From NCBI GenBank assembly GCA_947363605.1, contig CANAQK010000014.1:1-36288 (forward strand): a stretch of DNA of 36,288 bases, written 5' to 3'. Position 1 is the first letter of the stretch; each line of letters begins with the position of its first letter. The notes beneath the pieces are model-generated. The model ran no database searches. It saw nothing but the letters and a program-made list of their open reading frames with translations, and had not been told where the DNA came from. This document shows positions 1 through 36,288 of this stretch, piece after piece. Source of the stretch: an uncultured Clostridia bacterium (GTDB lineage: Bacteria > Bacillota > Clostridia > Oscillospirales > Ruminococcaceae). Position numbers and translations under genes: made by a program.

Positions 1-50
1 CAAAGCCTGACCCTCAAAGCGGGCACCGATTTGAGGGTGTGCCGACTATA
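1..50 (+). repeat. R1 interspersed repeat, copy A (right end only)
   Basis: This is the right-hand end of a repeat family that occurs five times in the window. It ends in GTGTGCCGACTATA, the same terminus as copies B and E, and contains the terminal hairpin ACCCTCAAA/TTTGAGGGT. The left part lies outside the window. It has the same orientation as copy B, and the two bracket 364 bp of unique sequence. Confidence 0.85.
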
Positions 51-173
51 AAGAAAAGCAGCTCCCGAGCTGTCGAAACGCTCCTCCGGCGTCAGACCGG
101 GGCGGAATGAGCCCTGCATTGGGATTGCAGCCGGCGGGGAACCCTTGAGCATTTCAGGATATTGCTTTTTCAT
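1..173 (-). CDS. Possible partial ORF running into repeat copy A
   Basis: An open minus-strand frame starts at ATG 173, 10 nt after the stop of the Cys-rich gene, and runs off the left edge. The first 40 or so residues (starting MKKQYPEMLKGS) come from unique sequence; the rest (YSRHTLK and on) is read from repeat copy A. There is no clear Shine-Dalgarno site, so translation would depend on coupling to the gene before it. I do not recognise the protein. It may be a real gene whose 3' end was replaced by the repeat, or a chance open frame. Confidence 0.3.
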   Translation of the reverse strand, partial: MKKQYPEMLKGSPPAAIPMQGSFRPGLTPEERFDSSGAAFLYSRHTLKSVPALRVRL

Positions 174-183
174 GGGGAGGTTT

Positions 184-357
184 TCAGCCCGGATCATCTA
201 AATCCGGGTTTGTATCCGGCGAGCAGGACTGCGGCCGGGGCTGATAATGGAAGCATCCGCTGGGAGGATGGGACAGGCTGACCGGCGCGCCACAGGCAAG
301 CGTACAGTAGCCTTCTTGTTGGAAAACACAGTCTTCCGCACAGGTAATCAGGTTCAG
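184..357 (-). CDS. Small cysteine-rich protein with apparent CTG start
   Basis: A 57-residue protein beginning MNLITCAEDC, with cysteines at 6, 10, 18, 22, 35 and 45. The spacing C-x3-C-x7-C followed by GYCTL resembles short Cys-rich proteins of Clostridia that probably bind metal; the function is unknown. No ATG, GTG or TTG lies near the start of the conserved part. A strong AAGGAGG ribosome site (366-372) sits exactly 8 nt before a CTG codon, so CTG is the best start. The frame can be extended upstream to a GTG at 459, but that extension is encoded by repeat copy B and is probably not native. The promoter would have to lie in or next to that repeat. Confidence 0.6.
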   Translation of the reverse strand: MNLITCAEDCVFQQEGYCTLACGAPVSLSHPPSGCFHYQPRPQSCSPDTNPDLDDPG

Positions 358-365
358 GGGAAACG

Positions 366-372
366 CCTCCTT
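366..372 (-). promoter_or_regulatory. Ribosome binding site defining a CTG start
   Basis: AAGGAGG read on the minus strand, 8 nt before CTG 357. It is the reason for choosing the non-canonical start of the small Cys-rich gene. Confidence 0.6.
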
Positions 373-414
373 GGTGTTTTCGTTGGTTTTCCGCAGTTCC
401 GGCTTTGCTGATTT

Positions 415-590
415 TATAGTCAACGCACTTGAAAAGAAGCATTGGCTTCTTTTCAACACTGCGGCATCCTGACGCAGTGGGCAGCGAAGCGGCCATGCGG
501 TAGGGCTTCATAGACGGCGCGCAGCGCATTTTATGCAAGGCAAAGCCTGACTTGATAATCGGGTACCGATTTGAGGGTGTGCCGACTATA
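415..590 (+). repeat. R1 interspersed repeat, copy B (full length, 176 bp)
   Basis: The ends are TATAGTCAACGC and GTGTGCCGACTATA, an imperfect terminal inverted repeat (TATAGTCRRCRC). Inside are, in order: a GAAAAGAAGC/GCTTCTTTTC hairpin, a CACTGCGGCA-type hairpin, a conserved core (GCGAAGCGGCCATGCGG, ATAGACGGCGC, GCGCATTTTATGC), a GGCAAAGCC hairpin and a partly decayed terminal hairpin. The TA at each edge fits a TA target duplication as made by IS630/mariner-type elements. Open frames across it (for example MRCAPSMKPYRMAA) recur in every copy and are repeat translations, not genes. Confidence 0.88.
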
Positions 591-704
591 GTATGACAGT
601 CTCTGCCGGGAATTATTCGGGCTGCCTCTTTGGAAAAAACGTAATAAACAGCAGAGAATCCGTCAAACTAAAACGTAGAAGAATCATCACAGGGAGGAAA
701 CAAG

Positions 705-1685
705 ATGCAGAAAAAAGCATATCGGCGTCTGTTTGGGATAACAACGCTGCTGATTGCAGGTTTTTTGGCGCTTCCGTGGGCAATCGGAAGTACAGCCGCA
801 CCGGTTACACTGATCCGGCCAAGTATACAAAAATTCAGTGAGGATATTTATGTCAGCGGGACAGTAGAGGAAACGGCGCGGAGTGAACTGACAGTTGATC
901 TGCCGCTGGTACCGAAAAACGTTTTTGTGGAATTGGGGGACCGGGTAGAAACCAACCAGCTGCTGGCGGAGGTTGACCAGAAAGCTACGCAGGAAGCCTT
1001 GATGCAGCTGATCGGAGCGGCGGATCTGATCCCTTCCGAATATCGGACCCTGCTGGCAGGGATGAATTTGGACTTGTCCCTTTTATCATCGGTGATCCCG
1101 TCGGAGCTGCGTGCCCCGGCAAGCGGGACAGTGACGTCCCTGAGCCTGGTTCCGGGCGGGGCGGCGCTTCCCAGTTCCAGTGTCTGTACGGTGTCCCAGA
1201 CTGACCAGCTCCGGTTGAAGATGCTGGTCGGTGAAACCGAAGCTGACCAGGTGGAGGAGGGGGATTTGGTGGTGTTCCAGGCGGATGCAACGGGTACGGA
1301 AAAATATACGGGAGAGGTGTCGTCGGTTTTTCCGGCAGCCAGCAAAACATTGGTTGGTACCTCCCAGCAGACGGTTGTTGGCACTTATGTGGCGATCCAC
1401 CGGCAGGATACCCGCCTGAAGCCGGGATATACCGTAACCGGCGTGATCAAAAAGAAGGCAGCGAAGGAAGCCATGGTCCTGCCCTATACTGCCGTCAGCC
1501 AGGATGAGGAAAATCAGGAATTTGTTTATGTGTATGAAAACGGCCGTGCAATAAAACGGGTGATTTCCACCGGGATGGAATATTCAGATGGGGTCACCGT
1601 GCTGGATGGGCTTTCCAGTGAGGATCTGGTGATCGAATTTGCAGATCAGGTCCCTCGTGAAAACTGCCTGCTGCGGGCTGGATAG
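705..1685 (+). CDS. Efflux periplasmic-adaptor-type protein (MacA/HlyD family)
   Basis: A 326-residue protein with an N-terminal membrane anchor or signal (about residues 8-30, LFGITTLLIAGFLALPWAIG). A split lipoyl/barrel-sandwich region follows (ELTVDLPLVPKNVFVELGD near 60-78, APASGTVTSLSLVPGG near 137-152) and then beta-barrel and membrane-proximal parts. It is the extracytoplasmic partner of MacB-type ABC transporters. The short helical insert is typical of Gram-positive adaptors. The start ATG follows a good GGGAGGA site. The permease gene follows after 12 nt. No ATPase gene accompanies the pair in this window. The 115 bp upstream, up to repeat copy B, shows no convincing -35/-10 pair. 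Confidence 0.85.
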   Translation: MQKKAYRRLFGITTLLIAGFLALPWAIGSTAAPVTLIRPSIQKFSEDIYVSGTVEETARSELTVDLPLVPKNVFVELGDRVETNQLLAEVDQKATQEALMQLIGAADLIPSEYRTLLAGMNLDLSLLSSVIPSELRAPASGTVTSLSLVPGGAALPSSSVCTVSQTDQLRLKMLVGETEADQVEEGDLVVFQADATGTEKYTGEVSSVFPAASKTLVGTSQQTVVGTYVAIHRQDTRLKPGYTVTGVIKKKAAKEAMVLPYTAVSQDEENQEFVYVYENGRAIKRVISTGMEYSDGVTVLDGLSSEDLVIEFADQVPRENCLLRAG

Positions 1686-1697
1686 GAGGAGTAGCAG

Positions 1698-2882
1698 ATG
1701 GACTGGATCAGGAACAGCCTGAAAAGTATGCGGAGAAAGAAGCTCAGGACCTCTTTGACCATTTTGGGGATTGCCATCGGCGTGCTGTCGGTTGTGATTA
1801 TTTCTATGATCGGGGAAGTCGGGAAGCAAGCTGTCAACCATGAGCTCAACAGCATGGGGATTTCCGGCCTGAGTGTCCGCTCCAACAAAGACGGGGAGAA
1901 AAAATTACTGGGGACCGAGGAGCTGGCGCTGGTTCAGGCGGATGCTTCGGTAGAACAGGCCACTCCATTGATTACCCGGGTGGCGAATCTCCGGGTACAT
2001 GGGGAGGAAAGCTCTGGTATCCTCTGGGGAGTGGATTATAATGCGGCGGAAGTGGTTTCTCTGGAGCTGCTTTATGGAAGGCTCATCCATGCAAGCGATG
2101 TAAAAGGGAAGGCACGGGTCTGTTTGGTGGATGAAAGCTTTGCAAAAAAGCACTATTTCCGCAGCAATATCGTCGGAAAAAAAGTCAGTATCCAAAGCGA
2201 CGGCGTGTATACTGATTTTGAAGTTATAGGCGTGGTCGCCTCTGGGGGAAATCTGCTTCAAGGGCTGATGGGGGATGTGGTGCCCACCTTTTTATATGCA
2301 CCCTATACCACTCTGGGGCAGCTTTCCCATAGCCCGAATTTTTCCCAGATTATTGCCAGGCTTTCGGAGGATGCGGATGAGGCCGAAGCTTCCCAAAGCA
2401 TTATACGGACACTCACCCAGAGCCTGGGGCTGGAAGATTCCGTGACCGTGGATAATCTGAATCAGCAAAAGGACCGGCTGAACCGGGTGCTGGATCTGGT
2501 CGCTCTGATCCTTTCGGTGATCGGCGGGATTTCGCTGGTCGTGGCGGGGCTGTCGATTATGACGGTGATGCTGGTAACGGTCCATGAACGGACGCGGGAA
2601 ATCGGGATTAAGAAATCCATTGGGGCTTCCCGGCGGACAATCCTGCTGGAATTTCTGATTGAGGCGCTGCTGCTGTCCCTGTTTGGCAGCTTGGCGGGCG
2701 CGTCGGTTGGGCTGTCGCTGGGAGCGCTGGGCTGTTGGCTGCTCCAGATCCCATTGGCGGTGAACTGGCAATCTGTCGGTTTCTGTCTGCTGTTTTCGAT
2801 GGGGATTGGTGCGGTGTTCGGGGTTTACCCGGCAAGGAAAGCGGCGGCGCTTCGGCCGGTACAGGCCCTGCGCCAGGAGTGA
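1698..2882 (+). CDS. ABC transporter permease, MacB/FtsX type
   Basis: A 394-residue permease. A first membrane helix at about 20-42 (TSLTILGIAIGVLSVVIIS) is followed by a large extracytoplasmic MacB-like domain (about 45-255) and three C-terminal helices of the FtsX domain (about 262-290, 318-345, 356-380). The segment HERTREIGIKKSIGASR between helices 2 and 3 is the typical coupling region that docks on the ATPase. With the adaptor before it, this would form an export or mechanotransmission complex, but it needs an ATP-binding subunit that is not encoded next to it. GGAGGAG precedes the ATG. A terminator follows. Confidence 0.9.
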   Translation: MDWIRNSLKSMRRKKLRTSLTILGIAIGVLSVVIISMIGEVGKQAVNHELNSMGISGLSVRSNKDGEKKLLGTEELALVQADASVEQATPLITRVANLRVHGEESSGILWGVDYNAAEVVSLELLYGRLIHASDVKGKARVCLVDESFAKKHYFRSNIVGKKVSIQSDGVYTDFEVIGVVASGGNLLQGLMGDVVPTFLYAPYTTLGQLSHSPNFSQIIARLSEDADEAEASQSIIRTLTQSLGLEDSVTVDNLNQQKDRLNRVLDLVALILSVIGGISLVVAGLSIMTVMLVTVHERTREIGIKKSIGASRRTILLEFLIEALLLSLFGSLAGASVGLSLGALGCWLLQIPLAVNWQSVGFCLLFSMGIGAVFGVYPARKAAALRPVQALRQE

Positions 2883-2932
2883 GGGGCGGTTTCACCGCAG
2901 TGAACGGGAAGGGCTCCCTCATCTAAAAAAAT

Positions 2933-2963
2933 AACCCCTCCCCATGACTATGGGAGAGGGGTT
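2933..2963. terminator. Bidirectional intrinsic terminator
   Basis: AACCCCTC pairs with GAGGGGTT around a short CCCAT/ATGGG stem, with TTT on the right and an A-run on the left. It lies between the convergent permease and citrate synthase genes and can serve both. Confidence 0.8.
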
Positions 2964-2971
2964 TGCTGCGG

Positions 2972-4345
2972 TCAGCGGTTTCCTAATGGGAGATATTCCC
3001 GCTGGGCCTGGACATTGCGATAAGAAGGCCGGATAATCTTGCCGGCATTGACCAGCTCTTCGATCCGGTGCGCGCTCCAGCCCGAGATCCGGGCGATCGC
3101 GAAAATGGGGGTATACAGCTCCAGCGGGAGGTTCAGCATATTGTAAACAAAACCGCTGTAAAAGTCAATATTAGCGCTGACGCCCTTGTAGATCTTGCGC
3201 TCCTCCGAGATGATCTCAGGAGCTAGGCGTTCCACCAAGGAATACAGCTGGAATTCTTCATGCAGGTTTTTTTCCTCCGACAGGTTTTTGACGTACTGCC
3301 GGAAAATATTGGCGCGCGGGTCGGACAGGGAGTATACCGCGTGCCCCATCCCATAGATCAGGCCGGCTTTGTCGAAGGCTTCCTTGTGCAGCAAAGCACG
3401 CAGATAAGCGCCGACTTCTTCTTCGTCCGTCCAGTCTGAAACCTTCTGCTTCATATCTTCGAACATCTGCACTACCTTGATATTCGCGCCGCCGTGCTTC
3501 GGCCCTTTCAGGGAACCGATCGCCGCGGCAATGGTGGAGTAGGTATCCGACCCGGAGGAGGTCACCACATGGGTGGTAAAGGTCGAGTTATTGCCGCCGC
3601 CATGCTCTGCATGGAGGACCAGCGCCAGATCCAGGATCCGCGCTTCCAGCTCGGTATAGCTGCTGTCCGGGCGGAGCGTGTACAGGATATTCTGCGAGGT
3701 GGACAGCTCGGGCTGCGGGGAATGGATAAACAGGCTGTTCCCGTCGTGGTAATGGCTGTAAGCCTGGTACCCGTAAACGGAAAGCAGCGGGAACAGCGCG
3801 ATCAGCTGGAGGCATTGCCGCAGAACGTTCGGGATGGAAATATCGCTGGCTTTGGAATCGTAGGAATACAGGGTGAGGACGCTCCGGGCCAGGGTATTCA
3901 TCATATCCGAGCTGGGCGCCTTCATGATAATATCCCGCACAAAGCTGGTGGGAAGGCTGCGGTACTGGGCCAGCAGTGTACAGAATTCCTCCAGCTCCTC
4001 CGCGGAGGGCAGCTTGCCGAACAAGAGCAGGTAGGTGGTTTCTTCAAACCCAAAACGGTGGTCGCGGACAAAGCCGCGCACCAGGTCCTCGATATCATAG
4101 CCCCGGTAATACAGCTTCCCTTCGCAGGAAACTTTTTTCCCATCGACCATTTTGCTGGACTGGATATCCGAGATTTCGGTCAAGCCGGTTAAAACCCCGT
4201 TGCCGTTTAGGTCGCGGAGGCCGCGGTTTACTTGATGCTGCGCATAAAGCTCGGGCGAAATAAAGCCGTTTTCCTGGCAGAGCTTGGACAGATCATAGAT
4301 CTGGGGGGAGATTTCCGAAAACGGGTTGGATGAGAGGGTAGGCAT
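2972..4345 (-). CDS. gltA: Citrate synthase
   Basis: A 457-residue citrate synthase that condenses acetyl-CoA and oxaloacetate to citrate. Signature blocks are LHAEHGGGNNSTF (about 244-256), GPKHGGAN with catalytic His284, YGMGHAVY with His335, and NIDFYSGF with Asp394, so the catalytic triad is intact. The N-terminal 70 residues match the longer clostridial form. Start ATG 4345 follows an AAGGAGCG site. In fermentative Clostridia the enzyme serves a partial TCA branch towards 2-oxoglutarate and glutamate. The gene is monocistronic here, with a leader of about 190 nt. Confidence 0.96.
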   Translation of the reverse strand: MPTLSSNPFSEISPQIYDLSKLCQENGFISPELYAQHQVNRGLRDLNGNGVLTGLTEISDIQSSKMVDGKKVSCEGKLYYRGYDIEDLVRGFVRDHRFGFEETTYLLLFGKLPSAEELEEFCTLLAQYRSLPTSFVRDIIMKAPSSDMMNTLARSVLTLYSYDSKASDISIPNVLRQCLQLIALFPLLSVYGYQAYSHYHDGNSLFIHSPQPELSTSQNILYTLRPDSSYTELEARILDLALVLHAEHGGGNNSTFTTHVVTSSGSDTYSTIAAAIGSLKGPKHGGANIKVVQMFEDMKQKVSDWTDEEEVGAYLRALLHKEAFDKAGLIYGMGHAVYSLSDPRANIFRQYVKNLSEEKNLHEEFQLYSLVERLAPEIISEERKIYKGVSANIDFYSGFVYNMLNLPLELYTPIFAIARISGWSAHRIEELVNAGKIIRPSYRNVQAQREYLPLGNR

Positions 4346-4535
4346 AAATCACACGCTCCTTTTCTGTCGGTTCGGGTCTTTTCAAACGTTTTACTTGGGG
4401 GGATCGGTGTTGGTTTTTATATCCGGAGGGAGCCTGCTTCATGCTCCCGATGCCCCAAGGGACGCTGCTTTTCTGCCGTATAGAAGGGGGTGGGGTCCCC
4501 CTTTGCAGAACGGGCAGGAAAGGTGAATATTTTTT

Positions 4536-4544
4536 ATTATAGCA
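4536..4544 (-). promoter_or_regulatory. Probable extended -10 promoter of the citrate synthase gene
   Basis: Minus-strand TGCTATAAT is an extended -10 element; no good -35 is present. It would give a leader of about 180-190 nt containing a GGGAGC/GCTCCC hairpin. Confidence 0.5.
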
Positions 4545-4661
4545 GAAAGATGTGGACATTTCGTGAATGAATCATATGTTTTCGATTTAAATAGTTGATG
4601 TCCTCGGTAAAACAGCCAGCTCTCCGGGATTTTAGATTTTTTTCGGGAAAGAACGCCCCCG

Positions 4662-4693
4662 CCCTATTTCTTTGGACGCCCAAAGAAATAGGG
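4662..4693. repeat. Perfect 14-bp inverted repeat
   Basis: CCCTATTTCTTTGG, a 4-nt loop, and its exact complement. A related stem with the same CTTTG/CAAAG core and a 4-nt loop occurs at 4979-5002, which suggests two diverged copies of one element. Confidence 0.6.
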
Positions 4694-4978
4694 GAAAGAA
4701 ATGCGCCAATGGAGTTCCCTTGGATCCCCGATCAGCGTAGGCGACCGGATTGCAGACCGTAGGAGCCTCTGCTTCTAGGGCATCACAGAAGGCAGGCCCG
4801 GGAATTGTCACCCGTGCAGGCCAGTCCAGCGAAGCACAAGCTGTAAAATGGACAGCACTTCCCTTAGAATGGAACCATAGGAGGTTTGCATAGGAACATT
4901 TCTGCATTTAGGCCGCCTGGGGTAAAAGTGTCCGGGGGGACTGGGGGCGGCCTCCCCCAGCGGTTTTCTTTTCCTCTC

Positions 4979-5002
4979 TTTTCTTTGAGCGATCAAAGAA
5001 AA
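4979..5002. repeat. 10-bp inverted repeat related to 4662-4693
   Basis: TTTTCTTTGA, loop GCGA, TCAAAGAAAA. A GCGCC motif follows within about 30 nt, as it does after the first hairpin. Confidence 0.5.
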
Positions 5003-5124
5003 GGAGGCGCCCGGCGCGGGGTCTTGTCCCCGAAAGGGGCGGCATGAGCCTCGCATCAAAATCGCGGCTCTGCCGCGGCAGGGCGCGGGACGCGGAGTCC
5101 CGCATTCAAACTGCGTAAACAAAG

Positions 5125-5152
5125 AGCCCGGATAAGGATCCTTATCCGGGCT
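5125..5152 (-). terminator. Palindromic terminator after htpG
   Basis: A perfect 28-bp palindrome centred on GGATCC (arm AGCCCGGATAAG), starting 9 nt after the htpG stop on the minus strand and followed by a weak T-rich tail. Confidence 0.75.
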
Positions 5153-5160
5153 TTGGAAAG

Positions 5161-7071
5161 TTATTTTCCGGCCAGCAGGGCGCAGACCAGATCCGCATAA
5201 GCGGTGGGGTCTTCAATCGGGAAGCCGGCAATCAGCAGCGCCAGCTGATACAGCAGCTCGCTCAATTGGGAAGCGTGCTCTTTGTCAGAAGCAAAGGCTT
5301 CTTTTAACAAAGCCAGCACCGGGTGCGAAGCATTCAGCTCCAGGATGTGTTCGGCTTTCATGCCGCCTTCCGGGTTGGCCTGGGCGAAGTATTTTTCCAT
5401 TTCCAATGAGATAGCGCCGTCGCTGGACAGGAATACCGGGTGGGTTTTCAGCTTCTCCGAGAAACGGACCTCTTTGACCTTGCCGTTCAGGCTGTCCTTG
5501 ACGAAATCCAGAAGCTCTTTATGCTCCTTGGTTTGTTCCTCGGCGGTTTTGCGTTCTTCCTCGTCGGTGATATCGTCGCTGCTGACGGATTTAATCTCTT
5601 TACCGTCCAGTTCGTGCAGGATCTGCATGACAAAATCATCCACTTCGTCAGTAAGATAAAGGATCTCATACCCCTTGGCTTTGATAGTTTCGGTCTGGGG
5701 CAGGCGGTCCGCTTTGATGATGGTGTCCGCGCAGGCATAGTAGACGAATTTCTGATCCTCCTTCATCCGGGAAGCATATTCCGCCAGCGAAACCATTTTC
5801 TGCTCGGTCGAGGAGTAAAAGAGCAGCAGGTCTTTCAGGTCGTCCTTATGCGCCCCGAACTCGCCGGCTACCCCATATTTGAGCTGGAGTCCGAAATTCT
5901 TGAAGAAGGTTTCATAGCTTTCCCGCTCATTTTCCAGCATTTTGAGCAGCTCGCGCTTGATTTTTTTCTCGATATTCCCGGCAATCACCTGAACCTGACG
6001 GTTTTGCTGGAGCATCTCGCGGGAAATATTCAGGGAGAGATCCTGGGAGTCCACGACGCCGCGGACAAAGCGGAAATGCTCGGGCAGCAGCTCGGCGCAG
6101 CGGTCCATGATGAGCACGCCGCTGGAGTAAAGCTGGAGCCCTTTTTCATAATCCTTGGTATAGTAATCATAGGGGGTGCGGGAGGGGACGAAGAGCAGCG
6201 CTTCGTAGGAAACCACGCCTTCGGTGCTGACATGGATGGTTTTAAGCGGATTGTCGTAATCGGAGAATTTTTCTTTATAGAACTGGTTGTAGTCCTCGTC
6301 CGAAACCTCGCTTTTCTGCTTATGCCAGATCGGGATCCGGTCATTGAGGGTTTCATTTTCAATATAGGTTTCGAATTCCGGCGCTTTGTCCTCGGAATCC
6401 TCCGCTGTTTTTACCGGGCGGCGTTTTTCTACATCCATGTTGATGGGGTAGCGGATGTAGTCCGAGTATTTTTTGACCAGCCGGCGGAGGGTGTACTCCT
6501 CCAGGAAGCGGGAGTAGTTTTCCTCTTCTGTGTCAGGTTTAAGCTGCATGATGATTTCTGTCCCGATGGAATCCTTGCTGCATTCCCGGATCTCATAGCC
6601 CTCTGCCCCGGAGGAAACCCATTCCCAGGCAGTGTCCGATCCGCAGGCGCGGCTGCGTACCGTGACTGTGTCGCTGACCATGAAGGCAGAGTAAAAGCCG
6701 ACGCCGAATTGGCCGATGATATCGATTTCTTCCGGCTTGTTTTCCTGGTCCGCCATGGATTTTTTGAATTGCAGGGAGCCGCTTTTGGCGATGACGCCCA
6801 GATTTTCCTCCAGCGCCTGGGCGTCCATCCCGACGCCGTTATCCGAGATCGTCAGGGTGCGGGCTTCACGGTCGGGCAGGATGCGGATTTCCAGCTCGTT
6901 CCGGTTCAGGCCGGGTTCGCCGCCGGTCAGCGCACGGTAAGCCCGCTTGTCCAGCGCGTCGCTGGCGTTGGAGATCAGCTCCCGCAGGAAGATCTCGCGG
7001 TTGGTGTATATGGAGTGGATCATCAGATCCAGCAGGCGTTTGGACTCCGCCTGGAATTCTTTCTTTGACAT
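5161..7071 (-). CDS. htpG: Molecular chaperone HtpG (Hsp90)
   Basis: A 636-residue Hsp90-family chaperone, the full bacterial length. The N-terminal GHKL ATPase domain shows Glu31 and Asn35 in ELISNASDAL, the DNGVGMD motif (Asp77) and the GQFGVGFYSAF lid glycine loop (about 120-130). The middle domain has the conserved SREMLQQNRQ catalytic-loop arginine region. It acts as a cytoplasmic, ATP-driven client-folding chaperone. Start ATG 7071 follows AAAGGAG. The upstream region carries a CIRCE-type operator overlapping the start of transcription, so control by HrcA is likely. Confidence 0.97.
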   Translation of the reverse strand: MSKKEFQAESKRLLDLMIHSIYTNREIFLRELISNASDALDKRAYRALTGGEPGLNRNELEIRILPDREARTLTISDNGVGMDAQALEENLGVIAKSGSLQFKKSMADQENKPEEIDIIGQFGVGFYSAFMVSDTVTVRSRACGSDTAWEWVSSGAEGYEIRECSKDSIGTEIIMQLKPDTEEENYSRFLEEYTLRRLVKKYSDYIRYPINMDVEKRRPVKTAEDSEDKAPEFETYIENETLNDRIPIWHKQKSEVSDEDYNQFYKEKFSDYDNPLKTIHVSTEGVVSYEALLFVPSRTPYDYYTKDYEKGLQLYSSGVLIMDRCAELLPEHFRFVRGVVDSQDLSLNISREMLQQNRQVQVIAGNIEKKIKRELLKMLENERESYETFFKNFGLQLKYGVAGEFGAHKDDLKDLLLFYSSTEQKMVSLAEYASRMKEDQKFVYYACADTIIKADRLPQTETIKAKGYEILYLTDEVDDFVMQILHELDGKEIKSVSSDDITDEEERKTAEEQTKEHKELLDFVKDSLNGKVKEVRFSEKLKTHPVFLSSDGAISLEMEKYFAQANPEGGMKAEHILELNASHPVLALLKEAFASDKEHASQLSELLYQLALLIAGFPIEDPTAYADLVCALLAGK

Positions 7072-7094
7072 ATCAAAGGCTCCTTTTTATAATT

Positions 7095-7121
7095 TTAGCA
7101 GTCCTATTGACTGAGTGCTAA
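7095..7121 (-). promoter_or_regulatory. CIRCE operator (HrcA binding site) upstream of htpG
   Basis: Read on the minus strand: TTAGCACTC, 9 nt, GACTGCTAA. This is the CIRCE consensus (TTAGCACTC-N9-GAGTGCTAA) with one mismatch in the second arm. It lies between the -10 TATAAT and the htpG ribosome site, the usual place for HrcA repression. Confidence 0.9.
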
Positions 7122-7122
7122 T

Positions 7123-7128
7123 ATTATA
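7123..7128 (-). promoter_or_regulatory. -10 element of the htpG promoter
   Basis: A consensus TATAAT on the minus strand directly before the CIRCE element. No good -35 is seen at standard spacing. Confidence 0.55.
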
Positions 7129-7260
7129 ATAGCGCGGAGCGCGGCCGGATGGGTGAATAAACTATGAATTTTTTGAGCCAATAGATGCAGAGGCTGGTTT
7201 CTGCAAAACGGCAGGATTTTTTGCGGGGCGCGGGCATCCAAAATAATTCTGGCAAAAAGT

Positions 7261-7289
7261 TTGCTTTTTGCCGGAATTTATACTATAAT
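7261..7289 (+). promoter_or_regulatory. Promoter of the aldolase gene
   Basis: TTGCTT, a 17-nt spacer, then TATAAT. The predicted start leaves a leader of about 95 nt before the aldolase ATG. Confidence 0.8.
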
Positions 7290-7391
7290 AAAGGCAGGAT
7301 TCGGGTGCGCTGCCGGCGCGTCCTGAATAAAACGGCGGGCCCGTCGGCTTCGGGCTTCCGGCTGAATTTCCAAAATACAGGAGGAAGAACT

Positions 7392-8255
7392 ATGTTAGTA
7401 TCGGCAAAAGAAATGCTTACCAAAGCAGTGGCTGGCAAATATGCAGTCGGTCAGTTCAACATCAACAACCTGGAATGGACCAAAGCGGTTCTGCTTACCG
7501 CGCAGGAGAACCAGTCCCCGGTTATCCTGGGTGTTTCCGAGGGTGCCGGAAAATATATGTGCGGGTATAAGACCATTGTCGGGATGGTAAACGGGATGCT
7601 CGAGGAGCTGGGGATTACGGTCCCGGTTGCTCTGCATCTGGATCACGGCAGCTACGAGGGCGCAAAAGCCTGCATTGCAGCCGGTTTCTCCTCTGTTATG
7701 TTCGACGGTTCCCACTACCCGATCGAGGAAAACATCGCCAAGACCAAAGAGCTGGTTGCGATCTGTGAGGAAAAAGGGCTGTCGATCGAAGCGGAAGTTG
7801 GTTCGATCGGCGGTGAGGAAGACGGTGTTGTCGGAGCGGGTGAGTGCGCAGACCCGAAAGAATGCAAAATGATCGCAGATCTGGGCGTTACCATGCTGGC
7901 TGCCGGGATCGGCAATATCCACGGCAAATACCCGGCAAACTGGGCTGGGCTGAGCTTTGAAACCCTGGATGCTGTTCAGGCATTGACCGGTGATATGCCG
8001 CTGGTCCTGCATGGCGGCACCGGCATTCCGGAAGAGATGATTAAAAAAGCGATCTCGCTGGGCGTGGCTAAGATCAATGTCAACACCGAGTGCCAGCTTT
8101 CGTTTGCGGCGGCTACCCGGAAGTATATCGAAGCCGGCAAGGACGAGCAGGGCAAGGGCTTCGACCCGCGGAAGCTGCTGGCTCCGGGCTTTGAGGCGAT
8201 CAAGGCGACGGTGAAAGAGAAAATGGAGCTGTTCGGCTCGGTCAATAAAGCGTAA
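7392..8255 (+). CDS. fba: Class II fructose-1,6-bisphosphate aldolase
   Basis: A 287-residue zinc-dependent aldolase that interconverts fructose 1,6-bisphosphate with dihydroxyacetone phosphate and glyceraldehyde 3-phosphate. LHLDHG carries catalytic Asp84 and zinc ligand His85; the other zinc ligands are His177 (GNIHGKYP) and His207 (VLHGGTG). The DGS (105-107) and NVNTE blocks bind the phosphates. The start ATG follows AGGAGGAA. The frame is open for another 207 nt upstream, but that part has no family match and contains the promoter. The gene is monocistronic between a strong promoter and a strong terminator, as usual for a highly expressed glycolytic enzyme. Confidence 0.96.
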   Translation: MLVSAKEMLTKAVAGKYAVGQFNINNLEWTKAVLLTAQENQSPVILGVSEGAGKYMCGYKTIVGMVNGMLEELGITVPVALHLDHGSYEGAKACIAAGFSSVMFDGSHYPIEENIAKTKELVAICEEKGLSIEAEVGSIGGEEDGVVGAGECADPKECKMIADLGVTMLAAGIGNIHGKYPANWAGLSFETLDAVQALTGDMPLVLHGGTGIPEEMIKKAISLGVAKINVNTECQLSFAAATRKYIEAGKDEQGKGFDPRKLLAPGFEAIKATVKEKMELFGSVNKA

Positions 8256-8281
8256 ACAGGAAAGGGGTTTCCGGCAGGAAG

Positions 8282-8329
8282 CCCGCTATAAGAAATCCCC
8301 GCTGAAAAGCGGGGATTTCTTATAGCGGG
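8282..8329. terminator. Long bidirectional terminator after fba
   Basis: A perfect 22-bp stem with a GAAA tetraloop. The inner AAATCCCCGCT/AGCGGGGATTT hairpin followed by TTTCTTAT forms the actual intrinsic terminator. Confidence 0.88.
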
Positions 8330-8384
8330 GAACGGGTTATTGATTGTATTGCCGGTGGAGCATAGGCAGGGAAAATATCCCAGA

Positions 8385-8425
8385 AAAAGGGAAAGGCCAA
8401 TCTTTGCGGATGGTCTTTCCCTTTT
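8385..8425 (-). terminator. Terminator for the minus-strand membrane-protein gene
   Basis: AAAAGGGAAAG pairs with CTTTCCCTTTT, extended by CCA/TGG. On the minus strand it ends in CCCTTTTTCT, 3 nt after the stop codon. It can also back up termination of fba. Confidence 0.8.
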
Positions 8426-8427
8426 GA

Positions 8428-9009
8428 TTAGCTCCGGGGCTTGGGGCCCTCTTTTTTTTCCTTGTAGACCAGCTTCTGCTTGATTGAGAAGTCCCGGCTG
8501 CCCAGTTGGTAAGCAAACTCAGCGATGGCCACCGGGATCAGATGGATCAGCAGCGCGACGGAGATCGCCTGGAACCAGTTATAATCGGGCAGGTACATGG
8601 AAATCTGGATCAGGTTGATGACCGGCCAGAGCTCGGCATTCAGGAATTTATACAAAACGACAAAATTCGGGAAAAGCCCGGCCTTGGAGAGCAGGAAAAA
8701 CACCCCTGTCAGGAAGAAGGGGATCATGGCCAGCAGGCCGATCTGGATCCCTCTCCAGCGGTTCAGGGTTATATGCCCGAAATGGGCACGGTTTAAGTCG
8801 GCGTGCCCGATTTCCCACATGGTACGGTAAACGGGCAGGGAATAGACCAGCAGGACGATGGGGGTACTGATCCATAATCCGTTCCCAAACAGCAGCGGGC
8901 TCATGCCAATACAGAAGATGAGAGCGACAATGATGCCGCCGCAATGGCTCCACAGCAGGGAGAGCACGGCTTTTTTCAAATCGGTTCGGTTTTCATTGGT
9001 TGGTTTCAT
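8428..9009 (-). CDS. Integral membrane protein of unknown function
   Basis: A 193-residue hydrophobic protein with about four membrane segments (near 24-41, 45-62, 86-108 and 146-167) and a basic C-terminal tail. I recognise no catalytic or transport motif. AAAGGAG lies 10 nt before ATG 9009. Repeat copy C lies about 90 bp upstream, so the promoter must lie in that gap or in the repeat, or transcription comes from rlmL through the repeat. A terminator follows. The gene is real by length, ribosome site and composition; the role is unknown. Confidence 0.75.
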   Translation of the reverse strand: MKPTNENRTDLKKAVLSLLWSHCGGIIVALIFCIGMSPLLFGNGLWISTPIVLLVYSLPVYRTMWEIGHADLNRAHFGHITLNRWRGIQIGLLAMIPFFLTGVFFLLSKAGLFPNFVVLYKFLNAELWPVINLIQISMYLPDYNWFQAISVALLIHLIPVAIAEFAYQLGSRDFSIKQKLVYKEKKEGPKPRS

Positions 9010-9101
9010 GGGAGGTCGGCTCCTTTCAGAAAATTTACGGGAGAGGTTCGAGGCTTTGGATATTGGAATGCGAGCGCTGTTCCAACGGCCTGGCAGGGGA
9101 A

Positions 9102-9284
9102 TATAGTCGGCACACCCTCAAATCGGATGCCGATTTGAGGGTCAGGCTTTGCCCGTTCGCGCATAAAATGCGCTGTGCGCCGTCTATGAAGCCCTACCGC
9201 ATGGCCGCTTCGCGGCCCACTGCGGCATGATATGCCGCAGTGGTGAAAAGAAGCCAATGCTTCTTTTCAAGTGCGTTGACTATA
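9102..9284 (-). repeat. R1 interspersed repeat, copy C (183 bp, inverted)
   Basis: Complete copy in the opposite orientation to the others, with TATAGTC at both ends. Its ACCCTCAAA/TTTGAGGGT terminal hairpin is intact. The left end of the element lies inside the 3' end of the methyltransferase gene and supplies its last five codons and stop. Confidence 0.9.
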
Positions 9285-10397
9285 GTACATATAAAGCTGG
9301 CACTTCATCATCCCGTTATAGAGCTTCCGGCGTTTTACAGCCGTTTTGCCATAGAGGCTTTCGAATTTTTCGGAAGGGCTGATGACATATACCGATGCCT
9401 GTTCCAGCGGGGAAAAGACTTGCCCCATGACACGGTAAAGACGGTTGGCATCCTCCTGCTCCAGCATCCGCTCCCCATAAGGGGGGTTGCAGGCGATGAC
9501 CGCCGGGCCGGGATTTTTGAGGGCAAAATCCCGGATATCCTTTTGCTGAACCAGCATCCGGGAAAACACGCCGGCGCGTTTGGCATTCTGCTTGGTCAGC
9601 TCGATGGCGGCGGGATCGATATCCGAGCCGTAGGCGAAAAATTCCGTATCCCGGCGGATCCCTTCAATACCGCGGGAGCGTTCCTCCTGCCAGACGGAGT
9701 CTTCGAACAGGCCGAAATTTTGGGCTGAAAATTTCCGTTTCAGGCAAGGCGGGATGTTCAGCGCCTTGGTGGCGGCTTCAATCAGCAGGGTCCCTGAGCC
9801 GCAGAAGGGGTCGTAGAAGACCCCGCCGTTCCGGATGCGTGCCAGGTCTACGATACCGGCCGCCAGGGTTTCCTTGATGGGGGCGGCGTTGGCGTTCAGG
9901 CGGTAGCCCCGTTTATGAAGCCCGGCGCCCGAGGTATCCAGCATCAGGGTAACCTCGTCATGGTGGATGGAAAATTGGAGCTGGTGCAGGGGTCCAGTTT
10001 CCGGGAACCAGTCCATCCGGTAATGCTGCTTCAGCCGTTCTACCGCCGCCTTTTTGATGATGGCCTGGCAGTCCGGGACGCTCATCAGCTGGGAATTCAG
10101 CGCCCAGCCTTTGACGGGGAATGCGTCCTTGGAGCCGATAAAATCCTCCAGCGGGAGTTTCCGGACGCCCTGGAACAGCTCTTCAAAGGAGCGGGCGGTA
10201 AACTGCCCCAGCTCAATCAGCACCCGCTCGGCTGTCCGCAGGCAGATGTTGGCCCGGGCAAGGATATGCTCGTCCCCCTCAAAGGTGACCTTCCCGTTAT
10301 GGGAAACGACGTTTTCCGCTCCCATCCGTTTCAGCTCGCCCGCAAGCACGCTTTCCAGCCCGAAATGGCAGGGGCTGGCATAGTGGTAAAGACTCAT
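9267..10397 (-). CDS. THUMP-domain class I SAM-dependent RNA methyltransferase (RlmL/YpsC type)
   Basis: A 376-residue protein related to the N-terminal half of E. coli RlmL (23S rRNA m2G2445 methylation) and to B. subtilis YpsC. A THUMP RNA-binding domain (about 45-155) is followed by LDTSGAGLHKRGYR (153-166), the SAM-binding motif DPFCGSGT (196-203) and the catalytic NPPY (304-307). ATG 10397 is chosen because AGGAGGAAAC precedes it; the frame is open for 14 more codons upstream without a ribosome site. The C-terminus ends YMYYSQRT, and the codons for SQRT and the TGA stop come from repeat copy C. The native end is replaced, but the catalytic core is complete. Confidence 0.92.
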   Translation of the reverse strand: MSLYHYASPCHFGLESVLAGELKRMGAENVVSHNGKVTFEGDEHILARANICLRTAERVLIELGQFTARSFEELFQGVRKLPLEDFIGSKDAFPVKGWALNSQLMSVPDCQAIIKKAAVERLKQHYRMDWFPETGPLHQLQFSIHHDEVTLMLDTSGAGLHKRGYRLNANAAPIKETLAAGIVDLARIRNGGVFYDPFCGSGTLLIEAATKALNIPPCLKRKFSAQNFGLFEDSVWQEERSRGIEGIRRDTEFFAYGSDIDPAAIELTKQNAKRAGVFSRMLVQQKDIRDFALKNPGPAVIACNPPYGERMLEQEDANRLYRVMGQVFSPLEQASVYVISPSEKFESLYGKTAVKRRKLYNGMMKCQLYMYYSQRT

Positions 10398-10505
10398 GTT
10401 TCCTCCTGGTTTTGATATACACAGCTCCAGTCTATACAAGACTATAGCCGTTTTTTTTGAAAAAGAAGCAAATGTTTCTGCGATTTTCGGAAGTTTCCGG
10501 GAAAA

Positions 10506-11150
10506 CTAATCCCGCCCGATCAGCTCGATAACCGCCTCCGGGACTTGGCTGAGATGGTCGACGGTACGGTCCCCATCCGCCACTTCCGCCGGGCAGAAGC
10601 CGTGCAGGCAGCCGATAAAAGGCAGGCCGTTGGCCTTCGCCGCCTGCTTGTCATAGTACCGGTCCCCCACCATGACGGCGGCTTCAGGCTGGGCCCGTTC
10701 CAGCAGGAGCCCCAGGGTCTGGTCCTTAATCAGCCCGGGAAGCAGGGGCTGGATTTCGTCTATTTTATCCAGCAGCCCAAGCCGGCCCAGCACCATCCGG
10801 ATATAACGTTCGGACGCATTGGAGCAGACTGCGGTGCGGAAGCCCAGCTCATGCAGCCGGTCCAGCATTTTGTCAGCCCCGTCGTAAAACCCGGCGTACT
10901 GTTGGATAAATTCCTGTTCATAAGCGGCTTCCTGGGAAAAATACGTTTCGATTTCGTCCAGGTTGTCCGTCCCGATCAGGGCCAGCCCGCAGTCCAGATA
11001 ACGGGCGCCGAAAGTGGCGATGATATCCTCGGCTGTTTTGTCGAAAATACCGCGCTCCGCCAGCGCTTTTTTATGAGCGGGAACCGCGTAGAGCTCGGTC
11101 CGGTTCAGGGTTCCGTCCAGGTCGAAAACGACCAGTTTGATAGGGTTCAT
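10506..11150 (-). CDS. HAD-superfamily phosphatase (phosphoglycolate phosphatase-like)
   Basis: A 214-residue HAD hydrolase of the Gph/PgmB-like subgroup with a helical cap. Motif I DLDGT carries nucleophile Asp10 and acid/base Asp12; motif II is Ser110 (VCSN); motif III is Lys142 (LIKD); motif IV is VGDRYYD with Asp163 and Asp167. The substrate cannot be told from sequence. ATG 11150 follows AGGAGGTTTGAC; the longer open frame upstream has no ribosome site. It lies 108 nt upstream of the methyltransferase gene on the same strand and may be cotranscribed with it. Confidence 0.9.
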   Translation of the reverse strand: MNPIKLVVFDLDGTLNRTELYAVPAHKKALAERGIFDKTAEDIIATFGARYLDCGLALIGTDNLDEIETYFSQEAAYEQEFIQQYAGFYDGADKMLDRLHELGFRTAVCSNASERYIRMVLGRLGLLDKIDEIQPLLPGLIKDQTLGLLLERAQPEAAVMVGDRYYDKQAAKANGLPFIGCLHGFCPAEVADGDRTVDHLSQVPEAVIELIGRD

Positions 11151-11226
11151 GTCAAACCTCCTGTTGTTTGGGAGAAATGGTTTTGGAAGCAGTAATGCGG
11201 CAGCTGCGGATCCTGTTCCCTGTTCC

Positions 11227-11255
11227 ATTATAACAAAGAAGAAGCAAAAGTGAAA
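11227..11255 (-). promoter_or_regulatory. Probable promoter of the HAD phosphatase gene
   Basis: Minus-strand TATAAT with a weak TTTCAC -35 at 17-nt spacing. It is divergent from the promoter at 11262-11290. Confidence 0.45.
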
Positions 11256-11261
11256 TATCTA

Positions 11262-11290
11262 TTGCTTTATATCAAAAAAAATATTATAAT
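11262..11290 (+). promoter_or_regulatory. Promoter of the DivIVA-like gene cluster
   Basis: TTGCTT, 17 nt, TATAAT, the same hexamers as the fba promoter. An A-rich spacer precedes the -10. The leader to ATG 11415 is about 118 nt. Confidence 0.75.
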
Positions 11291-11414
11291 ATTCAGCACT
11301 GGAATAATCATTGCAGCAGAGCCGGGATCCCTTTTTTCGGCGCTCTGCGTTTGCGGAAGGGCCTTTCTGACAGAATATTTTTAAGGCTGGCCGCAGGGGA
11401 AGGGGTGCTCGTTT

Positions 11415-12569
11415 ATGGATGTGCAGAAAGAATTTTCACGGGCCGCGATCGGCGGGCTGAAAAAAGAAGAAGTGCAGGCCTATATTGACAGACTCGCGGC
11501 AGAACAGGAGCGGCGGCTGGCTGAGAAGGATGCGGCGCTGAACGCAGCAAATGCGCAGATTAAAGAATATGCCGTTTTGGTTGAAGAACAATATCAGAAA
11601 ATCGTCAGCCGTTCTTCCGCGGCGGAGCAGGCCGGGGCAGAGCTGCGGAAGCTTCAGGAAGCGCTGGAGCTCAAAACTGCCGAGGCCGCCGCATTCCGCG
11701 CCCGGCTGGAGCCCTACGAGGAAGCCGGGCGGACGGCGGAGCAGATGGTGGCCGAGGCACAGGTGAAAAGCGAGGAGATTTCCCGCCGTTCTGCCCTGCA
11801 TTTGGAGGAGATCCGCGCCCAGGCAGACCAGCTGCTGGAGCAGGCGTCTGAACAGGCCAAGGGGATTGTGCGGGACGCCCAGCAGATCTTTGAGCTGACC
11901 AAGAAGCAGACCCAGGACATGATGGAATCGGCCAAGCGGAAGGAGCACGATTTACTGGAAAATGCTTCCCGCCAGGCGGAGGAGCTGCGTTCGGCGGCAG
12001 AAACGGAGTGTTCCGGGTTCCGGGATGCGGCGGCGAAGAAATCCGAGGAGATCGTCCGCTCAGCACAGCGCCGGGCGGATGAGGCCCTGAATACTGCCCA
12101 GCGTTCTTCGTCGGAAATGCTGGCTTCGGCCCGCCGGACTGCGGAGGAAAAGCTGGATCAGGCGGAGAAGAAATCCGCCGCCCTGCTGTCTGAGGCTGAG
12201 GAGAAGTCCCGGGCAGCGGAGGAAGCCCTGCGTTCGGCGGAAAACCTGCTGGAGCAGCGCCGGACAGAAGCAGAACAACAGGCCAAATCCCTGCTGGACG
12301 ATGCAAAGCGGCAGGCTGAAACCCTGCTGCGGGACGCGCGCTCCGAAAGCCGGGAGCTGCGTGAACAGCTGGAAACGGTCCACAAAGAGATGAAGCTTCA
12401 AAAATCCAATTTGCTGCTGGCCATTGACGAGGTCAAATCCTCCGTGCAGCGGATTACACTGCAGCAGGTATTTTCGGAGGGCAAGGAGGATTTCCTTTCC
12501 CAGGAAAGCGTCAGCGAGGCCATCCGCCGGAAATTTACCCAGCTGAACCAAGGGGAGCGGCCGGAATGA
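11415..12569 (+). CDS. DivIVA-like coiled-coil protein
   Basis: A 384-residue protein, nearly all alpha-helical. The N-terminus MDVQKEFSRAAIGGLKKEEVQAYIDRL resembles the DivIVA membrane-binding head (F-x-R-x3-G-x6-V-x2-Y). Residues 30-350 are Ala/Glu/Arg/Lys-rich heptad coiled coil, with repeated segments such as RSAQRRADEALNTAQR and SARRTAEEKLDQAEK that suggest internal 11- or 22-residue repetition. DivIVA-type proteins mark poles, septa or curved membrane in Gram-positive bacteria. Here the protein is far longer than DivIVA itself (about 165 aa), so it is a relative rather than the orthologue. The stop overlaps the fumarase subunit start (ATGA). Confidence 0.75.
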   Translation: MDVQKEFSRAAIGGLKKEEVQAYIDRLAAEQERRLAEKDAALNAANAQIKEYAVLVEEQYQKIVSRSSAAEQAGAELRKLQEALELKTAEAAAFRARLEPYEEAGRTAEQMVAEAQVKSEEISRRSALHLEEIRAQADQLLEQASEQAKGIVRDAQQIFELTKKQTQDMMESAKRKEHDLLENASRQAEELRSAAETECSGFRDAAAKKSEEIVRSAQRRADEALNTAQRSSSEMLASARRTAEEKLDQAEKKSAALLSEAEEKSRAAEEALRSAENLLEQRRTEAEQQAKSLLDDAKRQAETLLRDARSESRELREQLETVHKEMKLQKSNLLLAIDEVKSSVQRITLQQVFSEGKEDFLSQESVSEAIRRKFTQLNQGERPE

Positions 12570-13108
12570 ACAAAACTGCGGGGGTCCGGCTGGATGCCGG
12601 GGAATTAAAGGAAGCCGCCCCTTCGCTGAAAGCAGGGGAGCGGGTGCTGCTGTCCGGCTGGGTGTATACCGCCCGGGATGCGGCGCATAAGCAGCTGTTC
12701 GCCCTGCTGGACAATGGGGAGCCGCTGCCTTTTCCGCTGGACGGAGCGATGGTATATTATGCCGGGCCGACAAAAGCTCCGCCAGGGCTGCCGGTTGGTT
12801 CCTGCGGGCCGACCACCTCCTCCCGGATGGATCGTTTTGCCCCGCGGCTGCTGGATTTGGGGCTGACAGCCATGATTGGCAAGGGAGGGCGCAGCCCGGA
12901 GGTGCTGGAAGCGGTCTGCCGCAATCAGGCGGTTTATCTCTGTGCGCTGGGCGGTGCGGGCGCTTTGGCCTGCCGCTGTATTGCTTCCTGCGAAACGGTG
13001 GCGTTCCCGGAGCTGGGCTGTGAATCCATCAAACGGCTGGAATTCCGGGAGTTCCCGCTGATTGTAGGGGCGGATTCATCAGGCGGGAATCTGTTTATGC
13101 GGAGGTGA
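12566..13108 (+). CDS. Fumarate hydratase class I, beta subunit (FumA C-terminal/TtdB type)
   Basis: A 180-residue homologue of the small subunit of two-subunit class I fumarase or tartrate dehydratase (fumarate + H2O = malate, [4Fe-4S]-dependent). The swivelling-domain signature GPTTSSRMD (81-89) and MIGKGG (103-108) are present, followed by the typical GGAGALAC segment. The cluster cysteines belong to the alpha subunit, which is not encoded in this window. The gene overlaps the DivIVA-like gene by 4 nt and is surely translated with it. Fumarate, tartrate or a related hydroxy acid could be the substrate. Confidence 0.88.
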   Translation: MNKTAGVRLDAGELKEAAPSLKAGERVLLSGWVYTARDAAHKQLFALLDNGEPLPFPLDGAMVYYAGPTKAPPGLPVGSCGPTTSSRMDRFAPRLLDLGLTAMIGKGGRSPEVLEAVCRNQAVYLCALGGAGALACRCIASCETVAFPELGCESIKRLEFREFPLIVGADSSGGNLFMRR

Positions 13109-13206
13109 TCTGTTTTCTGTCTGCTGGCGGCAGGCGGGTCTGTTTTAAATCAATCCTTCCCGCGTTTGGCAGGAGAAGGATTATGATAGATGAGGAGGAA
13201 GCCGGG

Positions 13207-14592
13207 ATGACAAGGGAAGCAACGACGTATAAGCCGCGGCTGATACGGGATAAAGGTTTCTATAAAATGCTGGTGACTCTGGCTTTGCCGGTGACGGTGC
13301 AGAATATCATCGTCTTTTTAACCCAAATGCTGGATACAGTCATGCTGGGGGAGCTGGGGGATGTGGCTATGTCGGCGTCTTCGCTGGCGAACCAGCCGTT
13401 TTTTATTTTTAATATGCTGACCTTCGGCCTGGGAAGCGGGGCGGCTGTGCTGACGGCCCAATATTGGGGGATGCAGCAGCTCAAACCGATCCGGGTGATC
13501 GTGACCATGATTATCCGTTTTTCCATGCTGGCAGGATTGCTGCTGACAGTGGCGGTGCTGGCCGTGCCGGAATGGTTCATGGGGCTGTTTACCAACGAAG
13601 CGGAGGTCATTTCCACTGGGGCGGAGTATCTCCGGATCATTGCCTACTGCTATGTATTCTTTGGGCTGACCAATGTGTTTTACATCTCGATACGGAGTGT
13701 AGAAAGCGTCCGGATCGCGGTGGTTTCCAATGTGGCGGCGCTGGTCACCAACGTGCTGCTGAACTATATCCTGATTTTCGGGAAATTCGGCGCGCCGGCG
13801 CTGGGGATCCGGGGCGCGGCCTACGCTACCCTGGCGGCCCGGCTGCTGGAATTTACCATTGCGGTCTGTTATATGTTCTTCTTCGACCAAAATCTGCGGA
13901 TCCGGCTGCGGGATTTCTTCCTGTTTGACCGGCTGCTGCTCCGGGATTTGACGGTGATCAGCATCCCGGTGGTGGCGAACGAGCTGATGTGGGCGCTGGG
14001 GACCTCGATGCAGGCCCGGCTGCTCGGGATGCTGGGCACCAGTGCGGTGGCGGCCAATACCATCATCAGCGTGGTGCAGCAGCTCTCCACGGTGGCGGTA
14101 TTCGGTGTAGCGAGCGCAGCGGCGGTGCTGATCGGCAAGGCGATCGGGGAAGGGGATATGAACAAGGCGCACGACCGGGGGCATACCTTCCTGTTGATCT
14201 CCTATCTGTTCGGGCTGATTGTCATGGGGGTAATCCTGGCGCTCCAGCGGGTCGCTGTAGACTTTTACAAGGTGGAGCCAGCCACCAAGGAGCTGGCGCA
14301 TCAAATGATGCTGGTGGCCGCACTGATCGGCTTTTTCGTTTCCATTTCAGGGATCGGGATTGTCGGTATTTTGCGCGGCGGAGGGGATACAAAATTTTCG
14401 CTTTGGATTGAAGTGATCGGTCTGTGGTTCATCGCCGTTCCGGCGGCTTATTTTGTGGCCTTTGTGCTGGAATGGCCGATCCCGCTGGTTTTTCTGGTGA
14501 TGAAGATTGACGAGCCGGTGAAGGTAGTACTTTTCCTGATCCGGATGCGGGGGAGCAAATGGCTGCGGAACGTCACCCGCAAAGAGATTTGA
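13207..14592 (+). CDS. MATE-family multidrug/cation antiporter
   Basis: A 461-residue, 12-helix transporter of the MATE (NorM/DinF) family that exports organic cations with Na+ or H+ influx. Two homologous halves are visible, for example LALPVTVQNIIVFLTQMLD in helix 1 and SIPVVANELMWALGTSMQ in helix 7. ATG 13207 is chosen for its AGGAGG site 9 nt upstream; an in-frame ATG at 13183 (with AGGAGAAGG) is possible. The frame is open back to 13105, but that would start at a GTG with no ribosome site. It shares the direction of the fumarase gene. Confidence 0.93.
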   Translation: MTREATTYKPRLIRDKGFYKMLVTLALPVTVQNIIVFLTQMLDTVMLGELGDVAMSASSLANQPFFIFNMLTFGLGSGAAVLTAQYWGMQQLKPIRVIVTMIIRFSMLAGLLLTVAVLAVPEWFMGLFTNEAEVISTGAEYLRIIAYCYVFFGLTNVFYISIRSVESVRIAVVSNVAALVTNVLLNYILIFGKFGAPALGIRGAAYATLAARLLEFTIAVCYMFFFDQNLRIRLRDFFLFDRLLLRDLTVISIPVVANELMWALGTSMQARLLGMLGTSAVAANTIISVVQQLSTVAVFGVASAAAVLIGKAIGEGDMNKAHDRGHTFLLISYLFGLIVMGVILALQRVAVDFYKVEPATKELAHQMMLVAALIGFFVSISGIGIVGILRGGGDTKFSLWIEVIGLWFIAVPAAYFVAFVLEWPIPLVFLVMKIDEPVKVVLFLIRMRGSKWLRNVTRKEI

Positions 14593-14628
14593 CAACAGGC
14601 GGATGAACAACGTACAGGGGGATATTTC

Positions 14629-15504
14629 ATGCTGGGGAGCATTTTAAATGAGATTGAACAGAAAATGAGCAGTTTTTCCAAGGGGCAGAAAAGCATTGCT
14701 TCCTATATTCTCAACCACTACGAAAAAGCGGCGTATATGACGGCGGCCCGGCTGGGAGCGGCCGCGCAGGTCAGCGAATCTACGGTGGTGCGGTTTGCCT
14801 TTGAACTGGGGTATGACGGATATCCCGCGCTTCAGCGGGAGCTTCAGGAAATGATCAAAAACAAGCTGACGGCGGTCCAGCGGATCGATGTCGCCAAAGA
14901 GCAGATGGGGGACCGGGATATCCTGGGCAAGGTGCTGAACCTGGATATCGAAAAAATCAAGAAAACCATGGAGGAAACCTCCCGCGTGGATTTTAACAAT
15001 TCTGTGGAGGCCATCCTCCAGGCCAAACGGATTTATATCCTTGGGTCCCGGAGCGCGCTGGTGCTGGCCCGTTTCCTGGCGCTTTATTTCAACATCATTT
15101 TTGAGAATGTCCGGCTGGTGGACACCACATCCTCCAGCGAAATGTTTGAACAGATCATGCGGATCGGGATGGGGGATGTCATCATCGGCATCAGCTTCCC
15201 GCGGTACTCCAAGAGGAGCGCCAAGGCATTGGCGTATGCCCGGAACATGGGGGCGAAAATCGTGGCGATTACCGACAGCCCTTCCTCCCCGATTGCGGAA
15301 CACGCCGACTTCTTCCTGCAGGCCCGGAGCGACATGGCTTCCTTCGTGGATTCGCTGGTGGCGCCGTTATCCCTGATCAACGCGCTGATTGTGGCGGTTG
15401 GCCTGCGGAAACGGGATGAGATCAAGCAGATTTTTGACCGGCTGGAGGGGATCTGGGATGAATACGACGTTTATCAGAAGCCAGGGGAAACAGCCGGTGT
15501 TTGA
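14629..15504 (+). CDS. RpiR/MurR-family transcriptional regulator
   Basis: A 291-residue regulator with an N-terminal RpiR helix-turn-helix (about 20-75, including QVSESTVVRFAFELGYDGY) and a C-terminal sugar-phosphate-isomerase (SIS) domain (about 125-260: YILGSRSALVLARF, ISFPRYSKRSAKA, AITDSPSSP). Such proteins sense phosphosugars and control sugar or amino-sugar genes. No sugar gene is next to it, so its target is unclear. GGGGGAT precedes the ATG. The next gene overlaps its 3' end. Confidence 0.9.
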   Translation: MLGSILNEIEQKMSSFSKGQKSIASYILNHYEKAAYMTAARLGAAAQVSESTVVRFAFELGYDGYPALQRELQEMIKNKLTAVQRIDVAKEQMGDRDILGKVLNLDIEKIKKTMEETSRVDFNNSVEAILQAKRIYILGSRSALVLARFLALYFNIIFENVRLVDTTSSSEMFEQIMRIGMGDVIIGISFPRYSKRSAKALAYARNMGAKIVAITDSPSSPIAEHADFFLQARSDMASFVDSLVAPLSLINALIVAVGLRKRDEIKQIFDRLEGIWDEYDVYQKPGETAGV

Positions 15505-16756
15505 GGTGATTGTGGTCGGCGGAGGTGCGGCTGGGATGATGGCGGCGGAAACTGCGGCTCTGGCCGGAGCCAAAACCCTGCTGCTGGAACGCAACGAACG
15601 CCTGGGACGGAAGCTGCTGATTACCGGGAAAGGCCGGTGCAATGTCACCAACGACTGCACCGAGGAAGAATTTTTCCGGAATGTCCCGACCAATCCGAAA
15701 TTCCTGTTCAGCGCGATTTCCCGTTTCAGCCCTCAGGACTGCCGGGCGTATTTCGAAAGCCGGGGCGTCCGGCTGAAAACGGAACGGGGCGGCCGGGTGT
15801 TCCCGGTTTCCGACCAGGCGCAGGAAATTGCCGCCGCGCAGGAGGAGGCCTGCCGCCGGGCGGGTGTCCGGATCGAAACCGGCCGGGTGAACTGCCTCCG
15901 GATGGAACGGGGACGGATTGCCGGTGTCAGCTGTGAGGACGGCCGGGAATTTGCGGCTCCCTGCGTCATCCTCGCAACGGGAGGGAAGTCCTATCCCCGG
16001 ACGGGCTCCAGCGGGGACGGATATGCGCTGGCTGCCTCGGCAGGGCATACAGTCACCGAGCTGAAGCCCTCCTTGGTGCCGCTGGTATCGGAGGATGAAG
16101 GCTGTGCTGCGATGCAGGGGCTTTCCCTCAGGAATGTGGAGCTTCGCCTGTGGGATGCCCGGAAGAAAAAACCGCTCTTTTCTGAGCTGGGGGAGCTGCT
16201 TTTCACCCATTACGGGATGTCCGGGCCGCTGGTGCTGAGCGCGAGTTCCCATATCCGCCGGTTCGAACCGGGCCGGTTTTCGGTGGCCCTGGATTTAAAG
16301 CCGGGTCTGGATGAAGCACAGCTGGACGCCCGGCTGCTGCGGGATTTCGGGAAGTTTGCCAACCGGGCTTTCGCCAACAGCCTGGAGGAGCTCCTGCCCC
16401 GGAAGATGATCCCGGTGGTTGTCCAGCGTTCCGGGATCCCGCCTCTTGGGAAGGTGCATTCAATTACCAAGGAGCAGCGCCGGGAGCTGGTCCGGCTATT
16501 GAAAGGGCTTCGCTTTTCAGTGGATGGTTTCCGCCCGATTGAGGAGGCGATCGTCACCTCAGGCGGGGTGAAGGTGTCTGAAGTGGATCCGGGGACTATG
16601 CAGTCCAAACGGATGCCCGGCCTGTATTTTGCGGGCGAGCTGCTGGATGTGGACGGTTATACCGGAGGGTTTAATTTACAGATTGCGTATGCGACGGGCT
16701 ATGCAGCGGGCGTTTCCGCTGCGGGAAGCCGGGCGCAGAAGGAGGAAGCGGAATGA
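15458..16756 (+). CDS. FAD-dependent flavoprotein, HI0933/YhiN/BaiN family
   Basis: A 432-residue flavoprotein. The N-terminal dinucleotide-binding motif VVGGGAAGM (about 19-27) is followed by the family signature GKGRCNVTN, the GGKSYPRTGSSGDGY block and the C-terminal FAD contact GLYFAGELLDVDGYTGGFN. Members include BaiN, proposed to reduce bile-acid intermediates, but most are uncharacterised, so no substrate is assigned. ATG 15458 has GGAGG 9 nt upstream and overlaps the regulator gene by 47 nt. GTG 15497 (AGGGGA upstream, 8-nt overlap) would give the more usual family N-terminus and is a real alternative. The stop overlaps cmk by 4 nt. Confidence 0.9.
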   Translation: MNTTFIRSQGKQPVFEVIVVGGGAAGMMAAETAALAGAKTLLLERNERLGRKLLITGKGRCNVTNDCTEEEFFRNVPTNPKFLFSAISRFSPQDCRAYFESRGVRLKTERGGRVFPVSDQAQEIAAAQEEACRRAGVRIETGRVNCLRMERGRIAGVSCEDGREFAAPCVILATGGKSYPRTGSSGDGYALAASAGHTVTELKPSLVPLVSEDEGCAAMQGLSLRNVELRLWDARKKKPLFSELGELLFTHYGMSGPLVLSASSHIRRFEPGRFSVALDLKPGLDEAQLDARLLRDFGKFANRAFANSLEELLPRKMIPVVVQRSGIPPLGKVHSITKEQRRELVRLLKGLRFSVDGFRPIEEAIVTSGGVKVSEVDPGTMQSKRMPGLYFAGELLDVDGYTGGFNLQIAYATGYAAGVSAAGSRAQKEEAE

Positions 16757-17415
16757 TTTCTGTTGCGATTGACGGGCCGGCGGGGGCCGGGAAATCCACC
16801 ATTGCCCGCGCTGCGGCGAAAGAGCTGGGGTTCCTTTATGCGGATACCGGCGCGCTTTACCGGGCGGTGGCCTGCTATATGATGAGCCGTGTGGACCCGG
16901 CGGACGCATCCGCGGTGGTCCCGCTGCTGGACGAAGTATCGGTGGAATTGAAATTTGCAGAGGGGGAACAGCGCGTTTTCCTGAACGGGGAGGATGTTTC
17001 CGACCGAATCCGCACACCGGAGGTTTCGGTTCATGCTTCCGAGGTTTCGCAGATCCCGCAGGTACGGCAGTTCCTGTTCTCCCTCCAGCAGGATCTGGCG
17101 AAAACGAATTCCATTGTGATGGATGGGCGGGATATCGGCACCGTCGTCCTGCCCCATGCGGCGGTGAAGATTTTCCTCACCGCCGACCCGGAGGTACGCG
17201 CCCGCCGCCGTTTCCGGGAACTGACGGAAAAAGGGCTGGAGGTTACTTTTGAGGAGGTCTTGGCAGATGTGGTCAAGCGGGATGATGCGGATATGCACCG
17301 CGCGGTTTCCCCGCTCCGCCAGGCGGCGGATGCCGTGCGGGTGGATACCACGGACTGCTCCCTGGAGGAGTCGATCGCGCGGGTGATTCGGGTAATCCGG
17401 GAAAAGCAGGGCTGA
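16753..17415 (+). CDS. cmk: Cytidylate kinase
   Basis: A 220-residue (d)CMP kinase that phosphorylates CMP and dCMP with ATP. The P-loop GPAGAGKS is at 8-15; ADTGALYRA, MDGRDIGTVV and the lid arginines of ARRRFRE and SPLRQAADA are conserved. It overlaps the flavoprotein gene (ATGA). The cmk-plsC-ispH order is a conserved clostridial arrangement. Here repeat copy D is inserted 9 bp after the stop, between cmk and plsC, without destroying either gene. Confidence 0.96.
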   Translation: MISVAIDGPAGAGKSTIARAAAKELGFLYADTGALYRAVACYMMSRVDPADASAVVPLLDEVSVELKFAEGEQRVFLNGEDVSDRIRTPEVSVHASEVSQIPQVRQFLFSLQQDLAKTNSIVMDGRDIGTVVLPHAAVKIFLTADPEVRARRRFRELTEKGLEVTFEEVLADVVKRDDADMHRAVSPLRQAADAVRVDTTDCSLEESIARVIRVIREKQG

Positions 17416-17424
17416 CCTGCCTTT

Positions 17425-17577
17425 TATAGTCAACGCACTTGAAAAGAAGCCAATGCTTCTTTTCAACACTGCGGCAGGATGCCGCAGTGGGCGGCGAAGC
17501 GGCCATGCGGTAGGGATTCATAGACGGCGCACAGCGCATTTTATGCGCGGGCAGGCAAAGCCTGTGTGCCGGCTATA
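17425..17577 (+). repeat. R1 interspersed repeat, copy D (153 bp, lacks terminal hairpin)
   Basis: It starts TATAGTCAACGC and ends TGTGCCGGCTATA. Both left hairpins, the core and the GCAGGCAAAGCCTG hairpin are present. The terminal hairpin found in copies A, B, C and E is missing cleanly. It sits inside the cmk-plsC operon gap, so the operon must be read through it or restarted after it. Confidence 0.9.
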
Positions 17578-17657
17578 TACAGGCATTTTCCCAATTCTGC
17601 GCCGGGGAGGAATGCTGCATACAGAGCCGGGGCGCGCGGCAGAATAAAGGAGTAAGG

Positions 17658-18257
17658 ATGTCATTTTACGCATTTGCCCGGCAGCTGGTCAAGCTGCTGC
17701 TGAAGCTGCCCTACCGCCTGCGGGTGGAAGGAATTGAACAAATCCCGGAGGACCGCGGGTTCCTGTTGGCCTGCAACCATGTCAGCGATTTGGATCCGCC
17801 TTTCCTGGGGGTAGCCTGTCCAAAGCAGGTGCGGTATATGGCGAAGGAGGAGCTGTTCCGGGTTCCGATATTAGGCTTTTTGATCCGGCATCTGGGCGCT
17901 TTTCCGGTTGCACGCGGCAAAGGGGACCGCGGCGCGATCGAAAAAGCGGAGCAGATTGTCCGGGAGGGCGGTGTGCTGGGGATTTTCCCGGAGGGCGGCC
18001 GCTCGAAAGATGGGAAGCTGCATAAAGCGAAGTCCGGTGCGGTGGTGATTGCCTCCCAGACTGGCGGGGATATTGTCCCGGCCTGCATTGAATACGGGAA
18101 AAAACGGGGGCTCCGGCGGGAGGTCACCGTACGCTTCGGGGAACCGATCCGGAATGGGGAAATCCGGGTGGACGGGAATCAGAAATCCGAGCTTCGGGCA
18201 TCCAACCAGTTGCTGATGTCCAGGATTGCAGTGCTGCTGGGGGTAGAGGCGCCATGA
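17658..18257 (+). CDS. plsC: 1-acyl-sn-glycerol-3-phosphate acyltransferase
   Basis: A 199-residue membrane-associated acyltransferase that makes phosphatidic acid from lysophosphatidic acid. The catalytic H-x4-D motif is NHVSDLD (His41, Asp46) and the substrate-binding block is FPEGGR (110-115). A hydrophobic N-terminal segment fits peripheral membrane location. AAAGGAG precedes ATG 17658. It overlaps the ispH fusion gene by 4 nt, so the two are translationally coupled. Confidence 0.94.
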   Translation: MSFYAFARQLVKLLLKLPYRLRVEGIEQIPEDRGFLLACNHVSDLDPPFLGVACPKQVRYMAKEELFRVPILGFLIRHLGAFPVARGKGDRGAIEKAEQIVREGGVLGIFPEGGRSKDGKLHKAKSGAVVIASQTGGDIVPACIEYGKKRGLRREVTVRFGEPIRNGEIRVDGNQKSELRASNQLLMSRIAVLLGVEAP

Positions 18258-20281
18258 CGGAATATACGCTGGCGAAAACCGCTGGCTTTTGTTTCGGGGT
18301 AAACCGGGCGGTTGACCTGGTATTCCGGCTGCTGGACGAGGGGAAACGTCCGGCAACCTTGGGCCCGATCATCCATAACCCCCAGCTGGTGGAACGGCTG
18401 GCCGGCCGGGGAGTCCGCATTATTGATTCCCCCGAGGAGGCCCGGCCGGGTGAAACGGTTGTGATCCGGTCGCACGGGGTCGCGCGGGAGGTATACGACC
18501 GGCTGGAGGCGCTGGGCGTGGACTACGTGGATGCGACCTGCCCGTTTGTGGCCAAGATCCACCGGATTGTCCGCCAGGAGTCCGGGAAGGGGAAAACGGT
18601 TATTGTGGCTGGGGATGTCCATCATGCAGAGGTGGAAGGGATCCGAGGGCATTGCCAAGCGCCTTCCTACGTTGTGGCAGATGGGGAAGAACTGCGAATT
18701 TTGGCTGAAAATTTGTCGAAAAAAGAAAAAATCAATGCGGTTTTAGTAGCACAAACCACATATCATACAAATCGGTGGCACTACTGCAATGAAATTGCGA
18801 AAAAACACTATACAAACCTGAAAATATTTGATACAATATGTAGTGCGACCAGTGAACGTCAAAGCGAAGCGGCCGAAATGGCGGCTGCAAGCGACCTGAT
18901 GATTGTAATCGGCGGCAGGCACAGCTCGAATACACGTAAACTGCAGGAAGTCTGCCAAAAGCATTGCAGTACCCTTTTAATTGAAACAAAGGATGAATTG
19001 GACGGAATCGACCTATTCGCTTATGATAAAATTGGCGTCACTGCCGGAGCGTCTACGCCGGCTGATATAATCAAGGAGGTTCTTAAAACGATGAGTGAGA
19101 TTTTAAGAAATGAAGAAATGGAAGACTTTGCTACTTTGCTGGAGCAGTCTTTGGAAAGCGAAAAAATATACAATGGCAAACGGGTTACCGGCGTAGTTAC
19201 ATCTGTTGCACCCAATGAAGTACACGTGGATATCGGCGCAAAACAGGCCGGCATTATTCCGGCAGAAGAGCTGAGCGATGATCCTTCCACTAAAATTGAA
19301 GATCTGGTAAAAAAAGGCGACGAGATCGAGCTGGTTGTTGTCAAGGTCAACGATCAGGAAGGCATTGTCACCCTGTCGAAAAAACGCTGCGACGCGGCGC
19401 GCGGCTTTGAGGAACTCAAAAAAGCTTACGAAGAAGAAACCATTCTCGACGGCGTGGTTACTGATGTTGTCCGGGGCGGCGTGCTGGTTTATACCTGCAA
19501 TACCAAGATTTTTGTCCCGGCATCCCAGTCTTCGGATTCCCGGGTAGAGGATCTGAACACCCTGCTGAAAAAGCCGGTTCGTCTGAAAATTATCGAGATC
19601 AACGAACAGCGCAGCCGTGCAAAGGGCTCTGTCCGTGCGGTTCTGTCTGCGGAGAGAAAAGAAAAACAGGCGAAATTCTGGGAGTCTGTGGAAATCGGAA
19701 AGGTTTACCAGGGCGAAGTCAAATCCCTCACTTCTTACGGTGCGTTTGTTGACCTGGGCGGCATTGACGGGATGATCCATATTACCGAGCTGTCCTGGAG
19801 CAAACTGAAACATCCGTCTGAGGTTGTGAACCCGGGTGATATGGTAGAGGTTTATATCAAGGATTTTGATCCGGAAAAGAAACGGATCTCTTTGGGTTAT
19901 AAGAAAAACAGCGAAAATCCGTGGGTGATTTTCCAGAATGATTACCATGTAGACGATGTGGTGAAAGTGAAAATCGTTTCCTTCACGGCTTACGGAGCGT
20001 TTGCAGAGATTATTCCGGGAATTGACGGTTTGATCCATATTTCTCAGATTGCAAACCAGCGTGTAGAGAAGATTTCGGATGTCCTGAAAGTGGGCCAGGA
20101 AGTTGACGCGAAAATTATCGAGATTGATGTGGATAAAAAACGTGTCAGCCTGTCTATGCGCGCACTTCTCTCGGAGGACGAGCAGAAAAAAGATAAAGAG
20201 CTGGACTTGAACAGTGAAGTAGAAGGCGTTGTTGCAGAGAAAATCGTTGAAGAAGCGGTTGTCAACGCAGAAGCTGAATAA
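18254..20281 (+). CDS. ispH: IspH (HMBPP reductase) fused to ribosomal protein S1 domains
   Basis: A 675-residue fusion. Residues 1-280 are IspH, the last MEP-pathway enzyme, making IPP and DMAPP; the [4Fe-4S] ligands Cys13, Cys96 and Cys196 and substrate residues His41, His74, His124 and Glu126 are present. Residues from about 305 to 640 hold four S1 RNA-binding domains (near 310-380, 393-465, 480-550 and 565-637; the last two with SYGAFVD and AYGAFAE), and an acidic tail follows. This fusion is known from Clostridia. An in-frame ATG with its own AAGGAGG lies exactly at the junction (19091). DNA from about 18700 to 19110 is clearly more AT-rich than the flanks. The fusion ends a long operon at a terminator. 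Confidence 0.96.
19073..19093 (+). promoter_or_regulatory. Internal ribosome site and ATG at the IspH/S1 junction
   Basis: AAGGAGG (19073-19079), 11 nt, then in-frame ATG 19091 (residue 280, [10 protein letters not shown]). Initiation here would make a stand-alone S1-domain protein of 396 residues. It could instead be a relic of the time when the two genes were separate. Confidence 0.5.
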
Positions 20282-20309
20282 GTTTTAGTTTCATCATTTT
20301 TGCATAAAT

Positions 20310-20352
20310 AGTAAAGGGCTTCAGTCGGTTTTTCCGCCTGGAGCTTTTTACT
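20310..20352 (+). terminator. Terminator after the ispH-S1 fusion
   Basis: AGTAAAGGGCTTCAG pairs with CTGGAGCTTTTTACT (15 bp with G-U pairs), with the T-run in the 3' arm. It closes the long operon. Confidence 0.65.
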
Positions 20353-20396
20353 ACACCTTGGAGAAAGGCATAATAAAGGGAAGGGATTATGGACTT

Positions 20397-20984
20397 ATGA
20401 AAAAAAGCCTCCAAGTATATTGGAAACTGTTTACCTCTACGTTCTATCTCAGCGCTTTTACATTTGGGGGAGGTTTTGTGATTATCCCCTTGATGCGTAA
20501 AAAGTTTGTCACGGACTTGGACTGGATCGAGGAACAGGAAATGTTGGACCTTACAGCGATTGCCCAGTCCTCTCCGGGGGCGATTGCCGTAAACGCCGCG
20601 ATCCTGGTGGGGTATCGGGTTGCTGGGTTTCCTGGTGCTTTGGTAACGATTTTGGGGACGGTCCTGCCGCCGCTGATTATCCTCTCCTGTATTTCGCTGG
20701 TATACGAGTGGTTTCGCAGTAACGCTTGGATTTCTGCCTTGCTGCGGGGGATGCAGGCCGGGGTTGCAGCCGTAATTATTGATGTAGTATGGAGTATGGG
20801 AGGAAAGGTAGTCAAAAGCCGGGACTGGATTTCGATCCTGGTGATGTGCGCGGCTTTTGCAGCGACTTACTGGCTGAAGCTGAACGTAGTCTTTATTATT
20901 CTGTTCTGTGCAGCTCTTGGCGTTGTGGTAACGATTTGCAAAGGACGGAAAGAGAGGGCTCAGGATAAGGGGGAAAGCGAATGA
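20397..20984 (+). CDS. Chromate transporter family protein, first half (ChrA N-type)
   Basis: A 195-residue membrane protein of the CHR family, equal to one half of the long ChrA. FTFGGGFVIIPLMRKKFV near the start and AQSSPGAIAVNAAILVGYR are the family signatures; five or six helices follow. Short CHR proteins work as pairs encoded side by side with opposite topology. They may export chromate or another oxyanion; the natural substrate in gut anaerobes is unknown. ATG 20397 is preferred (GGGAAGGG upstream); the frame also opens at TTG 20358. The stop overlaps the next gene. Confidence 0.9.
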   Translation: MKKSLQVYWKLFTSTFYLSAFTFGGGFVIIPLMRKKFVTDLDWIEEQEMLDLTAIAQSSPGAIAVNAAILVGYRVAGFPGALVTILGTVLPPLIILSCISLVYEWFRSNAWISALLRGMQAGVAAVIIDVVWSMGGKVVKSRDWISILVMCAAFAATYWLKLNVVFIILFCAALGVVVTICKGRKERAQDKGESE

Positions 20985-21556
20985 TTTACCTGGAACTGCT
21001 CTGGAGCTTTATGCAGATTGGCCTGTTCAGTATAGGGGGAGGCTATGCCGCGATGCCGGTGATCCAAAGCCAGGTTGTGGACCTGCATCATTGGCTGACC
21101 CTGGAGGAATTTGCTGATGTTATTACCATTGCCGAGATGACCCCCGGCCCGATTGCGATCAATTCCGCTACTTTTGTAGGGATTCAGGTGGCTGGGATCC
21201 CAGGTGCGATTGTGTCAACGCTGGGTTGTGTGATCCCTTCCTGTATTATTGTTTTGACGTTGGCTTTCTTTTACTATAAGTATAAAAACTTACGTATGGT
21301 ACAAGGCGTATTAGAAGGTTTGCGTCCGGCTATTGTAGCGCTGATTGCTTCGGCTGGGCTTTCGATTTTAATTTTATCAGTATTTGGAAACAATGGGATT
21401 TCATGGGCGATTCATCAGATCAATTGGGTTTCAGTGGCGCTTTTTGGCGCGGCTTTGTTTGTCCTGAGGAAATGGAAACCCAGTCCGATTGTGGTAATGC
21501 TGGGCTGCGGTGTGGTTGGGATGCTGGTCTATCAGCTTACCCCGCTGGGCGGATGA
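20981..21556 (+). CDS. Chromate transporter family protein, second half (ChrA C-type)
   Basis: A 191-residue partner of the preceding gene, overlapping it by 4 nt (ATGA). It shows the matching signatures FSIGGGYAAMPVIQSQVV and AEMTPGPIAINSATFVG, then several membrane helices. Together they form a heteromeric CHR transporter. A strong terminator follows 30 nt after the stop. Confidence 0.92.
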   Translation: MIYLELLWSFMQIGLFSIGGGYAAMPVIQSQVVDLHHWLTLEEFADVITIAEMTPGPIAINSATFVGIQVAGIPGAIVSTLGCVIPSCIIVLTLAFFYYKYKNLRMVQGVLEGLRPAIVALIASAGLSILILSVFGNNGISWAIHQINWVSVALFGAALFVLRKWKPSPIVVMLGCGVVGMLVYQLTPLGG

Positions 21557-21587
21557 ATTATATTTCATTTCATCGTATAAATTGAAT

Positions 21588-21627
21588 AAAAAACTCCGGA
21601 GGGCAGGGGAAGCTCCGGAGTTTTTTT
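21588..21627 (+). terminator. Intrinsic terminator after the chromate transporter genes
   Basis: AACTCCGGAG and CTCCGGAGTT pair across an 11-nt loop, followed by seven T. Each arm is itself a palindrome (CTCCGGAG), and the A-run on the left allows weaker function in reverse. Confidence 0.88.
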
Positions 21628-21676
21628 ATTGCCTCGCTTCTGGTCAAAGCGGATAACTGGAGGGATGGGCTATGGT

Positions 21677-21922
21677 TTATCCAAAATCATGACGGTGAAC
21701 AGAAATACCGGATTGCCGGAAGAGCTCGAGGATTTTCTCGATATGCTGAAAACATTCCGAGTCATCCAGGGAATCATCTTCGAGAACCTGTTTGATTTTC
21801 TGTAAAATCGCACAGCTTTGTGATTCAATGGCGTCCTCAATGGGGAAAGGCAGGTTGGGAAATACGATATGGATTTCCTGTTCGGATAATAGCCGAATCA
21901 ATAATTCCTGCGATACTTTCAT
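21677..21922 (-). CDS. Small acidic protein of unknown function
   Basis: An 81-residue protein (MKVSQELLIRLLSEQ...) predicted mainly helical, with acidic stretches (EDDSLDDSE) and no signal peptide or metal motif. I do not recognise it. AGAGGAA precedes ATG 21922. It is transcribed divergently from an Xre-type regulator gene, and a promoter bracketed by an inverted repeat lies between them, so the pair looks like a regulator and its controlled gene. Confidence 0.7.
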   Translation of the reverse strand: MKVSQELLIRLLSEQEIHIVFPNLPFPIEDAIESQSCAILQKIKQVLEDDSLDDSECFQHIEKILELFRQSGISVHRHDFG

Positions 21923-21940
21923 ATTGGGTTCCTCTTTTTT

Positions 21941-21996
21941 ACGTTTATGTAACGTATTTTAGCATAAATTATATGTTAAAGTCAAGTAAAATACGT
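21941..21996. promoter_or_regulatory. Palindromic operator region between divergent genes
   Basis: A perfect 10-bp inverted repeat, ACGTATTTTA (21952-21961) and TAAAATACGT (21987-21996), is separated by 25 bp. A second inverted repeat, ACGTT-5 nt-AACGT, lies at 21941-21955. The outer arms cover the -10 and the region just before the -35 of the minus-strand promoter, as expected for repression by the adjacent regulator. Confidence 0.7.
21956..21985 (-). promoter_or_regulatory. Promoter of the small acidic protein gene
   Basis: Minus-strand TTGACT, 18 nt, TAAAAT. It lies within the inverted-repeat operator. Confidence 0.65.
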
Positions 21997-22014
21997 GATA
22001 ATCGTGTGAGGCTT

Positions 22015-22275
22015 ATGAAGAAAATCTTATTTGAAAATAATAAAAATATCATTTTCAAAACGCTGAAGCTTTGTCGGGTGAAAAATTCCATGTCTCAGGA
22101 ACAGCTTGCGGCAAAGATGCAGACGCTGGGGGTGAATATGGATCAGCAGATGATCAGCCGCATTGAGCGGAACTCCCGCTTTGTAACCGATTATGAATTG
22201 GCTTGCTTCTGCCGGATTCTGGGCGTCCATACAGAAGAACTGCTGGAGGATTTTTGGCAGGACCTGGATAAATGA
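22015..22275 (+). CDS. Xre/Cro-type helix-turn-helix regulator
   Basis: An 86-residue single-domain DNA-binding protein. The HTH covers about 19-75 (SMSQEQLAAKMQTLGVNMDQQMISRIERNSR...), with the Cro/C1 pattern of Gln-Leu-Ala and Ser-Arg-Ile-Glu. It most likely binds the ACGTATTTTA inverted repeat immediately upstream and controls itself and the divergent small gene. Start ATG 22015 has only a weak GTGAGG ribosome site; the longer upstream frame runs through the operator and is not coding. Confidence 0.85.
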   Translation: MKKILFENNKNIIFKTLKLCRVKNSMSQEQLAAKMQTLGVNMDQQMISRIERNSRFVTDYELACFCRILGVHTEELLEDFWQDLDK

Positions 22276-22285
22276 ACCCGGAACT

Positions 22286-22325
22286 GCGAACAGCCGAGGA
22301 CGGTTTCCCGTTCTCGGCTGTTCGC
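22286..22325. terminator. Long hairpin between convergent genes
   Basis: GCGAACAGCCGAG pairs with CTCGGCTGTTCGC, continued by ACGG/CCGT. It lies between the ends of the Xre gene and htrA. There is no U-tract on either side, so it may act as an mRNA 3' end stabiliser rather than a classic terminator. Confidence 0.6.
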
Positions 22326-22379
22326 ACCATGAAAAAGTTTATATAAAAGCAGAACAAAGCAGAATAAATTTAACTTGTA

Positions 22380-23687
22380 TTAAATGGATTCGCCTTTATT
22401 TTCTCCCAGCGTGATCTGGACGGTTCCCTGACGGTTTCCGCGTATGATCGTAAGCTCCAGCTGATCGCCGACGCTGTGGGAGTCCAGGATTTGCTTCAGT
22501 TCGGAAGAGGTGGTAATCGCGGTCCCATCTGCTGAGATGATTCGGTCGCCGACTTGGATTCCTGCACGTTCTGCGGCGGAACCTTCATTGATCTTCAGCA
22601 CATAGACGCCGGTGGAATGGACGCCGTACATCAATGCCGTCTGCGGGTCGGATACATCCAGCAGGGAAAGCCCCAGCTCTACCCGGCCCTGCACGTAGCC
22701 GTAGGTCAGCAGGTCGTCAATTACGGTCCGGGCAGTGTCAATCGGGATTGCAAAGCCGATACCCTCCACATTTTCGCCGCTGGACTTCGCGTTGATAATG
22801 CCGACCAGCTCCCCCTGTGCGTTAAACAGCCCGCCGCCGGAATTGCCGGGGTTTACGGCCGCGTTGGTTTGGAGCAGGGACATGACCTCGTTATCCACGG
22901 TAATCTGACGGTCCAGCGCGGAAATGATGCCGTTGGATACGCTGCCTCCCAGCTGGCCCAGCGGGTTGCCGACCACAATGGCAGGTTCACCTACCTGCAG
23001 GCTGGAGGAGGAGCCGTAGACAGCAGGCTTCAGCCCTTCTGCATTGATTTTTAATACGGCAAGATCGGTTTTTTTGTCGCTTCCGATCAAAGCGGCTTCA
23101 TAACTGGTGCCGTCGGTCAGCGTGACGGTAATTTTGGAGGATCCATCAATCACATGATGGTTTGTGACGATATAGCCGTCACTGGAAATAATCACACCGG
23201 AGCCTGCGCCGGACATAATCTGCTGCTGGAAAAAGTTCCCGGTCGTGACGCTTTCGGTAGTGATTTCGACCACACTGTCCTTCACCAGGGCGGCAACCTC
23301 CTGTGTGCTCATTTCGGTTTTGCCGCTGCTGGTCTTGGCGTTTGTGGCAATCCCCTCCGTGCTGTTTGGGATACTCTGCTGCTGGCTTTGTACCGGTGCA
23401 GGATCGGTGTCCAGTGAGTTGGCCAGGCTGGTTCCCAGGAACCCTGCCCCGAATGAGAAAGCCACGCTCAGGGCGGCTACAACCGCTAGCTTTGCGGTTC
23501 CGCTGCTGTTCTTTTTCTTAGGAGTACGGGGTTGTGGAGAGGCCCCGTTCCAGCCCTGCATGACCGGCGGATGGTTCCCTGCGGAGGGCTGCTGGGAAAA
23601 GTGAGCCGTATCCTGTACAGGGATCGAGGGGGTTGGCGTATAGCTGGGGTTTGGGTTCCAATTGTTTTGATTTTGATAGCCGTTCAT
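22380..23687 (-). CDS. HtrA/DegP-type serine protease with PDZ domain
   Basis: A 435-residue membrane-anchored protease for surface protein quality control. A Pro/Asn/Gln-rich cytoplasmic region (1-60) precedes one membrane helix (about 66-90, LAVVAALSVAFSFGAGFLG). The trypsin-like domain has the triad His178 (TNHHV), Asp208 (KTDLAVLK) and Ser283 (GNSGGGLF). One PDZ domain follows (about 335-430, GSAAERAGIQVGDRII). ATG 23687 has GGTGA upstream; ATG 23699 is an alternative. The leader of about 140 nt folds into a long hairpin. The gene is monocistronic. Confidence 0.95.
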   Translation of the reverse strand: MNGYQNQNNWNPNPSYTPTPSIPVQDTAHFSQQPSAGNHPPVMQGWNGASPQPRTPKKKNSSGTAKLAVVAALSVAFSFGAGFLGTSLANSLDTDPAPVQSQQQSIPNSTEGIATNAKTSSGKTEMSTQEVAALVKDSVVEITTESVTTGNFFQQQIMSGAGSGVIISSDGYIVTNHHVIDGSSKITVTLTDGTSYEAALIGSDKKTDLAVLKINAEGLKPAVYGSSSSLQVGEPAIVVGNPLGQLGGSVSNGIISALDRQITVDNEVMSLLQTNAAVNPGNSGGGLFNAQGELVGIINAKSSGENVEGIGFAIPIDTARTVIDDLLTYGYVQGRVELGLSLLDVSDPQTALMYGVHSTGVYVLKINEGSAAERAGIQVGDRIISADGTAITTSSELKQILDSHSVGDQLELTIIRGNRQGTVQITLGENKGESI

Positions 23688-23762
23688 AAGATTCACCATT
23701 GGCCCGGGTGGGCGGTTCCTTTCTATTTTTCTTTTATGGATAAATAAAATTCTGATTTGGTT

Positions 23763-23821
23763 CGAAACCCGGCCTGGAAGCCTTCACGGTATCGGCGGGG
23801 CTTCAGGCCTTGGATGTTTCG
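23763..23821 (-). promoter_or_regulatory. Structured leader of htrA
   Basis: In the htrA 5' UTR, CGAAAC/GTTTCG closes an outer stem, and GGCCTG-AAGCC pairs with GGCTT-CAGGCC inside it. The structure sits between promoter and start codon and could be a regulatory RNA element. It matches no riboswitch class that I know. Confidence 0.5.
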
Positions 23822-23834
23822 ATGGGTTTATCTT

Positions 23835-23863
23835 ATCATGCTATTTTTACACGGGTTTGGCAA
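23835..23863 (-). promoter_or_regulatory. Probable htrA promoter
   Basis: Minus-strand TTGCCA, 17 nt, CATGAT. The -10 is weak, which would fit an activated or alternative-sigma promoter. Confidence 0.45.
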
Positions 23864-23991
23864 AAAAATGAAAAGAATGTGAGAACTTGTTGCGGCTTCG
23901 TGAACAAGCGGGCTCCCGCCCAGCCCGCTGCTGTTTGGGATAGCTTTGTGGCCTTCCGTATCTGATATTGGGGTTTTATATGTTTTTGCAG

Positions 23992-24020
23992 TTGCAATTT
24001 TCCCGGAAACGTACTATACT
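23992..24020 (+). promoter_or_regulatory. Promoter of the Nudix/NfnAB gene cluster
   Basis: TTGCAA, 17 nt, TATACT, about 55 nt before the Nudix ATG. Confidence 0.75.
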
Positions 24021-24074
24021 AAATGGAAAGCCCTTTAGCTTTATAAAGCGGAAAATTGGAAAGGCGGATGAGGA

Positions 24075-24506
24075 ATGAAGCAGGTGGCGGCAGCGTTGAT
24101 TTATCATCAGGGGAAATTCCTGATCGGGAAACGGCGCTCAGACGGGAGCAACCCTTCTGTTTGGGAATTTCCGGGCGGCAAGCTGGAGCCGGGCGAATCC
24201 TACGAGGACTGTCTGATCCGGGAATGCCGGGAAGAATGCGGGCTGGAAGTGGAGCCGCTGGAGTGCTATGAGGAAATGGAATATACCTATCCGGATGGGA
24301 CGATCCGGTTCCGTTTTTTCCTTTCCCGCTGGAAAGGCGGGGAATTGAGCCGGAACGTCCATGAGGAGCTCTGCTGGGCGGCAGCGGAAACCTTTTCCGC
24401 GTATGAGTTTTGCCCGGCCAACCGGGATTTGGTGCGCCGGATGGCGGAGGAGTTTGGCCATCCGGTTCAGGAGAGCCTGTATCATTCAAGCGCCCGTCCG
24501 TTTTGA
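24075..24506 (+). CDS. Nudix hydrolase, MutT-like (8-oxo-dGTP diphosphatase type)
   Basis: A 143-residue Nudix hydrolase. The Nudix box G-x5-E-x7-REUxEExGU is complete (Gly35 to Leu57, with Glu50, Glu53 and Glu54 for metal). PSVWEFPGGK just before it is typical of MutT/(d)CTP-pyrophosphohydrolase relatives that clean oxidised nucleotides. The exact substrate is not determined by sequence. ATG 24075 follows GATGAGGA. No terminator is seen before nfnA, 59 nt downstream. Confidence 0.9.
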   Translation: MKQVAAALIYHQGKFLIGKRRSDGSNPSVWEFPGGKLEPGESYEDCLIRECREECGLEVEPLECYEEMEYTYPDGTIRFRFFLSRWKGGELSRNVHEELCWAAAETFSAYEFCPANRDLVRRMAEEFGHPVQESLYHSSARPF

Positions 24507-24565
24507 TCTGGTTGGCTTTCCTCTGCGTTTGACGGTAGAATCCATGTGAAGAAAAGGAGATTGCG

Positions 24566-25417
24566 ATGTTTACGATATTAAAAAAGCGGCGGTTGAATCC
24601 AACCGTTACTTTAATGGAGATTGACGCTCCGCTGGTGGCGAAGAAGGCGGAGCCCGGACAATTTATTATCCTGCGGGTAAATGAAGAGGGGGAGCGGATC
24701 CCGCTGACCGTAGCGGATTTTGACCGCGAAAAGGGAAGCGTCACGGTGATTTTCCAGATTGTTGGGGCGACCACCAAGCAGCTCGATCAGCTGGAGGAAG
24801 GCGACGCGCTTCAGGATTTCGTAGGGCCGCTGGGCGTGGCCTCCCATACCGAGGGCTTGAAAAAGGTTGCGGTGATCGGCGGCGGGGTCGGTTGTGCCAT
24901 TGCTTACCCGATTGCGAAAAAGCTGCATCAGCAGGGTGCCGAGGTCCATGCGGTCGTCGGGTTCCGGAATCAGGATCTGGTCATCCTGGAAAAAGAGTTC
25001 CGGGAGGCCTCCGGCAAGCTGGTGCTGATGACAGACGACGGTTCTGCCGGGCAGAAGGGACTGGTTACCCAAGCGTTGAAGGAACTGATTGAAGCGGGGA
25101 ACCAATACGATGAAGTGATTGCCATCGGGCCGCTGATTATGATGAAATTCGTCAGCCAGCTGACCAGGGAATATGGGATCAAAACCGTTGTCAGCATGAA
25201 CCCGATTATGATCGACGGAACCGGGATGTGCGGCGGATGCCGGCTGACCGTGGGTGGGGAAACCAAGTTTGCCTGTGTAGACGGCCCGGATTTCGACGGG
25301 CATCTGGTGGACTTTGACGAAGCCATTGAACGTTCCGGGATGTACCGCGGCTTTGAACGGCACGCCTATGAATCGGCCTGCCATTTGCTGAACAAGGAGG
25401 AGGCTCCCCATGCCTAA
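24566..25417 (+). CDS. nfnA: NfnA, NADH-dependent ferredoxin:NADP+ oxidoreductase small subunit
   Basis: A 283-residue FAD/NAD-binding subunit with a ferredoxin-reductase fold: an FAD domain (1-95), an NAD domain with VIGGGVGCAIAYP (about 103-115), and a C-terminal [2Fe-2S] site. Cluster ligands fit Asp217-x4-Cys222-x2-Cys225-x11-Cys237, the NfnA pattern in which Asp replaces the first Cys of PyrK. With NfnB it bifurcates electrons between NADPH, NAD+ and ferredoxin in the cytoplasm. AAGGAGA precedes the ATG. It overlaps nfnB by 8 nt. Confidence 0.93.
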   Translation: MFTILKKRRLNPTVTLMEIDAPLVAKKAEPGQFIILRVNEEGERIPLTVADFDREKGSVTVIFQIVGATTKQLDQLEEGDALQDFVGPLGVASHTEGLKKVAVIGGGVGCAIAYPIAKKLHQQGAEVHAVVGFRNQDLVILEKEFREASGKLVLMTDDGSAGQKGLVTQALKELIEAGNQYDEVIAIGPLIMMKFVSQLTREYGIKTVVSMNPIMIDGTGMCGGCRLTVGGETKFACVDGPDFDGHLVDFDEAIERSGMYRGFERHAYESACHLLNKEEAPHA

Positions 25418-26819
25418 TATGTCGTTGAAGAAAAATGAAATGCCGGTACAGGCTCCGGAGGTCCGCTGCCATAATTTCGAGGAGGTCGCGCTGGGCTATA
25501 CAAAGGAGCAGGCAATGGACGAAGCGGCGCGCTGCCTGAACTGTAAAAATAAGCCTTGTATTTCCGGCTGTCCGGTTGCAATTGACATCCCGGCTTTTAT
25601 TGAAAAGGTAAAAGAGGGGCAGTTCGAGGAAGCCTATGGGATTCTGAACCGCTCCAGCTCCCTGCCGGCTGTCTGCGGCCGTGTCTGCCCTCAGGAAACC
25701 CAGTGCGAAAGCCGGTGCGTCCGCGGGATCAAGGGAGAACCGGTCGCGATCGGGCGGCTGGAACGGTTCGTTGCCGACTGGCACAATGCGCATACGGAAA
25801 ATGCACCGGAGAAACCGGCTTCCAACGGCCGCCGGGTCGCTGTCATCGGGGCGGGCCCGTCCGGATTGACCTGCGCGGGTGATCTTGCCAAACTGGGTTA
25901 CGAGGTAACGGTATTCGAAGCCCTGCATCTGGCTGGAGGGGTGCTGGTGTACGGTATCCCGGAATTCCGTCTTCCGAAGGCGATCGTGCAGAAAGAGATC
26001 GACAACCTGACGGCGCTGGGCGTGACGATGAATACCAATATGGTTATTGGCAGGACGCTCTCGGTTGACGAGCTGTTTGAGGATGGTTTCGAAGCGGTAT
26101 TTATCGGCTCAGGAGCTGGGCTGCCCCGCTTTATGGGGATCCCGGGCGAAAATCTCAAGGGGGTTTATTCAGCCAATGAATTCCTGACCCGGGTCAATTT
26201 GATGAAGGCATACCGGGAAGGGAGCGCAACCCCGATTCAGGAGGCGAAACGGGTCGCCGTGGTCGGCGGCGGGAACGTGGCGATGGATGCGGCACGCTGC
26301 GCCAAGCGGCTGGGTGCGGACGAGGTTTCGATCGTTTACCGCCGGAGCGAGGAGGAAATGCCGGCCCGCCTGGAAGAGGTAGAACACGCCAAGGAAGAAG
26401 GGATTCTCTTCCGGGTTCTGACCAATCCGGTAGAGATTCTGGGCAACGAGGAAAAATTCGTTGCAGGGATGCGCTGTGTGGAGATGGAACTGGGCGAGCC
26501 GGATACATCGGGGCGCAGAAGCCCGATCGTGAAGGAAGGATCGGAATTTGTATTGGATGTGGATTGCGTCGTGATGTCAATCGGGACCTCTCCCAATCCC
26601 TTGATCCGGAATACGACCCAGGGGCTGGAGGTCAACCGCCGTGGCTGTTTTATCGTGGAAGAGGAAACCGGGCGGACTTCCCGGGAGGGTGTGTACGCTG
26701 GCGGCGACGCGGTCACTGGCGCGGCTACGGTCATCCTGGCGATGGGCGCAGGCAAAACAGCGGCGAAGTCCATTCATGAATACTTACAGAACCAGCCGGA
26801 ACATTCCAGCAGGGTGTGA
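25410..26819 (+). CDS. nfnB: NfnB, NADPH-dependent large subunit (GltD-like)
   Basis: A 469-residue GltD-family flavoprotein. Two N-terminal [4Fe-4S] sites use Cys42, 45, 50, 54 and Cys89, 93, 99, 103; an FAD motif VIGAGPSG (145-152) and an NADPH motif VAVVGGGNVAMDAAR follow. Alone it is often annotated as glutamate synthase small subunit, but the adjacent NfnA-type gene identifies the electron-bifurcating transhydrogenase. The ATG lies in the end of nfnA with AAGGAGGAGG upstream. A perfect terminator follows. Confidence 0.93.
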   Translation: MPNMSLKKNEMPVQAPEVRCHNFEEVALGYTKEQAMDEAARCLNCKNKPCISGCPVAIDIPAFIEKVKEGQFEEAYGILNRSSSLPAVCGRVCPQETQCESRCVRGIKGEPVAIGRLERFVADWHNAHTENAPEKPASNGRRVAVIGAGPSGLTCAGDLAKLGYEVTVFEALHLAGGVLVYGIPEFRLPKAIVQKEIDNLTALGVTMNTNMVIGRTLSVDELFEDGFEAVFIGSGAGLPRFMGIPGENLKGVYSANEFLTRVNLMKAYREGSATPIQEAKRVAVVGGGNVAMDAARCAKRLGADEVSIVYRRSEEEMPARLEEVEHAKEEGILFRVLTNPVEILGNEEKFVAGMRCVEMELGEPDTSGRRSPIVKEGSEFVLDVDCVVMSIGTSPNPLIRNTTQGLEVNRRGCFIVEEETGRTSREGVYAGGDAVTGAATVILAMGAGKTAAKSIHEYLQNQPEHSSRV

Positions 26820-26837
26820 CGGGGTTTGATTGAACAG

Positions 26838-26875
26838 AAAAAGGCTCAAGGGCAATTTGCCCTTGAGCCTTTTTT
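26838..26875 (+). terminator. Intrinsic terminator after nfnB
   Basis: AAGGCTCAAGGGCAA pairs fully with TTGCCCTTGAGCCTT, followed by TTTT. The A-run before it makes it symmetric. Confidence 0.92.
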
Positions 26876-26907
26876 ATACGAATTCTTAATAAAAGAATGA
26901 AATTTTT

Positions 26908-27050
26908 TATAGTCAACACTGCGGCATCCTGCCGCAGTGGGCGGCGAAGCGGCCATGCGGCAGGGCTTCATAGACGGCGCGCAGCGCATTTTATGCCAGG
27001 CAAAGCCTGGCTTGAAAATCGGGTGCCAATTTTCAAGTGTGCCGACTATA
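26908..27050 (+). repeat. R1 interspersed repeat, copy E (143 bp, lacks first hairpin)
   Basis: It starts TATAGTCAACACTGCGG and ends GTGTGCCGACTATA. The GAAAAGAAGC hairpin present in B, C and D is missing, apparently through deletion between two CAAC-type sequences. The terminal hairpin has different bases (CTTGAAAAT/ATTTTCAAG) but still pairs, as does CCAGGC-AAA-GCCTGG. Confidence 0.9.
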
Positions 27051-27058
27051 TCAGGAAA

Positions 27059-27202
27059 TAGTACCATCGATTGACAAAGGGGCAATACGGTTTTTCGAGG
27101 CTAAAATTTCCGCTGACATCGTTATCCTCGTTGCTGGGCGTCAGCCCAGCGCCGATTTAGGACGCTGGAAGGCGTGTTTCCCCTTGTTAATCGATGGTAT
27201 TA
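27059..27202. repeat. Second inverted-repeat element (144 bp)
   Basis: The ends are TAGTACCATCGATTGACAA and, inverted, TAATACCATCGATTAACAA, each followed by GGGG: about 20 bp of near-perfect terminal inverted repeat with TA outermost. The centre holds a GCTGGGC-GTCA-GCCCAGC hairpin. The sequence is unrelated to R1 but lies 8 bp from copy E. There is no open frame of note. It resembles another MITE or a decayed small element. Confidence 0.65.
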
Positions 27203-27213
27203 TACGTTTTGTA

Positions 27214-27624
27214 TTATTCTGCTTTCTTTTTAATTTTTAAGAGGAGAAGGACCAGACAAATACCCATTAAAATATGACCGATCCCGGCAATCCCGGAAAT
27301 CGAGGCATCCAGCCCCCGGCCCAGCTCGGCCCCCCATACCTGACTCAGACCCCGCATTAGGAAGCCCAACCCGGTGATATTCAGGCCGACCTGGTAAATA
27401 ATCAGGACTTTATTGCTCTTTTGATCTGAAAAGGCAAAGGCCTTTTCAGCAAGCATCAGTGCGAGGAAAAAGAACATTCCCAATACAAAATAGTGGGTGT
27501 GCAGGAAGGACAGGTTGGTCTGCCCGGAAAAGTGGCTGAATTTGGTGAATTCCCGATAAAAGACCCCGAATACCATTGCAGCGATAGAATAGACCAGAGC
27601 CAGATTAGCGTAGCGTTTTACCAT
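27214..27624 (-). CDS. DUF2871-type membrane protein
   Basis: A 136-residue protein with four membrane helices (about 8-25, 44-62, 74-93 and 108-130). The segment YREFTKFSHFSGQTNLSFLHTHYF, with two His near helix 2, is characteristic of the DUF2871 family; its function is unknown. It is the last gene of a three-gene unit headed by a TetR regulator, so it is probably derepressed by the same signal. 16 nt separate it from the preceding gene, and GGAGAG precedes the ATG. Confidence 0.85.
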   Translation of the reverse strand: MVKRYANLALVYSIAAMVFGVFYREFTKFSHFSGQTNLSFLHTHYFVLGMFFFLALMLAEKAFAFSDQKSNKVLIIYQVGLNITGLGFLMRGLSQVWGAELGRGLDASISGIAGIGHILMGICLVLLLLKIKKKAE

Positions 27625-27640
27625 GATTCGTTCTCTCCTT

Positions 27641-28321
27641 TTAGGCGTGTTGTACTTGTTTCTGTGATTGTTTGTAAAGCTTCCAGCCCATCAGCACGAC
27701 CCATACATAGGCCAGCGTTTTTGGAATCATCAGGACGCCGATCACCGGAAAGACCCCGCTGAACAGTACCACGGGCAGATAAAACCCAAACGAGAGGATT
27801 ACTGCCAGCGGCATAGACCGGAACACCTGGTCGCCGGTTTTCTTGGTTTCCTGAGCGAATAGGACGATAATCAGGATCCCCATGATCGCAAAGGGGATGT
27901 TGCGGAGGACACCGTACAGGAGCGGCTGGCGGTAGGAAAGCCATTCATTTTGCGGAAGCAGGCAGAGGGCAATCCGGAGGACAGATAATCCCCACATCGC
28001 CAGGGTTAAATTCTTCCGGCCGCTGACTTGGTACCGATCCCGCCAGATATAGTACAGGATCAGATAGAAAACCGTCATAGTGATGGAAGTGATAAATTTC
28101 CCAATTCCCAGCGCGGCCGCGTTGGCCTCCAGCCCGGTTGTCCAAAGTGCATAGCAGCGGGGAACCAGATGGAAGGAATCTCCCGCTCCCAGCAGCAGGG
28201 TCATCAGTCCAGCCTTTTTCACCAGCGGGCCTTCCCCCTTGGCCAGCATCATCAGCCCTGCAACCAGGGCAAAGCCAAGATAGAATACGTCAAAAACTGT
28301 TTCTGCAATAGCCTGCATCAT
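27641..28321 (-). CDS. Polytopic membrane protein of unknown function, TetR-linked
   Basis: A 226-residue protein with about seven membrane helices. A conserved-looking GAGDSFHLVPR lies after helix 2, and charged or His residues in the membrane suggest ligand or ion handling, but I cannot name a family with certainty. Start ATG 28321 (or the next codon, also ATG) follows AAAGGAG. It lies 17 nt after the TetR gene and 16 nt before the DUF2871 gene, so all three form one operon. Both membrane proteins may act together, for example in efflux or sensing. Confidence 0.75.
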   Translation of the reverse strand: MMQAIAETVFDVFYLGFALVAGLMMLAKGEGPLVKKAGLMTLLLGAGDSFHLVPRCYALWTTGLEANAAALGIGKFITSITMTVFYLILYYIWRDRYQVSGRKNLTLAMWGLSVLRIALCLLPQNEWLSYRQPLLYGVLRNIPFAIMGILIIVLFAQETKKTGDQVFRSMPLAVILSFGFYLPVVLFSGVFPVIGVLMIPKTLAYVWVVLMGWKLYKQSQKQVQHA

Positions 28322-28338
28322 AAAATTTCTCCTTTTGT

Positions 28339-28887
28339 CTAATAAATAGTACGTTTGATGATGGTGATAAAAAACTGGAGATCAGGAGCTTCTGATTTCA
28401 GCATCATCATAAGGTTCATCATGATAAATCGCGCGAATTGTTCTTTGGTAAATGTTTCAGTCCAAGCATCCTTGCGGATTCCGGCATCCTGCTCCATGCG
28501 CTGGATAAAAGCGGCTTCCAGCGTGGACTGCATGGAGGTCATGCGTGCCTGTCCAGCCCTTTCCACATTTCCAAGGCTGCTCATCAGCTTTCCGGCGGAC
28601 TGGTCAATCCGTTCCTTCAGGAAGAGGAATATTTCCTGAAGCTGGTCGCAGAAAGAGCCGGTCAGATGGAGCGCCTTCAGCTGAAGCAGTGTCTGCTTCC
28701 AATATTCTTCGGTCAGGGCAAGCAGGATCCCGTCTTTATTGGTGAAATAATTGTACACGGTCCCTGTAGCCACACCGGCTTTCCCCGCTAAGGAGCGGAT
28801 ATTCACGGCCTCCAGCCCTTCTGTATCCGCAATTTGCCGGGCGGCTTCCAGCAATGTATCATGCAGCGTATCATCTTTTTTCCGCAC
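28339..28887 (-). CDS. TetR-family transcriptional repressor
   Basis: A 182-residue regulator. The N-terminal HTH (about 25-50, RSLAGKAGVATGTVYNYFTNKDGIL) is classic TetR; the C-terminal helical ligand domain is variable. GTG 28887 is chosen because GGAGGGG precedes it and the N-terminus then matches the family; the frame is open upstream through the operator to 28977. Two identical-type palindromes bracket its promoter, so it represses its own operon with the two membrane proteins. Confidence 0.88.
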   Translation of the reverse strand: MRKKDDTLHDTLLEAARQIADTEGLEAVNIRSLAGKAGVATGTVYNYFTNKDGILLALTEEYWKQTLLQLKALHLTGSFCDQLQEIFLFLKERIDQSAGKLMSSLGNVERAGQARMTSMQSTLEAAFIQRMEQDAGIRKDAWTETFTKEQFARFIMMNLMMMLKSEAPDLQFFITIIKRTIY

Positions 28888-28910
28888 AAAACCCCTCCGA
28901 TTTTCAATTA

Positions 28911-28922
28911 TGAACATGTTCA
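28911..28922. promoter_or_regulatory. TetR operator 1
   Basis: The perfect 12-bp palindrome TGAACATGTTCA, just downstream of the -10 on the minus strand. Confidence 0.75.
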
Positions 28923-28927
28923 CAACT

Positions 28928-28956
28928 ATTATATTCAGTGGAAAGTGCTTTGTCAA
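28928..28956 (-). promoter_or_regulatory. Consensus promoter of the TetR operon
   Basis: Minus-strand TTGACA, 17 nt, TATAAT: a perfect sigma-A promoter held between two palindromic operators. Confidence 0.9.
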
Positions 28957-28964
28957 GCCTTTTT

Positions 28965-28976
28965 TGAACACGTTCA
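28965..28976. promoter_or_regulatory. TetR operator 2
   Basis: The 12-bp palindrome TGAACACGTTCA, upstream of the -35. It matches operator 1 except at the central base pair. Confidence 0.72.
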
Positions 28977-28977
28977 T

Positions 28978-29164
28978 CTATATTTTTTCGTGGCTTTGGG
29001 AGCGAAAACCCTCTTTTGATAAAAATGCAAATGATACATAATAGAAGAATTAAATTTAGTTAAGTTTTATAGGAGAAAGATTTTTAGAAAAATAATTCAG
29101 TTTTATATATTATAAAACTTTACTAAAAATACTTTTTTGATAAATGTATTTTTTATAAAATTAC
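28978..29164. other. AT-rich intergenic region upstream of the array promoter
   Basis: No gene is seen. The DNA is strongly AT-rich, with A- and T-tracts and an AGTTTTATA/TATAAAACT hairpin at 29099-29119. It may act as an UP element for the promoter at 29165 or mark an acquired segment. Confidence 0.5.
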
Positions 29165-29193
29165 TTGACAAACGGATATTCTGCGGGTATAAT
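29165..29193 (+). promoter_or_regulatory. Consensus promoter of the secreted-protein/array operon
   Basis: TTGACA, 17 nt, TATAAT. The leader of about 118 nt contains the palindrome GCCTATAGGC and ends with a strong AGGAGG site. No other promoter of this quality is seen before 36161, so it may drive the whole array. Confidence 0.9.
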
Positions 29194-29317
29194 AAATACA
29201 AAGAGGAAAGAGCTCCCTCTTCCGGCAGATAACGTCAACCGCTGTTTGTTGAATCCGCGCCTATAGGCCATCCGTTTCGCCACATGATTAAGGAGCAAAG
29301 TTATAGGAGGTTTAACG

Positions 29318-30061
29318 ATGAAATTTGGCAAGATTTTCAAGCGTACACTCTCGATGCTCACGGCAACGGCAATTTTCTGTTCACTGAGCATCCCGGCATT
29401 CGCACAATCCCCCAACAGCGATGAAAACGGCGAGTATGTAGTAACCTATCGGGCGGAGCCTGTCACAGACATTGATGCACTGGTTGCGCTGGCGGCCCAG
29501 CAGCCGAAAGCCGCTTCTTCTGAGGAAGAGGACGACGGTTTGCTGCGGGTTAAACAGCTCACAGAAGTTCGGGAATATGCGGACGGTTCGGTTGAAAAGG
29601 ATTATGCTGAAAGTGCGATTGCACTGGCAGCAGATCAAAATCTCAGTAGTACGCATTATGATAATCATGTAAAGGGTTATACAGTTGTTGCTACGCTGAA
29701 TTATACATATAGATACGATGGTGGAATGAAGTATCGTGTAAATAGTGTAGTAACTAGAATTGAAAAGACAAGTATGACAGAGATGCGAATTGAAGATATA
29801 GAACTATATTACTGTTGTTCTACTCAAGATTTTAGTTATAAGAATTTTTCTTATAATAATAGTAGCCCTATTGGAACACAAACTTTTACGCTTCCAAGTA
29901 AACATTCGGGCTTTTATTTCAGTTCTTCAGATGCTAGCGCTACAGAGCAAGGTGTAGCAGCACAGTGTGCTATTGATATCGGTAAAAAAGTAGAAGAGAA
30001 CGGTAAAGAAATTATCAAAATAGTAGATCAGATTGTATTGCATATGTTTGTTTCGAAGTAA
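29318..30061 (+). CDS. Secreted protein of unknown function
   Basis: A 247-residue protein with a clear signal peptide (basic MKFGKIFKR, hydrophobic core, AFA-QS cleavage near 29/30). The mature part begins with an acidic, Ser/Glu-rich linker (EEEDDG near 70) and has a Tyr/Ser/Asn-rich C-terminal half with a Cys-Cys pair (YYCCST). No domain is recognised. AGGAGG precedes the ATG. The DNA changes from normal composition to AT-rich at about 29640, inside the gene, so the two halves may have different origins. It is the first gene behind the consensus promoter and lies 33 nt before array gene P1. Confidence 0.7.
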   Translation: MKFGKIFKRTLSMLTATAIFCSLSIPAFAQSPNSDENGEYVVTYRAEPVTDIDALVALAAQQPKAASSEEEDDGLLRVKQLTEVREYADGSVEKDYAESAIALAADQNLSSTHYDNHVKGYTVVATLNYTYRYDGGMKYRVNSVVTRIEKTSMTEMRIEDIELYYCCSTQDFSYKNFSYNNSSPIGTQTFTLPSKHSGFYFSSSDASATEQGVAAQCAIDIGKKVEENGKEIIKIVDQIVLHMFVSK

Positions 30062-30094
30062 GTGAGACATACTGACTGTAAAGGAAATACCACT

Positions 30095-30937
30095 ATGAAA
30101 CCAAAATCGCTTCGCCGCGGCGCAGTCCTTGCTGCTATGCTCCTGATTGCCGGGTCGATCGTGCCGGTGGTCTATTGGCTTCATCCGTCGCTTCGGCTGG
30201 ACAATCTTCATACCTTCTGTTACCCCGGCTTGGAATGGGGTATGACTATGGAGGAAACACGGGAAGCCCTTGGGATTGAAGAAGAGCATTTCCGTGAAAC
30301 CCATCAGTTTGAAAATGAAGTCTATACCGAACGGGTGGTAGCTGTCCGCCGTCAGGAATTTTTGGGAGAAGAAGTTCAGGTTAATTTTCGATTCATCCAG
30401 TTTTCCGATTCGGACAAACCCCGGTTAACAGGGATGATTATTTCCAGCAGGATGATGGGCCATGATGCTTCCACCGATGAAACCTCAGAGGAATATTTTG
30501 GACGCCTTGAAAATTGGCTGAAGGAGCAGGGAGCGGAGTATACCGTCCGGACGGAGAACTTTAAAGAAGAGCCGGGCGAGTATAGAGGGTTCTATGTCGG
30601 AGACAGTGACTCCCACTATGACGAAATAGAAGGCAAACCGCTTTTTATCACCGCCTATTTCGAAAGCAGGGCGGATATGCGCGACCAGCCGAAACGGTAT
30701 CAAAAGAGTTTTAATGAGATTTATAACTGGCAGGTTGGAATGGAACTGCGGGATCCGCCCGAAGGCTGGAGTATTGAGAACCTTTACGATCTTCGTGACG
30801 GAGGGGTGAAGCTTCCTCTGGTGACATTAGAAGCGAGTTATTTCTATCCTTCTGAAGAGATGGAGAAAGGCGCACATGGTGGTGTGTTAATCAATGCCTG
30901 GGAGCTGGCGTATCTGGTCGCGCAGTCGAAGAAATAA
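30095..30937 (+). CDS. Array protein P1 (YPGLxWGxT family, membrane-anchored)
   Basis: A 280-residue protein with one N-terminal membrane helix (about 9-30, GAVLAAMLLIAGSIVPVVYW) and an outside domain. The family block LDNLHTFCYPGLEWGMTMEE, followed by a Leu-Gly a few residues on, recalls the G-M-T-x-E-x-V-x-x-x-L-G helix of BamE/SmpA and BLIP-like folds; that link is only an inference. Further shared blocks are RRQEFLG, NWLKEQGAEYTV, RADMRDQPKRYQKSF and the end AYLVAQSKK. ATG 30095 follows AAGGAAA. The DNA is identical to P5 except for about eight changes in the first 160 nt. Confidence 0.8.
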   Translation: MKPKSLRRGAVLAAMLLIAGSIVPVVYWLHPSLRLDNLHTFCYPGLEWGMTMEETREALGIEEEHFRETHQFENEVYTERVVAVRRQEFLGEEVQVNFRFIQFSDSDKPRLTGMIISSRMMGHDASTDETSEEYFGRLENWLKEQGAEYTVRTENFKEEPGEYRGFYVGDSDSHYDEIEGKPLFITAYFESRADMRDQPKRYQKSFNEIYNWQVGMELRDPPEGWSIENLYDLRDGGVKLPLVTLEASYFYPSEEMEKGAHGGVLINAWELAYLVAQSKK

Positions 30938-30952
30938 ACCCCCAAAAACAGC

Positions 30953-30970
30953 CGCCTGCCCTTACAGGCG
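30953..30970 (+). terminator. Intercistronic hairpin after P1
   Basis: CGCCTG, 6-nt loop, CAGGCG. It is one of a series of similar hairpins in the array spacers. It lacks a T-run and so probably acts as a partial terminator or mRNA stabiliser. Confidence 0.5.
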
Positions 30971-31000
30971 ACAGTTGTAAAAAATAGGAGGGTATCGTCT

Positions 31001-31138
31001 ATGACAAAGAAATCGCTTCGTTGGGTCATCATTTCCGCAGCGGTGCTGTTTACAGGATGCGGCTTCCGGCCCGAAATCCTTCCGCTGACTGCCGATTCCT
31101 CGATTGTCCCGGCTGAAAATCTGAAACTCTATTTATAA
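31001..31138 (+). pseudogene. Truncated array copy, hybrid of P6-like and P3-like parts
   Basis: A 45-residue ORF with the standard array start (AGGAGGGT site, MTKKSLRW). Residues 1-16 (LRWVIISAAVL) match P6; from LFTGC onward (lipobox, then ADSSIVPAENL) they match P3, and the frame stops where the YPGL domain should begin. It could still be made as a tiny lipoprotein, but it looks like the remnant of an unequal recombination. Confidence 0.7.
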
Positions 31139-31155
31139 AGTACGGAGGAAAATGA

Positions 31156-32040
31156 ATGAAATTAAAAAAGCTGACAGGCGTTCACTGGGTTTTGATCATT
31201 GTGAGCATCCTTTTTATAGGCAGCTTGTTCATCGTGTTTTTTCCCAAGCCTGTTCCTCCGCCCTCTTCAAGGCCGACCCCGGCGGCTGATCTGGATTCCC
31301 TTCATGTCTTTCATTACCCCGGCTTGTCCTGGGGCGCAACGGTGGACGAGGTAAAGGAAAAGTTTGGCCTGTCGGAAAACCCCGGCCCTCTCGATCCGTT
31401 TAATGCTTTTGCTTCGACTTCTGCTTTGGCAACCGGCAGTGTGGATTTTTTGGGCCGGAAAGCGCAGACCAATTTTAACTTTTGGTGGGAATATGGCTCA
31501 GACCGCGGCGAGCTGTGTAATGTAACCGTCCGTATTCCGCTGTCGTTTGAACAGAGGGAGGAAGAATACGACAAGCTGTGCAAAGAGGTAGAAGCCTTGT
31601 CCAGAGAACAGGTGCCGGAGTTCGGCTCGTATTTCAACAAGAAAATGCGGGATGTGCATAATCCTGGCGCCTATGTGGATATGTGGGATACCGGCTATGA
31701 AGGCGAGGACGTTCCTTGGCAGTTCTATGAAATGGAGTTTTTCGGCGGCGACCGCCTGCTGAATATGCCCCAGGAATATCAGGACAGCTATAATAAGTTC
31801 CGGGGTCAGTTGTTTGTCAATGGGATTGTAACGGACACCTATGACCCGGATTGGGACTACAGCAAGAAGCCTTTCGATTATATTGAGAAGGAAGACCGCT
31901 TTTTGACCTTCACCGGGATTTACATGGATGTAGACCATGTCGGTAAAATAGCAACGGCAAAGATCATGTTTGATGGCCGTTGCATGATCGAACCGATTTC
32001 GGCTCACTATGTCATGAGCCTGGACAATGTTTTTAACTGA
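31156..32040 (+). CDS. Array protein P2 (divergent family member)
   Basis: A 294-residue protein with an N-terminal membrane helix (about 10-30, HWVLIIVSILFIGSLFIVFF), a Pro-rich linker (PKPVPPPSSRPTP) and the family block LHVFHYPGLSWGATVDEV. Its C-terminal domain is the most diverged, but it keeps VDFLGRKAQTNF and MPQEYQDSYN, which match P3 best. It lacks the AYLVAQSKK end. ATG 31156 follows GGAGG. No hairpin precedes it, unlike the other copies. Confidence 0.78.
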   Translation: MKLKKLTGVHWVLIIVSILFIGSLFIVFFPKPVPPPSSRPTPAADLDSLHVFHYPGLSWGATVDEVKEKFGLSENPGPLDPFNAFASTSALATGSVDFLGRKAQTNFNFWWEYGSDRGELCNVTVRIPLSFEQREEEYDKLCKEVEALSREQVPEFGSYFNKKMRDVHNPGAYVDMWDTGYEGEDVPWQFYEMEFFGGDRLLNMPQEYQDSYNKFRGQLFVNGIVTDTYDPDWDYSKKPFDYIEKEDRFLTFTGIYMDVDHVGKIATAKIMFDGRCMIEPISAHYVMSLDNVFN

Positions 32041-32049
32041 ATAGCTTGT

Positions 32050-32085
32050 ACAAAATCCGCCTGCCCCAAAACAGGCGGATTTTGT
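32050..32085 (+). terminator. Intercistronic hairpin after P2
   Basis: ACAAAATCCGCCTG pairs with CAGGCGGATTTTGT, a perfect 14-bp stem with TTTT in the 3' arm. It can act as an attenuator between P2 and P3. Confidence 0.65.
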
Positions 32086-32106
32086 AAAGAATAGGAGGGT
32101 GAGTCT

Positions 32107-33006
32107 ATGACAAAGAAATCGCTTCGCTGGGTTTTAAGAATAACCGTGCTTTTCGTAACCATCGGCCTGTTCACCGGATGCGCTTCTCAACCGCCTCAGC
32201 AAGAGTTCCTTCCTCCAACGGCAGACCCCTCGATTGTCCCGGCTGAAAATCTGGAAGACCTCCATGTATTTGGCTACCCCGGCCTGGAATGGGGCATGAC
32301 CATGGAAGAAGTACAGGAAACACTGGGCTTGACAGACTCAGACTGGAGCTTGGATAGTACGCTTGAGGATGGCTCGGAAATCCAGGCAACCGCATACCTC
32401 GATTTCTTAGGGCAGAAATATCAGACCAACTTTTGCTTTAATCAGATGAATTATTCTGATACGAAAATGCTAACCCGTGTCGATATTTTCTCACTGGTGG
32501 ATTCTGTGAACCCGGATGCAAACCAGCCGGGCTATGACAAAATTCGCGGCCAGGTGGAGTCTATGCTCAAGGAACAGGGCGGGGAATTTACCGTTACGGT
32601 GGATCAGATGAAACCAAGTATGTATTATCCGAATGGAGTGGCTCATCTGTACAATTCGGATTATAACGATCTTGGGGATGCAGAATGGGAAATCTTTTTG
32701 ACTGCATTCCATGGAACGGAAGGCTTATCTCATCTGCCGAAGGAATATCAGGACAGCTATAACCAAATCTTCCGCCGGCTGGTGGAAAGCGGGGAAATTT
32801 CTGAACCTTCCGGTTGGGATCCTCAGAAGTTCTTTGACTTTTGCGCGTATTCTTCTAACCCTTTGATTACTGCCGAAGTGAGGCTGGATATGAACTATAC
32901 ACGGGACGAAGAAAGTGGATCCTTGCGCATGACTTTTGATGCTTATGAATTTGTATGTGCGCTGTCCTGTCACCGTACCGTAGAACAAGAGAAATCTGCA
33001 AAATAA
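32107..33006 (+). CDS. Array protein P3 (lipoprotein form)
   Basis: A 299-residue predicted lipoprotein: a hydrophobic signal ending in the lipobox LFTGC, with Cys at about 26. Then come the linker ADPSIVPAENL and the family block LHVFGYPGLEWGMTMEEV. The domain keeps YLDFLGQKYQTNF, MLKEQGGEFTV and LPKEYQDSYN. The start region (AGGAGGGTGAGTCT, MTKKSLRW) is almost identical in DNA to the truncated copy, P5 and P6, although the mature domains differ strongly. Confidence 0.8.
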   Translation: MTKKSLRWVLRITVLFVTIGLFTGCASQPPQQEFLPPTADPSIVPAENLEDLHVFGYPGLEWGMTMEEVQETLGLTDSDWSLDSTLEDGSEIQATAYLDFLGQKYQTNFCFNQMNYSDTKMLTRVDIFSLVDSVNPDANQPGYDKIRGQVESMLKEQGGEFTVTVDQMKPSMYYPNGVAHLYNSDYNDLGDAEWEIFLTAFHGTEGLSHLPKEYQDSYNQIFRRLVESGEISEPSGWDPQKFFDFCAYSSNPLITAEVRLDMNYTRDEESGSLRMTFDAYEFVCALSCHRTVEQEKSAK

Positions 33007-33010
33007 TCTA

Positions 33011-33043
33011 CAAAATCCGCCTGCCCCAAACAGGCGGATTTTG
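33011..33043 (+). terminator. Intercistronic hairpin after P3
   Basis: CAAAATCCGCCTG pairs with CAGGCGGATTTTG, a perfect 13-bp stem, nearly the same as the hairpin after P2. Confidence 0.65.
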
Positions 33044-33062
33044 AATAACAGGGGGGAACTTT

Positions 33063-33901
33063 ATGAAAAAGAAATCAATGATCTGGCTGTTCAGCGCGAT
33101 CGCAGTCGTCTTAGCCGCAGTTTTAGTCCTGCTGGCCGTATGGGCTTGAAACCCTCCCCGAAATTAAATAATCTCCATACCTTCTGTTATCCCGGCTTGG
33201 AATGGGGCATGACCATGGAGGAAGCCAGTGAGGCCCTTGGGGTCAAAGAGGGTAATTTCCGTGAAACGATGCGGCAGGAGCAGGGCCTTTTTACCCACAT
33301 TACCGTACCGGTTTCTAATCAGGAATTCCTGGAGATGGACTATAAACGAAGCACGATTATGCTCCGGTTCATCCAGTTCGCCTATACGGAGGAACCCCTG
33401 CTGGCAGGTGTGATTTTACCTTCTGCCGGTACTTACCCGATTGAGGAAACCCAGGAGGAGTACGTCGGACGGATCGAGGATTGGCTGAAGGAGCAGGGGG
33501 CGGAGTATACCATCCAAATGGAGAATCAAAAAGAAAATCCCGATCAGCCGGGCCGGTATATCGGCGAAAATAACCCCCGTTATGCCAGCGTGGAAAGCGA
33601 TCCGAGGTTTGCCATGATTACGGTGAAAAGTAAGGCGGATATGCGCGACCAGCCGGAAAAATATCAGAAAGGCTTCAGCGAGATTCACAATTATTTGCTC
33701 CGGAACCGGATCATAGAAAGGCCGGAGGACTGGAGCATGGAGAAGTGGATTGATATTTCTTCCAGCGAGGAGCGGTTCCCGCTGGTGACCGTGAGGGCGG
33801 ATTACCTGTTCCAATCGGAAAATACTGAGCAGGACAGACGGGGCGTTATTACGATTGAAGCCTGGGGGCTGGCGTATCTGGTCGCATATTCGAAGAAATA
33901 A
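33063..33901 (+). pseudogene. Array gene P4, frameshifted after the membrane helix
   Basis: ATG 33063 (site AGGGGGGAA) opens a frame encoding a membrane segment (MKKKSMIWLFSAIAVVLAAV... to VWA) that stops at TGA 33147. The rest of the gene, from KPSPKLNNLHTFCYPGLEWG to AYLVAYSKK at 33901, is intact in the +2 frame. Adding one G to the GGG at 33142-33144 would restore a full protein of about 280 residues. Either the gene is broken, or it is switched by slippage, or the domain is made by reinitiation at ATG 33140, which overlaps the stop region and would give a form without an anchor. The body resembles P1/P5. Confidence 0.75.
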
Positions 33902-33909
33902 ACCCCCAA

Positions 33910-33939
33910 AACAGCCGTCTGCCCTTACAGGCAGCTGTT
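33910..33939 (+). terminator. Intercistronic hairpin after P4
   Basis: AACAGC pairs with GCTGTT outside a TCTG/CAGG stem. The spacer is like those after P1 and P5. Confidence 0.5.
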
Positions 33940-33962
33940 GTAAAAAATAGGAGGGTGAGTCT

Positions 33963-34805
33963 ATGACAAAGAAATCGCTTCGCCGCGGCGCAGTCCTTGC
34001 CGCTATGCTCCTGATTGCCGGGTCGATCGTGCCGGTGGTCTATTGGCTTCATCCGCCGCTTCGGCTGGACAATCTTCATACCTTCTGTTACCCCGGCTTG
34101 GAATGGGGCATGACCATGGAGGAAACACGGGAAGCCCTTGGGATTGAAGAAGAGCATTTCCGTGAAACCCATCAGTTTGAAAATGAAGTCTATACCGAAC
34201 GGGTGGTAGCTGTCCGCCGTCAGGAATTTTTGGGAGAAGAAGTTCAGGTTAATTTTCGATTCATCCAGTTTTCCGATTCGGACAAACCCCGGTTAACAGG
34301 GATGATTATTTCCAGCAGGATGATGGGCCATGATGCTTCCACCGATGAAACCTCAGAGGAATATTTTGGACGCCTTGAAAATTGGCTGAAGGAGCAGGGA
34401 GCGGAGTATACCGTCCGGACGGAGAACTTTAAAGAAGAGCCGGGCGAGTATAGAGGGTTCTATGTCGGAGACAGTGACTCCCACTATGACGAAATAGAAG
34501 GCAAACCGCTTTTTATCACCGCCTATTTCGAAAGCAGGGCGGATATGCGCGACCAGCCGAAACGGTATCAAAAGAGTTTTAATGAGATTTATAACTGGCA
34601 GGTTGGAATGGAACTGCGGGATCCGCCCGAAGGCTGGAGTATTGAGAACCTTTACGATCTTCGTGACGGAGGGGTGAAGCTTCCTCTGGTGACATTAGAA
34701 GCGAGTTATTTCTATCCTTCTGAAGAGATGGAGAAAGGCGCACATGGTGGTGTGTTAATCAATGCCTGGGAGCTGGCGTATCTGGTCGCGCAGTCGAAGA
34801 AATAA
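33963..34805 (+). CDS. Array protein P5 (near-identical copy of P1)
   Basis: A 280-residue protein identical to P1 apart from its first residues (MTKKSLRR instead of MKPKSLRR) and Pro for Ser just after the membrane helix. About 680 nt at the 3' end are base-for-base the same as P1. Site AGGAGGGTGAGTCT. It has the same single N-terminal helix and family block as P1. The identity points to a very recent duplication or gene conversion across about 3.9 kb. Confidence 0.8.
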   Translation: MTKKSLRRGAVLAAMLLIAGSIVPVVYWLHPPLRLDNLHTFCYPGLEWGMTMEETREALGIEEEHFRETHQFENEVYTERVVAVRRQEFLGEEVQVNFRFIQFSDSDKPRLTGMIISSRMMGHDASTDETSEEYFGRLENWLKEQGAEYTVRTENFKEEPGEYRGFYVGDSDSHYDEIEGKPLFITAYFESRADMRDQPKRYQKSFNEIYNWQVGMELRDPPEGWSIENLYDLRDGGVKLPLVTLEASYFYPSEEMEKGAHGGVLINAWELAYLVAQSKK

Positions 34806-34819
34806 ACCCCAAAAAACAG

Positions 34820-34839
34820 CCGTCTGCCCTTACAGGCGG
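34820..34839 (+). terminator. Intercistronic hairpin after P5 (hybrid spacer)
   Basis: CCGTCTG pairs with CAGGCGG. The left arm is of the P1/P4 spacer type and the right arm with its TTTTG tail is of the P2/P3 type, so the hairpin itself looks like a recombination joint. Confidence 0.55.
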
Positions 34840-34867
34840 ATTTTGTAAAAAATAGGAGGGTGAGTCT

Positions 34868-35647
34868 ATGACAAAGAAATCGCTTCGCTGGGTCATCATT
34901 TCCGCGGCGGTGCTGCTGGCCGTGGCCGTCGTAATAACGTCTGTTTTCCTGTTCCGTCCGTCCGCCAAGCTGGACAATCTCCAGGCATTCTGCTACCCCG
35001 GCCTGGAATGGGGCATGACCATGGAGGAAGTACGGGAGGCCCTAGATTGCAATGAAGTAAATTTCAGCGAAACACTTCGGTTTGAAAATGAAACATATAC
35101 CAGTATCGGCGTGGCAGTTCGCCATCAGGAGTTTTTGGGCCGGGATGTTCCGATTGAATTTTGGTTTGATCAATTCTATGATTCGGATGAACCCCGGCTT
35201 TCCGGGATGACGATTGATATGTTCTGGGAAAACAGGAATCCTCTTGAGGGGGATCAGAAAGACTGGGTGCAGCTTCTCGAAAGCTGGCTGAAAGAGCAGG
35301 GAACCGAATATACCCTTCGGGTTGAAGAATTGGAATATGAAGAGGGGTCGAGCGGCGCTACTGCTTATATTGAAAGCAAGACCGATTTTCGTGACCAGCC
35401 AAAGCGGTATCAAAAAAGCTACGGCAAAGTTTATAATGAAAAGATTAAGCTTGGGTTTGTGGAAGCCCCCGAGAACTGGTCTCCGGAGAATCCGGTTGAT
35501 CTTAGGAGTGATGAAGTCCGGCTTCCGCTGGTGACAATTGAATCATCTTTTCAGCCTCGTTCAGAAGAAGTGGAAGGAGATATCCCTGTTACGACAAAAA
35601 TTTTTGCCAGGGAGCTGGCATATCTGGTTGCACAATCGAAGAAATAA
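34868..35647 (+). CDS. Array protein P6 (shortest full member)
   Basis: A 259-residue protein with the standard array start (MTKKSLRW), a membrane helix (about 8-30, WVIISAAVLLAVAVVITSVFLF) and the family block LDNLQAFCYPGLEWGMTMEEV. It keeps RHQEFLG, SWLKEQGTEYTL, FRDQPKRYQKSY and the end AYLVAQSKK. It is shorter than P1 by about 20 residues because the segment between the last two of the middle blocks is reduced. A strong terminator follows. Confidence 0.8.
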   Translation: MTKKSLRWVIISAAVLLAVAVVITSVFLFRPSAKLDNLQAFCYPGLEWGMTMEEVREALDCNEVNFSETLRFENETYTSIGVAVRHQEFLGRDVPIEFWFDQFYDSDEPRLSGMTIDMFWENRNPLEGDQKDWVQLLESWLKEQGTEYTLRVEELEYEEGSSGATAYIESKTDFRDQPKRYQKSYGKVYNEKIKLGFVEAPENWSPENPVDLRSDEVRLPLVTIESSFQPRSEEVEGDIPVTTKIFARELAYLVAQSKK

Positions 35648-35652
35648 ACGAC

Positions 35653-35681
35653 AAAGCCGCCTGTATCTTACAGGCGGCTTT
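35653..35681. terminator. Terminator at the end of the array
   Basis: AAAGCCGCCTGTA pairs with TACAGGCGGCTTT (13 bp, 3-nt loop). It is the array hairpin in its longest form and separates P6 from the convergent nuclease gene, which ends 30 nt further on. Confidence 0.8.
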
Positions 35682-35711
35682 CTAGGACTTTCGTAAGAAC
35701 AAGCGGCATTT

Positions 35712-36137
35712 TTAAGAGATATCGTCCAGACATTGACTGGAACGCATGGAGGTGATCTTGGCCCTCAAGGGAGTAATCAGGCTTTTTACGTTATTCGTGC
35801 TTTTGGAAGAAAGTGCGTTGACCCTGGCTTGTACATAACGGTTATAAGTCGGGTGATTATAGAGGTTGTCCGAGCTTCTGTGGCTGGGTAGGGAAGTACT
35901 TGGGACAGCGCCGGGGGTTCGAGGGAGTTCGATCAGGTTATCGCTTTGGTTAAATTTGCTTTCGACGCCGTTGCTGTAGTAGTTGGGGAATGTGTTTTTT
36001 ACTACGCTGCGGGGGATGATATGATGGTTTTCATGTTGAGCTGCTTTGGCAGGAGAAGCAACCATAAATTTGACCTGGCTTCCGTATTCTGCGTCTGGAT
36101 GGAGCGTCATCTTCTTGGGGAAGTTCATCCACATCAT
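35712..36137 (-). CDS. Stand-alone AHH/HNH-type nuclease domain protein
   Basis: A protein of about 141 residues that matches the nuclease tip of Rhs/WapA-type polymorphic toxins. The key motifs are HENHHIIPRSVVK (metal-binding His pair), SDNLIELP and NHPTYNRYVQARVNAL. These tips normally sit at the C-terminus of very large secreted proteins; here there is no signal peptide or delivery domain. ATG 36137 is chosen (GGCGG 8 nt upstream); GTG 36146 is possible, but its leader would be only about 8 nt. It could be an orphan toxin module, a domesticated nuclease or a DNA-mobility relic. It converges on the P array. Confidence 0.7.
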   Translation of the reverse strand: MMWMNFPKKMTLHPDAEYGSQVKFMVASPAKAAQHENHHIIPRSVVKNTFPNYYSNGVESKFNQSDNLIELPRTPGAVPSTSLPSHRSSDNLYNHPTYNRYVQARVNALSSKSTNNVKSLITPLRAKITSMRSSQCLDDIS

Positions 36138-36160
36138 CTTTTTCACCGCCTTTTTCTTTC

Positions 36161-36189
36161 AGTGTAACATCTTCCGGCAGGGAAAACAA
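36161..36189 (-). promoter_or_regulatory. Promoter of the AHH nuclease gene
   Basis: Minus-strand TTGTTT, 17 nt, TACACT, giving a very short leader. Confidence 0.65.
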
Positions 36190-36195
36190 GAGGTT

Positions 36196-36224
36196 TTGCG
36201 TTTAAAGCGGAACTGTGCTATAAT
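36196..36224 (+). promoter_or_regulatory. Strong promoter pointing out of the window
   Basis: TTGCGT, 17 nt, TATAAT. It is divergent from the nuclease promoter. The gene or RNA it drives starts at or beyond the right edge. Confidence 0.7.
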
Positions 36225-36246
36225 AAGCGCAAAGCGCTTATTATAG
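36218..36246. repeat. Perfect 13-bp palindrome over the outward promoter
   Basis: CTATAATAAGCGC, loop AAA, GCGCTTATTATAG. The left arm contains the plus-strand -10, and the right arm contains a TATAAT for the opposite strand. It could be an operator or a 5'-end hairpin of the outward transcript. Confidence 0.7.
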
Positions 36247-36288
36247 GGATGGCCGGGGCGATCCGTTCGCGCAGGCTCACTGCCGCCC

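What the first reader, a model, noticed from the sequence alone, without database searches (positions are those of the whole stretch)
30095..35647. Tandem array of YPGLxWGxT membrane/lipoprotein paralogues
Six related genes plus one fragment lie in a row. All have a similar start region, one membrane anchor or lipobox, the block (L)xxLHxFxYPGLxWGxTxxE, and strongly diverged bodies. I recognise no described family for the full proteins. The WGMTxEEV...LG pattern resembles the first helix of BamE/SmpA and BLIP-like folds, so they may be surface inhibitors or ligand-binding proteins kept in many variants.
Basis: partly seen in the sequence, partly recalled or inferred. Interest (0 to 1): 0.78.

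Follow-up and report, generated by a model that had tools for sequence, protein, structure and literature searches.

The report
Swappable secreted protein with partner array
A row of related membrane-anchored proteins in an uncultured Clostridia genome sits right behind a secreted protein whose tail is swapped between relatives together with the type of anchored partner, which looks like a secreted weapon with a stock of shields, although no toxicity has been shown.

Summary
The array is real: five open paralogues (P1-P3, P5, P6), one whose frame breaks just behind its anchor (P4), and a 45-codon fragment. P1 and P5 are near copies. No library family fits. The missed key is the gene just upstream (29318-30061): a signal-peptide protein with a conserved N-part and a variable, AT-rich C-part. 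In the genus I found 11 genes of this secreted family plus one orphan C-terminal tip; all 12 are followed on the same strand by membrane-anchored proteins of one of four kinds. The C-part follows the partner kind (homologous in 13 of 13 same-partner pairs, 4 of 32 different-partner pairs), while the N-part is shared (30 of 32). A related species (G006) has three array copies, one a chimera and one (P6) identical in protein although the flanks differ by about 15%. Best reading: a polymorphic, Sec-exported antagonistic protein with outward-facing immunity proteins kept as a polyimmunity array, like TelC/TipC but without detected sequence homology. Toxicity, binding, topology and fold are untested (the structure server was always busy). 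The BamE/BLIP idea rests on weak, sub-threshold matches. New variant of a known kind.

The parts
29165..29193 (+). sigma-70-like promoter, 12 of 12 consensus matches, upstream of the secreted gene
   Evidence: a consensus match only; the only 12/12 site of 16 found in 29000-36288, where shuffles give 9.1 sites on average
29318..30061 (+). secreted protein gene (247 aa): signal peptide, conserved N-part (about aa 1-107), variable AT-rich C-part (about aa 108-247); inferred toxin or effector
30095..30937 (+). P1, N-terminally anchored YPGLxWGxT protein, 280 aa; first gene behind the secreted gene (33-bp gap); predicted cognate partner
31001..31138 (+). fragment: 45-codon ORF with the array's start region and a lipobox, no body; also present in relative G006
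31156..32040 (+). P2, anchored paralogue, 294 aa
32107..33006 (+). P3, lipoprotein paralogue (lipobox FTGC), 299 aa
33063..33901 (+). P4, paralogue with its frame broken just behind the anchor; body open in another frame
33963..34805 (+). P5, near copy of P1 (98.9% aa)
34868..35647 (+). P6, anchored paralogue, 259 aa; 100% identical in protein in relative G006, where it is the first intact partner behind the secreted gene
32049..32086 (.). CCGCCTG..CAGGCGG hairpin behind P2; like hairpins at 30951-30972, 33011-33043, 34820-34839, 35653-35681
35712..36146 (-). AHH nuclease (PF14412) ORF, convergent with the array; not read as the toxin of the array

Best explanation
The array is a homogeneous polyimmunity locus. 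The upstream gene makes a Sec-exported two-part protein: a constant N-part and an exchangeable C-part that does the harm outside the cytoplasm of competing, closely related cells. Each P protein is tethered to the outer face of the cytoplasmic membrane and would bind and neutralise one version of the C-part; P1, directly behind the secreted gene, is the predicted cognate partner. When a new C-part plus partner replaces the old one by homologous recombination, older or foreign partners stay or accumulate behind it as protection. Shared blocks (leader plus first codons, the YPGLEWG block, the 3' end plus hairpin) let partners duplicate, delete and recombine. Shown here: the array, the operon-like order, the modular secreted family, the partner kind following the C-part, one chimera, exchange of a partner between species. 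Inferred: harm, binding, specificity, outward topology.
For: (1) Genus census of the secreted family: 7 of 8 genomes, 12 places; in all 12 anchored proteins follow on the same strand (read). Of the 8 in-genus gaps measured, 7 are 5-33 bp and one (G006:C132) is 138 bp, with a remnant of a partner in it. (2) C-part follows partner kind: 13 of 13 same-partner pairs C-homologous (z>5), 4 of 32 different-partner pairs; N-part homologous in 13 of 13 and 30 of 32; label permutation 1 of 5000, without two close orthologues 4 of 5000. (3) Synonymous divergence is higher in the C-part in both species pairs tested (0.59 to 2.07; 0.20 to 0.67; Fisher on rounded counts p 2.2e-4 and 2.5e-4), which replacement by recombination explains better than relaxed constraint. 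(4) One orphan C-terminal tip directly followed by its own partner, in G005. (5) G006's third array gene is a chimera of a P4-type start and a P1/P5-type body: 69:3 versus 55:185 informative sites, 0 of 2000 permutations, breakpoint about 104 nt after the ATG, at the YPGLEWG block. (6) P6 has dS 0.048 between two species whose secreted N-part has dS 0.59. (7) dN/dS 0 to 0.43 in every whole-gene pair that gave a value (three pairs gave none): copies are kept. (8) The same logic is in print for esaG/tipC (PMC9484751), TipC topology (PMC6193138) and Vibrio immunity arrays (PMC5361080); passages seen.
Against: No toxin domain is recognised in the secreted proteins scanned (best Pfam hit Porin_6 at E 0.015, below its cut-off). 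A relative in another genus (G127, L100) has no anchored partner; a convergent ribosomal-protein gene follows. Members of the lipoprotein family also occur where I saw no secreted-family gene beside them: G001, G005, G007 and the second G002 copy inside the genus, and G037:C42, G188, G359, G499, G617 and the G593:C42 copy outside (outside the genus judged from ORF listings only). The N-part also correlates with partner kind, more weakly (12 of 5000; 49 of 5000 without close orthologues), so part of the link is common descent. Four different-partner pairs have C-part z>5. The frame-broken G004:C26 secreted gene scores only 0.06-0.12 with the other C-parts of its partner kind. The secreted proteins beside the G593 array and the G424 lipoprotein are not detectably homologous to this family. 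No binding or activity data exist.
Confidence: 0.6

Rival explanations
1. Secreted ligand and anchored receptors: the secreted protein is a recognition or signalling protein (kin recognition, adhesion, matrix) and the array holds alternative receptors; partner and C-part co-vary because they must bind, without any killing.
For: All that shows coupling of C-part and partner fits binding as such; no toxin domain is recognised.
Against: Several diverged partners kept behind one secreted gene, an orphan tip with its partner and a partner shared nearly unchanged between species are the usual marks of toxin-immunity loci; a receptor array has no evident need of off-type receptors.
Confidence: 0.2
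2. Surface lipoproteins diversified against outside agents (phage, host antibodies, enzymes) with a BLIP- or BamE-like fold; the secreted gene is a neighbour by chance.
For: Anchored, variable, tandem, exchanged; family members exist without the secreted neighbour; BamE-like motif, sub-threshold.
Against: 12 of 12 secreted-family places in the genus have anchored partners behind them (and the listings) and the partner kind follows the C-part; whole-gene dN/dS stays below 0.5 where it could be computed.
Confidence: 0.12
3. Immunity array for the adjacent AHH nuclease, a cytoplasmic polymorphic toxin tip.
For: An AHH ORF lies next to the array in both G000 and G006.
Against: A nuclease acts in the cytoplasm (general knowledge of the family) while the P proteins carry N-terminal export or anchor segments; the AHH gene is convergent; in G003 an AHH tip sits in a YD-repeat (Rhs-type) locus, and that genome gave no match to P6 or to the secreted family.
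Confidence: 0.03
4. Ordinary lipoproteins of unknown housekeeping role, amplified without selection for variety.
For: Tandem duplication is shown (945 nt at 98.4% from P1 into the fragment's start and from P5 into P6's start); one copy and one fragment are broken.
Against: Diverged copies under purifying selection, exchange between species and chimera, C-part coupling.
Confidence: 0.05

Closest known systems
TelC/TipC of streptococci (LXG toxin with membrane-anchored, outward-facing immunity protein; up to 15 tipC copies)
   Same: Tandem anchored paralogues with a secreted protein; conserved blocks at gene start and end that recombine; variable copy number; TM or lipoprotein-type anchor (PMC9484751, PMC6193138; passages)
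   Different: The secreted protein here has a Sec signal peptide and no LXG hit; no sequence match of the lipoprotein profile to a TipC chain in the PDB set; a third shared block inside the gene
Polymorphic toxin systems and polyimmunity loci (Zhang et al. 2012)
   Same: Constant N-part, exchangeable C-part, partner gene directly downstream, an orphan tip, tandem immunity-like paralogues (PMC3482391; passages)
   Different: No toxin or immunity family was hit; that paper names Imm65 as the only lipoprotein in its immunity collection, whereas anchored partners are the rule here
Orphan immunity arrays of Vibrio T6SS clusters
   Same: Replacement of effector plus immunity with old immunity genes retained behind (PMC5361080; passages)
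   Different: No T6SS; tandem duplication and recombination between paralogues also contribute here
BamE/SmpA (PF04355) and BLIP folds
   Same: WGMTxEEV...LG resembles the first helix of BamE; in-register but weak alignment; sub-threshold BamE hits in two partners of another family
   Different: Cut-off not reached; the proteins are 259-299 aa against 113 aa for E. coli BamE; no fold could be computed

Membership tests
Polymorphic toxin system | conserved N-terminal part with exchangeable C-terminal part | tested here: met
Polymorphic toxin system | partner (immunity) gene directly downstream, matched to the C-part | tested here: met
   position; match of partner kind to C-part; neutralisation itself untested
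Polymorphic toxin system | orphan or standalone tip cassettes | tested here: met
   one case, G005 (L073 6356-6508 with partner 5725-6330)
Polymorphic toxin system | recognisable toxin domain | tested here: not met
   no Pfam hit over cut-off, no PDB or PADLOC match; a new domain is not excluded
Polymorphic toxin system | toxic activity and neutralisation | not testable with these tools
   needs the bench
Homogeneous polyimmunity locus | tandem paralogous immunity genes, content varying between close relatives | tested here: met
   6 versus 3 copies in G000 and G006, different order and a chimera; that they are immunity genes is inferred
TipC | sequence or fold homology to TipC | tested here: not met
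   profile A2 against PDB chains: two hits at E 0.45 and 0.69, neither a TipC; fold not computed
TipC | N-terminal membrane anchor with outward soluble domain | tested here: inconclusive
   anchor segment seen in sequence; topology not measured
BamE (PF04355) | score over the family cut-off | tested here: not met
   no BamE hit in the window's proteins; 11.8 bits versus 23.2 in two proteins of another partner family
BLIP-like fold | tandem helix plus concave beta-sheet fold | not tested
   structure server busy at every request; no BLIP chain among the PDB sequence hits

The most novel reading that the evidence does not exclude
An undescribed class of Sec-exported polymorphic antibacterial protein in Clostridia that acts outside the cytoplasm, served by at least four kinds of membrane-anchored immunity proteins, three of which may share a small BamE-like module; arrays of these partners record past C-part swaps.
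Probability: 0.42. Interest if true: 0.75.

Novelty: new variant of a known kind. Interest (0 to 1): 0.6.

Why it matters
If right, it adds a small, Sec-dependent, extracytoplasmic antagonism system in Clostridia that none of the family libraries searched here names, and gives a simple two-gene pair (secreted gene plus P1) with predicted non-cognate controls (P2, P3, P6) for a direct test. It also predicts specificity in advance: P1 should match the window's secreted protein, P6 that of G006.

Tried and rejected
AHH nuclease as the array's toxin: rejected (compartment, orientation). Viral origin: two scans of viral contigs found no relative. Homology of the secreted proteins beside the G593 array and the G424 lipoprotein to this family: not detectable, so those loci are cited only as look-alikes. 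Homology between the YPG family and the GEPGD lipoprotein family: only the signal peptides align. Homology to solved structures: none of use. The genome-contig scan returned only the G006 contig. Fold prediction: 25 requests, always busy, so no fold claim is made. Of the 16 of 294 genomes, 11 match only weakly (E 0.0012 or worse; 10 of these at the signal-peptide end of the profile) and were dropped; five genomes (G000, G001, G005, G007, G127) were taken as real. Weak Pfam hits set aside as chance: Phage_TAC_6 (E 4.4e-4, one of 13 members), Porin_6 (E 0.015), DUF6650 (E 0.029).
Full report
OBSERVATION. The window is a whole 36,288-base contig (G000:C14) of a 2.2-Mb draft genome in 133 contigs. 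On its right end six related genes and a fragment stand in a row on the + strand: P1 30095-30937, fragment 31001-31138, P2 31156-32040, P3 32107-33006, P4 33063-33901 (frame broken just behind the anchor), P5 33963-34805, P6 34868-35647. The block around YPGLxWGxT is shared by all six; over the whole length identities to P6 run from 24 to 53%. P1 and P5 are near copies (98.9% aa), and the copy extends over 945 nt at 98.4%, from P1 into the start of the fragment and from P5 into the start of P6, as expected from recombination between start regions of neighbours. A 13-row profile found only these six places in the held genome at E up to 10. No Pfam or NCBIfam family fits the six and no PADLOC family fits the four array proteins scanned (P2, P3, P5, P6); the one Pfam match under E 0.001, Phage_TAC_6 at 4.4e-4 in one of 13 family members, is taken as chance.

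THE MISSED GENE. Directly upstream (33-bp gap) lies 29318-30061, a 247-aa protein with a signal peptide, behind a 12-of-12 sigma-70-like promoter match at 29165-29193. Its C-part has GC 0.33-0.34 against 0.52 for its N-part and 0.53 for the window. In the relative G006 the same split is seen (0.37 and 0.51). Of the other members measured, those of G002, G004, G007, G001 and G000:C52 are AT-rich over the whole gene; that of G005 is so only towards its end (0.475 and 0.416, locus 0.467) and that of G006:C72 only mildly (0.46, locus 0.53). A genus search with the family's profile found it in 7 of 8 genomes, at 12 places, one of them a C-terminal tip only.

WHAT STANDS BEHIND IT. I read the downstream neighbourhood of all 12 places. 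Each is followed on the same strand by membrane-anchored proteins. YPG family: G000:C14 (six), G006:C132 (three), G002:C33, G004:C21, G004:C32 (one each). A second anchored family, mostly lipoproteins, with the block GEPGD.VY.GITFG.T..EV: G007:C1 (three), G001:C45 (two), G005:C79 (one), the G005 orphan tip (one), G004:C26 (one; there the secreted gene itself is frame-broken). A third, single-pass family with a C-terminal GIQIGDSVEEVERILGAPD-like block: G006:C72 (three, plus one other lipoprotein not compared further). A polytopic protein with seven hydrophobic segments: G000:C52. Against the rule: in a further genus (G127) the secreted gene is followed by a convergent ribosomal-protein gene. 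YPG-family genes also occur alone in G001, G005, G007 and a second time in G002, and in other genera and families.

THE C-PART FOLLOWS THE PARTNER. For ten secreted proteins I cut each behind the E.REY motif and scored all 45 pairs against 200 shuffles each (the broken G004:C26 gene and the G005 tip were left out there and used). Same-partner pairs: N-part z>5 in 13 of 13, C-part z>5 in 13 of 13. Different-partner pairs: N-part 30 of 32, C-part 4 of 32 (three are GEPGD-type against G006:C72, one is GEPGD-type against G000:C52). Label permutation on C-part similarity: 1 of 5000; without two close orthologues 4 of 5000. The N-part shows a weaker link (12 and 49 of 5000), so common descent explains part. 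The broken G004:C26 gene has low C-part scores (0.06-0.12) with its own partner kind. An example of discordance: the window's protein is closer to G006:C72 than to G004:C21 in the N-part (0.35 versus 0.18) and the reverse in the C-part (0.05 versus 0.17), and the partner goes with the C-part.

EXCHANGE AND RECOMBINATION. Between G000 and G006 synonymous divergence of the secreted gene climbs from 0.44 at the start to 2.19 at the end; between G007 and G001 from 0.18 to 0.88 (Fisher on rounded counts p 2.2e-4 and 2.5e-4). DNA identity falls gradually, not at one sharp border. Behind it, collinear homology to G006 resumes at the end of P1 with 91.5% identity through the fragment and P2; in between, P1 stands where G006 has a remnant matching the end part of P3 and then P6. 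P6 is 100% identical in protein with dS 0.048 between the two species, against dS 0.59 for the secreted N-part and about 84-86% DNA identity of both flanks. G006's third array gene is a chimera of a P4-type start and a P1/P5-type body, breakpoint about 104 nt after the ATG, at the YPGLEWG block; sliding identity shows three shared blocks, leader plus first codons, YPGLEWG, and 3' end plus hairpin. dN/dS is 0 to 0.43 in every whole-gene pair that gave a value; three pairs were saturated. The diverged copies are maintained.

MECHANISM. The picture matches what is published for T7SS immunity arrays: tipC genes, up to 15 at one locus, recombine through conserved blocks at start and end (PMC9484751, passages); TipC is anchored in the membrane and faces outward, and downstream TipC paralogues did not bind the cognate toxin in the two species tested (PMC6193138, passages); immunity genes of displaced effectors remain as arrays in Vibrio (PMC5361080, passages); tandem immunity genes are known as 'polyimmunity loci', and lipoprotein immunity was rare in that survey (PMC3482391, passages). 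By analogy I read the secreted protein as the antagonist and the anchored proteins as outward-facing immunity, P1 cognate, the rest a reserve. The harm, the binding and the topology are inference. A ligand-receptor reading is not excluded.

FOLD. HHalign puts BamE of E. coli in register on WGMTxEE..LG but at probability 7.7. BamE (PF04355) appears at E 0.21-0.22, below cut-off, in two of the three third-family partners scanned. It is suggestive that the three single-anchor partner families all carry a G.(T/S)..EV-type block (by eye), but comparison of the first two families aligned only signal peptides. Every structure request was answered 'busy'.

PREVALENCE AND NOVELTY. The lipoprotein family was found in 7 of 297 genomes drawn from the family with the six-row profile, and with the 13-row profile in 9 of 394 of the order and 4 of 291 of the class, the window's own genome included each time. 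A second array of four, behind a secreted gene without detectable homology to this one, occurs in G593, another family. Seven paper searches listed, among the titles and abstracts shown, no paper on such a Sec-exported family with anchored partners in these bacteria; the library is partial and cannot be searched by sequence. I file it as a new variant of a known kind.

Noticed in passing
window 35712-36146 (-): AHH nuclease ORF (PF14412, 39.3 bits) near the contig end, also at the contig end in G006; by eye another frame before its start reads like an acidic linker, so it may be a tip cut from a longer toxin gene.
   Followed up: partly
L081 (G003:C1:90000-108000): Single-contig genome of the genus with a YD-repeat (Rhs-type) gene followed by a string of partial toxin-tip ORFs, one with AHH: a classical polymorphic toxin locus.
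   Followed up: no
L057 (G593:C88:54000-72000), 6443-10816: Tandem array of four LLEYPG.SWEATPEEV lipoproteins behind a secreted gene in another family, with identical first 33 codons at protein level in copies 3 and 4 and diverged bodies; copy 4 ends in a repeated tail.
   Followed up: partly
L118 (G006:C72), 1613-4437 (-): Third anchored partner family; two of its three copies share an identical C-terminal block while their N-parts differ, suggesting gene conversion.
   Followed up: partly
L038 (G037:C19:64000-82000), 8094-9304: A small cysteine-rich protein with a signal peptide directly upstream of a single YPGVVWG lipoprotein in another genus: possibly a further secreted-plus-lipoprotein pair.
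   Followed up: no
L036 5023-7624 (G037:C42) and L037 5086-6727 (G188:C66): Pairs of tandem lipoproteins of the wider family without a secreted-family gene seen beside them.
   Followed up: no
window 29200-29223: Inverted repeat between the promoter-like site and the secreted gene, possibly an attenuator.
   Followed up: no
window 36218-36246: Perfect 13-bp inverted repeat CTATAATAAGCGC/GCGCTTATTATAG near the contig end.
   Followed up: no
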